A stretch of DNA of 64,000 bases from a virus. Both the position numbers and the translations under genes were made by a program. The stretch lies in the IMG/VR virus record IMGVR_UViG_3300008267_000003, positions 62,001 through 126,000 of that record; one strand, 5' to 3'. Shown here piece after piece: positions 1 to 64,000 of the stretch. Each line of letters begins with the position of its first letter. Positions within the stretch are counted from its first letter, which is position 1. Under the pieces are notes generated by a model. The model saw nothing but the letters and a program-made list of their open reading frames with translations, was not told the origin of the DNA and did not search any database.

Positions 1-315
1 TTTGATGTGTTAAAGCCTGGTGGCAAACTTGTAATGGAATTGCCGGACCTTGAAGGTCTGTGTAGATCTTTCGTTGAAGCAGAGACTGATGATGAGAGGT
101 ACTGGCTCACCGTGTGTATTTACGGCGTTGCTCATGGTGAAGAAGTACCGTCAGAAGAAGTTAAGAAGTACGGTACAAAGTCACCACACCTGTGGGGATA
201 CTATCCAAAAGTGTTGAGTGATATATTAACCGAGATTGGATACAAAGACATTCAAATCTTACCTCAGCAGGGTATGCACATAGGTAAGAACTTTAGATTG
301 GAGGCAGTAAAATGA
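1..315 (+). CDS. SAM-dependent methyltransferase, C-terminal part (starts before the window)
   Basis: The frame is open from the first base, so the true start lies upstream and only the last 104 residues are seen. The opening motif FDVLKPGGKLVMELPD is typical of the strand after motif III in class I SAM methyltransferases of the Methyltransf_11 type. The substrate cannot be told. The stop codon overlaps the next start (ATGA), so the two genes are translationally coupled. Confidence 0.7.
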   Translation, partial: FDVLKPGGKLVMELPDLEGLCRSFVEAETDDERYWLTVCIYGVAHGEEVPSEEVKKYGTKSPHLWGYYPKVLSDILTEIGYKDIQILPQQGMHIGKNFRLEAVK

Positions 316-743
316 GTAGTATTTCGCTTGAAGGGTTATCTGGGGTTGCTGGTGATGAACGATCTCTAGCTATTCTTAAAGTCAGTCATAATGATCAGGA
401 ATATGATTGGTCGGTGTATATTCCAGCAAATGCGGATCTTTCTACTTACTTGAGCTCTATAGAGTCACAGGTTTATTCTGATATCGACTCAAAAGAAGCT
501 CAGTGGGAAGCATTAAGTCCTAAAACCAGAGAATACACAGATCCTTTCACTAACAATATCGAAACCGTAGAAATTTTAAAAGGTGAAATTGTTAGGCCCG
601 ATATTCCGGACTATTACGCTCTTCGTAGGGTGGAATATCCTTCTCTTGGGGATCAGCTTGATGCTATGTGGAAGGGTGGAAGTGCTGCTTCCGACATGCA
701 AGCTAAGATTACTGCAATTAAAACCAAATATCCAAAACCATGA
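312..743 (+). CDS. Hypothetical phage protein, possible tail-fibre-associated protein
   Basis: This is an acidic 143-residue protein. Its C-terminal section (YPSLGDQLDAMWKGG, then a stretch rich in K and A) is a motif seen in many tail-fibre-associated proteins of marine myoviruses. It overlaps both neighbours by the ATGA arrangement. The role is inferred from that motif and from its place just before the neck genes. Confidence 0.55.
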   Translation: MSSISLEGLSGVAGDERSLAILKVSHNDQEYDWSVYIPANADLSTYLSSIESQVYSDIDSKEAQWEALSPKTREYTDPFTNNIETVEILKGEIVRPDIPDYYALRRVEYPSLGDQLDAMWKGGSAASDMQAKITAIKTKYPKP

Positions 744-1009
744 TACTTAAAAAACAGCATGCTAATAAATTGATAAATATAGAAAGCTCACCTGAAGTAG
801 AGATTGCTTCAGGTGAATTTGACGCTGGTGATGTATTAATTTTATTTAACAACAGCGAATTTTTACTGAAGATTAACTCTCACATAAAAAATACTTATAG
901 ATCCGGAACACATAACTCGGTCAAAGAAATGCGCTTTCTTCCAAGATGTTTAATAAATGCGGCTTTCATAGACTCTGAAACTGTAGTATTTTCTGGAGGC
1001 TCATCATGA
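740..1009 (+). CDS. Hypothetical protein, 89 aa
   Basis: I do not recognise this protein. It has mixed alpha/beta composition and no signal peptide or membrane segment. Its start overlaps the previous stop and its stop overlaps the next start, so it sits in a tightly coupled small operon with the fibre-associated gene upstream. Confidence 0.55.
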   Translation: MILKKQHANKLINIESSPEVEIASGEFDAGDVLILFNNSEFLLKINSHIKNTYRSGTHNSVKEMRFLPRCLINAAFIDSETVVFSGGSS

Positions 1010-1116
1010 GTGGAATATTCATGGTTCTATTTGTCAGCCCGCAAGCACAGGTACAGGTTCTTACTCTGGGAACATTTTCTGGCGAACCATTATCAGATGT
1101 AGGCTTTGCAGGATAG
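1006..1116 (+). CDS. Very small ORF, 36 aa
   Basis: A short ORF begins in an ATGA overlap with the previous gene and has a good GGAGG ribosome site 7 bases upstream. The product is mostly hydrophobic or small residues and matches nothing I know. It could be a real short peptide or a truncated tail-protein remnant. Confidence 0.3.
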   Translation: MSGIFMVLFVSPQAQVQVLTLGTFSGEPLSDVGFAG

Positions 1117-1147
1117 CATCATTACCAATTAACATAAGATCAAAAAA

Positions 1148-1888
1148 ATGGCCACACCTACAACAAGAAGCGAATTTAAAGAATACTGCCTTAGAAAATT
1201 AGGTAAGCCTGTTATTGAGATTAATGTTGATGATGATCAGGTTGAAGACAGAATAGATGAGGCTTTGAGATACTACTGGGATTATCATTTTGATGGATCT
1301 GAGAAGTTGTATTACAAACATCAGGTAACAGCTAATAATGTTGTTGATAAGTATATAACCCTTCCTGAAAATATTATTGGAGCTGTACGTATATTTAATA
1401 TTGGTGATCCTATGGTTACCAATAACCTTTTTGATATAAGATATCAGATTGCTTTGAATGACCTATACACTTTGACATCGGTCTCGATGATTCCTTACTA
1501 TATGGCGTTCCAGCATATTCAACTTCTAGAGCAGCTTTTAGTTGGTCAACAGCCAATTAGATATAACCGACACACAAACAAACTATACGTTGATATGGAT
1601 TGGAATAAAGTAAATGTTGGTAATTTTTTAATTGTTGAAGCGTATGAAACTATTAATCCAAACACTTACACTGATGCGTGGGGTGATAGATGGTTAGCAC
1701 GGTATGCAGCTGCTTTAATTAAGCGTCAGTGGGGATCAAACCTAACTAAATTCTCTGGTATGCAGCTACCCGGCGGTGTTCAGTTTAACGGAGATAAAAT
1801 ATATAATGACGCTGACAACGAAGTTGAAGCACTGGAAAAAGAAATGATTGTTAGCTACTCACTTCCTGTCACAGACATGATAGGATAA
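1148..1888 (+). CDS. 13: Neck protein gp13
   Basis: Recognised from the N-terminus (SEFKEYCLRKLGKPVIEINV) and the following DEALRYYWDYHFDG motif, which are conserved in gp13 of marine T4-like phages. The protein has 246 residues against 309 in T4, the usual size in cyanophage-type relatives. gp13 joins gp14 to form the head-tail neck that caps the filled head. It starts the run 13-14-15-16-17-18-19-20, in T4 order. Confidence 0.9.
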   Translation: MATPTTRSEFKEYCLRKLGKPVIEINVDDDQVEDRIDEALRYYWDYHFDGSEKLYYKHQVTANNVVDKYITLPENIIGAVRIFNIGDPMVTNNLFDIRYQIALNDLYTLTSVSMIPYYMAFQHIQLLEQLLVGQQPIRYNRHTNKLYVDMDWNKVNVGNFLIVEAYETINPNTYTDAWGDRWLARYAAALIKRQWGSNLTKFSGMQLPGGVQFNGDKIYNDADNEVEALEKEMIVSYSLPVTDMIG

Positions 1889-1889
1889 A

Positions 1890-2612
1890 ATGGCTACTTC
1901 ATTCTTCTTTAATAATTTTGGAGCTAGCCAAGAACAACTTCTTATTGAAAATCTTGTTGTTGAATCCATTAAAATATATGGGCATGATATTTTCTATCTA
2001 CCAAGAACAAGAATAGGGATAGATGATGTGCTTGGTGAAGAGCAAACATCATCATTTGACTCACAATATTATGTTGAAATGTATATTAAGAACGTTGAAG
2101 GTTTTGGTGGGCAGGGTGATTTCCTTTCCAAATTCAATCTAGAAATAAGAGATCAGGTTACTTTCACTATTGCAAGAAGGACATTTAATGAAGAGATTGG
2201 CGCATCCTCTCTTCTCGAAAGACCTAGAGAGGGTGATCTTATTTTCATGCCTCTCAATAATAAGTTATTTGAAATAAGGTTTGTTGAACATGAAGCTATT
2301 TTTTATCAGCTAGGATCCTTGCAGACCTATGATTTGGTTTGTGAGTTGTTTGAATACAACAACGAAAGACTCAACACAGGTATACCTCTTGTTGATGAAC
2401 GTCAGAGAGATATTACCTTCAATATGTCTGACTTTGCATTAATGCTAGAGGATGGTTTATCTCTCACAGACGAAGATGGATTTGATCTAGTTCAAGAAAG
2501 ATTTGATATAGAAGTTCAAGATCCTATATCAAACAATGAAGATTTCCAAACCGAGGCAGATCTAATACTTGATTTTACTGAAATAGACCCATTTAGTGAA
2601 GGAAGGTATTAA
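1890..2612 (+). CDS. 14: Neck protein gp14
   Basis: The N-terminal SFFFNNFGASQEQLLIENLV and the segment IYGHDIFYLPRTRIGIDDVLGE are diagnostic for gp14. The length, 240 residues, is close to T4 (256). It lies one base after gene 13 and its stop overlaps the start of gene 15, as expected for a neck operon. It acts with gp13 at the portal end of the head. Confidence 0.92.
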   Translation: MATSFFFNNFGASQEQLLIENLVVESIKIYGHDIFYLPRTRIGIDDVLGEEQTSSFDSQYYVEMYIKNVEGFGGQGDFLSKFNLEIRDQVTFTIARRTFNEEIGASSLLERPREGDLIFMPLNNKLFEIRFVEHEAIFYQLGSLQTYDLVCELFEYNNERLNTGIPLVDERQRDITFNMSDFALMLEDGLSLTDEDGFDLVQERFDIEVQDPISNNEDFQTEADLILDFTEIDPFSEGRY

Positions 2613-3409
2613 TGTTTAATCAAGTTTTTTATCACGATACTATAAGAAAGTATGTGATTCTTTTTGGTACAATATTCAATGATGTGTACATTAATAAAAA
2701 TAATGGTACGGATCACAGTGAAACAATAAAGATTCCTATCTCCTATGGTCCAAAACAGAAGTTTGTATCTAGGCTTGCTCAAGATCCTAATCTCAACAAG
2801 CCTGTTGCAATTCAGCTACCTAGGATGGGTTTTGAACTTATTGATGTTAATTACGCTCCGGAAAGAAAGCTACCTACCATCAATAAAATAGCTGTTCAAG
2901 ATCCAAACAATAATAATAAAATGCATTATCAGTACATGCCTGTACCCTATGATTTTAATTTTGTATTGTATATTATGGTTAAAAACGCTGATGATGGTAC
3001 TAGAATACTAGAGCAGATATTACCATTCTTTACGCCTGACTGGACACCGACACTCAATCTAGATTCAACCATGCAACATAAGTATGATATCCCCATCATA
3101 CTAAATTCTGTTTCATCGGAAGACACATACGAGGGTGATTTTTTAAATAGAAGAGCGTTGATATGGACACTACAATTTACTCTTAAAGGATATGTGTTTG
3201 GTCCTACTAAATCTATCAAATCTATTAAAACATCAATGATTAATTTCTATGAAGTTGGAACTGCTACCCCATTCTCTGATGCTATAGATTCTAATCAGAA
3301 GATAACTACTGTAACTACGATCCCTGTGGTTGCTGGTAAAACATTGAGTGAAATAGAAGCGGATGATGACTACACCTTCTCCCAGACTATTGAAGATTTC
3401 TATGACTAA
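2612..3409 (+). CDS. 15: Tail sheath stabilizer and terminator protein gp15
   Basis: The protein has 265 residues (T4: 272) and begins MFNQVFYHDTIRKYVILFGT, the conserved opening of gp15. gp15 forms the hexameric ring that ends the tail and meets the neck. The start overlaps the stop of gene 14. Confidence 0.9.
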   Translation: MFNQVFYHDTIRKYVILFGTIFNDVYINKNNGTDHSETIKIPISYGPKQKFVSRLAQDPNLNKPVAIQLPRMGFELIDVNYAPERKLPTINKIAVQDPNNNNKMHYQYMPVPYDFNFVLYIMVKNADDGTRILEQILPFFTPDWTPTLNLDSTMQHKYDIPIILNSVSSEDTYEGDFLNRRALIWTLQFTLKGYVFGPTKSIKSIKTSMINFYEVGTATPFSDAIDSNQKITTVTTIPVVAGKTLSEIEADDDYTFSQTIEDFYD

Positions 3410-3785
3410 TGATCCAATAAGTGACGCTTTAAACATTACTCCTCTCCAAGAATTGCTACCTGCTGAACCTAAAAAACAGCTACCAGTAACTAATGATTAT
3501 GAATATGCACGGGGTAACATGCTCTCTATTCTAGAGAAGGGACAGGAAGCTTTGGATGGAGTATTAGAAGTAGCTCAACAATCACAACATCCAAGGGCAT
3601 ACGAAGTGGTTGCAGGATTAATAAAAACGCTAGCGGATGCTAATAAAGATCTACTTGAACTTCAAAAAAGACAGAAAGATATAGCTAATCCTGAAGACTC
3701 TAAACCCCAAACAGTAAATAATAATTTATTTGTGGGGTCAACTGCTGAGTTACAGAAGTTAATAAAAGACAATGCAAAAGAATGA
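3402..3785 (+). CDS. 16: Terminase small subunit gp16
   Basis: I choose ATG 3402, which overlaps the end of gene 15 by 8 bases, because the protein then begins MTNDPISDALNI like gp16 of related phages. An upstream in-frame ATG at 3363 would add 13 residues encoded inside gene 15. The helical core (EYARGNMLSILEKGQEALDG) matches the DNA-recognition/oligomerisation region. It recruits concatemeric DNA to gp17. Confidence 0.88.
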   Translation: MTNDPISDALNITPLQELLPAEPKKQLPVTNDYEYARGNMLSILEKGQEALDGVLEVAQQSQHPRAYEVVAGLIKTLADANKDLLELQKRQKDIANPEDSKPQTVNNNLFVGSTAELQKLIKDNAKE

Positions 3786-5388
3786 AAATTACCTAGGTAA
3801 TAAGAATCTTAAACGTGCTGATGTAACTATTGAATTTACTAAAGAACAGATTCAAGAGTATGTGAAGTGTGCAAGAGATCCAATTTACTTTATTGAAAAT
3901 TACGTCAAAATTATTAACGTTGATCGTGGTCTTATACAGTTTAAGCCATATGATTATCAAAAGGATATCGTAAAATTATTTGAGCGAGAGCGTTTTGTTA
4001 TATGTAAGATGCCTCGTCAGGTTGGTAAAACCACAATCGTTGTTGGTATTATATTGCACCACGCTCTGTTTAATGAGAATTATAGAATAGCTATTCTTGC
4101 TAACAAAGAAAAACAAGCTCATGAGATTCTTGGTAGAATTCAGTTAGCTTACGAGCATTTACCAAAGTGGCTGCAGCAAGGAATTAAAGAATGGAATAAA
4201 GGTAGCATTGAATTAGAAAACGGTTCTATAATACAGGCTGAAGCTACTGGATCATCTGCAATACGAGGTACTTCTCAGAACCTTGTGTATCTAGATGAGT
4301 TTGCATTTGTTCCAAACAACATCCAGGAAAGCTTTTTCTCTTCAGTTTATCCTACTATCTCTTCAGGATCTACTACAAAAGTATTGATAACATCTACACC
4401 TAACGGTTTGAACTTATTCTACAAGCTGTGGGTTGATAGTGAGAATGATCGTAACTCCTACAAAAGGATTGATGTTCACTGGTCAGATGTTCCAGGTAGA
4501 GATGAAGCGTGGAAAGAAGAAACCATACGTAACACGTCTAAGGAACAGTTTAGGCAAGAGTTTGAATGTGAATTTCTAGGATCATCTAATACGTTAATAT
4601 CACCAGAGGCATTAAGAAGGTTGGTTTTCAACGAACCAATAAAGCAAACAGAACATTTTAAGTTATTTCATGAGCCTAGGCAAACTGGTCTCTACGTAAT
4701 GATGGTTGATGTTTCAAGAGGGTTGGGTGGGGATTACTCTGCATTTATAGTGTGTGATATTTCTGAAGCACCATATAAGGTAGTTGCTACTTATAGAAAC
4801 AACAACATATCACCACTACTGTTCCCGGAAGTAATATACAATACAGCAAGAAACTTCTTCAATGCTCACGTACTTGTTGAAATAAATGATATTGGTCAGC
4901 AGGTTGTAGATATCCTCCATGAGGATCTAGAATATGAGAATATTGTATATACTGCTAAGAATCCAAAAGGGTCTGTAGAAGTCTCTCAGGGTTTTGGTGG
5001 AACATCGTACAAAGGTATAAGAACAACAAAATCCACAAAGAAGATTGGATGTAATAATTTTAAAGCATTGGTTGAAAATGATAAGGTTGAGTTAAATGAT
5101 ATCGATCTTATTGGTGAGTTGTATAGGTTTGTAAGCAATGGTCAAACGTATGAAGCAGAAGATGGTAATGATGACTTAGCTATGTGTGGTGTGCATTTTG
5201 GTTGGATAATGACACAAACGTTTATTAGGGAATTGAGTAACTTAGATATTAGAAGAAGGCTCGTGGATGAGCATAAAAGATATTTAGAAGATGATGTAAC
5301 ACCGTTTGGAATAATTTATGATGGCCAGCCTGAAGAGGAGCAGCCTGTTGTCAACACTGACTCCTTCACAAAATTCATGCTATCTTAG
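3772..5388 (+). CDS. 17: Terminase large subunit gp17, packaging ATPase and nuclease
   Basis: A 538-residue motor protein (T4: 610). Walker A lies at residues 80-88 (MPRQVGKTT) and Walker B at about 172-176 (VYLDE). A C-terminal RNase H-like nuclease begins with Asp313 (MMVDVSRG), followed by an acidic residue near 370 and the EDGNDDLAM segment near the end. It pumps DNA into proheads and cuts at headful. It overlaps gene 16 by 14 bases. Confidence 0.97.
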   Translation: MQKNENYLGNKNLKRADVTIEFTKEQIQEYVKCARDPIYFIENYVKIINVDRGLIQFKPYDYQKDIVKLFERERFVICKMPRQVGKTTIVVGIILHHALFNENYRIAILANKEKQAHEILGRIQLAYEHLPKWLQQGIKEWNKGSIELENGSIIQAEATGSSAIRGTSQNLVYLDEFAFVPNNIQESFFSSVYPTISSGSTTKVLITSTPNGLNLFYKLWVDSENDRNSYKRIDVHWSDVPGRDEAWKEETIRNTSKEQFRQEFECEFLGSSNTLISPEALRRLVFNEPIKQTEHFKLFHEPRQTGLYVMMVDVSRGLGGDYSAFIVCDISEAPYKVVATYRNNNISPLLFPEVIYNTARNFFNAHVLVEINDIGQQVVDILHEDLEYENIVYTAKNPKGSVEVSQGFGGTSYKGIRTTKSTKKIGCNNFKALVENDKVELNDIDLIGELYRFVSNGQTYEAEDGNDDLAMCGVHFGWIMTQTFIRELSNLDIRRRLVDEHKRYLEDDVTPFGIIYDGQPEEEQPVVNTDSFTKFMLS

Positions 5389-5404
5389 TGGAGAATAATA
5401 ATAT

Positions 5405-5412
5405 TATAAATA
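5405..5412 (+). promoter_or_regulatory. T4-type late promoter before gene 18
   Basis: The box TATAAATA matches the T4 late consensus exactly and lies 31 bases before the sheath start. gp55, encoded at 17559, would read it together with the gp45 clamp. Confidence 0.8.
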
Positions 5413-5442
5413 TAAAGAAACTCTCGTCTTTAGGAGAATAAA

Positions 5443-7734
5443 ATGGCATTTCAAGTTAGTCCTGGTGTAAACGTATCTGAAATTGACTTAACGACAGTCG
5501 TTCCAGCCGTATCCTCTTCAGTGGGTGCTGTGGCTGGTGTTTTTAAGTGGGGTCCTATTGAAACAAGGACTTTGGTCAGTTCAGAAATCGATCTCGTCTC
5601 AAGATTTGGTAAACCAACCAACCATAATCCCGAAACATTCTTTACTGGAGCTAGTTTTTTAGCTTACGGTAATGCTCTTTACGTTGTTAGAGCTGGTAAT
5701 ACAACTCCAGCCACAGCTTACGTAGATTGTACAACAACAAGCTCTTCCCCAAATATCACAACTACAAGTACTACTAGCCTAGCTACTGGTATGAGAGTTG
5801 CTGGAATGACTACTGTTCCAGATGGAGCATTAATTCAGTCGATTACTAATTCTACTTCATTTGTTATTTCAGTATCGGCTAATGGTGTTGAAACAAGTAC
5901 AAATGCGTACTGGTATAGCTCTAATTCTGTATTGAGTGCTATTGCAACATCTAACAGTTCTAACACTATCGCTGTTAACAACTTTGCAGGGACATCGACA
6001 GTTAAGAATGATGAACATTATCAAACATTATCTTTTTCCGATACAGATCTTCTATACATTGCAAAGTATCCTGGCGATCTAGGCAACTCTCTCAAAGTTT
6101 CAGTTTGTGATAGTGTCAATGCTTATTCAAGATCAATTAATATTCAAGGCGGCGATGCCAACTTAGCATCGGGTACAGTCTCGGTTACAGTTGGTTCTAA
6201 TACACTTACAATTGCTCTAGCAAATAGTGCATCTGGTGCTTTGACTGAAGCTAACACCCAATTAGGTACAGTTTTATCTAGATTGAAGCTAAATGATATT
6301 GTTGAAGTTGGTAACAGCTCAATTGGTAAACAGTATCTGAAAATCACTTCTATACCAAGTGTTATGGGTACTAACTCAATGTTTGCAAATTCAACGCATA
6401 GATACTTTACTGTAAGTGTTGACAACTCATATCAGCTTTCTACTAACTACTCTAGCAATACTGTTTCTGCATACTGGGAGTATTTCAATGTAGTTGACAC
6501 AGCTCCAGGTACTTCAGACTACCAAGCAAACTTTGGTAATTCATCTGCTGTTGATGAATTGCACATTGTAGTATCTGATGAGGATGGTAAGTTTACAGGT
6601 GTTCCAGGAACAGTTCTAGAAGTATTCGCAGGTCTATCAAGAGCAACAGATGCAAAAACAAATGACGGTGCAACAAACTACTATAAGACAGTCATTAATG
6701 ACACTAGCACTTATATTAGATGGGCTAATGATAGAAGCGGTGTGAGCTCTGGTCTTGCATCAACCTTATCTAGTGCTAACACTCTTCCACTATATGCATC
6801 GTTCCACAATGGTCAAGATGGAGATGATGAGTCTGTAATTCCAATGGGTAGATTGTTATCTGCTTACGATATGTTTGTATCAGAAGAAGTGGATGTATCT
6901 CTACTGATGACAGGTAAATCAAGAGGCGGTACTAATGGTGAGCAAATAGCTAATTACCTTGTAGATAACATTGCTGAGGTCAGAAAAGACTGCATCGTTC
7001 TTGCTTCTCCAGAAAAGGACGATGTTGTTAATAACGCTAGCAGAGATGAATCAAATGATGTTGTAACATTCAGAAATTCATGTCGTTCTTCTTCTTACTT
7101 GGTCATTGACTCAGGTTACAAGTATATGTACGACAAGTACAGCGATACATTCCGTTATATTCCTCTGAACGGTGATATAGCTGGTCTATGCGTTAGAACA
7201 GATTCTACTAGGGATCCATGGTTCTCACCAGCTGGTTTCAATCGTGGCCAGATCAAGAACATTATTAAACTGGCCTATAATCCAGACAAAGCTAACAGAG
7301 ATGTTCTTTACAAGAATGGTGTTAATCCTGTAGTTTCGTTCCCAGGACAGGGTACAGTTCTATTTGGAGATAAAACAGCGTTGGCTAAGCCAAGCGCTTT
7401 TGATAGAATTAACGTACGTAGATTGTTCATTACTTTGGAAAAAGCTATTTCTACTGCTGCTAAATTCTCACTATTTGAGTTTAACGATGAGTTCACTAGA
7501 GCACAGTTTGTTTCCTTAGTTGAGCCATTCTTGAGAGATGTACAAGGTAGAAGAGGTATTTACGACTTCAGAGTCGTTTGTGATTCCACCAACAACACAG
7601 GTGAAGTGATTGATAGAAATGAATTTGTGGGAGATATATACATTAAGCCTGCTAAATCAATTAACTTTATCCAACTCAACTTTGTTGCTGTAAGAACAGG
7701 TGTTGCGTTTGACGAAGTTGTTGGTAAGTTTTAA
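5443..7734 (+). CDS. 18: Contractile tail sheath protein gp18
   Basis: At 763 residues it is longer than T4 gp18 (659), the usual state in marine T4-like phages. The extra length is a Ser/Thr/Asn-rich inserted region at about residues 90-320. The conserved start SPGVNVSEIDLTT and the C-terminal block (TLEKAISTAAKFSLFEFND onward) form the sheath core. A GGAG ribosome site and a late promoter lie upstream. Confidence 0.97.
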   Translation: MAFQVSPGVNVSEIDLTTVVPAVSSSVGAVAGVFKWGPIETRTLVSSEIDLVSRFGKPTNHNPETFFTGASFLAYGNALYVVRAGNTTPATAYVDCTTTSSSPNITTTSTTSLATGMRVAGMTTVPDGALIQSITNSTSFVISVSANGVETSTNAYWYSSNSVLSAIATSNSSNTIAVNNFAGTSTVKNDEHYQTLSFSDTDLLYIAKYPGDLGNSLKVSVCDSVNAYSRSINIQGGDANLASGTVSVTVGSNTLTIALANSASGALTEANTQLGTVLSRLKLNDIVEVGNSSIGKQYLKITSIPSVMGTNSMFANSTHRYFTVSVDNSYQLSTNYSSNTVSAYWEYFNVVDTAPGTSDYQANFGNSSAVDELHIVVSDEDGKFTGVPGTVLEVFAGLSRATDAKTNDGATNYYKTVINDTSTYIRWANDRSGVSSGLASTLSSANTLPLYASFHNGQDGDDESVIPMGRLLSAYDMFVSEEVDVSLLMTGKSRGGTNGEQIANYLVDNIAEVRKDCIVLASPEKDDVVNNASRDESNDVVTFRNSCRSSSYLVIDSGYKYMYDKYSDTFRYIPLNGDIAGLCVRTDSTRDPWFSPAGFNRGQIKNIIKLAYNPDKANRDVLYKNGVNPVVSFPGQGTVLFGDKTALAKPSAFDRINVRRLFITLEKAISTAAKFSLFEFNDEFTRAQFVSLVEPFLRDVQGRRGIYDFRVVCDSTNNTGEVIDRNEFVGDIYIKPAKSINFIQLNFVAVRTGVAFDEVVGKF

Positions 7735-7750
7735 TCAAGGAGAATCATAA

Positions 7751-8296
7751 ATGGCTTTCAATATTAATACTTTCAAATCGCTAGTAAGTACTACCGATTT
7801 TGCAAGACCGTCGTTATTCACAGTTAGTATTGCAACACCCGCGGGTGTTGCACCCCTGATTCCTTTTAGTCCTTTTCTTGTTAGATCAGCAAGTTTACCG
7901 GCCTCTTCTATTGGTCAGATCCAAGTTCCTTATGGTGGTAGAACAATTAAAATTGCTGGTGAAAGAACATACGGTGACTGGACAACAACAATAATGAACG
8001 ATGAAGGATTCATTATTAGAAATGCCGTAGAAAATTGGATTGAAATTATGAATAACAAGACAACCAATTTCAGAGCATATCCTAACGAGTATAAAAAAGA
8101 TCTACGTGTAACTCAATACTCTAAGAAGGGTGCTGGAATTGGTATTCCTCTTAAGTCTATTAGTTTAATAGGCTGCTTCCCAACTGCTGTTAGTGAAATA
8201 GCTCTTGATTGGGGTGCAGCAGACCAGATTGAAGAATACTCAATCACTTGGTCTTATGATTATTGGGATGCTAATCCTTTAGCTGGTATAGTTTAA
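7751..8296 (+). CDS. 19: Tail tube protein gp19
   Basis: A 181-residue tube monomer (T4: 163). It begins with FKSLVSTTDFARPSLFTVSI and ends with a beta-rich block (EYSITWSYDYWDANP) typical of gp19. It follows gene 18 by 16 bases with an AAGGAG ribosome site and is closed by a terminator, so 18 and 19 form one late unit. Confidence 0.95.
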   Translation: MAFNINTFKSLVSTTDFARPSLFTVSIATPAGVAPLIPFSPFLVRSASLPASSIGQIQVPYGGRTIKIAGERTYGDWTTTIMNDEGFIIRNAVENWIEIMNNKTTNFRAYPNEYKKDLRVTQYSKKGAGIGIPLKSISLIGCFPTAVSEIALDWGAADQIEEYSITWSYDYWDANPLAGIV

Positions 8297-8310
8297 AATG
8301 GTGAATAAAG

Positions 8311-8330
8311 AAGGGGGCAGTGCCCCCTTT
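8311..8330 (+). terminator. Intrinsic terminator after gene 19
   Basis: Stem GGGGGC / GCCCCC (8313-8318 with 8322-8327) with a 3-base loop, extended by AA/TT pairs and followed by a short T run. It lies between genes 19 and 20. Confidence 0.75.
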
Positions 8331-8346
8331 CTAACAAGAGGATAAT

Positions 8347-9870
8347 ATGGCAAGTTTGTTTGGCTTTGAGTTTAGAAAACGTATACCAGAGGAACCTCTA
8401 GAGTCGTTTGTACCTCCAACAAATGATGATGGAGCAGCTATTGTAGCTGCTGGTGGCTCTTATGGTACATATGTAGATTTAGAAGGCACTGCTAGAACTG
8501 AAGCAGAGCTTGTAACCCGTTACAGGGATATGTCAATCACAGCAGATATTGATAGAGCTGTGGATGAAATAGTAAACGAGGCAATCGTTCTAGAGTATGA
8601 TGAGAAAGTAGTTGAACTCAATTTAGATAGACTACCTTATCCAGATGCTGTCAAACAAGCGATTCTCCAAGAATTTGAAGGCATTAAGAGTTTACTAAAC
8701 TTCGAAAACTCTGCTTATGACTTGTTTCGTAAATGGTATATTGATGGTAGATTGTACTATCACGTCATCATAGACGATAAGAACCCAAGACAAGGTATTA
8801 AAGAACTCCGTAATATAGATCCTAGAAAGATCAGAAAAATACGTGAGCAAAAGAAAAAGAAAGATCTAAAAACTGATACAGTTATAACCACTACTGCAAG
8901 AGAGTATTATATCTACAACGAAAAGGGATATAATGCTCAAGGTATTGGGAGCGGATCAGCAGCTGCTTCGCCAGCTACAGGTTTAAAGATTGCTAAAGAT
9001 TCAATTGTACACTGTACTTCAGGACTTATGGATACCAACGGTACCATGGTCATTTCCTATTTGCACAAAGCAATCAAACCACTCAATCAGTTGAGAGTTC
9101 TTGAAGATGCTACTGTTATCTACAGATTATCAAGAGCTCCTGAAAGAAGAATATTTTATATTGACGTTGGAAATCTACCGAAGATGAAAGCCGAGCAGTA
9201 TCTTCGAGATATGATGGTTCGTCATAAGAATCGGCTTGTGTATGACGCATCCACTGGTGAAGTGAGAGATGATAGAAAGTTCATGACAATGCTTGAAGAT
9301 TACTGGCTTCCAAGAAGAGAAGGTAATCGTGGAACTGAAATTACTACTTTGCCTGGTGGAGAGAATCTAGGTAAGATAGAAGATGTTGAATATTTTCAGA
9401 AGAAGCTATATCAGTCATTGAACGTACCTGTTACTAGACTACAATCAGAACAAGTTTATTCGATTGGTCGTGCAACAGAGATAACTAGAGATGAAGTAAA
9501 GTTCTCTAAGTTTATCAATCGTATGAGAAATAAGTTTTCAAGTCTTTTCTTAAAGTGTTTGGAAAAGCAACTTGTGCTTAAGGGTATTGTAACAGTGGAT
9601 GACTGGAAAGTAATGTCACAGTACGTTGCTTTTGATTACTCTAAAGATAACTACTACGAAGAGTTAAAAGAAACTGAGGTAATGACTACAAGAACTAATA
9701 CTGCATCTTTAATGGTTCCATACATAGGCAAGTATTATTCTCACGATTGGGTAAGAACCAATATATTTAAAATGAGTGATGAGGACAAGCAATCTCAAGA
9801 TGCTCAGATAATTGATGAGCTTAAGAACCAGATTTTGTATCCTCCTCCACCACCTGAACCTCAACAATAA
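8347..9870 (+). CDS. 20: Portal vertex protein gp20
   Basis: A 507-residue portal protein (T4: 524). It begins MASLFGFEFRKRIPEE and carries the conserved segments RYRDMSITADIDRAVDEIVN and YRLSRAPERRIFYIDVGNLP. It forms the dodecameric ring through which DNA enters and leaves the head. A proline-rich tail (PPPPPEPQQ) ends the protein. Confidence 0.96.
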   Translation: MASLFGFEFRKRIPEEPLESFVPPTNDDGAAIVAAGGSYGTYVDLEGTARTEAELVTRYRDMSITADIDRAVDEIVNEAIVLEYDEKVVELNLDRLPYPDAVKQAILQEFEGIKSLLNFENSAYDLFRKWYIDGRLYYHVIIDDKNPRQGIKELRNIDPRKIRKIREQKKKKDLKTDTVITTTAREYYIYNEKGYNAQGIGSGSAAASPATGLKIAKDSIVHCTSGLMDTNGTMVISYLHKAIKPLNQLRVLEDATVIYRLSRAPERRIFYIDVGNLPKMKAEQYLRDMMVRHKNRLVYDASTGEVRDDRKFMTMLEDYWLPRREGNRGTEITTLPGGENLGKIEDVEYFQKKLYQSLNVPVTRLQSEQVYSIGRATEITRDEVKFSKFINRMRNKFSSLFLKCLEKQLVLKGIVTVDDWKVMSQYVAFDYSKDNYYEELKETEVMTTRTNTASLMVPYIGKYYSHDWVRTNIFKMSDEDKQSQDAQIIDELKNQILYPPPPPEPQQ

Positions 9871-9882
9871 ATAGGAGTATCA

Positions 9883-10128
9883 ATGGAAGTCGAACCAACA
9901 CAATATGAAGTGAGTGACCTTGTTAAATACGCTTATGAAGGTCAGCCTGCTAAGATGCAGGATGTTTTTAATGAATTAATGATGGGTAGATTGTACGATT
10001 CTATTCAGCAGAAAAAAGTAGAGGTAGCTCAAAGGTTCTTTGGCACCAAGGATGAACTTGATCAAGATGCTGATCAAGATAATAACATCGAAGACATAGA
10101 GGATACACAAGATGGCCAAGTCGCTTAA
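9883..10128 (+). CDS. 67: Prohead core protein gp67
   Basis: 81 residues, close to T4 gp67 (80), and in the T4 position directly after gene 20. The middle (DVFNELMMGRLYDSIQQKK) is the conserved part and the C-terminus is very acidic, as in T4. It is a scaffold component degraded by gp21. Its 3' end overlaps the next gene by 17 bases. Confidence 0.85.
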   Translation: MEVEPTQYEVSDLVKYAYEGQPAKMQDVFNELMMGRLYDSIQQKKVEVAQRFFGTKDELDQDADQDNNIEDIEDTQDGQVA

Positions 10129-11245
10129 AAATATTTTGGAAGTTTATGCTCCAAAATCAAAAGATGAAAAAAGGTTTAAAGACAAGCATATTGTCGTTAA
10201 ATCTAAACTTGATGATAAAGGTACTCAGGATGATAACCTATTCAACGCTTCCAATATTAAACCAGTAGATCGTGAGACAGAGCACGGATATAACCCTGGT
10301 AATGACGAGAAGGTATATGAGGCTGTTCATCCAATGGCACTTCATGTAAAACCTGTTAGCGTCAACGGAAAAACGAAATACAAAGTTCATGCTGTCGGTA
10401 AAGAGCTAGCTGATGGGATTAAAGTTGGAGAGCATCTATCTGATACAGAGTTAGATGATGCTACAGATATGGGTGCTAAAATCAAGCACCTCAAAGAAGA
10501 TAATCTTAATGAAAAGAAGCTTACTCCAGCTGAAATGAAAAAGCGTGAAGATGTTGCAAAGGCTATCAAACGTGAGAATCCAAATATGCCGATGGCTAAG
10601 AAGATGGCTATTGCTACTGCCACAGCTAAGAAGGTTGCAGAAGATGTGGAGGAGTTGGATGAGTTGAGCCACGGAACTTTACGCAGCTATGTAGACAAAG
10701 CTAAAAAAGAAAACCTCCCGGGAAAAGGTGGTAATAGAGGTGTAGCATTATTGACTCCTGGTACCAGAGATAAGGGTGTTCACAGAGCAGTTGACAGAAT
10801 GAAGAAGATGAAAGCCAATGAGGAAGCAGAATATATTAACGAAAGCGAAGACTCACACAAGGCTTTCCAAGATCATCATAACATAGCTGCTAAGCACATC
10901 AAGGGTATTACCAAAGCACTTTCCAGCCACTATGATAACGTGACAAATAATAAAAACTATAATAAAGGTGAGGCACAGTGGCATCATGTTAGCGCTATTA
11001 AAAACATTAATAGAGCTCTAGAAGATCTTCATCAGAATATTGCTCAAGAGGTTGATTATAGCAGACCTCCTAAACCTCTCAAAGAAGAGGCTGACTATTT
11101 CGAAGATGATTTGACCGATCTATTGAACACAATTTACGAACACCTCTCCGATGAAAACAAACAAATTTTTGATGAGATAATCGATCATGATCCCAACCAA
11201 CTAGTTGATTTTTTAGAAGCATTGGAGATTGAATATGGCCAGTAG
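10112..11245 (+). CDS. Prohead core-region protein in the gp68 position
   Basis: A 377-residue, highly charged, Lys/Glu/His-rich protein located where T4 has gene 68, between 67 and 21. The N-terminus (MAKSLKNILEVYAPKSKDEK) resembles the short amphipathic leaders of T4 internal and core proteins. A helical motif NPNMPMAKKMAIATATAKKVAE lies near residue 155. It is probably a scaffold or packaged internal protein; I see no enzymatic motif. Confidence 0.6.
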   Translation: MAKSLKNILEVYAPKSKDEKRFKDKHIVVKSKLDDKGTQDDNLFNASNIKPVDRETEHGYNPGNDEKVYEAVHPMALHVKPVSVNGKTKYKVHAVGKELADGIKVGEHLSDTELDDATDMGAKIKHLKEDNLNEKKLTPAEMKKREDVAKAIKRENPNMPMAKKMAIATATAKKVAEDVEELDELSHGTLRSYVDKAKKENLPGKGGNRGVALLTPGTRDKGVHRAVDRMKKMKANEEAEYINESEDSHKAFQDHHNIAAKHIKGITKALSSHYDNVTNNKNYNKGEAQWHHVSAIKNINRALEDLHQNIAQEVDYSRPPKPLKEEADYFEDDLTDLLNTIYEHLSDENKQIFDEIIDHDPNQLVDFLEALEIEYGQ

Positions 11246-11579
11246 AATTCTATCAAATCAAAAAGGTGGTAAGCTAGTTGTACTTTTTACATCTAACACA
11301 GAAATGACAGTTGCTTCAGCAAATGTTGATGCCACAGAAACTGTAACAGGACTTCATATCAATCAAGTATGGTATGGTTTGGATGGTGGCTATTGGAAGA
11401 TTAGTCGTGGTGCTAACACAATTCAAATTGCAGAAACTTCTTTATATAATGACTTTGCTGGCTGCGGTGCTGCCATACAGCTTGATCAATCAGCTAATGT
11501 TGTTGTTAACTGTACTTCTGCTAATTGCACACTCATAGTTGACTTCCAAAAAGTATCAACATACACAAGCCAGTACTAA
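11235..11579 (+). CDS. Small virion structural protein, 114 aa
   Basis: ATG 11235 is chosen over the TTG six bases upstream because GGAG precedes it at a normal distance and ATG is the usual start here. The product is beta-rich and Thr/Asn/Ala-rich. It is likely a head decoration or other structural protein, judged from its place between the core and protease genes. I cannot name the family. Confidence 0.55.
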   Translation: MASRILSNQKGGKLVVLFTSNTEMTVASANVDATETVTGLHINQVWYGLDGGYWKISRGANTIQIAETSLYNDFAGCGAAIQLDQSANVVVNCTSANCTLIVDFQKVSTYTSQY

Positions 11580-11588
11580 GGATACCAG

Positions 11589-12236
11589 ATGAAACTTATT
11601 AGCGAAGTATATGAAAAAGTAAATTTTCTCGTAGAAGAAAAGGAAGGTAAAAAAGACTTTTTCATAGAAGGAACTTTCATGGTTGCCAATCGAGGCAACA
11701 AGAATAATAGAATATACAAAAAAGATATTCTTGAAAGAGAAGTTCAAAGATATACTAAAGAGCACATCAACGAGAATAGGGCTTTTGGTGAGTTGGGTCA
11801 TCCACAGGGACCTACCATCAACTTAGAAAGAACAGCTATTCTTATTAAGTCTTTAAAGAGCGAGGGCGATAACTTTATTGGTAGAGCTAAAGTTATGGAT
11901 ACTCCTTATGGTAATATTGTTAAAAATCTAATGATGGAAGGTGCAACTCTAGGTGTTTCATCTAGAGGTATGGGCTCCTTAAGAATGAATGACAAGGGAT
12001 TGAATGAAGTACAGGATGACTTTTATCTTGCAACAGCAGCAGATGTAGTTGCAGATCCTTCCGCTCCAGGCGCCTTTGTTAGAGGCATCATGGAGGGTGT
12101 TGAGTGGGTTTGGGATAATGGAGTCTTAAAACCTCAAGAGGTTGAAGAGATGAAGAAAACCATCCAAAAGGCATCTAGTAGAAACCTTGAGGAAGCTCAA
12201 CTTAAGGTTTTTAAACAGTTCATCAAATCACTGTAA
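11589..12236 (+). CDS. 21: Prohead core protease gp21
   Basis: 215 residues (T4: 212). The serine-protease catalytic elements are visible: His71 in GELGHPQGP and Ser124/125 in GATLGVSSRGMGSL. It cleaves scaffold, capsid and internal proteins after small acidic motifs during head maturation. It stands in T4 order before 22 and 23. Confidence 0.95.
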   Translation: MKLISEVYEKVNFLVEEKEGKKDFFIEGTFMVANRGNKNNRIYKKDILEREVQRYTKEHINENRAFGELGHPQGPTINLERTAILIKSLKSEGDNFIGRAKVMDTPYGNIVKNLMMEGATLGVSSRGMGSLRMNDKGLNEVQDDFYLATAADVVADPSAPGAFVRGIMEGVEWVWDNGVLKPQEVEEMKKTIQKASSRNLEEAQLKVFKQFIKSL

Positions 12237-12246
12237 ATTTTTAAAA

Positions 12247-12254
12247 TATAAATA
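12247..12254 (+). promoter_or_regulatory. T4-type late promoter before gene 22
   Basis: Exact TATAAATA, 29 bases before the scaffold start. Confidence 0.78.
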
Positions 12255-12282
12255 ATAAAGATACTTTTAAGGAGTAAAGAAA

Positions 12283-13236
12283 ATGGCAACAAAACAACAA
12301 CTAGATGAATTACAAGTAGGTGGTGGTGCTACTGGTGTCTCGATGGTACCTGATGCCGGCACTAAGAAAACATCTCTTCCTAATTCTAAATCACAGGGTG
12401 ATGGTTCACAGTCTCTAGCTGGAGATCAACAAGAAACAGATCCTCAAAACAACTCAGCTCCAACAGGAGATATGTCAGCTCAGAATAAGGCTTCGGTAGC
12501 AATGAAAGAACACATCGACGCAATGTTTAACGGAGAAGATCTCTCCGAAGAATTTAAAGAAAAAGCAACTACAATTTTTGAAGCTGCTATCTACGCTCGT
12601 ATTAACGAAGAAGTTCAGCGTCTAGAAGAGCAGTACGCAGACAAAGTAGAAGAAGCTGTTGGCGAGATTGCAGAAGAAATCACTTCTAAATTAGACGACT
12701 ATCTCAATTACTGTGTAGAGCAGTGGATGAAGGAAAATGAAGTTGCAATTGAGCATTCACTTAAGTCTGAAATCACAGAAGATTTCATGGACGGTCTAAA
12801 GAATCTATTTGCTGAAAACTATATCGAGATTCCGGAAGACAAGCTAGATGTTCTCGAGCAGCTTACAGCCAAGGTTGAAGAGCTAGAAGACAAACTCAAT
12901 TCTCAGATTTCTGAAAACATTGAACTATCCAAGTCTATCAGCCAGTACAATGTTCAAGAGATTTTTGCTGAAGTATCAGAAGGCCTAGTAATGACACAAG
13001 TTGAAAAACTACGTCAGCTTGCAGAAGGCATCGATTACGACTCAGCAGACAACTACAAAAAGAAATTGTTACTTGTTAAGGAAAACTATTTCCCAACACA
13101 GCAAGTTTCAGTTTCAACAACAGAAGAAGATAATGCAATTGGTAACAACGATTTAGCTGAAGATACTTCAGTTAGATTCCAAGATCCATCAGTTAAGCGT
13201 TACTTTTCTGCGATCTCAAGAATTAATAAAGCATAA
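12283..13236 (+). CDS. 22: Major prohead scaffold protein gp22
   Basis: 317 residues, very acidic and almost entirely helical after residue 70, with long coiled-coil stretches (EELEDKLNSQISENIELSKS). The C-terminal DPSVKRYFSAISRI is conserved in gp22. It builds the core around which gp23 assembles and is then digested by gp21. Confidence 0.93.
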   Translation: MATKQQLDELQVGGGATGVSMVPDAGTKKTSLPNSKSQGDGSQSLAGDQQETDPQNNSAPTGDMSAQNKASVAMKEHIDAMFNGEDLSEEFKEKATTIFEAAIYARINEEVQRLEEQYADKVEEAVGEIAEEITSKLDDYLNYCVEQWMKENEVAIEHSLKSEITEDFMDGLKNLFAENYIEIPEDKLDVLEQLTAKVEELEDKLNSQISENIELSKSISQYNVQEIFAEVSEGLVMTQVEKLRQLAEGIDYDSADNYKKKLLLVKENYFPTQQVSVSTTEEDNAIGNNDLAEDTSVRFQDPSVKRYFSAISRINKA

Positions 13237-13239
13237 ATA
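13232..13239 (+). promoter_or_regulatory. Variant late promoter before gene 23
   Basis: CATAAATA, one base from the consensus, overlaps the stop of gene 22 and lies 35 bases before the gene 23 start. Confidence 0.65.
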
Positions 13240-13274
13240 AAAAAGATTTTATCAACCCCGTAAGGAGAAGTAAC

Positions 13275-14603
13275 ATGATGTTAGCTGAAGAATTACAATC
13301 AAAATGGGATCCTATTCTGACTCACCCAGATTTAGCTCCTATTAAAGATCAGCATCGTAGAAGCGTTACCGCTGTTGTTCTAGAGAACACAGAGAAGGCA
13401 CTTCGCGAAGCCAATCAATACGTTCCACAAACACTTACAGAGACAGCTGCTAATGCAACTGGTGCTGATATCGATACTTTCGATCCAGTTCTTATCTCTC
13501 TAGTTCGCCGTGCAATGCCAAATCTAATTGCGTATGACATCTGCGGCGTTCAGCCAATGACTGGTCCTACCGGTTTGATCTTCGCAATGCGTTCCAAGTA
13601 TAGCAACAGCTCCAATAGCGGTGTTGAGAACTTCTACAATGAAGTTAACTCATCATTCTCTTCTGTTGTTACTGGTGCTAACACACTAGGTCAGAAGCAT
13701 GTTGGTGGTGTTCCTGGTAACACAACAACTGGTACTGCTAACCTTGCTGAAACAGGTATCTACAACTTCGGTTCAGGTATGTCTACAGCGCAAGCAGAAG
13801 CTCTAGGTACTTCAGGTAACGTTTCTTTTGCTGAAATGGCTTTCTCGATTGAGAAAGTAACTGTAACAGCTAAGTCACGTGCTCTAAAAGCTGAGTACAC
13901 AATGGAACTTGCACAAGATCTGAAAGCAATCCATGGTCTAGATGCTGAAACAGAACTAAGCAACATTCTCTCTTCAGAGATCCTTGCTGAGATCAACCGT
14001 GAAGTTGTTCGTACAATCAATGTTACTGCTACACGTGGTGCTACTGAGAATACAACAACAGCTGGTCGTTTTGACCTTGACACAGACTCAAACGGTCGTT
14101 GGAGCGTTGAGAAGTTCAAGGGTCTAATGTTCCAAGTTGAGCGTGAAGCTAACCAAATTGCCAAGGCTACACGTCGTGGTAAAGGTAACATGATCATCTG
14201 TTCTTCTGACGTTGCTTCTGCACTTCAGATGGCTGGTGTTCTTGATTACGCTCCTGCTCTAAACAGCAACAACCTAAACGTTGATGACACAGGTAACACT
14301 TTCGCTGGTGTTCTAAATGGTCGTATCCGTGTTTACATCGATCCATATGCAACTGGTAACTACATGACTGTTGGTTACAAAGGCGCATCTGCATTCGACG
14401 CAGGTCTGTTCTATTGCCCATACGTTCCTCTACAAATGGTTCGTGCAGTTGATCCTGACAGCTTCCAGCCTAAGATTGGCTTTAAGACTCGTTACGGAAT
14501 GGTTGCAAACCCATTTGCTGAAGGTTCGACAGCTGGTCTAGGTGCTCTAACCAAAGATTCTAACGTTTACTACCGTAGACTCATGGTTGACAACCTAATG
14601 TAA
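13275..14603 (+). CDS. 23: Major capsid protein gp23
   Basis: 442 residues (T4: 521 before cleavage). Conserved blocks include DTFDPVLISLVRRAMPNLIA and DICGVQPMTGPTGLIFAMR near residues 65-110 and the GYKGASAFDAGLFYCPYVPL block near 375-395. Its codon choice (many GGT, GCT, CGT codons) is more biased than in its neighbours, as expected for the most abundant protein. An AAGGAG site precedes ATG 13275. Confidence 0.97.
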   Translation: MMLAEELQSKWDPILTHPDLAPIKDQHRRSVTAVVLENTEKALREANQYVPQTLTETAANATGADIDTFDPVLISLVRRAMPNLIAYDICGVQPMTGPTGLIFAMRSKYSNSSNSGVENFYNEVNSSFSSVVTGANTLGQKHVGGVPGNTTTGTANLAETGIYNFGSGMSTAQAEALGTSGNVSFAEMAFSIEKVTVTAKSRALKAEYTMELAQDLKAIHGLDAETELSNILSSEILAEINREVVRTINVTATRGATENTTTAGRFDLDTDSNGRWSVEKFKGLMFQVEREANQIAKATRRGKGNMIICSSDVASALQMAGVLDYAPALNSNNLNVDDTGNTFAGVLNGRIRVYIDPYATGNYMTVGYKGASAFDAGLFYCPYVPLQMVRAVDPDSFQPKIGFKTRYGMVANPFAEGSTAGLGALTKDSNVYYRRLMVDNLM

Positions 14604-14642
14604 TTGTTTATAAAAATTACAATATAACATAGCAGCAATTTT

Positions 14643-14668
14643 GAGAGGATCTTCGGATCCTCTCTTTT
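14643..14668 (+). terminator. Strong intrinsic terminator after gene 23
   Basis: A perfect 9-bp stem GAGAGGATC / GATCCTCTC (14643-14651 with 14656-14664) capped by a TTCG tetraloop and followed by five T residues. Confidence 0.92.
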
Positions 14669-14674
14669 TATTTG

Positions 14675-14682
14675 CATAAATA
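14675..14682 (+). promoter_or_regulatory. Variant late promoter before the tube-like gene
   Basis: CATAAATA directly follows the gene 23 terminator and lies 18 bases before the next start. Confidence 0.6.
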
Positions 14683-14699
14683 GTAAAAAAGGATATACT

Positions 14700-15236
14700 A
14701 TGAGTGCCATTACAAATACACCAGTAAATAGAAACTTCTTAGCATCATCTAACTTCAGAATGGCTCTGCAGAGAGCTCCTTCGCTGAACTTCTTCCTTCA
14801 AGGTATTTCAATCCCTGGGTTATCTTTTGAGGGTTCTATAGATGTGCCCACCCCGTTTGTTAAAATTCCTATCCCAGGTGACCATATTAACTACGCTCCT
14901 CTTACAGTTGAGTTCATAGTTGATGAGGATCTAACAAACTATCTAGAAATATGGAATTGGATTATTTCCATTGCCGGCCCAGAATCAATAGACCCAACAT
15001 CAACAGATAGACTTGACAATAAGTTAGTAACGGATTATAATTCTAGAGCTAGATCAGATATTAAGTTAATGATTCTTTCTAGCGCTAAGAACCCAAACCT
15101 TGAAGTTACTTTTTATGATGCATTTCCTTCCAGTCTTGGCCAATTAAACTTTACAACTGTTTCTTCCGATATCTCTTACATACAATGTTCGGTTACCTTC
15201 GACTATATCAAATATAAAATTGAAAAATACAGTTGA
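14700..15236 (+). CDS. Virion structural protein with tail-tube-like layout
   Basis: A 178-residue protein almost the same size as gp19 and with a similar layout. A short N-terminal arm precedes FRMALQRAPSLNFFLQGISIP, a core hairpin region (LTVEFIVDEDLTNYLEIWNW) and a beta-rich C-terminus ending in VTFDYIKYKI. Homologues follow gene 23 in related marine phages as unnamed structural proteins. A tube or baseplate-tube fold is my inference. Confidence 0.7.
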   Translation: MSAITNTPVNRNFLASSNFRMALQRAPSLNFFLQGISIPGLSFEGSIDVPTPFVKIPIPGDHINYAPLTVEFIVDEDLTNYLEIWNWIISIAGPESIDPTSTDRLDNKLVTDYNSRARSDIKLMILSSAKNPNLEVTFYDAFPSSLGQLNFTTVSSDISYIQCSVTFDYIKYKIEKYS

Positions 15237-15261
15237 CCTTGTTTGATTAATAATGTATCAT
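15233..15261 (+). promoter_or_regulatory. Sigma70-type promoter for the uvsY operon
   Basis: TTGACC at 15233-15238, a 17-base spacer, and TATCAT at 15256-15261. It lies 23 bases before the uvsY start and begins the early/middle recombination operon. Confidence 0.75.
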
Positions 15262-15283
15262 ATGATCTAAATGGGAGGATTGT

Positions 15284-15718
15284 ATGAAGACTGATGAACT
15301 TATAATTGAGTGGGAGCGAGATAGTGATGTTGATAAAACTGAGCTGGGAAAAGAGTCACTGCGTATTCCTCAATTACACTCAAAGTATTTGAAGGAGCTG
15401 TTCCTAGCTAAATCAATGCTTACCAAACTTAACGGTGACTTCAAAAAACTATACAAACTCAAACATCAATACTATCAGGGTATCTTATCCCAGGAAGAGT
15501 TAGAAGAGCATGGTTGGAGTCCGCAACCACTGAAGATACTTAAGGTTGACATTCCAATTTATCTTGAATCAGATGATGATCTTCAGACTATACAACAAAG
15601 AATACAGCTAACAGAAGACAAGTTAGAAATTATCGAAAACATTATACGTACACTCAATAACAGAGGATATCTTTTGAAAAATGCTATTGAGTGGGAAAAG
15701 TTTAAAATGGGTGTATGA
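15284..15718 (+). CDS. uvsY: Recombination mediator UvsY
   Basis: 144 residues (T4: 137). Conserved pieces are WERDSDVDKTELGKESLRIP at the N-terminus and NIIRTLNNRGYLLKNAIEWE at the C-terminus. UvsY loads UvsX onto gp32-covered single strands. The stop overlaps the start of uvsW, the same pairing as in T4. Confidence 0.93.
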   Translation: MKTDELIIEWERDSDVDKTELGKESLRIPQLHSKYLKELFLAKSMLTKLNGDFKKLYKLKHQYYQGILSQEELEEHGWSPQPLKILKVDIPIYLESDDDLQTIQQRIQLTEDKLEIIENIIRTLNNRGYLLKNAIEWEKFKMGV

Positions 15719-17166
15719 TACAGTTAGAGAGATATAACGAAACCTATATTAAGGTTCATTGTAATGATGGTGTTGCTCAAGAGCTTTCAGACTATTTTAC
15801 GTTTGAGGTACCTGGTGCTCGTTTCATTCCTTCAGTGAGAAAGAAAGGATGGGATGGTAAGATACGGTTGTTCAACTCTGGTACGCATCACATCTACACA
15901 GGATTGATAGATTATGTTAAAGACTTTGCAAAACAAAATGATTATCCTGTAGATCTGCTTTCTGATTTTTCAGATGACACTGATGAGGTTGATGTTGAGC
16001 AGTTCTTTAAATCAATCAACCTTACAAAGCACCCTAGAGATTATCAGATAGCAGCTTTCAAGCATGCAATAAAGAAAAAAAGATCTTTACTATTATCTCC
16101 TACAGCTTCTGGTAAGTCATTAATAATATATCTTCTCTGCAGGTTCTTCAATCTTAAAACGCTATTGATTGTACCCACCACATCTTTAGTGTATCAGATG
16201 TATTCTGATTTTGAAGAGTATGGCTATGATTCAAAGTCCAATTGCCACATGATATTCTCTGGTCAGGAAAAGGACGAAGATAAATCAATATACATATCAA
16301 CATGGCAGTCAATATATAATCAACCACGTAAATGGTTTCAGCAGTTTGATGTGGTGATAGGAGATGAAGCTCACCTATTCAAAGCAAAGTCTCTTACATC
16401 TATAATGCAGAATCTTTTCAACTGCAAGTATAGGTTTGGATTCACAGGAACACTAGATGGGTCGCAGACTCATAAATTAGTACTCGAGGGTTTGTTTGGT
16501 ACAGTCAAGAAAGTAACAACTACAGCTGATTTGATTGAGCAAAAATATCTATCCGAATTCAGAATCAAAGCTATTGTATTGGAATATGATGACTACTATA
16601 AGAAGTTAATGAAAGTAGCTCCGTACAGAGATGAAATTGAGTTCCTAATTAATCATCAAGCTAGAAACAAATTTATAGCAGACCTATCATTACAACTCAA
16701 AGGCAACACCCTTATTTTATATCAGTATGTTGACAAACACGGAAAAGCACTATATGATCTTATCAAGCAAAATAAAAACAATCACATCCAGCTGTATTTC
16801 GTTTCTGGTGAGATTAGTGGTGAGAACCGAAATGATATTAGAAGAGCTGTGGAAATGGAAACTGGTTCGATTATTGTCGCTTCTTATGGTACTTTTTCTA
16901 CTGGCGTCAATATTACAAACCTGCACAATATCATTTTCGCTTCACCTTCAAAATCAAGGATCCGAAACCTACAATCCATCGGACGTGGACTACGAAAGGG
17001 AAGTAGAAAAGATAAAGCCACTCTTTTCGACATAGCGGATAATTTACAGTGGAAGCAACGACGTAACTACACCTTGAATCATTTTGTGGAAAGAATAAAA
17101 ATATATAATGAAGAGAAGTTTGAGTATAAAACATATTCCATACCTTTAAAGGATAGCAATGATTAA
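15715..17166 (+). CDS. uvsW: UvsW helicase
   Basis: A 483-residue SF2 helicase (T4: 503). Walker A lies at about 129-136 (PTASGKSL) and the DEAH box at 217-220. Motif III is FGFTGTL near 246, and motif VI is QSIGRGLRKG near the end. It unwinds R-loops and branches forks, shutting off origin-dependent initiation late in infection. Confidence 0.95.
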   Translation: MIQLERYNETYIKVHCNDGVAQELSDYFTFEVPGARFIPSVRKKGWDGKIRLFNSGTHHIYTGLIDYVKDFAKQNDYPVDLLSDFSDDTDEVDVEQFFKSINLTKHPRDYQIAAFKHAIKKKRSLLLSPTASGKSLIIYLLCRFFNLKTLLIVPTTSLVYQMYSDFEEYGYDSKSNCHMIFSGQEKDEDKSIYISTWQSIYNQPRKWFQQFDVVIGDEAHLFKAKSLTSIMQNLFNCKYRFGFTGTLDGSQTHKLVLEGLFGTVKKVTTTADLIEQKYLSEFRIKAIVLEYDDYYKKLMKVAPYRDEIEFLINHQARNKFIADLSLQLKGNTLILYQYVDKHGKALYDLIKQNKNNHIQLYFVSGEISGENRNDIRRAVEMETGSIIVASYGTFSTGVNITNLHNIIFASPSKSRIRNLQSIGRGLRKGSRKDKATLFDIADNLQWKQRRNYTLNHFVERIKIYNEEKFEYKTYSIPLKDSND

Positions 17167-17557
17167 AATAGTTAAGCTTCAAAATAACAGTGAAATCATT
17201 GGTCATGTAATTCACGAGGATGAGAAAGATGTTCTCATCGAAGATCCCTTCACAATCAACTATATCTTTTCACCAAGAAGTGAACGTCCTGTGATAGGAC
17301 TTTTAAGATATATGCCTTTTGCTGAGAGTAGAACTATATCCTTCCAAAAGGAAAATGTAATTGTATCACTTGCTGCTAGAAAGTCTATGGCTAATTATTA
17401 TGAGGCTGTTCTTCAATCCTACATTAAAGAGGTTGATGAAAGCATAGATATTGAGCTAGAAAGTATTGCAGAGCTAGAAGACAATCAAAATGATACAAAT
17501 ACAGATGTGCTCACAGCAATGATGGAAAGACTTAATCCTAATAATAGTATGCACTGA
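17159..17557 (+). CDS. Sm/LSm-like small protein, first copy
   Basis: 132 residues. The first 70 match the Sm-like pattern MIKIVKLQNNSEIIGHVIHE followed by a region like LIEDPFTINYIF and a C-terminal strand ending in VSL. An acidic helical tail follows. A relative with the same opening lies at 44812-45120. Such proteins are common in marine T4-like phages; RNA binding is inferred from the fold, not shown. It overlaps the end of uvsW by 8 bases. Confidence 0.55.
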   Translation: MIKIVKLQNNSEIIGHVIHEDEKDVLIEDPFTINYIFSPRSERPVIGLLRYMPFAESRTISFQKENVIVSLAARKSMANYYEAVLQSYIKEVDESIDIELESIAELEDNQNDTNTDVLTAMMERLNPNNSMH

Positions 17558-17558
17558 T

Positions 17559-18098
17559 ATGACAACTAACTACATTGACAATAAAACATTCTACGAAGCC
17601 ATCAAACAATACAAGCAGACAGTAAGAGATGCTGAGCAACAAAACAAAACGAAGCCTATTTTACCAAACTATCTTGGTGAGTGTATATTGTTAATTGCAA
17701 ATAGACTAGCTACCAAACCAAACTTTATCAACTATTCTTATCGTGATGAGATGATTGCAGATGGAATTGAAAACTGCATCATGTATATTGATAACTTTGA
17801 TCCAGATAAATCCACAAACCCTTTTGCATATTTTACTCAGATAATCTACTTTGCTTTTCTAAGACGGATACAGAAAGAAAAGAAACACCTGTATATTAAA
17901 CATCAGGTATATAAGAACTCGGCTATATCAGAGGAGTTGTTTGATCTACAGGATGGAGATATGTTTGATGGTGGTCCAACTAACAATATGTTTGAGAATG
18001 AGAAAATGAGTGACTTTATTAAGTCTTTCGAGGATAATCTAGAGAAGAAGCGAAAGCCCGCAGAGAAGACTGGTATTGATAAATTTGTTGAGGAATAA
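17559..18098 (+). CDS. 55: Late-transcription sigma factor gp55
   Basis: 179 residues (T4: 185). The central segment (YRDEMIADGIENCIMYIDNF, then KSTNPFAYFTQIIYFAFLRR) is the region 2-like core of gp55. It binds host RNA polymerase and recognises TATAAATA boxes, several of which occur in this window. It shares its last base with the start of gene 47. Confidence 0.94.
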   Translation: MTTNYIDNKTFYEAIKQYKQTVRDAEQQNKTKPILPNYLGECILLIANRLATKPNFINYSYRDEMIADGIENCIMYIDNFDPDKSTNPFAYFTQIIYFAFLRRIQKEKKHLYIKHQVYKNSAISEELFDLQDGDMFDGGPTNNMFENEKMSDFIKSFEDNLEKKRKPAEKTGIDKFVEE

Positions 18099-19147
18099 TG
18101 AAGATAGCTTTAATAACGGACACGCACTTTGGTGCAAGGGGAGACCATGGAGCATTCGACAAACATTTTAAGAAATTCTACGACCAATCGTTTTTTCCAA
18201 CACTTGATGAACGAGGAATACGGAATGTTATTCATCTTGGCGATATGTTTGATCGTCGCAAGTACATTAACTATCTTACTCTCAACAATTGCCGCGAGTA
18301 CTTTTTTGATCCTTTACGTGATCGGAAAATTAGGCTCGATGTTATCGTCGGTAATCACGACGTTTTCTACAAGAACACAAACTCAATAAACTCTCCAGAG
18401 CTATTACTAGCTGATTATGACAACATATCACCTTATAGTGACCCTGTTGAGTTAACATATGCAGGTTTAGACATCTTGATGCTGCCATGGATATGTGCAG
18501 ACAACTACAACGATGTCATGGGTATGATCAAGAATACTAGAGCGCAAGTATGCTTTGGTCATCTTGAACTAGCTGGTTTCCAAATGTATAAAGGACAGGT
18601 AAACGACCATGGATTTGATTCTAAAATATTCGAACGATTTGATCTTGTTTGTACTGGTCACTTTCATCATCGTTCAAGCTCTGGCAATATTCACTATCTC
18701 GGAAATCCTTATGAGCTTACGTGGGCTGATTATGAAGACCCAAGAGGATTCCACATCTTCGACACAGAGACAAGAGAGTTAGAGTTTATACAGAACCCTA
18801 ACAGGATGTTCTACAAAATATTCTTTAATGATAAGTTTGAGCTAGGTGATTATAGCCATTTAGCAGATACGTTTGTTAAGGTAGTGGTACAAAGCAGAGA
18901 TAATCCAATTCAATTAGACATGCTTATTGATAAACTAGAAAAGTCAGGTATTGCAGATCTACAGGTGGTAGATGATCACATGCATATGGATCTTCAGGAT
19001 GATAATGATATTGTTGAAAGTGCTGAAGATACAATGACAATCCTATCTAAATTTTGTGAGCAGATAGAAACAACTGCTGACAAACAACGACTAGACAGAC
19101 TTCTACGTAGTTTATATAATGAGGCGATCAATATAGAGTCAGCTTAA
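18098..19147 (+). CDS. 47: SbcD/Mre11-like nuclease subunit gp47
   Basis: 349 residues (T4: 339). Metallophosphoesterase motifs appear in order: DTHFGARGDH (8-17), GDMFDRR (about 49-55), GNHD (about 88-91) and GHFHHRS (about 188-194). With gp46 it resects DNA ends for recombination-dependent replication. Confidence 0.95.
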   Translation: MKIALITDTHFGARGDHGAFDKHFKKFYDQSFFPTLDERGIRNVIHLGDMFDRRKYINYLTLNNCREYFFDPLRDRKIRLDVIVGNHDVFYKNTNSINSPELLLADYDNISPYSDPVELTYAGLDILMLPWICADNYNDVMGMIKNTRAQVCFGHLELAGFQMYKGQVNDHGFDSKIFERFDLVCTGHFHHRSSSGNIHYLGNPYELTWADYEDPRGFHIFDTETRELEFIQNPNRMFYKIFFNDKFELGDYSHLADTFVKVVVQSRDNPIQLDMLIDKLEKSGIADLQVVDDHMHMDLQDDNDIVESAEDTMTILSKFCEQIETTADKQRLDRLLRSLYNEAINIESA

Positions 19148-19150
19148 TAT

Positions 19151-20869
19151 ATGATAAGTTTCAAATGTATTAGATGGAAGAACATTCTATCTACGGGTGA
19201 TGTATGGACAGAAGTTAATTTTCAGAAATCAAAATCAACATTGATAGTAGGTGAGAATGGTGCTGGTAAAAGTACTATTCTTGATGCTATCTGTTTTGCT
19301 CTTTTTGCAAAGCCTTTCCGCAAGATAAACAAACCTCAATTGATCAACTCGATCAATAAGAAGGGAATGCTTGTTGAGCTAGAGTTCTCAATTGGCTCTA
19401 AGCAGTATTTAATATGTAGAGGTCAAAAGCCAAACGTCTTTGATATCATCTGTAATGGTGATATGATGAACCAGACATCAGATGTTAGAGAGTATCAAGA
19501 GATGCTTGAGAAGAATATTCTTAAGCTGAACTTCAAATCCTTTTCTCAGATTGTTATTTTAGGTAGTGCATCATTCACTCCTTTCATGCAACTGCCAGCA
19601 GCTCATCGTAGAGAGATAATAGAAGATCTATTAGATATCCAAATCTTCTCCACTATGAATAGTATTCTTAAGGAAAAGATATCTCTCAACAAAGAAGAGT
19701 TGACTAGCGTATCGTTTGAGATTAAAAATGCTGTTGATAAAATTGAGCTGCATAAAAGATTGACTACTACAATCAAGGACAATAAACAAACAACAATTGA
19801 TGCAAAGAATAATCAGCTTAAAGAAGTAGCTGGCAACATGCAGATAGCTCTTGATGTTATCAAGGAGCATAAAACGACTATCACCCTTCTTGAAGGCAGT
19901 ATTGTTGATGAGGACGTTGTATCAGGTAAGTATTCTAACTACCTTGATTTGAAACGTACTGGTGAAGACAAACTAAGATCAATAACAGAAAGCATTGACT
20001 TTTTACAAGACCATGAAAGCTGTCCTACTTGCAATCAAGATATAGATGCTCACTTTAAAGATGGTAGTATCGAAGAAAAGAACAAACAAAAAACAAAAGT
20101 AGAAGAGACCCTTGTCTCACTACAAGATCATTTAGACTCTTTAAATGAGAGGTTGATGGTCATATCAGATGTGCATTCTTTTATTCAACAACAAGAGTCT
20201 TACATACAAGAATGCAACACTCAAGTAAAAATATATCAGAACACAATCAAGCTGTTACAGGATGAGATAGCAACACTTCAGTCAGACATAGAGGTACAAT
20301 CAACGGATGATGCTGAAGAGCTAGATGCGATCAAAAGAACTTTGAAAGCAGCGATCAACACGAAAGAAGAACTACTAAAAGATAAATCCGCTCTTGATGT
20401 TGCAGCTGTACTACTGAAGGACTCTGGTGTTAAGACTAAGATTATAAAGCAATATATTCCTGTAATAAATAAACTTGTTAACAAATACTTAGCTGCAATG
20501 GACTTCTTTGTTAACTTTGAATTGAATGAAAACTTCGAAGAGACAATTAAATCAAGACATCGTGATGACTTTAGCTATGAGTCGTTCTCTGAGGGAGAGA
20601 AAATGCGTATTGATCTTGCTCTCCTGTTTACATGGAGATCTATCAGCAAGCTTCGTAACTCTGCATCTACTAATCTCCTAATCATGGACGAAGTGTTTGA
20701 TAGTTCACTAGATAATAATGGTACAGAAGAGTTCCTAAAGATAATCAATACGTTGACCGCTGATACTAACTTGTTTATAATATCGCACAAGGGTGATCAA
20801 CTGTTCGATAAATTCCATTCAGTAATCAAATTCCAAAAAGTAAAAAACTTTAGTCAAATGGTGAAATAA
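19151..20869 (+). CDS. 46: SbcC/Rad50-like ATPase subunit gp46
   Basis: 572 residues (T4: 560). Walker A GENGAGKST lies at 34-42. Coiled coils flank a zinc hook (CPTC, near 291). The signature FSEGEKMR and the Walker B MDEVFDS lie near the C-terminus. It is the partner of gp47, whose gene ends 3 bases upstream. The last base is shared with the deformylase start. Confidence 0.95.
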   Translation: MISFKCIRWKNILSTGDVWTEVNFQKSKSTLIVGENGAGKSTILDAICFALFAKPFRKINKPQLINSINKKGMLVELEFSIGSKQYLICRGQKPNVFDIICNGDMMNQTSDVREYQEMLEKNILKLNFKSFSQIVILGSASFTPFMQLPAAHRREIIEDLLDIQIFSTMNSILKEKISLNKEELTSVSFEIKNAVDKIELHKRLTTTIKDNKQTTIDAKNNQLKEVAGNMQIALDVIKEHKTTITLLEGSIVDEDVVSGKYSNYLDLKRTGEDKLRSITESIDFLQDHESCPTCNQDIDAHFKDGSIEEKNKQKTKVEETLVSLQDHLDSLNERLMVISDVHSFIQQQESYIQECNTQVKIYQNTIKLLQDEIATLQSDIEVQSTDDAEELDAIKRTLKAAINTKEELLKDKSALDVAAVLLKDSGVKTKIIKQYIPVINKLVNKYLAAMDFFVNFELNENFEETIKSRHRDDFSYESFSEGEKMRIDLALLFTWRSISKLRNSASTNLLIMDEVFDSSLDNNGTEEFLKIINTLTADTNLFIISHKGDQLFDKFHSVIKFQKVKNFSQMVK

Positions 20870-21381
20870 TGATATATGATTTAGTAGCTCCAGACCACCC
20901 ACTGCTAAGAACAAAGCTGGAGAGGTTTGATTTCAACAACCCTCCAATCAACCCACACGAGCTAACTAATAACCTTATCGAGACAATGATCCACTATAAG
21001 GGTATTGGTCTTTCTGCTAACCAATGTGGTTTACCGTACAGAGCTTTTGTACTATGGTCCAATCCAACAAAAGTAATCTTTAATCCAGTCGTAGCTGATG
21101 TATCCACAGAGCAGATTATGCTGGAAGAAGGTTGTGTCACATATCCAAATCTGTTTATCAAAATTAAACGTCCTAAGCTAGTACGTATTCGCTACATGGA
21201 TTCTTTTGGTGAGTCGCATACTGATAAGTTTACTGGTATGTCAGCACGGTGCGTATTACACGAAGTAGATCATTTGAATGGTGTTAACTTTACATTCAAA
21301 GCAAATAAGTTTCATTATGATCAAGCAATGAGACAAAGGAATAAGCGTCAAAAATCTTATAAGGTGCCTGAATATGAGTAA
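20869..21381 (+). CDS. def: Peptide deformylase
   Basis: 170 residues. All three family motifs are present: GIGLSANQ (45-52), EGCVT (87-91, with the metal-binding Cys) and HEVDH (131-135, with the His pair and catalytic Glu). It removes the formyl group from new proteins. Phage deformylases are known from marine viruses and are thought to keep translation going late in infection. Confidence 0.93.
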   Translation: MIYDLVAPDHPLLRTKLERFDFNNPPINPHELTNNLIETMIHYKGIGLSANQCGLPYRAFVLWSNPTKVIFNPVVADVSTEQIMLEEGCVTYPNLFIKIKRPKLVRIRYMDSFGESHTDKFTGMSARCVLHEVDHLNGVNFTFKANKFHYDQAMRQRNKRQKSYKVPEYE

Positions 21382-22225
21382 AATTAAAGTAGCCGAGCTG
21401 TTCTACAGCTTGCAGGGTGAAGGTAAGTATGTAGGTGTTCCTAGTGTGTTTCTACGGACGTTTGGATGCAACTTCATGTGTAGTGGTTTTGGTATGCCAA
21501 AAGGAAGTGCCTCTAAAGAGCGAGATGTCATCGCTATGAATGTTGACGCATATAAGACCTATGATTCTCTTCCTCTTGTACATACAGGTTGTGATTCGTA
21601 TGCCAGCTGGGATCCTAGATTCAAACATCTTTCTCCTGTACTTAGAACTGACAGTATCGTAGATTCTATTTTAGATCTATTACCTAACAAAGAGTGGAAG
21701 AATGAACACTTAATTATTACCGGTGGCGAGCCTCTTCTTGGATGGCAAAGATCGTATGAAGATCTGCTTTGGAATGATACGATGAGACCTTTGAAGTCTT
21801 TGACTTTTGAGACTAATGGTACACAACAGCTCACAGATGATTTCAAAAAGTTCCTGGCTAAGTATTCAAGCAAGCTCAATGGAAAAACAGAAGTGGTATT
21901 TTCTGTGAGTGCAAAGCTGAGTCCATCAGGTGAGAAGTGGGAGGAAGCTATTCTTCCTAAGGTAGTCGCAGAGTATGCTTGGTATGGTGAGGTTTATTTT
22001 AAATTCGTCGTTGACAAAGAGACGGATCTTGAGGAAATTGATAGAGCAGTAGCGGCGTATCGTGAACAGGGTATTGCTGGTGAAGTATATCTGATGCCTG
22101 TTGGTGGTACTGATCAAACTTATTTCAGCAACTACAAAGCCGTTGCAGAGATGGCTATGAAGCGTGGTTGGAGATATAGTCCCAGACTTCAGGTTGACAT
22201 CTGGAGAAATGCCTGGGGCACTTAA
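21374..22225 (+). CDS. queE: 7-carboxy-7-deazaguanine synthase QueE, variant cluster spacing
   Basis: 283 residues, a radical-SAM enzyme making CDG. YSLQGEGKYVGVPSVFLRTFG and the ITGGEPLL motif are typical of QueE. The cluster cysteines look like C32 and C36, then C73 in TGCDSYASWD, which aligns with the usual WCDT segment. A roughly 35-residue insertion therefore separates the last cysteine from the other two. It overlaps the deformylase gene by 8 bases and heads the deazaguanine set. Confidence 0.88.
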   Translation: MSKIKVAELFYSLQGEGKYVGVPSVFLRTFGCNFMCSGFGMPKGSASKERDVIAMNVDAYKTYDSLPLVHTGCDSYASWDPRFKHLSPVLRTDSIVDSILDLLPNKEWKNEHLIITGGEPLLGWQRSYEDLLWNDTMRPLKSLTFETNGTQQLTDDFKKFLAKYSSKLNGKTEVVFSVSAKLSPSGEKWEEAILPKVVAEYAWYGEVYFKFVVDKETDLEEIDRAVAAYREQGIAGEVYLMPVGGTDQTYFSNYKAVAEMAMKRGWRYSPRLQVDIWRNAWGT

Positions 22226-22678
22226 ATGGATATAAACTACAATGATTTCCAAAAAGCAATTGCTTGCCTTGTTTCACAGGTCAGAAACAGTAAGATTGAG
22301 TTTGACTATGTTGTTGGAATCTCTCGTGGGGGGCTTGTTCCTGGTGTTGTTATTTCTCACCGTCTTCAGATTCCTTTTCGGGCTGTTGAGTGGTCATTGA
22401 GAGATTCACATAAAAAATACATTCCACCAGACATTGTTGTTGATGCATGGGAAGGTAGTAAAATACTTTTCATAGATGATATTGTTGATAGTGGTGAAAC
22501 TTTCATAACTATACGTAATAAGTTTGGAGAGTCTTTCAAAAATGTTAAAATAGCTTGTGTGGTTTATAATAAAGCACAGGATCTGGTTACTCCGGACTTT
22601 TGGTTCAGACAAATAGATAGAAACGTAGATAAAGAGTGGGTTAACTTCTGGTGGGAGAAAAATGAATCAACCAATTAA
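22226..22678 (+). CDS. Type I phosphoribosyltransferase
   Basis: 150 residues. The PRPP-binding motif ILFIDDIVDSGET lies near residues 78-90 and the N-terminal VVGISRGGLVPGV loop near 28-41, as in purine phosphoribosyltransferases. It starts one base after queE and overlaps the queD-like gene, so it may serve purine or deazaguanine base metabolism. That link is inference from the operon only. Confidence 0.82.
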   Translation: MDINYNDFQKAIACLVSQVRNSKIEFDYVVGISRGGLVPGVVISHRLQIPFRAVEWSLRDSHKKYIPPDIVVDAWEGSKILFIDDIVDSGETFITIRNKFGESFKNVKIACVVYNKAQDLVTPDFWFRQIDRNVDKEWVNFWWEKNESTN

Positions 22679-23162
22679 ATATAAGTACGTGTCTACGAAA
22701 GAATATGTAGATGCGTTTCCAGTAGCATACCGTCAGTGGCGTGCTGACTCGCACTGTAACCTTATTCATGGTTACAGTTTTTCGATGAAGTTTTATTTCG
22801 GTACTAATGATCTTGATGTTCGTAATTGGGCAGCTGATTATGGTGGATTGAAAGAGCTTAAAGAAGTACTACAAGATCAATTTGATCACACCCTGCTTGT
22901 TGCAGAAGATGATCCTGAGCTGGAAACATACAAGATTCTGCAGGAGAAGAAGATGGCCAAGCTAACCATTCTTCCTAAACTTGGCTGTGAAGGTCTTGCT
23001 GATCAGCTGTACAAGTATATGAACGGTGTATATATTCCAGACTACTGGGGTGTGGGTGAAGCTAAGCGTTTGTGGTGCTATCGTGTAGAAGTACGAGAGA
23101 CACAAAGCAACATGGCTTTCCGTGAGGGTCATCGTGAGTGGAATGAGGATCTTTTTGCGTGA
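22662..23162 (+). CDS. QueD-like 6-carboxytetrahydropterin synthase homologue with altered metal site
   Basis: 166 residues of the PTPS/QueD tunnel fold: HCNLIHGYSFSMKFYF near residues 31-46 and a C-terminal VEVRETQSNMA. The usual zinc triad is His, then HxH. Here the first position appears as Tyr23 and the HGH motif reads H36-G-Y38, so two ligands seem replaced, while the Cys32 before the motif remains. Either the metal site is rebuilt or this copy has a changed role. It overlaps the phosphoribosyltransferase gene. Confidence 0.72.
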   Translation: MNQPIKYKYVSTKEYVDAFPVAYRQWRADSHCNLIHGYSFSMKFYFGTNDLDVRNWAADYGGLKELKEVLQDQFDHTLLVAEDDPELETYKILQEKKMAKLTILPKLGCEGLADQLYKYMNGVYIPDYWGVGEAKRLWCYRVEVRETQSNMAFREGHREWNEDLFA

Positions 23163-23434
23163 TAAAAAGAACACACGTCTGGCTATCTGGTGGAAAGATC
23201 AAAAAGATTCCTTTTGATCCAGCCGGTAGACACATTAGGAGGCAATTTCCTTGGGCACCAGATGGTGTATATGACCATTCTGGATACGAAGTTAGATATG
23301 TTGTTGAGCAAGGCTTCATTATGTTGAACATATCAAAAATGTGGATTGATAACGGAGGTCCAGATGACGTCGACATCGCATTAAGACTTCCATGGGGAAC
23401 CTATAACGATATGCCTAAAAAGCCGCAGAAATAG
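23159..23434 (+). CDS. Hypothetical protein, 91 aa
   Basis: Starts with GTG overlapping the previous stop. The product is basic at the N-terminus and contains PWAPDGVYDHSGYEVRYVVE; I do not recognise it. It closes the deazaguanine operon before a promoter for the next unit. Confidence 0.5.
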   Translation: MIKRTHVWLSGGKIKKIPFDPAGRHIRRQFPWAPDGVYDHSGYEVRYVVEQGFIMLNISKMWIDNGGPDDVDIALRLPWGTYNDMPKKPQK

Positions 23435-23440
23435 TTGATG

Positions 23441-23469
23441 TTGACTTAATTTTTATCAAACGTTATAGT
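23441..23469 (+). promoter_or_regulatory. Sigma70-type promoter
   Basis: TTGACT at 23441-23446, a 17-base spacer and TATAGT at 23464-23469, followed by two small genes. Confidence 0.8.
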
Positions 23470-23496
23470 GGTATCTCTTTTGAAATGGAGGACACT

Positions 23497-23685
23497 ATGA
23501 CATTGAACGAGATCATGCAGGCTATTCACAGTCCTATGATGGCTGATCGTGAAACCATTGAGGAGGCCTTTGAGTATGCAATGATGGTTGCCAAAGCATC
23601 TGACAATCCTATGGCTGTCTTAACAGCAGTCTATGTAATGACAAATACTATTGCTAAGCAGTTGAAGGAGATAGATTGTGAATAA
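23497..23685 (+). CDS. Small helical early protein, 62 aa
   Basis: ATG 23497 is preferred over ATG 23485 because the GGAGG site lies between them and serves only the second. The product is helical with many Met and Ala residues and has no recognised family. It sits directly behind a strong early promoter. Confidence 0.5.
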   Translation: MTLNEIMQAIHSPMMADRETIEEAFEYAMMVAKASDNPMAVLTAVYVMTNTIAKQLKEIDCE

Positions 23686-23860
23686 CGAGTCTCTTCGCGA
23701 TAACTTTATCAAGGCTGTGAACTGCTTCAAGCACAAGCCAGCAATGCTGAAGCAGACGTTGAAAGATGCAGAGTTATATAAACAACAAGGAATTTTGTCA
23801 GAAACTGATGTTACTATTTTAAAAAGACTTGCTATGAACCACAGTTCATGCGTGTTTTAA
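23678..23860 (+). CDS. Small helical protein, 60 aa
   Basis: Starts at GTG 23678, overlapping the previous gene by 8 bases, with GAAGGAG upstream. Residues 10-50 (AVNCFKHKPAMLKQTLKDAE) look like a helical bundle. The function is unknown. Confidence 0.5.
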   Translation: MNNESLRDNFIKAVNCFKHKPAMLKQTLKDAELYKQQGILSETDVTILKRLAMNHSSCVF

Positions 23861-23865
23861 AGGTG

Positions 23866-23894
23866 TTGACCTAATTTCGTTAATTGACGATAAT
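23866..23894 (+). promoter_or_regulatory. Sigma70-type promoter
   Basis: TTGACC at 23866-23871, a 17-base spacer and GATAAT at 23889-23894. It drives the HTH gene and possibly the large RNA and tRNA after it. Confidence 0.8.
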
Positions 23895-23939
23895 GATCAA
23901 GCTGTTAAATTAAATGATTAATTGATAGGAGTTTATATT

Positions 23940-24254
23940 ATGGTAACAAAATCTAAAGTGGATCCGGACACAGGTTATACCCCGGAGCAGCAACTGGAGG
24001 CTTTCAACAATGTATTCTCAAAAAAGCCCAAGCGCAAACTGGCTCGCAATCCGGATCCAGTAGCGACAGAGAAGCCACAGACAAAGTCCGTGGATCTGAA
24101 GACTCAGGCAGTAAACCTGTACGGTCAAGGTCTGAGCGCAAAGGACGTAGCAAAGACTCTTAGCATCACGTATGCTAACGCTTACTACTACAAGCGCTTT
24201 GTTGGTGCAGATGTAGCTAAGGCTCGTCTGGATCAAGCACTGGCTCGAGTATAA
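23940..24254 (+). CDS. Helix-turn-helix protein, 104 aa
   Basis: ATG 23940 has an AGGAG site; an upstream TTG at 23922 is less likely. The basic N-terminal half is disordered. Residues 58-92 (LKTQAVNLYGQGLSAKDVAK, then TLSITYANAYYYKRF) form a resolvase-like HTH. It lies just before the first large RNA and may regulate early genes; that is inference. Confidence 0.6.
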   Translation: MVTKSKVDPDTGYTPEQQLEAFNNVFSKKPKRKLARNPDPVATEKPQTKSVDLKTQAVNLYGQGLSAKDVAKTLSITYANAYYYKRFVGADVAKARLDQALARV

Positions 24255-24266
24255 GTATTAAAGTGG

Positions 24267-24287
24267 GGTGCGACACTTCAACGCACC
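24267..24287 (+). repeat. Short hairpin that competes with the first 18-bp stem
   Basis: GGTGCG (24267-24272) pairs with CGCACC (24282-24287) over a 9-base loop. Its last two bases are also the first two of the 18-bp stem beginning at 24286, so the two helices cannot both be complete. Confidence 0.5.
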
Positions 24288-24967
24288 ATATTGAAGCACA
24301 CTGATCCTCAAGGGCACGAGAGGTGGTGTAACCCTAATGCCGGGTGAAGGTTCGAATCCAGCAGTGTGTTTCAATATGGTAACCCAACTAACTGTGATAC
24401 CAGTACGACATGCTGGGTAGCGGTTATCATAACCAGAATAGTAAAACAGAAACATTCTCTGTGATGTGTGCCTTGCTAGGAAACACAGGTACTTACCCTG
24501 TGTGATAGAATTAGCATTGAGGAGTCACGAAAGTTGAGATAGCGTGAGGGAGACTCAGCATGTTTCTGTTTGGCAAGATTTTGAAATAAAACAGAAATGT
24601 GCGTTCTGTCTCTGCAGAGAGTTCAGCAAGGGTTTGATGCGGTAATGACTTCGACATCATGTAACAGTCAGTTCCTTGTTAGCATTAATATTAATTTAGA
24701 GTAACTGAGGCGCTTCACCTCAGGGCGACCAGTGTGAGCCTGCTTTAAGTAGGACAGCTCGCAGAATCAAAGAAGCAAGAATCCGGTTACTACTTCCCTG
24801 AAAGTAGCGTTTGATTAGCGATAGAGATCCGGTGGCAGAAAACCGTTAGCGAGGCAACCCCTCAGACTCTGATAGGCAGTATCCCTCTGCACACAGACAA
24901 CAGAATAAAAGGGATGGACAGGGTAACAACTCGAGGGAGGGGCTAGCGTGGAAAACAGTAGCCTCCC
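24286..24967 (+). ncRNA. Large structured noncoding RNA 1 (GOLLD/ROOL-like candidate)
   Basis: About 680 bases with no supportable gene and dense pairing. A perfect 18-bp stem (24286-24303 with 24362-24379) closes a 58-base loop that contains a T-loop-like GGTTCGAATCC. Then come ACAGAAACAT / ATGTTTCTGT (24446-24455 with 24560-24569), hairpin ACACAGG / CCTGTGT (24483-24489 with 24497-24503), CTGAGG / CCTCAG near 24704-24722 and ATCCCT / AGGGAT (24881-24886 with 24910-24915). The terminal stem is 24935-24945 with 24959-24967. It ends 9 bases before a tRNA. The 3' domain matches RNA 2. The GOLLD/ROOL assignment rests on size, complexity and tRNA context, not on a model search. Confidence 0.78.
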
Positions 24968-24976
24968 ACTAATTCA

Positions 24977-25053
24977 GGGCCGGAAGCTCATTTGGTATGA
25001 GCAATCGACTCATAATCGATCGGCATTGGGTTCGAATCCCAAACGGCCCACCA
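24977..25053 (+). tRNA. tRNA with CAT anticodon (Met or Ile2)
   Basis: Cloverleaf with acceptor GGGCCG / CGGCCC, anticodon loop CTCATAA, T-loop TTCGAAT and encoded CCA. C4-G69 and C5-G68 resemble the identity pairs of the lysidine-modified tRNA-Ile2 more than elongator tRNA-Met, so Ile(AUA) is quite possible. Confidence 0.9.
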
Positions 25054-25067
25054 CTATTGGAGATAAT

Positions 25068-25499
25068 ATGAAATCTTGGACATTACCTGTTAAAGAAACT
25101 GAGAACGGTGAACTTTACATTGAACTTAACGATGAAATACTTGAAGGTAGTGGATTCAAGATTGGTGACACATTACAATGGAAAGATCTTAAAGATGGAT
25201 CGTACAGCTTAACTAAAGCTGAGGGTGACCTATATGTTGTTGAAGGTATCAGCATGTTCCATATCAAATTTGTAGTTCGTGCAAAGCAAGCGGAACATGC
25301 ATGTGATGAAGTTGTTATGGATAATGGTTCATTGAAAGAGCTTAGCCAGAAACATATAGACTTTAACATTCTTGGAGCTCGAAAAATCTCTCAGGATGAG
25401 TACCTTAGAATGTTCGACGAGGATAATGACTATCTTCGTAGCTGGACAGATGAACAGAAGTTAGATCTGATTAACGAGATTGATTATGAAAGTGATTGA
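25068..25499 (+). CDS. AbrB-like domain protein
   Basis: ATG 25068 follows GGAG at a good distance. The first 50 residues (KSWTLPVKETENGELYIELN, then FKIGDTLQWKDL) resemble the swapped-hairpin AbrB/MazE DNA-binding fold, common in marine phage proteins of this opening. The rest, about 90 residues, is unassigned. Confidence 0.6.
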   Translation: MKSWTLPVKETENGELYIELNDEILEGSGFKIGDTLQWKDLKDGSYSLTKAEGDLYVVEGISMFHIKFVVRAKQAEHACDEVVMDNGSLKELSQKHIDFNILGARKISQDEYLRMFDEDNDYLRSWTDEQKLDLINEIDYESD

Positions 25500-25644
25500 A
25501 CGTTGGTACGAGAAGCTGCTAGGATATGACTGGCACTACAGACTCCGTAAACAATTTACGTTTACAGAGTGGATAATTGTGTTTGTTGTGGGCTTCTTTG
25601 CCATATACTTTTTCCTTGATTGGATGATTTACGGAGATCTATAA
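25486..25644 (+). CDS. Small single-pass membrane protein, 52 aa
   Basis: A 52-residue product with a charged N-terminal half and one membrane helix (WIIVFVVGFFAIYFFLDW). It overlaps the previous gene by 14 bases and its stop overlaps the next start (TAATG), so it is coupled on both sides. Confidence 0.55.
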   Translation: MKVIERWYEKLLGYDWHYRLRKQFTFTEWIIVFVVGFFAIYFFLDWMIYGDL

Positions 25645-26309
25645 TGCGTGTATACATTGGACCATACAAGAATTGGGTCGGTCCTTTCCAGATTGCAAGA
25701 ACTATTTTGTTCTGGATGGACAGGGAAGACGATCGTGTGTACAAGTTTGGTGAGTGGCTTGCTGGTAAGGACGATTATTCTTTGTTGATGAGGGCTTGTC
25801 TTTGGGTTGAGAAGTTTAGAAAGCAAAAGATAAGCGTCAGAATTGACAATTATGATACATGGTCAATGGACCATACACTTGCTCATATCATCTTACCGAT
25901 GTTAAAACAGCTCAAGGAAACTAAGCATGGAGCTCCTAACGTTGATGATGATGATGTCCCTGAAGAACTGAAAAGCTCTTCGGCTCCACCTAGGGAAGAT
26001 GAGTGGGATATCGATGGTAACCATTTCAAGCGGTGGGATTGGGTACTTGATGAAATGATATTTGCCTTCGAGTGCAAACTTAATGATAGCTGGGACGATG
26101 AGTTCTGGACTGGTGAATGGGGCAAGTCTGAATTTGTAGAAACTGATGAAGAGCATCTTAATTCGTTGACAAATAAAATGGAAAAGTTGTATACTATGGT
26201 TAATTCAGGTAACCGTACCTGTGATTGGGAAGCGCGTCAGAAAGTTCAGAACCGTATAACCAATGGGTTCAAACTGTTTGGCAAATATTATGAAAATCTT
26301 TGGGATTGA
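25644..26309 (+). CDS. Conserved phage protein of unknown function, 221 aa
   Basis: ATG 25644 overlaps the previous stop. The protein has a very recognisable core (RIDNYDTWSMDHTLAHIILP followed by MLKQLKETKHGAPNVDDDDV) that recurs in many unrelated marine phages without known function. Trp and acidic residues are abundant and no catalytic motif is obvious. Confidence 0.7.
   Translation: MRVYIGPYKNWVGPFQIARTILFWMDREDDRVYKFGEWLAGKDDYSLLMRACLWVEKFRKQKISVRIDNYDTWSMDHTLAHIILPMLKQLKETKHGAPNVDDDDVPEELKSSSAPPREDEWDIDGNHFKRWDWVLDEMIFAFECKLNDSWDDEFWTGEWGKSEFVETDEEHLNSLTNKMEKLYTMVNSGNRTCDWEARQKVQNRITNGFKLFGKYYENLWD
26166..26195 (+). promoter_or_regulatory. Internal sigma70-type promoter
   Basis: TTGACA at 26166-26171, an 18-base spacer and TATACT at 26190-26195, inside the preceding gene and upstream of the lipoprotein gene. 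Confidence 0.5.
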
Positions 26310-26310
26310 T

Positions 26311-26841
26311 ATGAACAAATTTTATATTATGATGTTGGTAGTGGCTCTTGGTGCTTGTTCTAGTAATAAGATGACCAAAGTTCCAGAATCAACTGGTCTT
26401 GTTCCAGACTGGTTTGCATCCGAGCCTCAGAAAGACAGTACTGATGTTGTTGTTACTGCAACTGATATATCTAAGGACATGCAGTTTGCAATTGATAAAG
26501 CAATGTTAAATGCACGAGTAGAACTGGCTAACCGTATCAGTACTAAGGTAGAATCAATAGTTCGAGAATCTGTTATAGAAGATAGTTCATCCAAGGTTAA
26601 GGATGTAGAACGTGAGGTTGATCGAGTATCTAAACAAGTTACGGAACAGGTGCTATCAATGTATACACGTGAAAAACTTGTTGTGGTTAAAGAAGGTGGC
26701 GGTTATAGAGCTTATGTAATGCTCAAGCTATCTGAAGATCAAGGTCGTAAGCTGTTCAACAACGCTCGCAAAAGTTCTAAGAATAGAGAGGCTGCTTTTA
26801 GAGAACTTGATTCTGAAATTGAAAGATCAAGAAAAAACTAA
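26311..26841 (+). CDS. LPP20-like lipoprotein
   Basis: ATG 26311 gives a clean lipoprotein signal (MNKFYIMMLVVALGACSSNK with lipobox LGAC), so I prefer it to ATG 26290. After the lipobox comes a LPP20-type domain: PDWFASEP, then a helix with AMLNARVELANRIS and a final strand pair. The product should be anchored in the host envelope. The role in infection is unknown; envelope defence is a guess. Confidence 0.75.
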   Translation: MNKFYIMMLVVALGACSSNKMTKVPESTGLVPDWFASEPQKDSTDVVVTATDISKDMQFAIDKAMLNARVELANRISTKVESIVRESVIEDSSSKVKDVEREVDRVSKQVTEQVLSMYTREKLVVVKEGGGYRAYVMLKLSEDQGRKLFNNARKSSKNREAAFRELDSEIERSRKN

Positions 26842-26869
26842 AATATTTTTAGTAAAAGTTTGATTTACG

Positions 26870-26898
26870 TTGACATTTTTTATATATAGTAGTACGAT
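26870..26898 (+). promoter_or_regulatory. Sigma70-type promoter of a noncoding RNA
   Basis: TTGACA at 26870-26875, a 17-base spacer and TACGAT at 26893-26898. No gene follows before the terminator at 27045. Confidence 0.7.
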
Positions 26899-26904
26899 TA
26901 CTTT

Positions 26905-27074
26905 TTTTTGCAGGACCATTGGAATAATGATACAGATACATACAACCCCCCAGATTTCCATTAATGGCTTTACGAAGCCAGGATATCGCGCCGACTCATG
27001 GAGCGAGATATCATAGGGTCATAGTATACTCCGTATATTCCAAGACCCGAGCAAAACGACTCGGGTTTTTTTTT
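26905..27074 (+). ncRNA. Candidate small noncoding RNA, about 170 nt
   Basis: Between a promoter and a strong terminator there is no reading frame of note but clear pairing: GGCTT-TACG-AAGCC, an inverted repeat GATATC...GATATC around 26981-27012, and a short TATAC hairpin near 27023. Its position just before the tRNA run recalls the stable RNAs C and D of T4, though I see no sequence match to claim. Confidence 0.6.
27045..27074 (+). terminator. Strong intrinsic terminator
   Basis: A 7-bp stem ACCCGAG / CTCGGGT (27045-27051 with 27060-27066) with an 8-base loop, and nine consecutive T residues from 27066. Confidence 0.92.
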
Positions 27075-27099
27075 AGCTCTCTAACAATTAGGATCCATT

Positions 27100-27189
27100 G
27101 GAAGCTTGGCTGAGTGGTTTAAGGCAGCGGTCTTGAAAACCGTCGATCGTTTGCGCGGTCCGTGAGTTCGAATCTCACAGCTTCCACCA
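27100..27189 (+). tRNA. tRNA-Ser (TGA)
   Basis: Acceptor GGAAGCT / AGCTTCC, anticodon loop CTTGAAA, long variable arm as in serine tRNAs, encoded CCA. The CCA is also the start of the next 18-bp stem. Confidence 0.95.
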
Positions 27190-27260
27190 TATAAAAGTAC
27201 ACTAACCACTACAGTAGGGATCCTGGTGGGGCTGCTACACCCTAGTGTACTTTTATATGG
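27187..27260 (+). repeat. 18-bp stem spanning two serine tRNAs
   Basis: A perfect inverted repeat: CCATATAAAAGTACACTA (27187-27204) pairs with TAGTGTACTTTTATATGG (27243-27260). The loop is 38 bases. The left arm begins with the CCA of tRNA-Ser(TGA) and the right arm ends with the first GG of tRNA-Ser(GCT). No T run follows, so it is not a terminator. Confidence 0.9.
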
Positions 27261-27348
27261 AGAATTGGCTGAGAGGCTTAAGGCAGCGGTTTGCTAAACC
27301 GTCGATTCAGTAATGGGTCCACTGGTTCGAATCCAGTATTCTCCACCA
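27259..27348 (+). tRNA. tRNA-Ser (GCT)
   Basis: Acceptor GGAGAAT / ATTCTCC, anticodon loop TTGCTAA, long variable arm, encoded CCA. The first two bases belong to the preceding inverted repeat. Confidence 0.95.
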
Positions 27349-27363
27349 ACTAAGGAGGAAGAA

Positions 27364-27960
27364 ATGGCAAATATATTTTTAGTTAGCGATACCCATTTTG
27401 GTCATGCTGGTGTTTGTCGTTTCCTTAGAGACGATGGAACCAAGCTTCGGCCATGGGATGATCCAAATGATATGGATGAAGCTATGATTGAAAAATGGAA
27501 CTCTGTTGTCAAACCAAGAGACAAGGTGTATCATCTTGGAGATGTAGTAATAAATCGGAAAGCATTAAAGATACTAGGATTGCTTAATGGTGATAAGGTT
27601 TTAATCAAAGGTAATCACGATATCTTTAAGCTAGAGGATTATACACCTTACTTCAGAGATATTCGTGGTTATCATGTAATGAGTGGAATGATATTAAGTC
27701 ATATTCCAGTTCATGAAAGTAACCTTTATAGATTTGGAACAAATATTCACGGTCATACTCATAGTAACCGAGTAATGAAAACAGTTACTGTGCAAGAGTC
27801 TAGTCCGTATGATCCAAGACCGTATGATGTTAAAAAGCAAGTTATCGATCCTCGATACCACTGTGTATGTGTTGAACAAACTGACTTTGCACCAATCTCT
27901 TTTGAGGATGTAAAGTTACGAATCAAGGCAGAAGGTGGTGACATATCATTTAAAAGTTAA
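27364..27960 (+). CDS. Calcineurin-like metallophosphoesterase
   Basis: ATG 27364 follows AAGGAGGAAG. The 198-residue product carries the metal motifs in order: DTHFGHAG (9-16), YHLGDVV, KGNHD and NIHGHTHS. This is the size and layout of the small phage and bacterial phosphoesterases of unknown substrate. It lies between tRNA genes and is likely an early accessory enzyme. Confidence 0.88.
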   Translation: MANIFLVSDTHFGHAGVCRFLRDDGTKLRPWDDPNDMDEAMIEKWNSVVKPRDKVYHLGDVVINRKALKILGLLNGDKVLIKGNHDIFKLEDYTPYFRDIRGYHVMSGMILSHIPVHESNLYRFGTNIHGHTHSNRVMKTVTVQESSPYDPRPYDVKKQVIDPRYHCVCVEQTDFAPISFEDVKLRIKAEGGDISFKS

Positions 27961-27961
27961 T

Positions 27962-28039
27962 GCAACGGTGGCAGAGAGGCCCAATGCAAGAGTCTGCAAA
28001 ACTCTAAAACCGTCAGTTCGAATCTGACCCGTTGCTCCA
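27962..28039 (+). tRNA. tRNA-Cys (GCA)
   Basis: Acceptor GCAACGG / CCGTTGC, anticodon loop CTGCAAA, T-loop TTCGAAT, discriminator T and encoded CCA. It starts one base after the phosphoesterase stop. Confidence 0.93.
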
Positions 28040-28048
28040 GGAGGCTAT

Positions 28049-28294
28049 ATGAGTGGTAAAGGAAGTAAACCAAGACCTTATAGTGTTGATCAGAAAACGT
28101 TTGATTCTAATTGGAATAGTATATTCAATAAGAAGAAAAAGACTGATCAAGAAAAGTTTGATGAAGCAATAATGAAGAATGAATATTATGATAAGCTAAC
28201 CACAGAAGAAGCTTTAACTGAAATGGTTAGGATTAGTGAAGAGATGGGTGCTTATGTTGATGAGCCTATTGAGAACCCATTGATTAAAAAATAA
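28049..28294 (+). CDS. Hypothetical protein with a GKGSKPRP N-terminus
   Basis: 81 residues with an AGGAGG ribosome site. The opening SGKGSKPRPYSVDQKTFDSN followed by WNSIF recurs in many phage proteins of unknown function. It is basic at the N-terminus and acidic at the C-terminus, and soluble. Confidence 0.6.
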   Translation: MSGKGSKPRPYSVDQKTFDSNWNSIFNKKKKTDQEKFDEAIMKNEYYDKLTTEEALTEMVRISEEMGAYVDEPIENPLIKK

Positions 28295-28295
28295 T

Positions 28296-28369
28296 CTCGG
28301 TGTGATGTAATGGTAGCATAGCGATCTCCAAAATCGTTTGTTGCGGTTCGAGTCCGTACACCGAGGCCA
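28296..28369 (+). tRNA. tRNA-Trp (CCA)
   Basis: Acceptor CTCGGTG / CACCGAG, anticodon loop CTCCAAA, T-arm TGCGG-TTCGAGT-CCGTA, discriminator G and encoded CCA. Confidence 0.9.
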
Positions 28370-28377
28370 GAAACAAC

Positions 28378-28472
28378 GGTAGGTAGCACTGGTGTGCGGC
28401 TAGGTCTTATAAGCCTGGGAGAGCGGTCAGATGGGCTGCAACGGAAGAGTTCGAATCTCTTACCTACTACCA
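28378..28472 (+). tRNA. Unusual type II tRNA-like gene, apparent TAT anticodon
   Basis: Acceptor GGTAGGT / ACCTACT, a regular T-arm AAGAG-TTCGAAT-CTCTT and encoded CCA make this a tRNA. The D-arm has only a 4-base loop (GCAC-TGGT-GTGC). The anticodon stem encloses CTTATAA, and about 27 bases lie between the anticodon stem and T-stem. Read directly the anticodon is TAT (Ile, AUA codons), yet the long variable region fits Leu, Ser or Tyr. The identity is unresolved and it may be degenerate. Confidence 0.55.
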
Positions 28473-28474
28473 AC

Positions 28475-28549
28475 GCGGATATAATTCAGTGGTAGAATGT
28501 TTGCTTGCCAAGCAAAATGTCGTCGGTTCGAACCCGACTATCCGCTCCA
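28475..28549 (+). tRNA. tRNA-Gly (GCC)
   Basis: Acceptor GCGGATA / TATCCGC, anticodon loop TTGCCAA, T-loop TTCGAAC, discriminator T and encoded CCA. Confidence 0.95.
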
Positions 28550-28567
28550 CTAACAAGGAGAACCAAA

Positions 28568-28632
28568 ATGGGGCTGTTGCAGTAATCTTTTTAGTTGTTG
28601 TATTGTTATATTTTATTGATAAAAATTCTTAG
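28568..28632 (+). pseudogene. Frame-broken small membrane peptide
   Basis: An AAGGAG site precedes ATG 28568, but that frame stops after five codons. The neighbouring frame encodes AVAVIFLVVVLLYFIDKNS with its stop at 28630-28632. A single missing G in the GGGG run after the ATG would restore a 20-residue membrane peptide, so this is a recent frameshift or a sequencing slip. Confidence 0.4.
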
Positions 28633-28646
28633 AAAGGAGTCCTGTT

Positions 28647-28685
28647 ATGGACAGTGACAAGAGTGATAAGATGATGGGTGCGTAA
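28647..28685 (+). CDS. Leader-like peptide, 12 aa
   Basis: AAAGGAG lies 7 bases before ATG 28647; the product is MDSDKSDKMMGA and its stop lies inside the following tRNA-Lys gene. A good ribosome site is the only support. Confidence 0.25.
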   Translation: MDSDKSDKMMGA

Positions 28686-28752
28686 CTCAACTGGTTAGAG
28701 TAATCGGCTTTTAACCGATAAGTTGTGAGTTCGAGTCTCACCGCACCTACCA
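28676..28752 (+). tRNA. tRNA-Lys (TTT)
   Basis: Acceptor GGGTGCG / CGCACCT, anticodon loop CTTTTAA, T-arm GTGAG-TTCGAGT-CTCAC, encoded CCA shared with the next stem. Confidence 0.94.
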
Positions 28753-28834
28753 TATACAAACACATTCAAACACATAATGACGCCCGGGGTTATGGATTAC
28801 TGTTACGAGGATCCAAGAGTGTGTTTCTATATGG
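28750..28834 (+). repeat. 18-bp stem between tRNA-Lys and tRNA-Gln
   Basis: Bases 28750-28767 (CCATATACAAACACATTC) pair with 28817-28834 with one C-C mismatch. The loop has 49 bases. The left arm begins with the CCA of tRNA-Lys and the right arm ends 7 bases before tRNA-Gln. It has the same architecture as the stems at 24286, 27187 and 30385. Confidence 0.82.
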
Positions 28835-28841
28835 TATCTAT

Positions 28842-28915
28842 TGGGGTATAGTGAAATGGTATAACAACTGGTTTTGAGCCAGTCGTCCTTGGTTCGATTC
28901 CAAGTGCCCCTGCCA
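28842..28915 (+). tRNA. tRNA-Gln (TTG)
   Basis: Acceptor TGGGGTA with a weak first pair, as usual for Gln; anticodon loop TTTTGAG, T-arm CTTGG-TTCGATT-CCAAG, encoded CCA. Confidence 0.93.
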
Positions 28916-28921
28916 AGTATT

Positions 28922-28996
28922 CGGTCTTTAGTAAAATGGAGATTACGCAACGCTACGGACGTTGAGGTGTGGGTTCGATTCCTGCAAGACCGGCCA
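28922..28996 (+). tRNA. tRNA-Arg (ACG)
   Basis: Acceptor CGGTCTT / AAGACCG, anticodon stem CAACG / CGTTG with loop CTACGGA, discriminator G and encoded CCA. A34 would need conversion to inosine by the host enzyme to read CGC and CGA. Confidence 0.92.
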
Positions 28997-28998
28997 AT

Positions 28999-29074
28999 GG
29001 TGTCTTTAGTGTAGTGGCCTGCATTCGAGTCTGTGAAACTCGAGGTACGAGATCGATACTCGTAAGACACCCCA
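28999..29074 (+). tRNA. tRNA-His (GTG)
   Basis: An extra G precedes the acceptor (GTGTCTT / AAGACAC) and faces C73, the His identity pair. Anticodon loop CTGTGAA; CCA encoded. Confidence 0.92.
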
Positions 29075-29076
29075 AT

Positions 29077-29152
29077 GCTGCTTTAGCTGATGTGGTCATA
29101 GCAGGTCCCTGAAGAGGACATGAACTAGGTTCGATTCCTAGAGGCAGCACCA
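29077..29152 (+). tRNA. tRNA-Phe (GAA)
   Basis: Acceptor GCTGCTT / AGGCAGC, anticodon loop CTGAAGA, T-arm CTAGG-TTCGATT-CCTAG, encoded CCA. Confidence 0.93.
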
Positions 29153-29162
29153 AAGTTTGAAT

Positions 29163-29247
29163 GGGAGTGCGGCGCAGTTAGAGAGGCGCGGCTGACTGTA
29201 AATCAGTTCTTTCGGGTGAGTAGGTGCGAATCCTTCCACTCCCACCA
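29163..29247 (+). tRNA. tRNA-Tyr (GTA)
   Basis: Acceptor GGGAGTG with CACTCCC, anticodon loop CTGTAAA, long variable arm as in bacterial tRNA-Tyr, encoded CCA. Confidence 0.95.
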
Positions 29248-29251
29248 ATTT

Positions 29252-29326
29252 ACCTTCGTAGCTCAGTGGTAGAGCATTCGCTTGATAAGCGAAGGGTCAG
29301 TGGATCGTTCCCACTCGAAGGTACCA
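29252..29326 (+). tRNA. tRNA-Ile (GAT)
   Basis: Acceptor ACCTTCG / CGAAGGT, anticodon loop TTGATAA, encoded CCA. The T-loop reads ATCGTTC rather than TTCGANN, as does that of tRNA-Asp at 31221. Confidence 0.92.
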
Positions 29327-29335
29327 AAGGATATT

Positions 29336-29824
29336 ATGAAAAAATTACTTTTTATTTTAATGTTGTTACCATCCATTGCAAGTGCTTGTGACAGTTACGT
29401 TATTGGATTCAAAGGCATTAACAATGTATTTGATGATAACGCTTTTAGACAGTATGCAATGAAGTATAAAGCATGTTCATTAGCTTACAGTTGGAATCAA
29501 GTGCATACAGCTGTTAAATTTATTAACAGTACTAAGAAGAAGTATCAGCTGTATGGATTCAGTAAGGGCGCAGAAAGTATAGGACAGGTTTTAAAACAAG
29601 TTAAACGCAAACCATACCACGTAGTAACAATTGGTGCTTACCATACTGCGAATGTTAACTATAGAGTGTACGGTGTGTCAACGCAGAACTATTTTGACGG
29701 CTCGGGAAGTAGGAACAGGTCCCCGGGCACTCATATAAGAGGAGTAGATCACGAAGACATGCAAAGACACGTTAATAGTTACTATTTTGGTATCAAACAA
29801 TGCCAGCGGAGAAAGGGCTGTTGA
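29336..29824 (+). CDS. Exported alpha/beta-hydrolase-like protein
   Basis: ATG 29336 starts a clear signal peptide (MKKLLFILMLLPSIASAC). Near residue 74 the mature part has GFSKGAES, a GxSxG nucleophile elbow, preceded by a strand (KYQLYGF). Near 110-140 lie Asp and His residues that could complete a triad, and several Cys suggest disulfides. At 162 residues it is small for the fold. It is likely a periplasmic esterase- or lipase-like enzyme of unknown substrate. Confidence 0.6.
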   Translation: MKKLLFILMLLPSIASACDSYVIGFKGINNVFDDNAFRQYAMKYKACSLAYSWNQVHTAVKFINSTKKKYQLYGFSKGAESIGQVLKQVKRKPYHVVTIGAYHTANVNYRVYGVSTQNYFDGSGSRNRSPGTHIRGVDHEDMQRHVNSYYFGIKQCQRRKGC

Positions 29825-29849
29825 CTTATTTTTGTGCTTGAGAGATAAT
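29821..29849 (+). promoter_or_regulatory. Sigma70-type promoter
   Basis: TTGACT at 29821-29826, a 17-base spacer and GATAAT at 29844-29849. It may drive the next gene, tRNA-Glu, the second large RNA and tRNA-Asn as one transcript, since no terminator lies between them. Confidence 0.8.
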
Positions 29850-29880
29850 ACATTTGTAACCATTGATAAAGGATAACATT

Positions 29881-30303
29881 ATGAAATTAGCTGCCGGTAA
29901 GTATGTGATTGCAGACCCCTGCTACATCCTCAATGAGGAAGTGTACTTCAGACTGCTGAAAGAAACCAACTACTTCATGTACGAAGCTGTTGAACGTGGT
30001 GGTGTAATGTCAGACAGTGAGACGGGAAAGTTCTTTGCTGTATTCAGTACCAAGTATGGTGATGGCACATACAGGGATGGTAAGGGATTCAAGTATGGTG
30101 TAGATGCAGGTTGCATTGCATGTATCCCTGCTGAGATGTGTGATCTGAAAGAAGACCGTGAGTACATCAACGAAGTAACTTTTGCTAGAGACTTCGAGGT
30201 ACGGTACGAGGATGGTTTGATTATATTTGGAGATGTAATTATTAATACTGATCCAGATGATTTTTATGATGATGAGGAAGAAAGCTACGAAGATGTAGCG
30301 TAA
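29881..30303 (+). CDS. Conserved phage protein of unknown function, 140 aa
   Basis: ATG 29881 follows AAAGGA. The opening AAGKYVIADPCYILNEE and the GVDAGCIACIPAEMC segment belong to a family found in many phages and some bacteria, with no assigned function. The C-terminus is a run of Asp and Glu. The start is set by the ribosome site and lies 32 bases after an early promoter. Confidence 0.65.
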   Translation: MKLAAGKYVIADPCYILNEEVYFRLLKETNYFMYEAVERGGVMSDSETGKFFAVFSTKYGDGTYRDGKGFKYGVDAGCIACIPAEMCDLKEDREYINEVTFARDFEVRYEDGLIIFGDVIINTDPDDFYDDEEESYEDVA

Positions 30304-30312
30304 GGTTTTAGT

Positions 30313-30387
30313 GCACCGTTCGTCTATCGGTTAGGACATTGCCCTTTCACGGCAGTAAGAGGAGTTCGATTCTCCTACGGTGTACCA
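30313..30387 (+). tRNA. tRNA-Glu (TTC)
   Basis: Acceptor GCACCGT / ACGGTGT, anticodon loop CTTTCAC, encoded CCA that also opens the 18-bp stem of the second large RNA. Confidence 0.95.
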
Positions 30388-30879
30388 TTTGATATGCTGG
30401 TTGTAAGCCATGGGCCGCAAGCCTGAGTAACTATCACAATATCTGGTTATCTCGAGTAACTCCAGTGAGTCGATAGCAAATAGTGCAGCCAGCATTTCAA
30501 ATGGTAACATAAAGGTTTGGCAGGAGCAGAGTCCAGTGGGAAGGACGACTAGGGGCCTGTAAAAACAAAGTAGTGAAACAATGGTATATCAACCATCAAA
30601 GTAGCGAACAGCCCTTATAGTAAACGGAGTAGCGGGAGAGAGTGATGTCTCAATGTGTCTACACCGGCCAAAAGAATCCCGTAGTCCCGTCTACGTTATT
30701 AACGGGGGTGTATTGGCACTAACCAGAACGCCAGGGTGCATACGATCACGGACCTCAAAACTCACTGACATGAGTGATAGAAACATCGTAGGTGGGTATC
30801 ACACCTTGTTTAACCAAAAGTAAATGTGATGGACAGAGTAACTGCTCAGGAGGGGGCTTATGGGAATGAGTAGCCTTCC
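30385..30879 (+). ncRNA. Large structured noncoding RNA 2 (same family as RNA 1)
   Basis: About 495 bases between tRNA-Glu and tRNA-Asn without a supportable gene. An 18-bp stem with one T-T mismatch (30385-30402 with 30487-30504) opens it. Then come ATGGT / ACCAT near 30582-30597, CCCGT / ACGGG and GTAG / CTAC nested near 30679-30705, ACTCA / TGAGT near 30761-30777, ATCACA / TGTGAT (30798-30803 with 30825-30830) and a terminal stem (30849-30860 with 30871-30879). The block GATGGACAGAGTAAC matches RNA 1 at 14 of 15 positions. The 3' end lies 8 bases before tRNA-Asn. Confidence 0.78.
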
Positions 30880-30887
30880 AAGATTAT

Positions 30888-30964
30888 TGACCAGTAGCAC
30901 AGTTGGTAGTTGCATCTGACTGTTAATCAGAATGTCGGTGGTTCGAGCCCACCCTGGTCAGCCA
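30888..30964 (+). tRNA. tRNA-Asn (GTT)
   Basis: Acceptor TGACCAG / CTGGTCA, anticodon loop CTGTTAA, discriminator G and encoded CCA. RNase P cleavage here would define the 3' end of the large RNA. Confidence 0.95.
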
Positions 30965-30980
30965 AATTAGAAAGGGTAGT

Positions 30981-31220
30981 ATGTGGGAAGTAATATTTAC
31001 GTTCTTAGCGTTATTCTTTACAGATATATTTTACACATACTATCTAAGATCAATACAGAATGAGCAGCCACTTGCATCTAGTATATGGGCTGTGATTGTA
31101 TTTGCTGTTGCCAGTGTAGCAGTAATCAACTATACTACTAATCACTGGCTTCTCATTCCTGCATGCCTAGGTGCTTTCTGTGGCACTTACGTAGGTATGA
31201 TTCTGAGGAGAAAGAAATAA
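30981..31220 (+). CDS. Small membrane protein, 79 aa
   Basis: Three hydrophobic segments (VIFTFLALFFTDIFYTYYL; IWAVIVFAVASVAVINY; LLIPACLGAFCGTYVGMIL) and a basic tail RRKK indicate a small inner-membrane protein. AAAGGG precedes the ATG. The stop codon directly abuts tRNA-Asp. Confidence 0.6.
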   Translation: MWEVIFTFLALFFTDIFYTYYLRSIQNEQPLASSIWAVIVFAVASVAVINYTTNHWLLIPACLGAFCGTYVGMILRRKK

Positions 31221-31295
31221 GGTTCCAAAGTGTTCATGGACGCACACGACACTGTCACTGTCGAAGAAGGGGATCGTTACCCCTTGGGACCGCCA
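31221..31295 (+). tRNA. tRNA-Asp (GTC)
   Basis: Acceptor GGTTCCA / TGGGACC, anticodon stem CGACA / TGTCG with loop CTGTCAC, T-stem AGGGG / CCCCT, discriminator G and encoded CCA. The T-loop ATCGTTA is unusual, which would make automated detection weaker. Confidence 0.85.
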
Positions 31296-31331
31296 TCATA
31301 TATACATTATTGTTAACTTCCAAAGGTAATA

Positions 31332-32120
31332 ATGAAAGCACTAATACTTTCCTTTGCGTTGCTGTTCAGTACCAACGTCCTGTCAGCAACCCAGTACGTA
31401 TATAACTATTCAAAAAATGAAATTGTGATAGATGAAGGTTCAGATAAGGTAAGACCCATTGCAAGTGTTACAAAGTTGATGACTGCTATTGTAATCCTTG
31501 AAAGTGAAGTTAGCCTAGATGAAAAAGTTCCTTATAAAGGATTCAAGAACATTCCATCCAAGCAAAGAACAAGAGACGAGTTGTTAGCTCTCCTGCTGAT
31601 TAAGAGTGACAACAACGCTGCAGAAGCTCTTGCAAGAAGTTTTCCAGGTGGTAGAGATCATTTTATTGATATGATGAATGTAACATCCAAGTTCCTGGGC
31701 ATGGAGTATACTACGTATGATGATCCTTCTGGTCTTAGTCCTAGAAATCAAAGTACTGCAAAAGATCTTACAAAGCTGTTGCATTATGCTTCGACCTACC
31801 CTAAAATCAAACAGATTGCTTCTATGACTAGCTTCATGTTGGTAGAACCTTCTGTAAAGAAGGCAACAGCAAAGAAGAAGAAAAAGAAAGCAAGAACATT
31901 CAGTAGTTATAGAGTGATTACAGTAAACAATACTAACTTTCATCTACTGAATGAATACGAAGAGATTGAGATCTCCAAGACTGGATACACCAATCCAGCT
32001 GGTAAGTGCTTAACAATGTTTGTTACTAAGAATGGTGAGCATTTTGCAGTTGTTATTCTTGGTGAGCGTAATATGAGAGATGTAGAAAAAGTATCAAGAA
32101 AGATTTTAGATAATCTGTAG
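31332..32120 (+). CDS. D-alanyl-D-alanine carboxypeptidase-like protein (PBP, peptidase S11)
   Basis: 262 residues with a signal peptide (KALILSFALLFSTNVLSA). The three penicillin-binding motifs are intact: S45-V-T-K48, S92-D-N94 and K216-T-G218. It lacks the C-terminal membrane-anchoring extension of DacA, so it is probably free in the periplasm. A basic run of six lysines at 181-186 is unusual. It likely trims peptidoglycan stem peptides of the host. Its stop codon gives the first base of tRNA-Thr. Confidence 0.87.
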   Translation: MKALILSFALLFSTNVLSATQYVYNYSKNEIVIDEGSDKVRPIASVTKLMTAIVILESEVSLDEKVPYKGFKNIPSKQRTRDELLALLLIKSDNNAAEALARSFPGGRDHFIDMMNVTSKFLGMEYTTYDDPSGLSPRNQSTAKDLTKLLHYASTYPKIKQIASMTSFMLVEPSVKKATAKKKKKKARTFSSYRVITVNNTNFHLLNEYEEIEISKTGYTNPAGKCLTMFVTKNGEHFAVVILGERNMRDVEKVSRKILDNL

Positions 32121-32193
32121 CCCTTTTAGTTAAATGGTATAACACTTGATTTGTAATCATGGATTGGCAGTTCGATTCTGTCAAGGGGCACCA
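32120..32193 (+). tRNA. tRNA-Thr (TGT)
   Basis: Acceptor GCCCTTT / AAGGGGC, anticodon loop TTTGTAA, T-arm GGCAG-TTCGATT-CTGTC, encoded CCA. It begins on the last base of the preceding stop codon. Confidence 0.92.
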
Positions 32194-32194
32194 T

Positions 32195-32271
32195 CTGAGT
32201 GTAGTTCAGCCTGGTAGAATGCCTGCTTTGGGAGCAGGAGGTCGGGAGTTCGATCCTCTCCACTCAGACCA
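32195..32271 (+). tRNA. tRNA-Pro (TGG)
   Basis: Acceptor CTGAGTG / CACTCAG, anticodon stem CCTGC / GCAGG with loop TTTGGGA, encoded CCA. Confidence 0.93.
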
Positions 32272-32286
32272 ATTATAGGAATGGTT

Positions 32287-32649
32287 ATGACTAAATTATT
32301 TGGTAAAGTTGATAAGGGTTGGGGCCATGAACTTATATGGGCATCGACCGATCAGTATTGCTGCAAGTTTTTAAACTTTGATAGACCAGCAGCAAAGACA
32401 TCAATGCATTATCATGAACATAAAGATGAACAGTGGTATGTTCAGAGTGGTAGGTTTCAGGTCGACTGGATTAATCTAGAAGATGGTTCGACAAAGTTTT
32501 GTAATCTTGAGGTAGGAGATACATGGCATAATTATGCTGGTACACCTCATAGGTTAGTTTGTATTGAACCTGGAACAGTAGTCGAAGTGAGCACTGCTGA
32601 TAGTGTTGAGGACAACTACAGGATTATTCCTGGCGATAGCCAGAAATAA
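32287..32649 (+). CDS. Cupin-fold protein, mannose-6-phosphate isomerase type II-like
   Basis: ATG 32287 is better spaced from AGGA than ATG 32281. The 120-residue protein has the cupin metal motifs: SMHYHEHKDEQWYVQSG (motif 1) and GDTWHNYAGTPHRLV (motif 2). It opens like the C-terminal domain of mannose-1-P guanylyltransferase/isomerases (GWGHELIWA). A role in sugar metabolism is plausible beside the glycosyltransferase at 38364. Confidence 0.75.
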   Translation: MTKLFGKVDKGWGHELIWASTDQYCCKFLNFDRPAAKTSMHYHEHKDEQWYVQSGRFQVDWINLEDGSTKFCNLEVGDTWHNYAGTPHRLVCIEPGTVVEVSTADSVEDNYRIIPGDSQK

Positions 32650-32658
32650 TAAACAAAT

Positions 32659-32740
32659 GCGCATGTGGTGAAATGGTAGACACGCTAGTCTTAGGAACTA
32701 GTCTTTCGGGGTGGGGGTTCGAGTCCCTCCATGCGCACCA
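32659..32740 (+). tRNA. tRNA-Leu (TAG)
   Basis: Acceptor GCGCATG / CATGCGC, anticodon stem CTAGT / ACTAG with loop CTTAGGA, variable arm, encoded CCA. Confidence 0.94.
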
Positions 32741-32790
32741 CACACTCGCGTTTGTTGACCGCGTATAATAGGATAAGTTGTCAACATCTA

Positions 32791-32864
32791 GCCTCGTTAG
32801 TTTAATGGTAGAACTCCATCCTTACACGGTGGTTACGGTGGTTCGATTCCATCACGAGGCACCA
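32791..32864 (+). tRNA. tRNA-Val (TAC)
   Basis: Acceptor GCCTCGT with ACGAGGC, anticodon loop CTTACAC, T-loop TTCGATT, encoded CCA. Confidence 0.94.
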
Positions 32865-32871
32865 AATTAAA

Positions 32872-32957
32872 GCCCGGGTGGTGGAATGGTAGACACAGCA
32901 GACTTAAAATCTGCCGCTTGAAAGGGCGTACCGGTTCGAGTCCGGTTCTGGGTACCA
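32872..32957 (+). tRNA. tRNA-Leu (TAA)
   Basis: Acceptor GCCCGGG with TCTGGGT (three G-U pairs), anticodon loop CTTAAAA, long variable arm, encoded CCA. Confidence 0.93.
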
Positions 32958-32969
32958 ATAGGAGATGAT

Positions 32970-33170
32970 ATGAGTATAGTGCTTCGAAGAGATCAGATAG
33001 AAAAACTAATTGACATTTATAATCACTTTCATGAGATACAATCGTTTACTATCTCTCTGGATGATAATTCTGATATGATATCAATCAACTTCGATATTAA
33101 CGATGTTAAAGCAGATTACAAACCAAGTGAAAAGTTTGATAAACCCTTCAAGCCTATGGTGTTTAAATGA
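32970..33170 (+). CDS. Hypothetical protein, 66 aa
   Basis: GGAG precedes ATG 32970. The N-terminal half is helical (RDQIEKLIDIYNHF), then two short strands and a Lys/Pro-rich tail. Not recognised. It overlaps the next gene by 4 bases. Confidence 0.5.
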   Translation: MSIVLRRDQIEKLIDIYNHFHEIQSFTISLDDNSDMISINFDINDVKADYKPSEKFDKPFKPMVFK

Positions 33171-33367
33171 AAATAGAACTCAGTGATGATACAGTCAATC
33201 GTCTCATATGGGATGTTCTATATGAAGACCTCAAAATTTTTAGAGTAGACTTGAATCGACTGGATAGTATGTCTATACTCAATGAAGCAGATCGTAGAGA
33301 TTACAAAGACTACCTAAGATATATCAACGCTCTTGAAACTCTTTTAGAGTATTATAGCGTTAAATAA
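33167..33367 (+). CDS. Hypothetical helical protein, 66 aa
   Basis: Starts in an ATGA overlap with the previous gene. It is all-helical and acidic (NEADRRDYKDYLRYINALET). The function is unknown. Confidence 0.5.
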   Translation: MKIELSDDTVNRLIWDVLYEDLKIFRVDLNRLDSMSILNEADRRDYKDYLRYINALETLLEYYSVK

Positions 33368-33371
33368 ACAC

Positions 33372-33446
33372 CTGGCGTTCGTTCAACGGATAGGACAGGA
33401 GTCTTCTAAACTCTTAATGGGGGTTCGATTCCCTCACGCCGGACCA
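33372..33446 (+). tRNA. tRNA-Arg (TCT)
   Basis: Acceptor CTGGCGT / ACGCCGG, anticodon loop CTTCTAA, T-arm GGGGG-TTCGATT-CCCTC, encoded CCA. It reads AGA, the Arg codon favoured in this AT-rich genome. Confidence 0.93.
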
Positions 33447-33452
33447 ATCAAT

Positions 33453-33526
33453 GCGGGATTAGTTTAATGGTAAAACAGCAGATTTCCAATCTTCGGTTAT
33501 CAGTTCGATTCTGATATCCCGCTCCA
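33453..33526 (+). tRNA. tRNA-Gly (TCC)
   Basis: Acceptor GCGGGAT / ATCCCGC, anticodon loop TTTCCAA, discriminator T and encoded CCA. Last tRNA of the run. Confidence 0.93.
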
Positions 33527-33535
33527 AACAAAAAA

Positions 33536-33712
33536 ATGGATCTTAATTCTAAGTTAGAGAATAAAGCAGAAGAGCTAGACAACCAGGTGATGTATTCACC
33601 ACAAGGGTTGTCTAAACTTTTATTAGAAGCATTGAATCGTATTCAACAACTCGAGTCTGAAATTGAAGTACTGAAAGAAGAAAATGCAAAACTTAATTCT
33701 AACTTTAGATAA
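33536..33712 (+). CDS. Small coiled-coil protein, 58 aa
   Basis: An ATG 10 bases after tRNA-Gly opens a frame whose second half is a heptad-like coiled coil (IQQLESEIEVLKEENAKLNS). No strong ribosome site is visible. The 3' end overlaps the HNH gene by 29 bases in another frame. Its middle also forms a strong nested hairpin. Confidence 0.45.
   Translation: MDLNSKLENKAEELDNQVMYSPQGLSKLLLEALNRIQQLESEIEVLKEENAKLNSNFR
33576..33614 (+). repeat. Nested hairpin inside the coiled-coil gene
   Basis: TAGACAACC (33576-33584) pairs with GGTTGTCTA (33606-33614), and inside it GGTGA (33586-33590) pairs with TCACC (33596-33600). No T run follows. It lies about 70 bases upstream of the HNH gene start. Confidence 0.55.
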
Positions 33713-34250
33713 TAGTGGACTTCCAAACAATTGGACTACATGGCAAGATGCCGTAGTATTGAAATGTAAAGGACTCATCGCATGGGAGTTTGGTGATGAG
33801 GAGTTTATGTTCAGAGGTGGAATATCTCGTATGACAGGAGAGCAATCTACTGTGGAGGTATCGTCAATCATTGCTCTCAAATCAAAGTTCAAGTACAAAG
33901 GTAGATCACCTGCATTCTCCAATCGTAATTTGTTTAGACGTGATTTACATACCTGTGCTTATTGTGGTAAAAGTTCTGGTGACCATGAACTAACTAAAGA
34001 TCATATTATTCCACAATCAAGAAAAGGTCCTACATCGTGGATGAACTGTGTTACAGCGTGTAAGAAATGTAACAATAAAAAAGATGACAGAACACCAGAA
34101 GAGGCTAATATGCTCTTGCTGTATGTTCCATATATACCGGATAAGGCTGAGTCACTCATTCTTCAGAACAGAAACATTCTAGCTGACCAGATGAACTTTC
34201 TGTTGAATTTTATTCCTAAACATAGTAGAGTGTGGAACACTGTTAATTGA
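33684..34250 (+). CDS. HNH endonuclease
   Basis: 188 residues. The C-terminal half holds the HNH core: CAYCG near 94-98, DHIIPQSRKG near 110-119, a central Asn (MNCVTACKKCNNKK) and a second CxxC for structural zinc. The N-terminal 80 residues form a beta-rich domain seen in similar free-standing phage and cyanobacterial HNH proteins. It may be a homing-type or genome-degrading nuclease. Confidence 0.85.
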   Translation: MQNLILTLDNSGLPNNWTTWQDAVVLKCKGLIAWEFGDEEFMFRGGISRMTGEQSTVEVSSIIALKSKFKYKGRSPAFSNRNLFRRDLHTCAYCGKSSGDHELTKDHIIPQSRKGPTSWMNCVTACKKCNNKKDDRTPEEANMLLLYVPYIPDKAESLILQNRNILADQMNFLLNFIPKHSRVWNTVN

Positions 34251-34266
34251 TTGGAGTTTTTATATT

Positions 34267-34578
34267 ATGATGCAGCAATCTGTTGAGAATAAAATAAGTA
34301 TTATTTCAAAGCAATATGATTATGTAGACTTTGATCCATTTAACAAGAAGCATAGGATCGCTTTCCTGGAGTTTAAATTCACAGGAAAGTGGCCTAGCAA
34401 TCTTCGATTCAATCTTGATCCGTTGTACAATAATGTACCTTCGATGATCAATCAAAAGCTACTCAACTTCTACTTTAACAGAGACCGAGCTATCCCTAAA
34501 GAACTGAAAGAAAGGTATAATACACAAAATGTCATCTACCCCATCGGAGCAATCACAGCAGGAGACGAAGTTGAGTAA
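34267..34578 (+). CDS. Hypothetical protein, 103 aa
   Basis: GGAG lies upstream of ATG 34267. The product has aromatic, basic segments (FDPFNKKHRIAFLEFKFTGK) and an acidic end. It overlaps folE by 50 bases, suggesting coupling. No family recognised. Confidence 0.5.
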   Translation: MMQQSVENKISIISKQYDYVDFDPFNKKHRIAFLEFKFTGKWPSNLRFNLDPLYNNVPSMINQKLLNFYFNRDRAIPKELKERYNTQNVIYPIGAITAGDEVE

Positions 34579-35278
34579 TGAAGGCGCAAAAATTGCTATT
34601 ACGCAAGTATCAGAAATAATTAAGCAACGTATCAAAGCTGATAAGGCACAGTTTAAAGCTAGTGATAACATCTCTAAGTACGTCTACGATAACGAGCTAC
34701 CAGTTTTGGTAGAAGAAGTCAAGTGGAAGTTTCAGAAGGTACTAGACTCACTCATCATTGATACAGAGAATGATCCTAACTCCAAGGATACCGCTAAGCG
34801 TTTAGCTAAGATGTATGTGTATGAACTAATGTCAGGTCGTTATGAACCTATGCCTGATGTAACTTCTTTCCCTAACGAAGGTGAGAACCGATTTGAAGGT
34901 ATGCTTGTAGTGCGCGCTGAGATCCGTTCTATGTGTTCACATCACCATCAGCCTGTTAAGGGTGTTTGTTATATTGGTATCATTCCTACAGGTCGTGTTA
35001 TTGGTCTTTCAAAGTATGTTCGTCTTGCTCAGTGGTGTGCACGTCGTGGTCAACTACAAGAGGAATTGGTTAATCAGATTGCTAAGGAGATTATGAAGGC
35101 AACTGACACAGAGAACGTTGCCGTATACATCGAAGCTACTCATGGATGTATGGATAACCGTGGTGTCATGGCTCACTCATCAATGACACAGACATCAGCT
35201 GTACATGGTCTGTTCCATAACAATAGTGTTAAGCAAGAGTTCTTTGATAACATTAAATTGCAGTCAATGAAGAGTTGA
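34529..35278 (+). CDS. folE: GTP cyclohydrolase I FolE
   Basis: 249 residues. The zinc motif MCSHHHQPVKG (C136, H138/H139) and the second Cys207 in ATHGCMDNRGV are in place, as are SMTQTSAVHG near the end. It makes dihydroneopterin triphosphate, the first step to tetrahydrobiopterin, folate or 7-deazaguanine. With QueE, QueD-type proteins and DpdA in this genome, the deazaguanine route is the likely purpose. Confidence 0.92.
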   Translation: MSSTPSEQSQQETKLSNEGAKIAITQVSEIIKQRIKADKAQFKASDNISKYVYDNELPVLVEEVKWKFQKVLDSLIIDTENDPNSKDTAKRLAKMYVYELMSGRYEPMPDVTSFPNEGENRFEGMLVVRAEIRSMCSHHHQPVKGVCYIGIIPTGRVIGLSKYVRLAQWCARRGQLQEELVNQIAKEIMKATDTENVAVYIEATHGCMDNRGVMAHSSMTQTSAVHGLFHNNSVKQEFFDNIKLQSMKS

Positions 35279-35303
35279 CTTCATTAATTAACTAACATAC
35301 AAT
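35275..35303 (+). promoter_or_regulatory. Sigma70-type promoter
   Basis: TTGACT at 35275-35280, a 17-base spacer and TACAAT at 35298-35303, overlapping the folE stop. Confidence 0.75.
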
Positions 35304-35311
35304 TGTCAGCT

Positions 35312-35524
35312 ATGAAAGATTTGTCAGTATTTGCAAAAGAAGTATGGGCTGCAGAAAGTGTTGATGCTAAGAGAAGTGCAATGCTACTCTTACTGGGGCA
35401 GTTTCAACACAGGGACAAGATCCAGCAGTTCATTGAGGAAGTAGAGTCGACTACATCTTCTAAACGTCTCGACTTCTTAGCAGCAAATCTTGTTTTGAGA
35501 GACGGTGACCCTGTAATTAAATAA
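35312..35524 (+). CDS. Hypothetical helical protein, possibly leaderless, 70 aa
   Basis: The -10 box of the promoter ends at 35303, so transcription should begin within a few bases of ATG 35312, leaving almost no leader. A later in-frame ATG at 35345 would shorten the protein by 11 residues. The product is helical (FIEEVESTTSSKRLDFLAAN) and of unknown function. Confidence 0.5.
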   Translation: MKDLSVFAKEVWAAESVDAKRSAMLLLLGQFQHRDKIQQFIEEVESTTSSKRLDFLAANLVLRDGDPVIK

Positions 35525-35555
35525 TCTTTTTAACATGAAATAGGAGAAGTAAAGA

Positions 35556-35807
35556 ATGACACAGCATGAGAAACTAATTGGCTTTTTCAAGTCCGGTAAA
35601 GAAATCACTGCAGCACAGGCAGCTGGCTTGTTTCAAGTAACTAACTTGGCAGCACGTGTATCTGAGTTGCGTGCAGAAGGTTACTCCATCTACACCAACA
35701 AAACTAAGAATGGTAAGACTGCTTACCGTCTTGGTACACCATCACGTCGTATGGTGGCTTTGGCTTACCGTTTGGTCGGTAACCAAGCTTTCACACGTCA
35801 CGCCTAA
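35556..35807 (+). CDS. Winged-helix DNA-binding protein, 83 aa
   Basis: AGGAG precedes the ATG. Residues 3-60 form a winged helix: EKLIGFFKSGKEITAAQAAG, then LAARVSELRAEGYSIYT and a beta wing. Similar small phage proteins are annotated as HTH regulators. Codon use is strongly biased, suggesting high expression. A terminator follows. Confidence 0.7.
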   Translation: MTQHEKLIGFFKSGKEITAAQAAGLFQVTNLAARVSELRAEGYSIYTNKTKNGKTAYRLGTPSRRMVALAYRLVGNQAFTRHA

Positions 35808-35824
35808 TCACTAAAACGTGAGAT

Positions 35825-35854
35825 AACCCGCTGTCTAACAAACAGCGGGTTTTT
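35825..35854 (+). terminator. Intrinsic terminator
   Basis: A 10-bp stem AACCCGCTGT / ACAGCGGGTT (35825-35834 with 35842-35851), a 7-base loop and a T run. Confidence 0.9.
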
Positions 35855-35857
35855 ATT

Positions 35858-36244
35858 ATGAAAATTTACTTTGTAGAGTTTACACATAAACAGTCAGGTA
35901 AGAAATTTTATAAGTTTGGCATTACCAAGTACGGTGATGTTATGAAGAGGTTTTCAGAAGAAGAGAGTATCAGATTCAAGAACGATCCAAAACAATATGA
36001 TGATTTTAATATCAGAGTCATAGCAAGTGCCTGGAACGAGTATGAGCAGGTAGCAGAACAAGAAAAGATTCTTTTGAAAAAATATCCAAAGAATATTTGG
36101 GTAGAAGAGTATGTTGGTGTAACAGATAAAACTTATAAATTTTCAGGTGTAACAGAGTGTGTTAGTTTAACATACAATCAGGTTGTAGAAGCAAGAAAAT
36201 ATATGTATAATTTGAGAGAGGAGTGGGGTAATGATAAGCACTAG
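35858..36244 (+). CDS. GIY-YIG/T5orf172-like protein
   Basis: 128 residues. The opening KIYFVEFTHKQSGKKFYKFG followed by ITKYGDVMKRF resembles the short GIY-YIG variants of the Mug113/T5orf172 type, with the IT and R positions in place. The catalytic Glu could be E64 or E66. The assignment is tentative. Confidence 0.5.
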   Translation: MKIYFVEFTHKQSGKKFYKFGITKYGDVMKRFSEEESIRFKNDPKQYDDFNIRVIASAWNEYEQVAEQEKILLKKYPKNIWVEEYVGVTDKTYKFSGVTECVSLTYNQVVEARKYMYNLREEWGNDKH

Positions 36245-36653
36245 TATATGGGTAACATTTCAGAAAGAGGGTATCCACAAGTACCCAGCTGCAACATCAG
36301 ACCCTAAACTTGCTGAAGTATCGTTTCTAGGATATCCACACCGACATATGTTCCATTTCAAAGTGGAGCTAGAGGTGTTTCACGATGACCGTGATGTTGA
36401 ATTTATTTTGTTGAAGCGTGAGTTAGAAGGCCTATATAATACAGGCACGCTTCAACTTAATAATATGTCCTGTGAGATGATTGCTAGAGAACTTCTTACC
36501 TATATGCATGAGAACTACCGTGGTCGCAACTGTACAATTAGTGTCAGTGAAGATAACGAGAATGGTTGTACACTTGTTTATAAAAAAGACGCGACACTAG
36601 AACCTGGTAAGTCTATAGATTTCACTAAAGCTCAACTTGCTGACTGGAAATAA
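36231..36653 (+). CDS. QueD/PTPS tunnel-fold homologue with intact His triad
   Basis: 140 residues. GIHKYPAA (His16) and YPHRHMFHFKVELEV (His37, His39) supply three His in the positions of the QueD zinc site. DRDVEFILLKRELEGL and SCEMIARELLTYM then VSEDNEN match the later parts of the fold. It directly precedes dpdA. A role as the working carboxytetrahydropterin synthase is plausible, given the altered site in the 22662 homologue. Homologues are usually labelled hypothetical. Confidence 0.6.
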   Translation: MISTSIWVTFQKEGIHKYPAATSDPKLAEVSFLGYPHRHMFHFKVELEVFHDDRDVEFILLKRELEGLYNTGTLQLNNMSCEMIARELLTYMHENYRGRNCTISVSEDNENGCTLVYKKDATLEPGKSIDFTKAQLADWK

Positions 36654-36655
36654 TT

Positions 36656-37507
36656 ATGGCTACATTTTGTCATATTGCACCGATCCCCCATCTTGAAATT
36701 GTTAAGGGAGCATCAACACACTTACTACTTGCTCATCTAGTTGAGCAGAGTCCTGAATACGTTGACTTCTACCTTCAAGAACAAAAGAACGGTAGTACGT
36801 TGATTCTTGACAACTCTGCTTTTGAAATGTACAAGCAGAATAGACCAATGTATGATATTAACAACCTAATTAACATGGCCAGAAAGGTCAATGCTAACTA
36901 TGTCGTGATGTCGGACTATCCCAATGACTATGGATCAAAAACAATTAAGGCTGCAGAACAACTAGCCCCACAACTACGAGCGGAAGGCTTTGGTACCTTC
37001 TTCTGTCCCCAATCAAAGATAGGAGATAGAGATGACTTGTTCAATGCTTTTGAGTGGGCAGCTGATTCTGATCACGTTGATTACATTGGCGTATCCATAC
37101 TTGCAATTCCAAACGCATATGCAGTCGAGAAAGGTAATAAACTACAACGGTTTGTAAGTCGTTTCATGTTTATGCAAGAGCTATACGATTGTGGTATCTT
37201 ATCTAAGATCAAAGCTAATGGTAAAAAGATCCACATGCTTGGTATGCTTGATGGTCCTGGTGAGATTAGATTGATGAGTCAGTTCAGTGAGTATATCAAT
37301 ACATGGGATAGCAGTGCTGCTATTTGGCTTGGTCTTCATGCTGGTAGAACATTTGACGACTCTCCTACCGGTCTACTACATGGTAAGTACGAGGAAGAGG
37401 TTGACTTCAACTACCGCAACGACAAAAGCGTGTTGACTGCAATCATCAATAAGAGTATAATTGACAACTATGTTCAGATATACCTAATGGAGAGTGAAGA
37501 TGCCTAA
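36656..37507 (+). CDS. dpdA: DpdA-like DNA transglycosylase (TGT superfamily)
   Basis: 283 residues with a TIM-barrel pattern. STLILDNSAFEMYKQNR near 49-65, NYVVMSDYPNDYG near 82-94 and KIHMLGMLDGPGEIRLM near 195-211 are the features of the phage DpdA branch of tRNA-guanine transglycosylases. DpdA swaps guanine in DNA for a 7-deazaguanine base. It lies 3 bases after the QueD-like gene, and its end holds the promoter for the next genes. Confidence 0.78.
   Translation: MATFCHIAPIPHLEIVKGASTHLLLAHLVEQSPEYVDFYLQEQKNGSTLILDNSAFEMYKQNRPMYDINNLINMARKVNANYVVMSDYPNDYGSKTIKAAEQLAPQLRAEGFGTFFCPQSKIGDRDDLFNAFEWAADSDHVDYIGVSILAIPNAYAVEKGNKLQRFVSRFMFMQELYDCGILSKIKANGKKIHMLGMLDGPGEIRLMSQFSEYINTWDSSAAIWLGLHAGRTFDDSPTGLLHGKYEEEVDFNYRNDKSVLTAIINKSIIDNYVQIYLMESEDA
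37433..37461 (+). promoter_or_regulatory. Internal sigma70-type promoter
   Basis: TTGACT at 37433-37438, a 17-base spacer and a perfect TATAAT at 37456-37461, inside the end of dpdA and 39 bases before the next start. Confidence 0.7.
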
Positions 37508-37883
37508 TTATCAATATAATGAAGATGTTTACCTTGCGGACATTAAGAAATATCTTGATTCTACGTATGGTCAGCATTATGTGGCTAAAGATATACAAGT
37601 GGTGGATGTGTGGGAGTCTCTTGGTTCGCTTGAATCAACAGCACGTGATACTGCTATCAAATACCTGTGTCGGTATGGTAAGAAGGATGGTAAGAATAGG
37701 AAAGATCTATTAAAAGCCATTCACTATATTATTTTAATGATGTATGCTGGTGAAGAAGAACAACAAGCTGAAAAGCTTCAGAAAGTTTTTCAGCAAAGGC
37801 CACTTGGGCCACTTGATCCACAACAAGACATTCGTGATGCTTATGAAAGGGTAGATTATCATGATTCATATTCTGGGAAGTAA
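37500..37883 (+). CDS. DUF3310 nucleotide kinase-like protein
   Basis: ATG 37500 overlaps the dpdA stop by 8 bases. Residues 48-80 (TAIKYLCRYGKKDGKNRKDL, then LKAIHYIILMMYA) are the diagnostic DUF3310 signature, named from a T7-like family. The biochemical role is unproven. It overlaps the dUTPase gene by 23 bases. Confidence 0.78.
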   Translation: MPNYQYNEDVYLADIKKYLDSTYGQHYVAKDIQVVDVWESLGSLESTARDTAIKYLCRYGKKDGKNRKDLLKAIHYIILMMYAGEEEQQAEKLQKVFQQRPLGPLDPQQDIRDAYERVDYHDSYSGK

Positions 37884-38367
37884 TAGCAATTCAACCCTCA
37901 CTGAGGTGCAAGAAGGAGACTCTCAACCAAATGCAATTGACCTTCGTTTGGATAGAGTGTTTGCTATGAATAATGCTGAGTTTGTTATTGATAACGAATC
38001 AAAGAAGCATCGTGGTACATACGAATGGTTACCAGATGCTGATGGTTGGTATCACTTGAACGAGGGTACGTATGAGATAGTAATGGAGAACATCATCCAT
38101 ATTGGTCCTGATGAGGCTGGTTGGGTTATTACCCGATCAACTTTAAATCGTAATGGTGTATTCATTACATCTGGACTCTATGATTCTGGATACCATGGTG
38201 TGATGGCTGGTGCATTGCACGTGCGTGGTGGTCCAGTAAAGATTAAGAAAGGAACACGTGTAGCACAGTTCCTACTTTTTAAAGCAGAAGCATTATCCGA
38301 GTACAACGGCTCATATGGTTTGAAAAGTGAGCATGATAAAAAATATACACAAGGAGTTTTACAATGA
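37861..38367 (+). CDS. dUTPase/dCTP deaminase family enzyme
   Basis: 168 residues with the trimeric dUTPase-fold motifs: AIDLRLDRVF (19-28), RSTLNRNGVFI (motif 2), GLYDSGYHG (motif 3) and GTRVAQFLLFKAE (motif 4), with a C-terminal NGSYGLKSEHDKKY lid. The family covers both activities; I cannot decide which, though dCTP deaminase-type spacing is likely. It supplies dUMP and protects DNA from uracil. Confidence 0.82.
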   Translation: MIHILGSNSNSTLTEVQEGDSQPNAIDLRLDRVFAMNNAEFVIDNESKKHRGTYEWLPDADGWYHLNEGTYEIVMENIIHIGPDEAGWVITRSTLNRNGVFITSGLYDSGYHGVMAGALHVRGGPVKIKKGTRVAQFLLFKAEALSEYNGSYGLKSEHDKKYTQGVLQ

Positions 38368-39329
38368 GTGAAGGTTTCAAATTACAAATAAGCATTGAGG
38401 AGCTACAGAAACGTAAGTTGTTTCTTGCTGTTCCAATGTACGGTGGTCAGTGCGCTGGTATGTTCACACGATCAGTAGCAGACCTGTCGGCTGTGTGTAC
38501 TAAACACGGTATTCCTCTACAGCTCTTCTTCCTTTTTAACGAGTCTCTTGTTACACGTGCACGTAACTACTGTGTAGATGAGTTTATGCGTTCTGGTGCA
38601 ACCCACCTGATGTTTATCGATAGTGATATTGGATTTAATCCACAGGATGTTATCGCTATGCTGGCTATGCAGTCGGATGAAAGTCCATATGATGTTATTG
38701 GTGGTCCTTATCCTAAGAAATGTATTTCATGGGAGAAGATTAAGCAAGCGGTTGATAAGGGTATGGCAGACGAGAATCCAAATCAACTTGAGAAGTATGT
38801 TGGTGACTATGTGTTTAATCCTAAAACAACACAGCGCGAGATTCCTCTCAACCAACCAGTTGAAGTTCTCGAGATTGGTACTGGTTTCATGATGGTTCGT
38901 CGTAAGACATTTGAAGACTATCAGAAAGCATATCCACACCTCTACTACAAACCAGATCATGTGCGTACAGAGCATTTTGATGGTACTCGTGAAATCATGG
39001 CTTACTTTGATTGCGTTATTGACCGTGGATACGGTTACGAGAATCTTCACCAGTTGTTGCGTGATGTTGCTGAAGGTAAAGAAGGCCTCCAGGATATCGC
39101 TAAACGTATGGTAGATGGAGAACAGCATTCATCTAAACGTTATCTGTCAGAAGACTATATGTTCTGTTACAATGTACAGCGTATGGGTGGCAAAGTATTC
39201 TTCTGTCCATGGATGCAATTGCAACACGTTGGTAGCTATGTGTTTGGTGGTTCGTTAGCTGACCTCGCATCGATTGGTGCATCTGCAACTGCTGATACAA
39301 GTAAACTCAAACACAAATCCAAGAAGTAA
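38364..39329 (+). CDS. Glycosyltransferase family 2-like protein
   Basis: 321 residues. LFLAVPMYGG opens a GT-A fold, FIDSDIGFNP gives the DxD motif near residues 91-93, and EDYMFCYNVQRMGGKVFFCP is the late acidic motif. The acceptor is unknown: DNA bases, virion proteins or surface glycans are possible. An AAGGAG site precedes the ATG, which overlaps the dUTPase stop. Confidence 0.8.
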   Translation: MSEGFKLQISIEELQKRKLFLAVPMYGGQCAGMFTRSVADLSAVCTKHGIPLQLFFLFNESLVTRARNYCVDEFMRSGATHLMFIDSDIGFNPQDVIAMLAMQSDESPYDVIGGPYPKKCISWEKIKQAVDKGMADENPNQLEKYVGDYVFNPKTTQREIPLNQPVEVLEIGTGFMMVRRKTFEDYQKAYPHLYYKPDHVRTEHFDGTREIMAYFDCVIDRGYGYENLHQLLRDVAEGKEGLQDIAKRMVDGEQHSSKRYLSEDYMFCYNVQRMGGKVFFCPWMQLQHVGSYVFGGSLADLASIGASATADTSKLKHKSKK

Positions 39330-39345
39330 CTAAGGATATTACATT

Positions 39346-40023
39346 ATGAAACTAAGTGCAAGAACAATTCAGGTTTTGAAGAGCTTTGCTCAGATTAATC
39401 CTTCTTTGATCTTTACACCTGGTAATGAAATCAAGACAGTATCACCACAGAAAACTATCCTAGCTAAAGCTACTATTGCTGAAACAATTCCTCAGCAGTT
39501 TGCTATCTACGACCTGGTTAAGTTTCTTGGTGTACTGTCGTTGTTCAACGATCCAGATCTTGAGATCAATAACAAATTCATTACTATCAAAGGTGGAAGC
39601 TCCAATCTAAATTTTGTTTACTGCTCACCAGATATGGTAGTTCAGCCTCCTAAAAAGATGATCGAGCTACCAAACGATTGTGTTGAGAAAACAATAACAC
39701 CAGCAACTCTTCAGTCGGTAATGAAAGCAGTTGGTGTACTTCAACTACCAGATGTTGCCTTTGTAGGCAAAGATGGTAAACTCACCATGGAAGCTTTGGA
39801 TACCAAACCAAACAATCCTAATCAAGATAATATCAGTAACAATTTCTCTATAGACATAGGAGAAACTGTTAAAACTTTTAAGATGATCATCAAAGCTGAA
39901 AACCTAAAGATCATGAATGAAGAGTATACGCTGAAAATATCTCCTCAAGGCCTTTGCCATTTCAAAGGTTCTGATGTAGAGTATTGGATTGCTTGTGAGG
40001 AACATTCAACTTACCTGGGATAA
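39346..40023 (+). CDS. 45: Sliding clamp gp45
   Basis: 225 residues (T4: 228) with the opening MKLSARTIQVLKSFAQINPS and a C-terminal YWIACEEHSTYLG. The clamp tethers the polymerase and also activates late transcription with gp55. It begins the run 45-44-62-regA in T4 order. Confidence 0.95.
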   Translation: MKLSARTIQVLKSFAQINPSLIFTPGNEIKTVSPQKTILAKATIAETIPQQFAIYDLVKFLGVLSLFNDPDLEINNKFITIKGGSSNLNFVYCSPDMVVQPPKKMIELPNDCVEKTITPATLQSVMKAVGVLQLPDVAFVGKDGKLTMEALDTKPNNPNQDNISNNFSIDIGETVKTFKMIIKAENLKIMNEEYTLKISPQGLCHFKGSDVEYWIACEEHSTYLG

Positions 40024-40026
40024 TTA

Positions 40027-40968
40027 ATGATTCGTGATGACTTTCTTTGGGTTGAGAAATACAGACCTAAAACTATTGATAATGCTATTCTCCCTGACTC
40101 TCTAAAAAAGACATTTCAACAATTTGTTGATCAGGGAGAAATTCCAAACCTATTGTTGGCAGGTCGAGCTGGTGTTGGTAAGACAACAGTAGCTCGAGCT
40201 ATGATTGAGCAGCTTGAGTGTGATTACCTGATCATCAACGGATCGATGAATGGTAACATTGATACCCTACGAAATGAGATTAAAGAGTTTGCTTCAGCGA
40301 TCTCTTTTTCTGGTGGTCGTAAGTATGTTATTCTTGACGAAGCTGATTATCTCAATCCTAATAGTACACAACCAGCTCTTCGCAACTTCATGGAAGAGTT
40401 TTCAAGAAACTGTGGATTTATTCTCACAGCCAACTTTAGTAACCGTATCATTGAACCTCTCCATAGCAGATGCTCGGTAATTGACTTTAAGATCGAAAGA
40501 GATCACAAGCCGCTAATGGCAAAGGATATGTTCAAGCGTGCTTGCACTATCCTAGATACAGAAGGTGTTTCCTACGATTCAAAAGCAGTGGTTGAGGTTG
40601 TTAAGAAGTTCTTTCCTGATATGCGTCGTATCCTCAACGAGCTTCAGAGATACTCTGCTACCGGTAAGATTGATAGCGGTATCCTTGTTAACTTCTCTGA
40701 GGAGAATCTAAAGACTCTCATGGACCTTCTCAAACAGAAGAACTTTACAGAGGTCCGTAAATGGGTTGGTGAGAATAACGACATAGACACTACAACGTTC
40801 TTTAGACGCTTGTACGACTCCGCTTCACAGTATATGAAGCCTGGATCTATTCCGATGCTCGTCATGACTATTGCCGACTACCAGTATAAGGCTGCGTTTG
40901 TTGCTGATCATGAGATAAATATCCTTGCTTGTCTAACAGAACTAATGGCAGAGGGAGAATTTAAATGA
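40027..40968 (+). CDS. 44: Clamp loader large subunit gp44
   Basis: 313 residues (T4: 319), AAA+ ATPase. WVEKYRPKTIDNAI opens the protein; Walker A AGRAGVGKTT lies near 45-54, Walker B VILDEAD near 102-108, and the SRC sensor motif near 146. Confidence 0.96.
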   Translation: MIRDDFLWVEKYRPKTIDNAILPDSLKKTFQQFVDQGEIPNLLLAGRAGVGKTTVARAMIEQLECDYLIINGSMNGNIDTLRNEIKEFASAISFSGGRKYVILDEADYLNPNSTQPALRNFMEEFSRNCGFILTANFSNRIIEPLHSRCSVIDFKIERDHKPLMAKDMFKRACTILDTEGVSYDSKAVVEVVKKFFPDMRRILNELQRYSATGKIDSGILVNFSEENLKTLMDLLKQKNFTEVRKWVGENNDIDTTTFFRRLYDSASQYMKPGSIPMLVMTIADYQYKAAFVADHEINILACLTELMAEGEFK

Positions 40969-41144
40969 CATTACTAAGCGAATACGAACAAGGTCCAATC
41001 AACTCTAGAGTATTCAGATTAAACGATGGTAACTATCAGGTACTCGTGTTCAATGCATTAAGTGGTAAAGAAGTAGCCGAATTCTTTAAGAACTATGAAC
41101 AGGCTACAAACTTTGCGGAATCCAGAATGCTACTTAATGAGTAA
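40965..41144 (+). CDS. Hypothetical protein, 59 aa
   Basis: A 59-residue ORF starts in an ATGA overlap with gene 44 and overlaps the next membrane gene by 8 bases. The sequence SRVFRLNDGNYQVLVFNALS followed by a helix is a compact alpha/beta peptide found inserted before gene 62 in related phages. The function is unknown. Confidence 0.55.
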   Translation: MTLLSEYEQGPINSRVFRLNDGNYQVLVFNALSGKEVAEFFKNYEQATNFAESRMLLNE

Positions 41145-41424
41145 AATTATAGTTGGAATTATTCAGTGGATACGTAATGACTATACTTCTTATCATTTCC
41201 GCTTTATTGCCGAGCTTGTTGCTTGGGGGATTAGTATTGGGTGTAGCATTACTATGGCACTTACCGTACCAACTCCTCCCCTCTTGGTTCTTTACCCTGT
41301 GTGGATTCTTGGCTGCACTATCTATGCTTGGGCTTCTTGGACTCGCAGGAGTTTTGGTATGCTGGCTAACTACATACTCTTAGTCACTATTGATACAATT
41401 GGTCTTATAAGAATGTTAACATGA
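41137..41424 (+). CDS. Membrane protein, 95 aa
   Basis: ATG 41137 is the start that overlaps the previous stop. Hydrophobic segments lie at about residues 24-44, 46-66 and 76-92, after a short charged N-terminus (WIRNDYTSYHFRF). Its stop overlaps the gene 62 start. A hydrophobic frame at 41153-41383 overlaps it and looks like a shadow. Confidence 0.6.
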   Translation: MSKIIVGIIQWIRNDYTSYHFRFIAELVAWGISIGCSITMALTVPTPPLLVLYPVWILGCTIYAWASWTRRSFGMLANYILLVTIDTIGLIRMLT

Positions 41425-41798
41425 ATGTTTTTGAATTTGTAAATGCAATCAATTCCACCAAGCAAGACCTTCTAAGCGATCCAGCTTTGGAGAGACATTA
41501 CTCCCCATACATGGTGAATAAGGCTCTTTCATACTTCCCGGATACGATGTTGTATGCCAATGAAATGAACCGTAATTCCCACATAGACTCTAAGCTTCAG
41601 TTTCATTTTTTTCTAAATAGTATAAGACCTGCAAAGCGATTTGCAAAGTGGGTGAAGAAACAAAATGATAATGACCTTACTGCTGTCATGGAATATTATG
41701 GTTATAGTCCTGAAAAAGCCAAAAGTGCATTATCCATCCTTTCTTCAGATCAAATGATCACTATAAAACAAAAATTAGAAAAAGGTGGACAATTATGA
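41421..41798 (+). CDS. 62: Clamp loader small subunit gp62
   Basis: 125 residues, shorter than T4 gp62 (187). The core ERHYSPYMVNKALSYFPDTM, then LYANEMN, is diagnostic. It completes the gp44/62 complex. The shortened C-terminus is normal in marine relatives. It overlaps regA by 4 bases. Confidence 0.92.
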   Translation: MNVFEFVNAINSTKQDLLSDPALERHYSPYMVNKALSYFPDTMLYANEMNRNSHIDSKLQFHFFLNSIRPAKRFAKWVKKQNDNDLTAVMEYYGYSPEKAKSALSILSSDQMITIKQKLEKGGQL

Positions 41799-42190
41799 AC
41801 ATTATTGACAATCTTGTCGAGGTTGCGTTATCTTCTGAGGAAGACTTCTTAAAAATTAAAGAAACCCTGACACGTATTGGTGTTGCATCAAGAAAAGACA
41901 AGAAGCTATTTCAGTCTTGTCATATTCTGCATAAGCAAGGAAGATATTACATTGTGCATTTCAAAGAGCTATTTGCACTAGATGGTAAACCCTCCAATTT
42001 CTCAGATGATGATAAGGCCAGACGTAACACAATTATTAACCTCATTGCAGAGTGGGGTCTAGTTAAGTTAGTCAATCCTCAGAAATCAAGCAGTCCAGTG
42101 GCTCCATTCTCACAGGTAAAGGTCATCACTCACAAGGAAAAGGGTGAGTGGGAACTTGTTGCCAAATACAATATAGGTAAGAAAAAGTAA
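41795..42190 (+). CDS. regA: Translational repressor RegA
   Basis: 131 residues (T4: 122). Conserved: SEEDFLKIKETLTRIGVASR, the QSCHILHKQGRYYIVHFKEL core and the NTIINLIAEWGLVKLV helix. RegA binds ribosome sites of early mRNAs, including its own operon. Confidence 0.94.
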   Translation: MNIIDNLVEVALSSEEDFLKIKETLTRIGVASRKDKKLFQSCHILHKQGRYYIVHFKELFALDGKPSNFSDDDKARRNTIINLIAEWGLVKLVNPQKSSSPVAPFSQVKVITHKEKGEWELVAKYNIGKKK

Positions 42191-42808
42191 TTGGAATCAT
42201 CTAAAAAATGGGATTATAGATTCCTGGAGTTAGCGGAATCTGTATCCAAGTGGTCTAAGGATCCCTCAACAAAGGTAGGTAGTGTTATAGTTGACTCAAA
42301 GCGTAGAGTCATTGGTATGGGTTATAATGGATTCCCACGTGGTGTTGATGATAGTGAAGAACGGTACAATGACCGGGAAACTAAGCTACTTTTTGTCTGT
42401 CATGCAGAGCGAAATGCGCTAGACAATGCCCCGGGCAGTGTTGAGGGAGCAACACTATACGCTACTATGTTCCCCTGCAACGAATGTTGTAAAAGTATTA
42501 TCCAGAAAGGTATTACTAAAGTAGTAACATTTGTACCTAGCAGGGCAAAATATCTGTTGTACAAATATGATAACTCATATACAATGTTAAGTGAGTCTGG
42601 TGTGAAGGTTTACCAGTATGATTATGGACTTTATGAGGGGTGGAAAAATGGAAGTAATGGATCGAACAAAGCTACAGAAACTCCTGGAATCAAACGTGTG
42701 CAAAGTGTCGTTCACGAAACAGGACGGCACAGTACGGGATATGGTTTGTACACTGAAGGACTCGATTATCGTTCCACACGAAAAGAAGACAGATCGAGTG
42801 AAGACTGA
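42191..42808 (+). CDS. cd: dCMP deaminase with an extended, overlapping C-terminus
   Basis: The start is TTG 42191, one base after the regA stop; the next residues (KKWDYRFLELAESVSKWSKD) match the family start. Zinc motifs HAERNA and PCNECC are intact. Homology to known enzymes seems to end near GLYEGWK (about residue 152). A further 53 polar residues follow, encoded out of frame with the next gene over 161 bases. This tail may be real or the result of a lost stop. Confidence 0.85.
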   Translation: MESSKKWDYRFLELAESVSKWSKDPSTKVGSVIVDSKRRVIGMGYNGFPRGVDDSEERYNDRETKLLFVCHAERNALDNAPGSVEGATLYATMFPCNECCKSIIQKGITKVVTFVPSRAKYLLYKYDNSYTMLSESGVKVYQYDYGLYEGWKNGSNGSNKATETPGIKRVQSVVHETGRHSTGYGLYTEGLDYRSTRKEDRSSED

Positions 42809-42899
42809 AAATAACAACGTAATGGCGGTTTGGGATGCTGAAAAAAACGCTTGGCGTTCTTTCAAGATCGATAGTATAATATCATTCCAACCTTTGTGA
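42648..42899 (+). CDS. DUF2693-like small protein, 83 aa
   Basis: ATG 42648 follows GAGGGG. Residues 5-45 (RTKLQKLLESNVCKVSFTKQ, then DGTVRDMVCTL) are the SH3-like signature of a family shared by many T4-like phages; the C-terminus has VWDAEKNAWRSF. The function is unknown. It overlaps the tail of the dCMP deaminase frame. Confidence 0.7.
   Translation: MEVMDRTKLQKLLESNVCKVSFTKQDGTVRDMVCTLKDSIIVPHEKKTDRVKTENNNVMAVWDAEKNAWRSFKIDSIISFQPL
42850..42879 (+). promoter_or_regulatory. Possible sigma70-type promoter
   Basis: A perfect TATAAT at 42874-42879 with a weak TTGGCG 18 bases upstream, before the 73-residue gene. Confidence 0.4.
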
Positions 42900-42906
42900 G
42901 GATATC

Positions 42907-43128
42907 ATGTACCAACGTAAAGCTAATATGAAACCTGCAGCTTTGCAGGATGGTTGTAACGTATCTCTGCGCTCTCTCATTGCGTTTATTGAAGACTGTG
43001 AGAAGACCCTCAAAGCTAAGGGTCAAGAAGATGAGGCGTTCCGTTTCGAGTGTATTGCTGAGTATCTGAGAAAAGATTTTAGCCCTTCTAAGGGTTTAAC
43101 CTTCAAGTCAGGGGTGCTTGGATTATAA
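42907..43128 (+). CDS. Hypothetical protein, 73 aa
   Basis: A GAGGA site precedes the ATG. The product is helical with a basic N-terminus (CEKTLKAKGQEDEAFRFECI). Not recognised. A late promoter box overlaps its stop codon. Confidence 0.5.
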   Translation: MYQRKANMKPAALQDGCNVSLRSLIAFIEDCEKTLKAKGQEDEAFRFECIAEYLRKDFSPSKGLTFKSGVLGL

Positions 43129-43131
43129 ATA
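43124..43131 (+). promoter_or_regulatory. T4-type late promoter without a downstream gene
   Basis: Exact TATAAATA. The only thing between it and the terminator at 43188-43221 is about 50 noncoding bases. Confidence 0.6.
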
Positions 43132-43137
43132 CTAAAA

Positions 43138-43221
43138 ACATCACAGGATTATTGCATGCACTATAAACAAGTATTGCAGTAGTAAGGAAAGGCACACTAG
43201 CTTAGGCTGTGTGCCTTTTTT
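43138..43221 (+). ncRNA. Candidate late small RNA, about 85 nt
   Basis: Bounded by a late promoter and an intrinsic terminator. It contains no ORF beyond an 8-codon frame at 43156. If the promoter is real, a short terminated RNA must be made late in infection. Confidence 0.45.
43188..43221 (+). terminator. Intrinsic terminator before phoH
   Basis: AAAGGCACAC (43188-43197) pairs with GTGTGCCTTT (43209-43218), with an inner AGC/GCT pair, followed by T residues. Confidence 0.88.
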
Positions 43222-43252
43222 GTTTTCTAAACTCTAACAAGAAGGACAGCGC

Positions 43253-43996
43253 ATGAAACACAAAGCAAGAACTGCTGAAGCCTCCATCCACCAATTTCCA
43301 GATCAAACGAAAAGGAAACTCAAACTAAAAATCGATGACTTAAACGTCTTTGATGCTCTCACCAAAAACCAATCTAAATTCTTTGAACTATACAAACAAG
43401 GAGCACAAGCAATTATGCTGCATGGTGCAGCTGGTACTGGTAAAACGTTTATTGCGCTTTACAAAGCACTGGAAGAGGTTATGGATAGAAGTAACCCATA
43501 CCAGAAAGTAGTGTTGGTCAGATCTGTAGTTCCTTCCCGAGAAATTGGTCACCTACCAGGAGATGAAAAAGAAAAGACAGATGTTTATGTAGCACCTTAT
43601 AGAGCCATTTGCCAGGATCTTTTTGATACTGAGCAAGCATATGAAAGGTTGGTGGAGCAGAAGAATATTGAGTTTATGATTACTTCGTTTGTTAGAGGCA
43701 TCACTATTGATAACGCTGTCATCATAGTTGACGAATGTCAGAACATGAATTTCCAAGAGCTCAGTTCTATTATTACTAGAGTAGGAGAAAACACAAAGAT
43801 TATATTCTGTGGTGATTTCAAACAAACCGATCTATGCAAGAAGCATGATCAATCAGGCCTCAAGGATTTCGTAGAGGTAGTTAACAAAATGCCATCATTC
43901 AGAAATGTTGAATTTGGTATTGAAGATATTGTTCGCAGTTCTCTTGTAAAGGAGTTTATTGTAGCAAATTTACATATTCAATCTATAAAAAGTTGA
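43253..43996 (+). CDS. phoH: PhoH-like ATPase
   Basis: 247 residues. Walker A HGAAGTGKTFIA lies near 58-69, then VLVRSVVPSREIGHLPGDEK and the Walker B VIIVDECQNM near 159-168. PhoH is a hallmark of marine phages; its role is uncertain, with RNA or phosphate-stress functions proposed. Confidence 0.95.
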   Translation: MKHKARTAEASIHQFPDQTKRKLKLKIDDLNVFDALTKNQSKFFELYKQGAQAIMLHGAAGTGKTFIALYKALEEVMDRSNPYQKVVLVRSVVPSREIGHLPGDEKEKTDVYVAPYRAICQDLFDTEQAYERLVEQKNIEFMITSFVRGITIDNAVIIVDECQNMNFQELSSIITRVGENTKIIFCGDFKQTDLCKKHDQSGLKDFVEVVNKMPSFRNVEFGIEDIVRSSLVKEFIVANLHIQSIKS

Positions 43997-44021
43997 CTTT
44001 CTATAGGAGATAAGGTATAAA
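43993..44021 (+). promoter_or_regulatory. Sigma70-type promoter overlapping a late box
   Basis: TTGACT at 43993-43998, a 17-base spacer and TATAAA at 44016-44021. The same bases form TATAAATA (44016-44023). Confidence 0.65.
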
Positions 44022-44023
44022 TA
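44016..44023 (+). promoter_or_regulatory. T4-type late promoter before hsp20
   Basis: Exact TATAAATA, 61 bases before the Hsp20 start, sharing its bases with an early -10 element. Confidence 0.75.
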
Positions 44024-44083
44024 GGGATGCGTTGCCTTCGGGGACGCATTCTTAATTTAACCTTGCTTAATAGGAGGTCTTCA

Positions 44084-44599
44084 ATGACTAATCTAGTAGA
44101 CGCACTCGCTAACACTTTTGCTTTCGGCCCTGGCTTCAAATACGGAACAAAAGACATGGACAAATTCTTTGTTGGTTTTGATGAGCAATTCAACAAAATG
44201 GCAAAGCTACATGATGAAGTAACAAAAAACATTCCCAACTACCCTCCATACAATATCAAGAAAGTAAGCGATAGTAAGTATACTATTGAGCTTGCAGTTG
44301 CTGGTTTTGCCAAGCAAGATATTGAACTTGAGTTTGTCGATAACAAATTAATTATTACTGGCAAAGCATCAGATGATAGTGAAAATGAGCACTTCCTGTT
44401 CAAAGGAATTGCTAATAGAGCATTCACTCGTACATTTGTTCTTGACGACCAAGTCGAGATTCAAAACGCTGAGATGTTGAATGGAATGTTAAAGATTTTC
44501 CTTGAGCGTATTATTCCAGAGCATAAAAAGCCCAAGAAAATTGAAATCAATGAGAAACCTTCAAATGGGAACAAAGAGTTCTTGACGGAGGAAAAATGA
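44084..44599 (+). CDS. hsp20: Small heat-shock protein Hsp20
   Basis: ATG 44084 follows AGGAGGT; an in-frame ATG at 44027 is too close to the promoter to be likely. The 171-residue protein opens with ALANTFAFGPGFKYGTKDMD and holds an alpha-crystallin domain at about 55-145 (YTIELAVAGFAKQDIELEFV; ANRAFTRTFVL). Chaperones of this kind are core genes of T4-like cyanophages. Confidence 0.93.
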   Translation: MTNLVDALANTFAFGPGFKYGTKDMDKFFVGFDEQFNKMAKLHDEVTKNIPNYPPYNIKKVSDSKYTIELAVAGFAKQDIELEFVDNKLIITGKASDDSENEHFLFKGIANRAFTRTFVLDDQVEIQNAEMLNGMLKIFLERIIPEHKKPKKIEINEKPSNGNKEFLTEEK

Positions 44600-44772
44600 G
44601 CGAATTTATTCAGAACATTCTCGAAGTGACGAGGAAGTTTCTGTTTAATGAACCAAGCTCAGCACAATTTTCCAAAACAGAACTTCAGTACTTGAATCAA
44701 TCTGTTGACCACTGTGACCTTGAGCACAGAATGAAACAGCTTGAAAGAAAGCACACCCACCTTCGTTATTAA
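44596..44772 (+). CDS. Small DUF3563-like protein, 58 aa
   Basis: GGAGG precedes ATG 44596, which overlaps the hsp20 stop. The end reads LQYLNQSVDHCDLEHRMKQL followed by ERKHTHLRY, similar to the conserved C-terminal motif of the bacterial DUF3563 family. The function is unknown. A terminator follows at once. Confidence 0.6.
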   Translation: MSEFIQNILEVTRKFLFNEPSSAQFSKTELQYLNQSVDHCDLEHRMKQLERKHTHLRY

Positions 44773-44775
44773 CAT

Positions 44776-44799
44776 AAGGGGACGCAATGTCCCCTTTCT
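44776..44799 (+). terminator. Intrinsic terminator after hsp20 unit
   Basis: AAGGGGAC / GTCCCCTT (44776-44783 with 44789-44796), a 5-base loop and a T-rich tail. Confidence 0.85.
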
Positions 44800-44811
44800 T
44801 TAAGGAAATAT

Positions 44812-45120
44812 ATGAGCGTACGAGTAATAAGACTTGTCAATGGTGAAGAACTAATTGGTGAGCTTGAACTGGTTAAAAAAAATAATCATCACAACGATTA
44901 CAAACTCTCTAAAGTAGGTGTTGTATCATTAGTACCAACACAAACAGGAGTGGGTATTTCTTTATATCCCTTTGCACCATACTCAGATGATGATGACTTT
45001 ATTTTTCGACATGAGCATGTTGTAACATCATTTGGTCCTTCAGTAGATCTTCTAAACAATTATAATAAAATGTTTGGATCTGGTATCCAGATTGCTTCTA
45101 CAGGATCGTTGATAAAATAA
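44812..45120 (+). CDS. Sm/LSm-like small protein, second copy
   Basis: 102 residues. VRVIRLVNGEELIGELELVK is the Sm1-like strand pair, followed by a strand ending in GVVSLVPTQT and a later DFIFRHEHVVTSFGP. It resembles the N-terminal part of the protein at 17159. RNA binding is inferred only. Confidence 0.55.
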   Translation: MSVRVIRLVNGEELIGELELVKKNNHHNDYKLSKVGVVSLVPTQTGVGISLYPFAPYSDDDDFIFRHEHVVTSFGPSVDLLNNYNKMFGSGIQIASTGSLIK

Positions 45121-45137
45121 TTACCCATCTGTATAAT
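45109..45137 (+). promoter_or_regulatory. Sigma70-type promoter for the polymerase gene
   Basis: TTGATA at 45109-45114, a 17-base spacer and a perfect TATAAT at 45132-45137, 20 bases before the start of gene 43. Confidence 0.75.
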
Positions 45138-45157
45138 AATGGTTTTAGTGAGGGTAC

Positions 45158-47686
45158 ATGCGCTTCTATACAAACGTAAATGTTGTTGGTGATTCTGTCT
45201 TTGTGAGAGGATATGATGGGGATAAGCGCTTTGAGCTCAAGGCACCTTATCACCCATACATCTTTGTTAACTCAAACAAGAAAACCAATTACAAAACACT
45301 CAATGGTAAATCTGTTGAGCGGATTGAATTTGAAAGTATCAAGAACTCACGTGACTTCATTGATAATTACTCAAACGTGAGTGGGTTCGAGATACACGGC
45401 TCAAATCTCTTCACCTACCAAGCAATCTACGATCTTTACAAGGGTGAGGTAGTTTATGATGTAGATCGTATCAATGTTGTTTCACTTGATATTGAGACAT
45501 CAACCCTCAACGGTTTCCCTAACCACGAGCTTGCCGATAAAGAGGTAATTACACTATCTCTTAGGAAAAAAGGAAAGGTAATTGTACTAGGTACAAGACC
45601 CTATACTCCTAAATCAAATGACATTGTATATTGGCAATGCCGTAATGAGATTGATTTGCTTCAGAAGTTTCTTCAGATATGGAACTCTGATAAATGGAAG
45701 CCAGATGTTGTTACTGGATGGAATGTAGAGTACTTCGATATTCCATATCTCTACAGACGCATATCTAACATGCTTGGTAAGAAAGAAGCAGATAAATTAT
45801 CTCCATGGAAGATTGTTCGTGAACGTCAGGTTGGTGGAGAAGGATCGTCGAAGGTATATGATCTGATAGGTATTTCAGTTCTCGACTATCTTGCTCTGTA
45901 TAAGAAGTTTTCTTACACTCCTCAAGAATCATATAAACTGGATCATATTGCTGAGTACGAGCTTGGTGAAAAGAAACTTGACTACTCAGAATATGAGACG
46001 ATGCATGAGTTCTATGTAAACAACTTTGAGAAGTTTGTAGACTATAACATACATGACGTTGTCCTTGTTGATAAACTTGAAGAGAAGTTAAAGTTTATTG
46101 AGCAGGTATTTGCTATCTCATATGACGCCAAGGTCAATTACAACGATACATTTACCACTGTCCGTATATGGGATGTTATTATTACAAACTATCTAATGGA
46201 CAGGGGTATTGTTGTTCCTCACATTGAACGCGAAGAGCTTGATCAACGTGCTTCTGATGATAAAAGACTTGGTCCGATTGTTGGTGCGTATGTAAAAGAC
46301 CCACAGGTTGGTATGCATGAATGGGTTTGTTCATTTGACCTTAACAGTCTATACCCTCACTTGATTATGCAGTACAACATTAGTCCGGATACATTCATAG
46401 ACATGGAGGATGGTATCTCCATTGAGCGTATGCTTGATAAGGCTATTGGATCTAATCTTGAATCTAAGCTCAGAGAAAAGAACTATACAATTACACCCAA
46501 GGGTGCTCTATTTACAAAAGATAGAGTTGGCTTCTTAGCTGAGCTGATGGAGACCATGTATAATGATCGTTCTGCTTGGAAGAAGCGAATGATTGAAGCA
46601 AAGAAGAAGTATGAGCAGACACCTACTCGTGAGCTTGAAAATGAGATCGCAAGATGTAACAACATGCAGATGGCAAAGAAGATTCAGCTGAACTCTGCCT
46701 ATGGTGCTCTTGGTAATGTTTTCTTCAGATGGTATCAACGTGATCTAGCAGAAGCAATCACAACATCTGGTCAGTTGTCTATTCGTTGGATGGAAAAGAA
46801 TATCAATCAATATCTTAACAAGCTGTTTAAAACAGATAACGAAGACTATGTGATTGCTTGTGATACTGACTCTATGTACATCCGTCTTCAGCGACTAGTG
46901 GATCAAGTATTTGATAAAGATGCTGATGTGAATAAGGTTGTAAAGTTCCTTGATGATGTTTGTGAAAAGAAACTACAACCGTTCATTGACAACACCTTCA
47001 ATGACCTTGGTGAGTACATGATGGTCATGAAACAGAAGATGGTGATGAAGCGAGAGGCTATTGCTAACAAGGGTATATGGACTGGAAAGAAACACTACAT
47101 CCTCAATGTGTTTAACAATGAGGGTGTTTCATATACTCAACCAAAGTTAAAGATGCAAGGTATTGAAGCGGTTCGATCTTCTACTCCTTCTGTTTGCAGA
47201 AGGAACTTTAAGAATGCTCTTGATGTGATTATGAATCATGATGAGAAAGCCATTCATAAGTTTGTTAGTGACTTTAAACATGAGTATATGCTTTTACCTT
47301 TTGAAGATATTGCTTTCCCACGTTCAGTTAAGGACCTTAACAAGTACAAAGACAGCGCATCGATCTATAGGAAATCAACTCCTATTCACGTCAAGGGATC
47401 GTTGATATACAATAGCCTTCTTAAAGAAAAGAAACTTGAAACTAAATATCAAACCATTAAAGATGGTGATAAGATCAAGTTCATATATCTAAAAGCACCG
47501 AACCCAGCAAGAGACACTGTTATATCTTGCCCAAGCACTTTACCAAAAGAGTTTAGTATAGAACCTTACATTGATTATGATCTTCAGTTTGAGAAATCAT
47601 TCCTCGATCCAATCAAAGGTATATTAGATGCTATTGGATGGCATATAACAGAACGTAGAGCAACCCTAGAACAATTCTTCGAATAG
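45158..47686 (+). CDS. 43: DNA polymerase gp43 (family B)
   Basis: 842 residues (T4: 898). The exonuclease motif SLDIETST lies near 110, polymerase motif A FDLNSLYPHLI near 390, motif B KIQLNSAYGALGN near 507 and motif C CDTDSMYI near 568. A C-terminal clamp-binding end (LEQFFE) is visible. The gene is intact, with no intron or intein. Confidence 0.97.
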   Translation: MRFYTNVNVVGDSVFVRGYDGDKRFELKAPYHPYIFVNSNKKTNYKTLNGKSVERIEFESIKNSRDFIDNYSNVSGFEIHGSNLFTYQAIYDLYKGEVVYDVDRINVVSLDIETSTLNGFPNHELADKEVITLSLRKKGKVIVLGTRPYTPKSNDIVYWQCRNEIDLLQKFLQIWNSDKWKPDVVTGWNVEYFDIPYLYRRISNMLGKKEADKLSPWKIVRERQVGGEGSSKVYDLIGISVLDYLALYKKFSYTPQESYKLDHIAEYELGEKKLDYSEYETMHEFYVNNFEKFVDYNIHDVVLVDKLEEKLKFIEQVFAISYDAKVNYNDTFTTVRIWDVIITNYLMDRGIVVPHIEREELDQRASDDKRLGPIVGAYVKDPQVGMHEWVCSFDLNSLYPHLIMQYNISPDTFIDMEDGISIERMLDKAIGSNLESKLREKNYTITPKGALFTKDRVGFLAELMETMYNDRSAWKKRMIEAKKKYEQTPTRELENEIARCNNMQMAKKIQLNSAYGALGNVFFRWYQRDLAEAITTSGQLSIRWMEKNINQYLNKLFKTDNEDYVIACDTDSMYIRLQRLVDQVFDKDADVNKVVKFLDDVCEKKLQPFIDNTFNDLGEYMMVMKQKMVMKREAIANKGIWTGKKHYILNVFNNEGVSYTQPKLKMQGIEAVRSSTPSVCRRNFKNALDVIMNHDEKAIHKFVSDFKHEYMLLPFEDIAFPRSVKDLNKYKDSASIYRKSTPIHVKGSLIYNSLLKEKKLETKYQTIKDGDKIKFIYLKAPNPARDTVISCPSTLPKEFSIEPYIDYDLQFEKSFLDPIKGILDAIGWHITERRATLEQFFE

Positions 47687-47693
47687 GAAAACA

Positions 47694-47996
47694 ATGGCTA
47701 AGATTACTATAGACTTAGACGACGCGTACACTGACTTTGGATTTTCAGCTGTAAGTGAAGATGAACTCAAATCAATGGAGCGTCAGCTTCAACAGCAAGT
47801 CCAACAAAAAGAACAAGAGTTATCGTTGACTTCCAAAGAATATAAAGATAAACTGGAAACTCTTTATAAACTAATTATGCCACTGCTACTCAATCTTGCT
47901 AAAGATGATGATAAAGAATACATCTACTGGCCAGAAAGAACCAAGAAAATGAAAGCATTCATTGATAAGGTGGATAAACTAGTAAACAATGATTAA
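47694..47996 (+). CDS. Conserved T4-like marine phage protein, 100 aa
   Basis: An acidic, Gln-rich helical protein (SMERQLQQQVQQKEQELSLT) with a C-terminal YIYWPERTKKMKAFIDKVDK motif that recurs next to polymerase or UvsX genes in related phages. The function is unknown. Confidence 0.6.
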   Translation: MAKITIDLDDAYTDFGFSAVSEDELKSMERQLQQQVQQKEQELSLTSKEYKDKLETLYKLIMPLLLNLAKDDDKEYIYWPERTKKMKAFIDKVDKLVNND

Positions 47997-48891
47997 CTAT
48001 CTTGCTTTAGTTGTTGCTGTAGGTCTCTCTTCTGTAGCAGCTTACTTTTCTATACTTGGACTCACTGCAATCTTTGCAGCTTCATATTGGCCTGTTATTA
48101 TTATGGGATCAATGCTCGAGGCTGCTAAGGTTGTTGCTGCTTCATGGGCATTTCGTAATTGGAATGTAGCTCCTGCGTTCATCAGATACTATCTCGTAGC
48201 GGCTGTTGCTATTCTAATGATGATCACATCAATGGGTACGTTTGGGTATCTTTCCAAAGCTCATATTGAACAAACCTCATCTGTTGGTGATATTGCGGCT
48301 CAGGTTGCAGTGTATGATGAAAGGATCAAGAATCTAAATGAAAACATCGAGGCTAACCGTAAACTTCTTAAACAGTTTGACGAGGCAGTTGACCAGGTCA
48401 TGTCACGCTCGACGGATTCTAAGGGGGCGGAACGCTCGCTCCAAATTAGAAAATCACAACAGAAAGAGCGTAGCCGCCTCATGGAAGAAATTTCTACTCT
48501 ACAAAAAGAGGTTGGGAGGCTTAGTGCTGAGAGATCCCCACTGGTTTCGCAAGTCAAAAAAGTCGAGAAAGAGGTCGGTCCAATCAAGTACATCGCAGAA
48601 CTTTTTATTGATAGGGCTGATGATTCGTTTTTGGAGAAGACGGTCCGCTGGGTTATTATAATGATTGTGACTGTATTTGATCCTCTGGCTGTGCTGTTGC
48701 TTATTGCAGCCAATATGGGTATAATACGACAAGGTAGGATTAGTAAGATGAACAACACACGGGCTGCAAATATAGAAGTGAATAGAGATCTTGCTGCTGA
48801 GAGAAGGTTCAAAAAGCTACAAGAGCTAACTGGCAAGGCAAGCCGCAGTAAAGTTACTATTGACAAAAACAAGATAAGGAAGATGACATGA
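47989..48891 (+). CDS. Membrane protein with a long periplasmic or cytoplasmic coiled coil
   Basis: 300 residues. Three membrane segments lie in the first 95 residues, a coiled coil runs at about 100-200 (VYDERIKNLNENIEANRKLL), and another membrane helix lies near 225-250 (WVIIMIVTVFDPLAVLLLIA) with a basic tail. Such proteins sit just before uvsX in marine T4-like phages. A membrane anchor for replication is possible but unproven. Confidence 0.65.
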   Translation: MINYLALVVAVGLSSVAAYFSILGLTAIFAASYWPVIIMGSMLEAAKVVAASWAFRNWNVAPAFIRYYLVAAVAILMMITSMGTFGYLSKAHIEQTSSVGDIAAQVAVYDERIKNLNENIEANRKLLKQFDEAVDQVMSRSTDSKGAERSLQIRKSQQKERSRLMEEISTLQKEVGRLSAERSPLVSQVKKVEKEVGPIKYIAELFIDRADDSFLEKTVRWVIIMIVTVFDPLAVLLLIAANMGIIRQGRISKMNNTRAANIEVNRDLAAERRFKKLQELTGKASRSKVTIDKNKIRKMT

Positions 48892-49943
48892 GTTTTTTAA
48901 AGAGTTTGATTAAGGAGATTGGTGATGAGGACACTTATTTGGCCAGTGACGGCGGTGGTAGTGCTGAGTATTCTGGTTGTATTGATACTGGCAGCTATAT
49001 TCTCAACGCTCTTCTCTCTGGCAGCATCTATGGCGGCGTACCTGATAATAAAATTACTGCATTTGCAGGAGAGTCCGCTACTGGTAAAACTTTCTTCGTA
49101 CTTGGTATCGTTAGAGCCTTCCTTGACAAGAACCCAAACGCAGCAGTCGTCTACTACGATACAGAAGCAGCCGTCACCAAAGCAATGATGGAATCTCGTG
49201 GCATTGATACAACACGTGTTATCATTGCTGAGCCAGATACAATTCAAAAATTTAAAACTCATGCTTTAAAGTTGATTGAGGCCTATGAGAAGCAGCCAGA
49301 AGATACACGTCCTAAGATGATGTTCGTGTTAGATAGTCTAGGATTGTTGTCAACATCAAAAGAGATGGAAGATTCTCTTGATGGTAAAGATGTAAGGGAC
49401 ATGACAAAGTCGCAAGTTATCAAAGCTGCTTTTAGAGTACTGACATTGAAGTTGGCAAAGGTCAAAGTACCTATGCTTGTTACTAACCACGTGTATGAGG
49501 TGATTGGATCGTATGTACCAACAAAAGAACTCGGAGGCGGAACAGGTCTCAAGTATGCTGCCAGCACTATTGCAATGCTCTCTAAAAAGAAAGAGAAGGA
49601 TGGCGATGGAGACATCATTGGTAACCAAATCAAAATCAAAACATACAAGTCGAGACTCTCAAAAGAGAACCAAGACGCAACTGTGCTACTTACTTACGAC
49701 AAGGGCCTAGATAGATACTTTGGTTTACTAGACCTTGCTGAAGAAGCTGGTGTAATTAAAAAAGTATCAACACGGTATGAGTTGCCAGATGGGCGTAAAG
49801 TATTTGGTAAAGAGATTAACAATAATCCAGAACAATACTTTACAGAAGAGATTTTGCAACAGCTAGAGAACTACGCAAAAGGAAAGTATAGTTATGGATC
49901 CCAAGTCGGAACATTACAAGATAACCTTCAAGAATCAGAGTGA
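48888..49943 (+). CDS. uvsX: RecA-like recombinase UvsX
   Basis: 351 residues (T4: 391). Walker A GESATGKTFF lies near 60-69, Walker B MMFVLDSLG near 144-152, and an L2-like loop (LGGGTGLKYAASTIAML) near 218-234. It drives strand invasion with UvsY and gp32. Confidence 0.95.
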   Translation: MSFLKSLIKEIGDEDTYLASDGGGSAEYSGCIDTGSYILNALLSGSIYGGVPDNKITAFAGESATGKTFFVLGIVRAFLDKNPNAAVVYYDTEAAVTKAMMESRGIDTTRVIIAEPDTIQKFKTHALKLIEAYEKQPEDTRPKMMFVLDSLGLLSTSKEMEDSLDGKDVRDMTKSQVIKAAFRVLTLKLAKVKVPMLVTNHVYEVIGSYVPTKELGGGTGLKYAASTIAMLSKKKEKDGDGDIIGNQIKIKTYKSRLSKENQDATVLLTYDKGLDRYFGLLDLAEEAGVIKKVSTRYELPDGRKVFGKEINNNPEQYFTEEILQQLENYAKGKYSYGSQVGTLQDNLQESE

Positions 49944-50076
49944 CCAGATAGGCTTCAAGTTCTTTTTTAATGACAGAGACATACTGGACTTTCTTAAGAC
50001 GAGACCTAATGGTGCACTAATACTCAAATTGGAGCAATATGATAGAGAAACTGATACTTTCCAACTTATTAAGTAA
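49894..50076 (+). CDS. Small protein bridging uvsX and gene 41, 60 aa
   Basis: It overlaps the end of uvsX by 50 bases and the start of gene 41 by 38 bases, filling the gap between them. The product (EHYKITFKNQSDQIGFKFFF followed by NDRD) is a plausible compact fold. The function is unknown. Confidence 0.5.
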   Translation: MDPKSEHYKITFKNQSDQIGFKFFFNDRDILDFLKTRPNGALILKLEQYDRETDTFQLIK

Positions 50077-51430
50077 TGAGGAGTATGGCCGAAAGGCCAT
50101 TCCTTTTTTAAAGTCGGAGTACTTTCAAGAAAGAACTATACGAGCGCTATACGATAGTATCGATACGTTTGTAAAGCAGTATAACAAGTTTCCTAGTAAA
50201 GAAGCACTTGTTATTGAATTAGATAATGACAAATCAATAGCGAGTATCTTCAGTGATGTTGAATCGCTAGTAACTGATCTTGAAGATACTCCTTCAACCA
50301 ATCTCGAGTGGCTCTTAGACCAGACAGAGAAGTTCTGTCAGGATAAAGCAATTTATAATGCTATCATGAAGTCCATTCAGATCATCGATACGGACAAAGA
50401 TAATCATAGCAAGGGTGCTATACCTCAAATTCTATCTGACGCTCTTGCTGTATCTTTTGACTCCAACGTGGGTCATGATTTTTTAGAAGACTTTGAGTCT
50501 CGATATGACTTTTATCACAAGAAAGAAAAACGTGTTCCATTCGATCTGGATTACTTTAACAAGATTACTAAGGGAGGACTCCCAACTAAGACCCTTAATG
50601 TGGTACTTGCTGGTACTGGTGTTGGTAAGTCTCTCTTCATGTGTCATTGTGCTGCAGCTAACCTCTTTAAAGGACATAATGTTCTTTATATAACAATGGA
50701 AATGGCTGAGGAGCGTATTGCTGAACGTATTGATGCAAATATGCTTAATGTTACTGTCGATGAACTGGCACTGCTTCCTAAAGATTCTTATCAGAAGAAG
50801 ATTGATCGTGTTCGTGAGAAGACTAACGGTAAGTTAATAATTAAAGAATATCCTACAGCATCTGCTGGTGCCGGTCACATGAGACATTTGTTGAATGAGT
50901 TGAAACTTAAACGAAACTTCAAACCAGATATCATATACATTGATTATCTTAATATTTGTATTTCTTCGAGATTGAAATATGGTGCAAATGTCAACTCTTA
51001 TACATACATCAAGGCTATTGCAGAAGAGCTGAGAGGTCTTGCTGTTGAGTTTGATGTCCCGATCGTTACAGCTACACAGACTACTAGAAGCGGATTTACT
51101 AGTAGTGATCTGGGCCTTGAAGATACCAGTGAATCATTTGGCCTTCCAGCCACAGCTGACTTTATGATTGCATTGATAAGTTCAGAAGAGTTGCAGGACC
51201 TCAACCAATTCATGGTTAAGCAGCTTAAGAACCGCTTTAATGATCCAGGGACTCATAGAAGATTTGTTATAGGCGTTGACAGGTCTAAGATGAGACTGTA
51301 TGATGTAGAACAGACAGCACAAGAAGATGTGCTTGATGATGATACACCAGTATTCGATAAATCAGATTCCGGAATGAGAATCAAATCAGAAAAAGGTAAG
51401 TTTAAAGATGCTTTTAAATCGTTTAGTTAG
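50039..51430 (+). CDS. 41: Replicative DNA helicase gp41
   Basis: 463 residues (T4: 475), DnaB family. Walker A AGTGVGKSLFM lies near 191-201, Walker B PDIIYIDYLN near 296-305, and the QTTRSG motif near 347. It acts with primase at the fork. Confidence 0.95.
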   Translation: MIEKLILSNLLSNEEYGRKAIPFLKSEYFQERTIRALYDSIDTFVKQYNKFPSKEALVIELDNDKSIASIFSDVESLVTDLEDTPSTNLEWLLDQTEKFCQDKAIYNAIMKSIQIIDTDKDNHSKGAIPQILSDALAVSFDSNVGHDFLEDFESRYDFYHKKEKRVPFDLDYFNKITKGGLPTKTLNVVLAGTGVGKSLFMCHCAAANLFKGHNVLYITMEMAEERIAERIDANMLNVTVDELALLPKDSYQKKIDRVREKTNGKLIIKEYPTASAGAGHMRHLLNELKLKRNFKPDIIYIDYLNICISSRLKYGANVNSYTYIKAIAEELRGLAVEFDVPIVTATQTTRSGFTSSDLGLEDTSESFGLPATADFMIALISSEELQDLNQFMVKQLKNRFNDPGTHRRFVIGVDRSKMRLYDVEQTAQEDVLDDDTPVFDKSDSGMRIKSEKGKFKDAFKSFS

Positions 51431-51596
51431 CATATTCTGGTTTCTGATTATGTTCACAATAGTATTCTCCATATCAACTTTCTTTCTAACAGTTAACCAT
51501 GTCATTAGTTATGTTAGCAGGTTGTTTGATTTACCTATGGTTGTAATCTATACGATGATAGAAAGACAAAATGAGGCTGAGGACGAGAAAGTTTAA
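51408..51596 (+). CDS. Small membrane protein, 62 aa
   Basis: ATG 51408 overlaps the end of gene 41. The first 35 residues are hydrophobic (IFWFLIMFTIVFSISTFFLT), then an acidic tail. Its 3' end overlaps the SprT-like gene by 26 bases. Confidence 0.5.
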   Translation: MLLNRLVSIFWFLIMFTIVFSISTFFLTVNHVISYVSRLFDLPMVVIYTMIERQNEAEDEKV

Positions 51597-52047
51597 TAAT
51601 CGAAAGCTATCCAGTATACTTCGAACAGCAACTAAATTTTATATTCAACACCTACTTCCAAACTATAAACACAGTCTTTTCAAAATTGACATAATTGGTG
51701 TAAAAAATTTAGAAGCGGATGGTACATTCGAGAAAATATCAACGAACAGATATACTATAGAGCTGAGGACTGATTTAGATATACAAATAATGCTACTAAC
51801 GCTTGCTCATGAATTGGTTCACCTTAAACAATATGCAACCAATGAATTGAGAAGCCGGGTGGTTGCTGGCCAGCTTGTTGATATATGGAAAGGCAAGCGG
51901 TACAGGAATCTCAAATACGATGACCAACCGTGGGAGATAGAAGCGTTACAAAAAGAACAAGATTTGTTCGAAGATTTCATATCCGAGTGTTATGCGTCTG
52001 GAAAATTGATAAATAAGCTAGTGAAACTGCGCGGTTTCACCCGTTGA
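51571..52047 (+). CDS. SprT-like zinc metalloprotease domain protein
   Basis: 158 residues with AHELVHLKQYA near 88-98, giving HExxH, and an acidic helix (EDFISECYAS) that could supply the third ligand region. SprT-like proteins of this size occur in many marine phages; the substrate is unknown. Confidence 0.72.
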   Translation: MRLRTRKFNNRKLSSILRTATKFYIQHLLPNYKHSLFKIDIIGVKNLEADGTFEKISTNRYTIELRTDLDIQIMLLTLAHELVHLKQYATNELRSRVVAGQLVDIWKGKRYRNLKYDDQPWEIEALQKEQDLFEDFISECYASGKLINKLVKLRGFTR

Positions 52048-52072
52048 CCTAATTCCCACTTTCCATTATAGT
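52044..52072 (+). promoter_or_regulatory. Sigma70-type promoter
   Basis: TTGACC at 52044-52049, a 17-base spacer and TATAGT at 52067-52072, 29 bases before the exported peptidase gene. Confidence 0.8.
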
Positions 52073-52100
52073 AATAATACATTACTAACTCGGAGCTTCT

Positions 52101-52604
52101 ATGTCTAAGACTTTTGTTGCTATTTTAGCAATGTATTTTATTTTTGTGATTAGCAATGACCCAGCAGAGAAACGTGCAGTAATCCAGCCCGCGCAGACGT
52201 TATCTCCTGATATGATGAATCTACTATCAACAGCTAAGAAGTATACTAACTATCAGGGAACTCTTAGTCTACCGCACGTCAGCGAGGTTTCTCAGAAAAA
52301 GCTAGAGGAGATGTACTGCAATAACCGTCCTCGCTGTCCAGTATCTGCTCTTTACTTCCAAGGTCAGATATTCTACAGTGACCGTCTAGATATGCAGGAC
52401 TTGTTATCACGTTCTATCCTCCTCCATGAGTTCGTACACCACGTACAGAATGAAAGACACGGTGATACATACGATTGTGATATGTGGAAAGCAAAAGAGT
52501 TAGAAGCATACAAAATACAAGCTCAGTTTCTTAGGAAACATGGATATAATGACCAAATCATTCGCGATGTTGTAAAGACATTGAGATGCCCTATTAAAGG
52601 ATAA
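52101..52604 (+). CDS. Exported or membrane-anchored HExxH peptidase-like protein
   Basis: 167 residues. The N-terminal hydrophobic segment (TFVAILAMYFIFVIS) is a signal or anchor. LLHEFVHHVQ near 114-123 gives the HExxH metal motif and a Glu-rich helix (KAKELEAYKIQAQF) follows. Four Cys in the mature part could form disulfides. It likely acts in the periplasm. Confidence 0.65.
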   Translation: MSKTFVAILAMYFIFVISNDPAEKRAVIQPAQTLSPDMMNLLSTAKKYTNYQGTLSLPHVSEVSQKKLEEMYCNNRPRCPVSALYFQGQIFYSDRLDMQDLLSRSILLHEFVHHVQNERHGDTYDCDMWKAKELEAYKIQAQFLRKHGYNDQIIRDVVKTLRCPIKG

Positions 52605-52606
52605 GC

Positions 52607-53176
52607 ATGACAAATAAAGTGAGTGAAACCACTGCAGCTACAGCGCAAGATGATGTTGATTTGCTATTATATAAATCTGGATCGTTTTATCTTTCCGGTG
52701 ACATCGATGAACATTCTGTTTCAGATTGCATAAAGTGGATACTGGCTGAAAATATGGCCAACCGTCATACGCATCTGAACTTGTACATAAACAGTCTTGG
52801 TGGTGACCTATACCAGGCTTTTGGTCTTATTGACCTGATAAAAGCTAGTAGAATTCCTGTACACACAATAGGCGTAGGTAGTTTGATGAGTGCTGCATTT
52901 CTTATCTTTATTTCTGGTTCAAAAGGCAATCGAATTATGACTAAAAATACTAGCGTCATGTCTCACCAGTTCTCAACCTATTATGAGGGTAAAGAACACG
53001 ACGTTAAAGCTTCAGAAAAAGAAACTAGATATATTAAGCAGCGTATGTTAGATGTTATTAAACAAAGCTGTACAATGGACGAGAGAATGATAAAGCGAAA
53101 GCTACTTCCACCATCCGATGTCTGGCTATCTGCAGATGAATGCGTGGAGTTAGGTGTAGCAGATGCAATCTTCTAG
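52607..53176 (+). CDS. clpP: ClpP-like protease
   Basis: 189 residues. The ClpP core reads INSLGGDLYQAFGLIDLI, the Ser nucleophile lies in GSLMSAAFLI near residue 94, the His in SVMSHQF near 119, and a late Asp in the PPSDVWLSADE segment may complete the triad. No partner ATPase lies nearby, so it may pair with host ClpX or ClpA, or act alone. A terminator follows. Confidence 0.85.
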   Translation: MTNKVSETTAATAQDDVDLLLYKSGSFYLSGDIDEHSVSDCIKWILAENMANRHTHLNLYINSLGGDLYQAFGLIDLIKASRIPVHTIGVGSLMSAAFLIFISGSKGNRIMTKNTSVMSHQFSTYYEGKEHDVKASEKETRYIKQRMLDVIKQSCTMDERMIKRKLLPPSDVWLSADECVELGVADAIF

Positions 53177-53184
53177 TAAAATTG

Positions 53185-53207
53185 ACCCACTTCGGTGGGT
53201 TTTTTTA
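53185..53207 (+). terminator. Intrinsic terminator after the clpP-like gene
   Basis: ACCCAC / GTGGGT (53185-53190 with 53195-53200) with a TTCG loop and seven T residues. Confidence 0.9.
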
Positions 53208-53210
53208 TGA

Positions 53211-53218
53211 TATAAATA
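53211..53218 (+). promoter_or_regulatory. T4-type late promoter of the internal-protein cassette
   Basis: Exact TATAAATA, 25 bases before the 53243 start and just after a terminator. Confidence 0.78.
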
Positions 53219-53242
53219 GAAGATAATGTTACGGAGTATGCA

Positions 53243-54253
53243 ATGAAATCATTTTTTCAATTCATTTTAGAATCAGTTTTAGTTGAGAAAGCACCTACAC
53301 CATCAACAGGTGCTCTCGAAGCAGCTAATAAAACAAACACAGCATTCGGAGATGCTTATGAGACAGCAACTGTCCTTCTTCTTCATAATAATACAGCTGC
53401 CCAGCATAATAAAGATAAAAACTACCTAGCTTCCATTGAGCATGTGAAACAAAAACATGAAAAAGCTATGGCCAGTCTGCCTTCTAATAAAGCAGGTGAT
53501 GCGCTCACGTTTGCAAGACGATCAGTGCATGCATATCTTGGAACACTATCGCATCAGGGCATTACTCAAGATCATATACATGAGGTTCATCATACAAGCC
53601 AAGGTATCAGTTCACATTTAGGTAAAACAGTCGATAGAGCAAGTAATCCTCACGATCTGTTAATAAAGGGTTCTAAAGATGGTAAATCTTTCATGCACGG
53701 TGCATCTCTCAAAGCTAAATCAGGTACTGCATCAAACAATTCAGTAGCTGCTTTTGAAAGAGCAAGTAATGCAGGTGATTCAAAACTTGGAGTAAAGACT
53801 AATATTTCTAAGCATTGGGAAGAAGGTAAGAAGAATGCTGGGTTGGTTGGTAAGACTGCTAAAGCGATAAAAGAACTACGCCATGATCCAGAAGTCAAAG
53901 AAGCTAATAGAAAAACTCAAAATGCATCAGCTGGTACACATGCAGAGGATTTTAACAACGCTAGTCACGAGGCTAAGCAGAAACACATGCTACACTTCTT
54001 AAAAGCAAATCCAATCCTTCCATACCATTATGTTGTTGGTAATAAGGGTACATCAACACCTATCAAAACACATCCAGCTGTTCAAGCTATCCACAATTCC
54101 AAATCATTAACTGCCACTACAAAGAACAATGTAGTTCATTTCCACAATGAAAAAGGTGAACACATTGCTTCTGCTGAGCATAGAACAACTCATGGACCTT
54201 TTGTGAGTCCACAAGTTAATTTTAAATTTGGAACAATGAAAGCTGCAAAATAA
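53243..54253 (+). CDS. Putative packaged nuclease-like protein with capsid-targeting N-terminus
   Basis: 336 residues. The start MKSFFQFILESVLVEKA resembles the T4 internal-protein targeting peptide, which gp21 removes. In the mature part, DLLIKG near 137 and GASLKAKSG near 153-161 could be the D and xxK halves of a PD-(D/E)XK nuclease site; this is only a motif reading. Late expression is supported by the promoter at 53211. Confidence 0.6.
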   Translation: MKSFFQFILESVLVEKAPTPSTGALEAANKTNTAFGDAYETATVLLLHNNTAAQHNKDKNYLASIEHVKQKHEKAMASLPSNKAGDALTFARRSVHAYLGTLSHQGITQDHIHEVHHTSQGISSHLGKTVDRASNPHDLLIKGSKDGKSFMHGASLKAKSGTASNNSVAAFERASNAGDSKLGVKTNISKHWEEGKKNAGLVGKTAKAIKELRHDPEVKEANRKTQNASAGTHAEDFNNASHEAKQKHMLHFLKANPILPYHYVVGNKGTSTPIKTHPAVQAIHNSKSLTATTKNNVVHFHNEKGEHIASAEHRTTHGPFVSPQVNFKFGTMKAAK

Positions 54254-55419
54254 TGCGTCATATATTCTATCTACTGAAAGAATCAGCAGCCAACGAAGAG
54301 AAGTTAAAGCATCTTGAGCATGCAGAAGACCATCCTATCAACGCTGGTGTTGATGGATACAAACATGCTGTCAACACTCTTACCGCTGTACATAAAACAC
54401 TCACAGGTCAAAAGGGTGGTGCTGATCTAATGACCAAATATGATGGCAGTCCGAGTATTGTATTTGGACATCATCCACAGACTGGTAAGTTCTTTGTTGC
54501 ATCCAAATCTGCGTTCAACAAAGATCCAAAGATTAACTATACTGACGAAGACATTGAAACTAATCATGGTCATGCTCCTGGTCTAGTATCTAAACTAAAG
54601 ACCGCACTAGCCCATCTTCCAAAAGTTAGCCCTCAGAAAGGCGTCTTTCAAGGAGATGTGATGCATACATCTGAGGATGTGGAAGAGAAGGGTGGTAAGG
54701 TTCACTTTAAACCAAATCTAATTAAGTACTCTACACCAGCCGACTCAGCAGAAGGTAAGAAGATTAAGAACTCCAAGATTGGTGTTTATGTCCATACAGG
54801 ATATGAGGGTGGTGATGTTGAGTCCATGAAAGCAAACTATACTCCAAATCTTTCTGGTTTTGCTAACCACGACAGTGTCCATATGATGAAATGGGGATAT
54901 GACACAAAGAATTCAGACTATAATGAAGATGCTCAGAAGCAATTTAAAAGACATTTAGAAGATGCAACGGATGTTGGTAAGAAACTAAAACCTAAAGATT
55001 ATGCAGCTATTGAACCTCACACCGAACATATAAAAACTTACATCAACAAGACAGTAAGAGATGATTCAACCCCTACTGCAGAAGGTTTGTATGATCATGT
55101 CAGAGACCAGCATGAAAAGGGTATTGAAAAGGTCAAAACTCAAAAAGCAAAAGATCAAAAGACTCAAGCAATGAATACGCAGCTAGGTCATATAAGAGCT
55201 AACACTGAGGCTATCAGCAATGTGTTTGCAATGCATCATCACCTACAGAAAGCAAAGGATGTATTAGTCAATGCTATGTCTCATGGCCAAGACTTCGAAC
55301 ATCATATTGGTGATACAAAAACAAAACCAGAAGGATTTGTTGCTGTTGTAAATAATAGACCAACTAAGCTGGTTGATAGAAACGAGTTTAGTAAACAGAA
55401 TTTCTTAGCGAGACAATAA
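54253..55419 (+). CDS. KxDG-type covalent nucleotidyltransferase (RNA-ligase-like)
   Basis: 388 residues. MTKYDGSPSIVFG near 60-72 holds K62-x-D-G, the lysine-adenylation motif of ligases. A GVFQGDVMH strand (motif III-like), EGFVAVV near 360-366 (motif IV) and TKLV with K372 (motif V) complete the set. The short leader MRHIFYLLKESA suggests packaging in the head. The start overlaps the previous stop (TAATG). A polynucleotide ligase or repair role is inferred. Confidence 0.65.
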   Translation: MRHIFYLLKESAANEEKLKHLEHAEDHPINAGVDGYKHAVNTLTAVHKTLTGQKGGADLMTKYDGSPSIVFGHHPQTGKFFVASKSAFNKDPKINYTDEDIETNHGHAPGLVSKLKTALAHLPKVSPQKGVFQGDVMHTSEDVEEKGGKVHFKPNLIKYSTPADSAEGKKIKNSKIGVYVHTGYEGGDVESMKANYTPNLSGFANHDSVHMMKWGYDTKNSDYNEDAQKQFKRHLEDATDVGKKLKPKDYAAIEPHTEHIKTYINKTVRDDSTPTAEGLYDHVRDQHEKGIEKVKTQKAKDQKTQAMNTQLGHIRANTEAISNVFAMHHHLQKAKDVLVNAMSHGQDFEHHIGDTKTKPEGFVAVVNNRPTKLVDRNEFSKQNFLARQ

Positions 55420-56024
55420 TGAAAAGATTCTCTCAATTCATAGCTGAGGCAGTGCAGAAGAAAGCATTGCATGTTTTTGATATTGATGATACTCTTATGC
55501 ATACAACGGCAAAGATCCACGTTAAGGACCCTCAAGGTAAGGTAGTAAAGACTCTTACAAATCAAGAGTTTAACGATCATAAGCTACCTGCAGGACACAG
55601 CTACGACTTTGGTGAATTCAGAAACGCTGAGAAGTTTAATAAAGAGTCTAAGCCAATGCCGCACATGATCAACCATGTGAAGAAGCTGACATCTGATCCA
55701 AGCAATCATGTTATATTTAATACAGCACGTGCTAACTTTGATGATAAGAATACTTTCTTGCATACCTTCAAGAAGCATGGTATTAATATGAACAAGATTC
55801 ATGTTATCAGAGCAGGTAACCTCAATAAAGAGGGTGCCCCTGCTGAGAAGAAAGCTGTAGTCATTCACGGCTACATAAAGAAGCACAAGTACAATGATGT
55901 CCATATGTACGACGATAGCAAGACTAATCTAAAGTCTTTTGTTGGATTAAAACAGGCTCATCCAAACACAACATTCCATGCTCATCACGTTGAGGGTGAG
56001 AATGTAACAACGAAGGTAGTATAA
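55419..56024 (+). CDS. HAD-family phosphatase with capsid-targeting N-terminus
   Basis: 201 residues. MKRFSQFIAEAVQKKA is very close to the T4 internal protein III leader, with the gp21-type site IAEA. HVFDIDDTLMHT at 18-29 supplies the two catalytic Asp (D21, D23); FNTARANF is motif II and MYDDSKTN motif IV. It resembles the phosphatase half of polynucleotide kinase-phosphatases. Its last base is shared with the next start. Confidence 0.75.
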   Translation: MKRFSQFIAEAVQKKALHVFDIDDTLMHTTAKIHVKDPQGKVVKTLTNQEFNDHKLPAGHSYDFGEFRNAEKFNKESKPMPHMINHVKKLTSDPSNHVIFNTARANFDDKNTFLHTFKKHGINMNKIHVIRAGNLNKEGAPAEKKAVVIHGYIKKHKYNDVHMYDDSKTNLKSFVGLKQAHPNTTFHAHHVEGENVTTKVV

Positions 56025-56632
56025 TGAAAAGATTTACCAATTTCCTCCTAGAAGGAAAAGATAAGACTGCGGTTCTACTATTTGGTAGAATGAATCCCAT
56101 TACTAGTGGTCATGAGGAGAACGTAGAAGCTGCCCATGATCTGGCAAACTCTCATGATGGCCACCTTCATGTTGTTGCTAGTGGTTCACATGATGAGAAA
56201 AAGAATCCTCTTTCACCAGAACAAAAGCAAAAACATTTGCAGCGTGCATTCGGACACTTAGACAGTACAACAATTACTACAGCATCTAAATCAAAACCAA
56301 CAATCATGCATCATGCATCTGATATTGCTAAGACAGGTGTTAAGCATCTAGTGATTGCTGGTGGTAGTGACAGGGCAGAGGAGTATAAAACGTTGCTCAA
56401 TAAGTATAATGGAGTCAAAGGAAAAGCTCATGGTGAGTATCACTTTGATTCAATTACAGTAAAGAATACCGGTGAACGTAAGGCTGGTGTTAGTGGTACT
56501 GATATGAGAAATCATGCTTCAGGTGGTAACTACGGTAAGTTCAAAGCTGGACTTCCAAGTAAAATCAAGAAGAATGAGAAGTACTCAAGAGATATGTACA
56601 ATGATGTAAGATCGGGAATGAATATTAAATGA
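56024..56632 (+). CDS. Cytidylyltransferase-like protein with capsid-targeting N-terminus
   Basis: 202 residues. The leader MKRFTNFLLEGKDK is followed at once by AVLLFGRMNPITSGH (16-30), the nucleotide-binding motif of NMN/pantetheine-phosphate adenylyltransferases, and a late GVSGTDMR matches the ISSTxxR motif. The substrate is unknown. It ends in a 4-base overlap with the fibre gene. Confidence 0.75.
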   Translation: MKRFTNFLLEGKDKTAVLLFGRMNPITSGHEENVEAAHDLANSHDGHLHVVASGSHDEKKNPLSPEQKQKHLQRAFGHLDSTTITTASKSKPTIMHHASDIAKTGVKHLVIAGGSDRAEEYKTLLNKYNGVKGKAHGEYHFDSITVKNTGERKAGVSGTDMRNHASGGNYGKFKAGLPSKIKKNEKYSRDMYNDVRSGMNIK

Positions 56633-59600
56633 CTACAAAGATCACTGCTGATAACATTGAGCAAACTACACTTGCCACACTTTCAGGTGGTCCAGCAATT
56701 GCTAATATTCAGATTGCAAATTCATCATACGGTCTATTAGATGATACTGCTGTGAATACAGCTGGTGGCTATGTGGTAATTAATGGAACTAAGTTTTCGA
56801 ATGGATGTTCTGTCCTTATAGGTAACACTGTAGCTACAACTGTTACGTTTGTATCAGCTACTCAGGTTAGAGCTCAGGTACCTGCAAAGGTTGGAGCTTC
56901 ATATGTGGTGTATGTGACTAATCCGGATGGTGGTACTGCTATTGCAGTAAACGGTCTTACATATAGTAACACTCCTGTTTGGGCTACAAATAGTACATTG
57001 ACCCCGGGTGCTGTTGATGAGGCTATTAGTATTAATTTATCTGCCCCTTCAGATTCCAACGTTGTTTATTCTGTTGCTGCAGGTAGCTCGCTTCCATCTG
57101 GTGTGTCATTAGCTTCAAATGGATTGTTGAGCGGCACTATCACTGGTATATCAGAAGAAACCACTTATAACTTTACCGTGGATGCGATCGACGTTGAACT
57201 ACAGGATACGTCTAGATCATTTAGCATAACTATTATAGCTGGTGATCAATACTACAAAAACACAACATTACATTTGAATGGTGAAACAGCATCTAATACA
57301 TGGATCATAGATGCTAGTACTAATAAGTTTCCAATCACCGTTGCTGGTGATACTAAGCCCGTAGGATTTAGTCCATATGAAACTATTTGGAGTAATTATT
57401 TTGATGGTGCCGGGGATGACTTAACGATCCCTACGAACTCGGCTTTCACTTACGGTACTGGAGATTTTACCATAGAAATGTGGGTGTATATAACAGCCAA
57501 TCCAGGCGATTACGCTTATTTTTATGCCCAAGGGCCTAACACAACTGCGTCTATGTGTTTATATATTCAAAGTGGGAAATTCAATGTTTGGAACGGATCC
57601 AACATTATTGTTGGATCAACATCATATTCACTGAACAGGTGGTATCACGTTGCGTTAAGTAGATCGGGAACATCTTTAAAATTGTTTTTGAATGGTGTTG
57701 AAGATGGATCTGCAACAAATAGTAGTAATATAACAACCGGGTCTACATATGGTTCAACCATCGGTCGTTGGGTAGAAATTGTAGATAATCGTTATTTCAC
57801 TGGATACATCTCAAATGCTCGTGTCGTTAAAGGCACTGCACTCTACACAGCAAACTTCACTCCACCAACCTCACCATTAACCGCAATCACAAACACCAGT
57901 TTATTAACCTGTCAAAGTAATAGATTAAGAGATGCTAGCACAAATAATTTTACAATTACAAGAAACGGTGATGTATCAGTAAGTAATTTTGGTCCTTTTG
58001 TCGAAACTGATTTAATTACTGGTAGTGCATTTTTTGATGGCACAGGGGATTATTTAAATGCAGGTACTACTCAACTTTGGACTCCTGCTAATAGTTTTAC
58101 TGTAGAAAGCTGGTTTTATATTACTTCTTTTGGTGGTAACACTAGAGGGCTTTTTGCTAAAGATGCTGGTACCTCAGGTTCCTCTAGAGGCATATCGATT
58201 TACGTAAACACAAATGGATCGGTAACTGTATTTTATTCATCATCTGGATCAGACGAATTATCTGCAACTTCTGTTTCTTCTGGTTTAGTAACAGTTAATC
58301 AATGGTATCATTTTGCTTTTGTCAAAAACGGAAGTAGTTGCACTCTTTATTTAAATGGATCTTCAGTATTATCCTTCACTTCAGCAACTATTGCGTGTCC
58401 CGTATCTCCATCAAATTTAATCGGTGCGTTTACAAATGGATCAACTGCTTTAAATATGCTAGGGTATATGAGTGATTTTAGATTGGTTTCAAACACAGCA
58501 GTCTACACTTCAAACTTTACACCACCAACCACACCATTAACTGCAATTGCAAACACAAGTTTACTCACACTACAATCTCGTATTGGCGAAAACAATAATC
58601 GTTTTGTTGATACTTCTGGATTGAATAATATTATCACTAGAAACGGTAATACAACACAAGGTACATTTAGTCCATATCAAAGAGGTGGTTGGAGTGGTTA
58701 TTTTACGGGATCATCAACAAGTTACATATCGACACCATCGACAACATTATTAAATCAAGGACAAACATACACTGTACAGTGTTGGATATATCCAACATCA
58801 TTTACAACATCAACTAGCGCTGTTCGTAGAATGTATCTGTTTGTTAAGGGTGTTATTTACGCAGGTTTATCAATACATAGTGACGGAACATTAGGTTGGT
58901 ATGGTTGGCCTACTCCTGGTGGAATGATAGCTACTTCAGCGGCAGGAACAATCACAACTAATTCTTGGCAGCATGTTGCACTCGTTGTTAATCCCGGCAA
59001 CTATATTAAGTTATTTAAAAATGGTGTAGAAGTAGGAACAGCGAGTTATACTGCTGCAGGCGCAGATGGATCAGCGATAATAATAGGGCATGGTGATACA
59101 GGTCAAGGTACCGATGGATTCATTGGATATATTAGTAATTTTAAGATAACCCAATCAGCATTAACCGGTGGTCAATTGGATTATTCCACCACACCAACAA
59201 TTTCCTCACCAACAGGATCCTCGTTATTAACATTGCAAACGAATCAATTCAATGATACAAGCAACTATAATTTATCTATAACACCAGCCGCAGCTGCATC
59301 AGTACAACCATTTAGTCCATTCAAAACGCATACGATAACAGCTAATACTCTTAGTGTTTTTTTTAATGGTACTGGAGACTTTTTAAGTGTTCCTGTAAAT
59401 ACTGCTTTTCAATTTGGAACTGGAGATTTTACAATTGAATGCTGGTGGTATCCGACAAGTTTAGCAACATTCCAACCTTTGATTTATCATACTGATGACA
59501 GCGGCGTTGCTGGAACAGGAGAGTATGTATTAGTTTATAATACAACTTTAGGAATGAGGTTTTATATAAACGGTGGAACAACAACAATAACACAAGGAAA

Positions 59601-61158
59601 TACTACAGGATGGTCTACAAATTTGTGGTACCATGTAGCAGCAGTTAGAAACGGAAATACGTTAACGATTTATAGAAACGGAATTTCTATTGCAAGCGGT
59701 AGTGTTTCGGGAATTACTATTGGTGCAAGTGTACTAACTTACATAGCCGGAGAACCATTTGATCCAGGATATATGACAGGGTATATTTCGAATGTTCGTA
59801 TCGTTAAAGGAACCGCAGTCTACACTTCAAACTTTACACCACCAACCTCACCATTAACCGCAATTGCAAACACCAGTTTATTAACCTGTCAGTCGAGCAG
59901 TATAATTGACAATAGCACAAATAATTTTGCAATTACAAGAAATGGTAATGCTAGAGTTACTACTGTGAATCCATTAGGATTTACCGTAACTAATTTATCA
60001 GGATCATCGGCGGATTATTCCATCATTGACGAAGGTGGTAGTATGTACTTTGATGGCACTGGTGATTATTTGGCAACTGCGGATAAAGTTGATTTAAGAC
60101 CAGGAACTTCCAACTTTACTTTAGAAGGTTGGATTTATCGTGATGTTGCTGGTGCAGCACACACCATATATGCAAAAGGTGGAGCGTCAACAGGTATTTT
60201 ATTACAAGTCACATCTACAAATGTATTGAGGTTTACTCATACAACAACTAATATAGATTCTACTATAACTATACCAGCAAAATCTTGGACTCATGTAGCA
60301 GTGGTACGTAGTGGCACTTCAACAAATCAAACTAAACTCTATATTAATGGTGTATTTGCAGCACAAGGAACAGTAAGTACTGATTTCACACAAACAGAAG
60401 AAGCTAGAGTTGGAACAAACAGAGCTGCTGGTGAAAACTTTAATGGTTATATTTCCGCATTGAGATTCTTAAAAGGTGTTGATCATTACACTTCTGGATT
60501 TGTACCACCAGCTGCACCACTAACACCCATTGTAGGAAGTACTTTATTGTTGAATGGTACTAATGGTGGTGTTTTTGATTACACTAGAAAAAATAATTTA
60601 GAAACAGTTGGTGATATTAAGATCAGAAACAATATTGTTAAGTATGGTAACACATCAATGTATTTTGATGGTACTGGAGATTATTTAAAAGCATCAACAT
60701 CCGACATGGGTAATTTTGGCACAGGAAATTTTACAATTGAGATGTGGGTGTACTTTAACACTGTTTCAGGAACACAAAATTTAATTGATTTTAGAACAGC
60801 AACAAATGATGTTGCTTTAACAATCGCCTTAGCGAGTAGTGCTATAATATTATATGTAACCGGGTCTACAAGAATAACAACATCAACTTTGTCTGCTACA
60901 ACTTGGTATCATATCGCGTGTGTTCGCAGTTCTGGTGTTACAAAAATTTATATCAATGGAACTCAATCTGGATCTAATTATACCGATACCAATTCTTATG
61001 TAGGAAAGGCAAATAGGCCTTTGATCGGCGAATTGGCTGATGGAACTACACCATTACAACCATTAAATGCTTATGTTGACGATCTTCGTATCACCAAAGG
61101 TGTTGCAAGATACACCGCAAACTTCACAGCACCTACATCAGCTTTACTGACCAGATGA
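56629..61158 (+). CDS. Giant LamG-repeat tail fibre or adhesin, 1509 aa
   Basis: An IPT/TIG-like domain occupies about residues 20-110 and a second Ig-like domain 120-205. Six LamG (concanavalin-like) domains start near 256, 467, 690, 909, 1139 and 1342, each marked by a motif like YFDGTGDYL and a GYISNxRxVKGTAVYT end. They are linked by FTPPTSPLTAIANTSLLT. LamG domains bind sugars, so this is probably a host-recognition fibre. Linkers are near identical at DNA level between some repeats. Confidence 0.85.
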   Translation: MTTKITADNIEQTTLATLSGGPAIANIQIANSSYGLLDDTAVNTAGGYVVINGTKFSNGCSVLIGNTVATTVTFVSATQVRAQVPAKVGASYVVYVTNPDGGTAIAVNGLTYSNTPVWATNSTLTPGAVDEAISINLSAPSDSNVVYSVAAGSSLPSGVSLASNGLLSGTITGISEETTYNFTVDAIDVELQDTSRSFSITIIAGDQYYKNTTLHLNGETASNTWIIDASTNKFPITVAGDTKPVGFSPYETIWSNYFDGAGDDLTIPTNSAFTYGTGDFTIEMWVYITANPGDYAYFYAQGPNTTASMCLYIQSGKFNVWNGSNIIVGSTSYSLNRWYHVALSRSGTSLKLFLNGVEDGSATNSSNITTGSTYGSTIGRWVEIVDNRYFTGYISNARVVKGTALYTANFTPPTSPLTAITNTSLLTCQSNRLRDASTNNFTITRNGDVSVSNFGPFVETDLITGSAFFDGTGDYLNAGTTQLWTPANSFTVESWFYITSFGGNTRGLFAKDAGTSGSSRGISIYVNTNGSVTVFYSSSGSDELSATSVSSGLVTVNQWYHFAFVKNGSSCTLYLNGSSVLSFTSATIACPVSPSNLIGAFTNGSTALNMLGYMSDFRLVSNTAVYTSNFTPPTTPLTAIANTSLLTLQSRIGENNNRFVDTSGLNNIITRNGNTTQGTFSPYQRGGWSGYFTGSSTSYISTPSTTLLNQGQTYTVQCWIYPTSFTTSTSAVRRMYLFVKGVIYAGLSIHSDGTLGWYGWPTPGGMIATSAAGTITTNSWQHVALVVNPGNYIKLFKNGVEVGTASYTAAGADGSAIIIGHGDTGQGTDGFIGYISNFKITQSALTGGQLDYSTTPTISSPTGSSLLTLQTNQFNDTSNYNLSITPAAAASVQPFSPFKTHTITANTLSVFFNGTGDFLSVPVNTAFQFGTGDFTIECWWYPTSLATFQPLIYHTDDSGVAGTGEYVLVYNTTLGMRFYINGGTTTITQGNTTGWSTNLWYHVAAVRNGNTLTIYRNGISIASGSVSGITIGASVLTYIAGEPFDPGYMTGYISNVRIVKGTAVYTSNFTPPTSPLTAIANTSLLTCQSSSIIDNSTNNFAITRNGNARVTTVNPLGFTVTNLSGSSADYSIIDEGGSMYFDGTGDYLATADKVDLRPGTSNFTLEGWIYRDVAGAAHTIYAKGGASTGILLQVTSTNVLRFTHTTTNIDSTITIPAKSWTHVAVVRSGTSTNQTKLYINGVFAAQGTVSTDFTQTEEARVGTNRAAGENFNGYISALRFLKGVDHYTSGFVPPAAPLTPIVGSTLLLNGTNGGVFDYTRKNNLETVGDIKIRNNIVKYGNTSMYFDGTGDYLKASTSDMGNFGTGNFTIEMWVYFNTVSGTQNLIDFRTATNDVALTIALASSAIILYVTGSTRITTSTLSATTWYHIACVRSSGVTKIYINGTQSGSNYTDTNSYVGKANRPLIGELADGTTPLQPLNAYVDDLRITKGVARYTANFTAPTSALLTR
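57817..57915 (+). repeat. LamG linker repeat, copy A
   Basis: About 100 bases encoding the end of LamG 1 and the linker. They closely match 59788-59890, especially from TTCGT..CGTTAAAGG to the end of ACCAGTTTATTAACCTGTCA. Confidence 0.75.
59788..59890 (+). repeat. LamG linker repeat, copy B
   Basis: This copy lies at the end of LamG 4 and shares long identical runs with the copy after LamG 1. A weaker copy lies at 58480-58570. Confidence 0.75.
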
Positions 61159-61511
61159 CAACTAAAATAACAGCAGCTAATATTTCCGAAGCAGCACTAA
61201 CCACTATTAGTGGTGGTCCTAAAGTAACATCCATCTCATCCACTAACTCACTTTACGGTGCTTTAGAATCTAACACAGTTAATGCTACTGCAGGTGGATA
61301 CATTAAAGTCTTAGGTTCAGGATTTGCTAATGTTACACAGATATATATTGACGTAGATAACCCAACTCTTGCAACATCTGTTTCGTTTATTAGTAACACA
61401 GAAGTGAGAGCTGTTGTACCAGCCAAAACAGCTGGTTCATATCTCGTATACGTTGTAAGAACAACAGATGGCGCAGTAGCCACTGTCATTAACGGAATAA
61501 CATATGCGTAA
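61155..61511 (+). CDS. Stand-alone copy of the fibre N-terminal IPT/TIG domain
   Basis: 118 residues. It begins MTTKITAANISEAALTTISG, parallel to the fibre start MTTKITADNIEQTTLATLSG, and ends VINGITYA where the fibre has AVNGLTYS. It is a duplication of the attachment domain without LamG repeats. It overlaps the fibre stop by 4 bases. Confidence 0.75.
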   Translation: MTTKITAANISEAALTTISGGPKVTSISSTNSLYGALESNTVNATAGGYIKVLGSGFANVTQIYIDVDNPTLATSVSFISNTEVRAVVPAKTAGSYLVYVVRTTDGAVATVINGITYA

Positions 61512-61542
61512 AAACGTAAGAAAAAATAACTAAAGGACTAAC

Positions 61543-62184
61543 GTGAATACATTATTTGACGATATTGCAAAATTTAGAGATGAAGAGGTTGATGGTATTG
61601 GAGGGTGGTGGTGGCCCGTTGCTGATGATGGAGCGTGGGATGGTCCAAGTAAAGATTGGCAAGGGTTGAAGAATGCATTTCAATATGTGAAACAAAAAGG
61701 GGTTGTAGTTCAGGCAGGAGGTAATTGTGGTCTTTATCCAAGGCTACTATCCGAACATTTTGACTATGTTTACACATTCGAACCAGATCTCTATAACTTC
61801 CACTTTCTAGCTCGTAACTGCCAAAAAGAAAACATTATTAAAATTAATGCTGCTCTTGGTGAAATGAACAAATTAGTAGGTACATCTAGATCCGGATATA
61901 CAAGTAACAACTGCGGTGGATTGACTGTCACAAACAACAATACTTTTATTCCAACATTCTCCATTGATCAACTAGCACTTAGTCGCTGTGATATGATTCA
62001 GCTCGATTGTGAGGGTTATGAACCAAACGTGATTGTTGGTGCAATGGAAACAATTCTACAGTTTAAACCAGTTATAACATTGGAAACCTGCACAATAGAG
62101 ATTGAACAATTACTAACTCCTCTTGGTTATAAAAGAATGGAAGGACGATTTGGTCATGTTGATCAATGTCTCGTAGCTTCATGA
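61543..62184 (+). CDS. FkbM family methyltransferase
   Basis: GTG start with an AAAGGA site. 213 residues: VVVQAGGNCGLYPRLLSEHF is the SAM-binding loop, TFEPDLYNF motif II, and DMIQLDCEGYEPNVIVGAME the diagnostic FkbM block. It lies after the fibre genes and may modify fibre or host glycan structures; the target is unknown. Confidence 0.87.
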   Translation: MNTLFDDIAKFRDEEVDGIGGWWWPVADDGAWDGPSKDWQGLKNAFQYVKQKGVVVQAGGNCGLYPRLLSEHFDYVYTFEPDLYNFHFLARNCQKENIIKINAALGEMNKLVGTSRSGYTSNNCGGLTVTNNNTFIPTFSIDQLALSRCDMIQLDCEGYEPNVIVGAMETILQFKPVITLETCTIEIEQLLTPLGYKRMEGRFGHVDQCLVAS

Positions 62185-62186
62185 AT

Positions 62187-62194
62187 TATAAATA
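62187..62194 (+). promoter_or_regulatory. T4-type late promoter
   Basis: Exact TATAAATA directly after the FkbM stop and 45 bases before the last gene. Confidence 0.75.
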
Positions 62195-62239
62195 AAGTAT
62201 AATCCCGGCAGTAAGGCCTAGGTAAACCTGCGGAAAACT

Positions 62240-64000
62240 ATGAAAAAAGATAAAGATAATCAAAATACGGCTATCAGCCGTGCCAAAAAAGGACAAGCAA
62301 TTCTAACTGGTAATCCAGCAGATATTGTTGTTGTCAGCCCCGAAGAAAAGCCTAAAAAGCTCCAATCAGAAGATCATTTACTTGAAAAAGTAGTTAGCCT
62401 TGTTCAACGTCGTAAGAGAGCAATCTCTATGAGACGTCGTGAACCTAAGATGGAGCGTAGACGTCAAATCTTAAAAACTAGACTAGCATCTAAAGAAAAG
62501 TTAATGCAGCGTGCCATGAGAATGGCTAAGCAGCTTTTGCGTAGAAAGATGGCTGGTAAACGTGGCTCTCAGTATCAATACCTTGGTCCTACAGAAAGAC
62601 TTAATATTGATAAAATGATTGAGCCAAGAGCCCAGGCAATTAAAAAGATTGCAATGAGACTGCTTCCAAGAGTTCAATCTGGTGAAAGAAGAAGACTTAG
62701 TGCAGTTCACGCTGGCAAATCTACTAAAGGTGTTTATAACACATCAACCAGTATTGTATCTCACTACGAACCAAGTATTAAATCCAATTTGATTGGTGAG
62801 AAGATCTCCAAAGAAGATTTGAATCAATTGTTCAGTCTTTACGAAGCTGGTTTTATGAGAAATCTTGGTTCTGTAATAACTTCTCCTATTAGAGCAGCTG
62901 GTATTGTAGGTAAGATTGGTTTAGGAGCAGCGGCAATCAGCAGTGCAATGTCTACACCTAGAGGGGCTGTAGGTACACTGGCTGCAGGAACTGCTGCTGC
63001 AAGTAAGAAGATGTCTGAGTTTGGAAAAATAGACAAAGACAAAGAAAAAGATACTGGTAAGTCATGGTCTCTGTTCAAAACTCCTCAAGAGAAAATGGAG
63101 TTGGAAAGACTCAAGCAATCTAAAGAAGCCACAACACAGTCAAAGATAACTACTCAGCAAAAGAAACTTGATTTAGCATCACAGAAGGATGAATTAGAGA
63201 AGAAAAAGAAACTTAACCTTGTAGCTCATAAAGAATGGGACTATGAAGGATATCTTACTGAAAAAGCTCTGCACAGCATATTTCAAAAGTCTCTAGATAG
63301 TGATATACCTTTTGAGTCTCTTAAAGAAGTATTCAACAGGGGAATACAAGAGTGTAGCTGTCAAGGTATGAAAGAGAAGCAACAGGTTGCAATGCAGCGT
63401 GTTAACTCGTTTATCTCTCAGGGTAAGTCTTATTATGAAGAGGATAAGGATATTGCTGAGAGACAAGGTCTATGGGCTAATATTCACGCTAAGCGTAAAC
63501 GTATCGAATCTGGGTCTGGTGAAAGAATGAGAAAGCCAGGATCCAAAGGTGCTCCAACAAAACAAAACTTTGTTGATGCTGCAGAGGAAACTGTAAAGAA
63601 GACACCACATGAAAAGTTTAAAGCTGGTTTAAAGAAAGCTGGATACGATCCTGACGCAGGTGCAAAAAGGTTATTAGATCTTATTGCAAAGCAAAAGAAA
63701 GAGCGTGAAGAGCGTGAAGCAAAGTATAAAGAGATGTCTGAAGAAGATCAGCTCAATGAGTATGGAGATACTGCTAAGGGTCAGAAAATGCTGACCAAGG
63801 TTCAGAAACGAGCAGTAGATAGAGTAGTATCTAAAAAAGCAGATACAGATCCTAAGTATGCTAAAAAGAATAGCGATACTGCTAAACGTGCTTGGGAGAG
63901 ATTTACTAATATTGATGAGAGCTTTGTCGTGGACCGTGCAGCTGGTTACAGTACGACGTACACAGCGGCGGATTTAGGTATTAAAATGCAAGGTGGTTTT
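62240..64000 (+). CDS. Large basic virion-type protein, C-terminus beyond the window
   Basis: Open from ATG 62240 to the window end (587 codons, no stop). The N-terminal 160 residues are strongly basic with Arg-rich helices (RRREPKMERRRQILKTRLAS), a type of segment I associate with large structural proteins of marine T4-like phages. A hydrophobic Ala/Gly-rich stretch lies near 225-255 and a long charged coiled coil follows. Late promoter, size and composition suggest an internal head or baseplate-associated protein. Confidence 0.65.
   Translation, partial: MKKDKDNQNTAISRAKKGQAILTGNPADIVVVSPEEKPKKLQSEDHLLEKVVSLVQRRKRAISMRRREPKMERRRQILKTRLASKEKLMQRAMRMAKQLLRRKMAGKRGSQYQYLGPTERLNIDKMIEPRAQAIKKIAMRLLPRVQSGERRRLSAVHAGKSTKGVYNTSTSIVSHYEPSIKSNLIGEKISKEDLNQLFSLYEAGFMRNLGSVITSPIRAAGIVGKIGLGAAAISSAMSTPRGAVGTLAAGTAAASKKMSEFGKIDKDKEKDTGKSWSLFKTPQEKMELERLKQSKEATTQSKITTQQKKLDLASQKDELEKKKKLNLVAHKEWDYEGYLTEKALHSIFQKSLDSDIPFESLKEVFNRGIQECSCQGMKEKQQVAMQRVNSFISQGKSYYEEDKDIAERQGLWANIHAKRKRIESGSGERMRKPGSKGAPTKQNFVDAAEETVKKTPHEKFKAGLKKAGYDPDAGAKRLLDLIAKQKKEREEREAKYKEMSEEDQLNEYGDTAKGQKMLTKVQKRAVDRVVSKKADTDPKYAKKNSDTAKRAWERFTNIDESFVVDRAAGYSTTYTAADLGIKMQGGF

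Follow-up and report, generated by a model that had tools for sequence, protein, structure and literature searches.

A predicted minimal ligase-fold family, DUF6267, with capsid-targeting-like N-termini in T4-like aquatic phages

Introduction

What is the function of a phage protein that bears the signature residues of nucleic acid ligases, yet belongs to families annotated without function? The question is raised by one ORF in a window of 64,000 nucleotides, the whole stretch of viral DNA analysed here (positions 62,001 to 126,000 of IMG/VR record IMGVR_UViG_3300008267_000003). The original prediction described an RNA-ligase-like protein of an unassigned family, acting with two neighbours, a HAD phosphatase and a nucleotidyltransferase, in the repair of nucleic acid ends, perhaps as a counter to host defences that cut tRNA or make nicks. 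The answer that we judge probable, on balance, is that the protein is a nucleic-acid sealing enzyme delivered by the phage with its DNA. Computation supports this prediction through conserved motifs, the predicted fold, propeptides that match by position and the linkage to a partner gene; support from the literature is that virions of a related phage contain a homologue of this partner.

Results

Ligase motifs are invariant in DUF6267

The ORF and its motifs are as follows.

54253..55419, + strand: target ORF, ATG start, 388 aa, predicted ligase-fold protein (DUF6267 / phrog_455)
In the target ORF, from the alignment: motif I, K62-x-D64-G65; motif IV, E360-G-x-V363; motif V, K372
In the target ORF, names assigned in this analysis: S84-K85, motif Ia-like; Q133-G-D135, motif III-like
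54925..55278, + strand: helical insertion, residues 225–342 (about 118 residues), before motif IV, from the secondary structure of the predicted model

K62-Y-D-G, E360-G-F-V and K372 lie where they had originally been placed. Across a 66-row alignment that included the query, and in which the lowest identity to the query was 29%, residues K62, D64, G65, E360, G361, V363 and K372 were invariant, and the motifs are therefore more than a chance occurrence. A pattern check of 271 family ORFs (the set full.fa plus the ORFs of later loci, with near-duplicates included, so that rows are not independent) found KxDG[AS]P, EGxV and a lenient motif V pattern in all 271, and Q[GA]D in 270. Two rows flagged by the EGxV pattern read EGYVL and were counted as matches. 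The description of the family as unassigned did not hold: the protein matches DUF6267, its sole match in a Pfam scan (E 1e-98), and phrog_455 (E 4.5e-92). Neither family has an annotated function, and the name DUF6267 was not found in a literature search.

Relatives of DUF6267 are present in 466 of 50,697 phage records, mostly of marine T4-like phages. Three scans of viral contigs gave 230, 347 and at least 600 confirmed candidate stretches, in sets that may overlap. The loci used below are the best 80 of each set; they contain near-duplicates and are not independent. DUF6267 ORFs shorter than 360 aa were dropped, which reduced their number from 241 to 235.

The predicted fold is that of a minimal ligase

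The AlphaFold2 model of the target had a pLDDT of 91.7 and a pTM of 0.88. When it was compared to solved structures with VIA-align, all 50 matches listed were ligases, a single Naegleria enzyme accounting for 13. The top match was the Naegleria gruberi RNA ligase (6vt9, Z 9.2, 3.6 Å over 182 residues), and the others included T. brucei REL1 (1xdn, Z 8.1, 3.9 Å, 190 residues), T4 Rnl2 (2hvr, Z 7.4, 3.8 Å, 175 residues) and T4 Rnl1 (5tt6, Z 7.2, 4.2 Å, 177 residues). Foldseek against the PDB returned ligases in rows 1 to 6, with a best E of 0.026 and none at E 0.001, and unrelated proteins in rows 7 and 8. By the aligned ranges, E360 and K372 would fall within one residue of two positions that the titles of the Naegleria structure entries mention, E312 and K326, if the C-terminal ends are free of gaps. 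The ligase core that had been anticipated is present in the predicted model, which supports a resemblance to the covalent nucleotidyltransferase ligases.

Searches at the sequence level gave no significant relationship to known ligases. This was so for hhalign comparisons of the target family with 25 of 34 T4 Rnl1-type (PF09511) sequences (probability 1.5–1.9%, P 0.034–0.025), with 14 of 31 Rnl2-type (PF09414) sequences (probability 0.1%; row L310 was dropped for an in-frame stop) and with a single gp30 sequence, and it remained so when the helical insert was removed. A PDB sequence search with the target returned nothing, and its best NCBIfam match, at 18 bits, was far below the cut-off of 150. 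A low-confidence alignment with T4 Rnl1 placed KEDGS/KYDGS, the next SK and EGYVAV/EGFVAV in register. Profile searches of the window's own record had zero matches to PF09414, PF01068 and PF01653; PF09511 had none either, an absence that is uninformative because the control genomes matched nothing as well.

The T4 Rnl1 and Rnl2 families have a specific C-terminal domain after motif V, and gp30-type ATP-dependent DNA ligases an OB-fold domain. In the predicted model, the target stops 16 residues past K372, with one helix there, and motif V is followed by neither an OB domain nor a C-terminal one. Given this ending and the non-significant profiles against Rnl1, Rnl2 and gp30, DUF6267 appears to be a divergent, minimal ligase-fold family. 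With the Naegleria enzyme, T4 Rnl2 and REL1 it shares the core, as predicted here, and the order of K-x-D-G, E-G-x-V and the motif V lysine. It differs from all three by the helical stretch of about 118 residues inserted ahead of motif IV, by its capsid-targeting-like N-terminus and by the lack of a domain after motif V, and its sequence similarity to T4 Rnl2 is not significant. T4 RNA ligase 1 (gp63) shares the motif register and a fold match of Z 7.2, but the profile match (P 0.025) is not significant, the target lacks the C-terminal domain, and T4 Rnl1 has no capsid-targeting tag.

Four consecutive ORFs have capsid-targeting-like N-termini

N-terminal capsid-targeting sequences were not mentioned in the original prediction. 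The features concerned are listed here, with a slash after residue 10.

54253..54282, + strand: capsid-targeting-like propeptide of the target, MRHIFYLLKE/S, hydrophobic at 4 and 7, L8, E10
53243..54253, + strand: 336-aa protein of no known family, N-terminus MKSFFQFILE/S (capsid-targeting-like)
55419..56024, + strand: HAD phosphatase (DIDDT), polynucleotide-kinase-phosphatase-like, phrog_415, N-terminus MKRFSQFIAE/A
56024..56632, + strand: HIGH-motif nucleotidyltransferase (PITSGH ... SGTDMR), cytidylyltransferase/CoaD/NMNAT-like, N-terminus MKRFTNFLLE/G
11589..12236, + strand: gp21-type head maturation protease, expected to cut propeptides (phrog_207, E 3e-75)

In the 10-residue propeptide of T4, positions 4 and 7 serve targeting, and positions 8 and 10 processing, according to a passage of PMC9026906, which also reports that Asp at position 10 of IPIII prevents cutting but leaves targeting intact; the N-terminus of T4 IPII and IPIII is MKTYQEFIAE/A. 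That of the target, M1-R-H-I4-F-Y-L7-L8-K-E10/S, fits these positions, and the four consecutive ORFs starting at 53243, 54253, 55419 and 56024 all match the T4 rule at positions 4, 7, 8 and 10, ending with Glu10. The positional tag was found in 5 of the 72 + strand ORFs of the window, versus 0.12 expected from shuffled N-termini, and at none of 368 internal Met. Because uvsX fits the pattern as well, a match does not by itself prove targeting. The window also encodes a gp22 core protein (phrog_237, E 7e-84).

The T4 proteins IPI, IPII, IPIII and Alt have, like the target, an N-terminal propeptide with targeting and processing positions (same passage of PMC9026906), and Alt is a packaged and injected enzyme (T4 record note; PMC9026906). 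The predicted cargo here would differ from these in being a ligase-fold enzyme with partners, not an IP or an ADP-ribosyltransferase.

For the first scan (best 80 of 230), 71 of 73 DUF6267 ORFs fitted a loose tag pattern and 64 of 73 the positional one; the two untagged ORFs were L044, a fusion, and L066, cut near a contig end. For the second scan, of marine cyanophage-type contigs (best 80 of 347), the tag was on none of the 78 DUF6267 ORFs and on all 70 downstream partners detected, which were those found by motif pattern. For the third scan (best 80 of at least 600), 27 of 79 DUF6267 ORFs failed the loose pattern, mainly through shorter or truncated N-termini. Among named phages, HTVC008M had a shorter tag variant only, and no tag was seen on DUF6267 or its partner in P-HM2, nor on the DUF6267-partner fusion of S-PM2.

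A tagged protein could also be morphogenetic: while the head is assembled it might transfer a nucleotide to a small molecule or to a protein, or it might chiefly be an internal head protein that organises the packaged DNA. T4 IPIII is described as influencing head assembly (PMC9026906), T4 Rnl1 is annotated in the T4 record also as a tail-fibre attachment catalyst, and of the four tagged proteins three have a strongly basic pI of 9.6–9.7, versus 8.3 for the mature target. Against this stand the invariant catalytic-type motifs and the structural matches listed, all of them ligases, and we consider such a role improbable.

DUF6267 and the missing ligase of cyanomyoviruses

Somewhat less improbable, though still unlikely in our view, is that DUF6267 is the missing replication and repair ligase of cyanomyoviruses, working inside the cell beside gp43-uvsX-gp41 on Okazaki fragments or repair nicks, with packaging secondary or absent. 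A passage of a 2010 review has homologues of g30 (DNA ligase) absent from cyanomyoviruses, or else distant and unidentified (PMC2984593). DUF6267 is situated a few genes past gp41 in the cyanophages examined, and PF01068 was absent from 9 of 11 DUF6267 records searched, some of them fragments, and from the window's record. However, the other two records have PF01068 too, and DLP6 has a gp30 ligase (stated in a passage of PMC5349666) in addition to a tagged DUF6267. Moreover, this reading leaves the propeptide without a purpose, and the predicted model has no OB domain.

As a general rule, replacement of gp30 by DUF6267 was rejected, because 2 of 11 records and DLP6 encode both.

The HIGH-type partner and the HAD neighbour

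The nucleotidyltransferase next to the target had been taken for an end-repair enzyme. The product of 56024–56632 turned out to be of the HIGH/cytidylyltransferase type, not a polymerase-type end-repair enzyme, and it probably acts on a small molecule. Its matches to NMNAT, CoaD and cytidylyltransferase models were weak. An NMNAT that recycles NAD+ for an NAD+-dependent ligase was considered and not adopted, because its substrate is ambiguous, given the TxGH sequence and the matches to CoaD.

The partner was fused to DUF6267 or at most 1.5 kb downstream of it in 79 of 81 loci, drawn from the best rows of the scans with loci having less than 3 kb on either side left out. Family and partner order are the same for cyanophage T4-GC71 (DUF6267) and T4-GC190, the latter being the gene directly after the former in P-HM2. 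The cyanophage copies differ in their tags, which are on the partner only in the second scan (best 80 of 347) and on neither protein in P-HM2 and S-PM2. T4-GC190, the homologue of the partner, was detected in purified S-SM1 virions, and T4-GC71 is not among the virion proteins named in the passages of that report consulted here (PMC3037559).

This linkage and the weak model matches would also suit a small-molecule or cofactor pathway (for instance adenylyl transfer involving NAD/CoA-like compounds) formed by DUF6267 and its partner, with no sealing of nucleic acids. All 50 solved relatives among the matches listed are nucleic-acid ligases, which argues against this pathway, and we regard it as the least probable reading.

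For the HAD neighbour, the match is to phrog_415, annotated 'polynucleotide kinase' (E 4e-9). Among the 31 first-scan loci (best 80 of 230) whose flanks were long enough, only 7 had a HAD relative, and none was found in 50 other loci. PADLOC returned nothing for the four tagged proteins. The target and its neighbours may plausibly form an end-repair pathway, as proposed at the outset; the analysis yielded evidence neither for nor against an action on defences that cut tRNA or make nicks.

The first ORF of the group and its upstream signals

The 53243 protein had zero matches in phage records and no family matches (Pfam, PHROG, NCBIfam); its relatives came from five other loci only. E40, D138, S155 and K157 were invariant in five sequences, with a weak PD-(D/E)XK-like hint. 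Fold matches of its model (pLDDT 76, pTM 0.66) were weak and mixed, HinP1I matching with Z 5.4 at 9.0 Å over 185 residues. The upstream neighbours of DUF6267 in many loci looked nuclease-like by eye; ten of these neighbours, scanned with Pfam, gave no nuclease match.

Two signals precede this ORF.

53185..53206, + strand: terminator-like hairpin ACCCAC-TTCG-GTGGGT plus T run, found by eye, between the upstream gene and the operon
53211..53218, + strand: TATAAATA, T4-late-promoter-like box; the ATG of 53243 starts 25 nt past its end

The octamer, which we take to be the T4 late-promoter sequence, has 6 copies in the window versus 5.4 expected by chance, so that it is not over-represented. All six are on the + strand, and three end 25–31 nt before a listed ORF start (5443, gp22 at 12283, and 53243). 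ATAAATA was counted 10–70 nt upstream of DUF6267 ORFs and compared to its random rate. It was found for 11 of 71 ORFs in the first scan (best 80 of 230; 1.0% random), 5 of 78 in the second (best 80 of 347; 2.9% random, a weak excess), 19 of 78 in the third (best 80 of at least 600; 1.3% random) and 1 of 4 ORFs of named phages (2.5% random).

Discussion

The reading that we prefer is that of a sealing enzyme delivered with the phage DNA, for which we infer nucleotidylation, sealing, substrate and role, as well as packaging and cleavage of the target protein. DUF6267 would belong to the ligase superfamily as a minimal covalent nucleotidyltransferase, in which K62 takes a nucleotide covalently, AMP most likely, and the nucleotide pocket is lined by E360, K372 and, from the QGD segment, D135; once nucleotidylated, it would activate the ends or nicks of nucleic acids and then seal them. 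The protein of this phage would begin with a T4-type capsid-targeting propeptide of ten residues, by which it enters the prohead core along with its HIGH-type partner, the 53243 protein and the HAD phosphatase. Cleavage by gp21 would follow Glu10, and the mature enzymes would be injected with the DNA and be active at the very start of infection. The simplest substrate would be damaged nucleic acid, either cut tRNA or nicked phage DNA.

More tentatively, and with less than even confidence, we propose that T4-like aquatic phages pack and inject a sealing complex, made of the minimal ligase DUF6267 and a cooperating HIGH-type nucleotidyltransferase. Its conservation would extend across relatives of the marine cyanophage, pelagiphage/Methylophilales and freshwater types, most of the sampled lineages having the tag on one or both partners. 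Literature searches found no description of a virion-delivered module of a ligase and a HIGH-type nucleotidyltransferase; the query combining cyanophage, DNA ligase and cytidylyltransferase returned nothing, and that combining capsid targeting sequence and cyanophage returned one T4 review only.

The ligase-fold assignment opens the DUF6267 family to a direct biochemical test, and makes it a concrete candidate for the ligase reported missing from cyanomyoviruses in a passage of PMC2984593. The propeptides suggest that aquatic T4-like phages may send sets of enzymes into the cell along with the DNA, in the way that T4 delivers Alt and IPI. Enzymes that arrive with the DNA could carry out repair or counter-defence before transcription; if so, a ligase module would stand ready ahead of any phage gene expression.

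Putative capsid-targeting propeptides on four consecutive genes

The ligase-like ORF at 54253 lies in an operon (53243–56632) of four ORFs in a row, with a 1-base overlap between neighbours. Each of the four proteins starts with a sequence resembling the T4 capsid-targeting propeptide (called hereafter "tag"; the slash marks the expected cut by the gp21 protease).

53243–54253, + strand: 336-aa protein, MKSFFQFILE/S
54253–55419, + strand: DUF6267 protein, 388 aa, MRHIFYLLKE/S
55419–56024, + strand: HAD phosphatase, MKRFSQFIAE/A
56024–56632, + strand: HIGH-type nucleotidyltransferase, MKRFTNFLLE/G

The N-terminus of T4 IPII and IPIII is MKTYQEFIAE/A (read from NC_000866). As stated in PMC9026906, residues 1–10 of IPIII are enough for incorporation into the head, propeptide positions 4 and 7 are important for targeting and 8 and 10 for processing, and fusions get packaged, then delivered into the cell.

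Of the 72 + strand ORFs in the window that reach 80 aa, five passed a positional tag test, versus 0.12 expected from shuffled N-termini; none of 368 internal methionines passed it. With a looser pattern, 5 of 75 window ORFs matched (0.42 expected), as did 2 of 370 internal methionines. The fifth matching ORF is uvsX, a match due to chance or shared ancestry, which marks the limit of the pattern. Over the whole 162-kb record, whose stretches were scanned separately, with a few ORFs near stretch ends cut or counted twice, 7 of 212 ORFs matched the positional pattern and an eighth fitted the looser one only. The seven are the four operon ORFs, uvsX and two short ORFs, one of 88 aa (at 126147) and one of 82 aa (at 1666). 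The genes gp20, gp21, gp22 and gp23 were all found in the phage. As a finding, this capsid-targeting context outweighs the observation of a ligase core.

The 88-aa protein (record positions 126147–126413, L359 648–914), just past the window, starts with MLSFLEYIAE/A and matches phrog_7595.

A TATAAATA box, which we take to be the T4 late-promoter sequence, ends 25 nt 5' of the 53243 ATG, behind a terminator-like hairpin. Six such boxes occur in the window, not above chance (5.4 expected). Every one of them lies on the + strand, and three have their end 25–31 nt ahead of a listed ORF, which in one case is gp22. The operon is flanked by the following genes.

51571–52047 and 52101–52604: two small proteins, each with an HExxH-like motif read by eye (HELVH, HEFVH); their DUF matches are weak or borderline, and one of these is to a putative metallopeptidase family
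52607–53176, just upstream of the operon: ClpP/head-maturation-protease-like serine protease, besides gp21 at 11589
56629–61158: 1509-aa protein with six Laminin_G_3 stretches, overlapping the operon end by 4 bases

Among relatives (loci L002–L101), the gene 5' of DUF6267 varies. Some of these genes carry a propeptide and many are nuclease-like by eye; a Pfam scan of ten of them detected no nuclease.

Conservation of the tag among relatives

Viral contigs were scanned three times for DUF6267, and the best 80 loci of each scan were inspected. In the first scan, 71 of 73 DUF6267 ORFs fitted the looser pattern, and in the third, whose contigs are of the pelagiphage/Methylophilales type, 52 of 79 did. 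No match occurred among the 78 ORFs from the second scan (marine cyanophage type) or in four named records. Background in the same loci was 26 of 9562 internal methionines and 160 of 1510 other ORFs. The positional test gave 64/73 and 53/79 for the first and third scans. For the second scan, the tag sits on the gene after DUF6267 (70 of 70 detected partners). Among individual phages, DLP6 DUF6267 starts with MMKFTQFLAE/S, Melnitz-3 has a near match (INFSKYITE/D, by eye) and HTVC008M a short one (NDLLVE/D); P-HM2 has the tag on neither DUF6267 nor partner, and the S-PM2 DUF6267-partner fusion lacks it.

Locus L044 (2430–6197) encodes a 1255-aa fusion of an N-terminal HIGH-type nucleotidyltransferase, basic middle regions and a DUF6267 domain directly preceded by a propeptide-like KEEFIIEA, as if it were a polyprotein for cutting by the head protease. 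It also contains a RARHNC...YWSC stretch, in which an L003 ORF similar to the 126147 protein ends.

A ligase-like protein apparently outside the Rnl1, Rnl2 and gp30 families

The original prediction had left the 54253 protein in an unassigned family. It matches DUF6267 (Pfam, E 1e-98) and phrog_455 (PHROGs, E 4.5e-92), a family already assigned whose function is unexplained; a literature search for the name DUF6267 returned no paper using it. By tblastn, relatives were found in 466 of 50,697 phage records. Most of these belong to Synechococcus and Prochlorococcus phages; phages of Pelagibacter and Methylophilales are represented too, as are, in small numbers, those of Vibrio, Pseudoalteromonas and Stenotrophomonas. 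A profile search of T4 and Sinorhizobium phage phiM12 detected none. Another 38 loci (L316–L353), from bacterial and archaeal contigs that are mostly genome bins, are probably phage contigs binned with cells; one is from an isolate, Nonlabens xiamenensis (188-kb contig).

The predicted ligase-type motifs were borne out. In an alignment of 66 rows (lowest identity to the query 29%), invariant columns include K62, D64, G65, K85, Q133, D135, G177, H181, Y184, E360, G361, V363, K372 and R376. Among 271 family ORFs, a set holding near-duplicates, motif I, EGxV and a lenient motif V were present in all (two flagged rows differ just at the residue following EGxV), and Q[GA]D in 270. Invariance of catalytic-type residues across such divergent sequences argues for DUF6267 being an active enzyme.

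An AlphaFold2 model built from the 66 rows was confident (mean pLDDT 91.7, pTM 0.88) except at residues 1–13. Foldseek against the PDB was weak, with no row at E 0.001; the first six rows were ligases (top, DNA ligase 3rr5, E 0.026) and rows 7–8 unrelated proteins. VIA-align 2, run on Foldseek's 1000 best candidates, gave 359 chains with Z of at least 2.

VIA-align 2 comparison with the DUF6267 model (Z; deviation; residues aligned)
N. gruberi RNA ligase: 9.2; 3.6 A; 182
T. brucei REL1: 8.1; 3.9 A; 190
T4 Rnl2: 7.4; 3.8 A; 175
Fungal Trl1: 7.3; 4.7 A; 204
T4 Rnl1: 7.2; 4.2 A; 177
DNA ligases: at most 6.6

Since Z below 8 can reflect a common arrangement, we rely on the highest-scoring rows and on how uniform the list is: all 50 entries listed are ligases (13 the same Naegleria enzyme, many human DNA ligase 1). 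A ligase core is supported as far as a confident model can do so. For the neighbouring 53243 protein, whose model is poorer, the same treatment produced a mixture of matches (best Z 5.7). If the C-terminal ends align gap-free, E360 and K372 would fall within one residue of Naegleria E312 and K326 (entry titles). A viral structure library returned same-family phage proteins, several of which carry a cytidyltransferase annotation; its viral RNA ligases came no lower than E 0.08.

In the model, a helical stretch of about 118 residues (225–342) precedes motif IV. Because the chain stops 16 residues past K372, both the OB domain and the Rnl-type C-terminal domain are absent. Profile comparison with 25 Rnl1, 14 Rnl2 and gp30 (a single sequence) gave no significant match; a low-confidence Rnl1 alignment pairs KYDGS/KEDGS, the SK after it and EGFVAV/EGYVAV. 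By these tests, DUF6267 appears ligase-like in modelled fold and motifs, and outside the Rnl1, Rnl2 and gp30 families.

Partner genes and possible function

A HIGH-motif nucleotidyltransferase accompanies DUF6267 in 79 of the 81 loci that have flanks of 3 kb or more on both sides (31/31, 32/32, 4/4 and 12/14 by set). It is either fused to DUF6267 or lies no more than 1.5 kb downstream, and phrog_455 covers both domains. The 56024 partner matches cytidylyltransferase, NMNAT and CoaD models. In P-HM2, DUF6267 is T4-GC71 and the partner T4-GC190; the proteins that mass spectrometry identified in purified virions of S-SM1 include T4-GC190 (PMC3037559). For the HAD protein the match is to phrog_415, polynucleotide kinase (E 4e-9), and two relatives resemble it likewise; HAD relatives occur in 7 of 31 first-scan loci and 0 of 50 others.

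For cyanophages, from which g30 is reported absent (PMC2984593), a rival reading of DUF6267 as their missing ligase is attractive. However, PF01068 stands alongside DUF6267 in 2 of 11 records, and DLP6 has both DUF6267 and gp30 (gp30 from PMC5349666). Profile searches of the window's record gave no match to PF01068, PF01653 or PF09414.

On the simplest account of a ligase-like DUF6267, K62 would be charged with a nucleotide, which would be passed to a 5'-phosphate before sealing. Candidate substrates are cut tRNA, which phages are known to counter with RNA ligases (PMC9503650), and nicks in the DNA that enters the cell. The window has 24 tRNA genes (24977–33526, all + strand), and PMC5349666 gives 30 for DLP6. 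The tag would put DUF6267, its partner, the phosphatase and the 53243 protein into the head, and the packaged set would then reach a new host at time zero.
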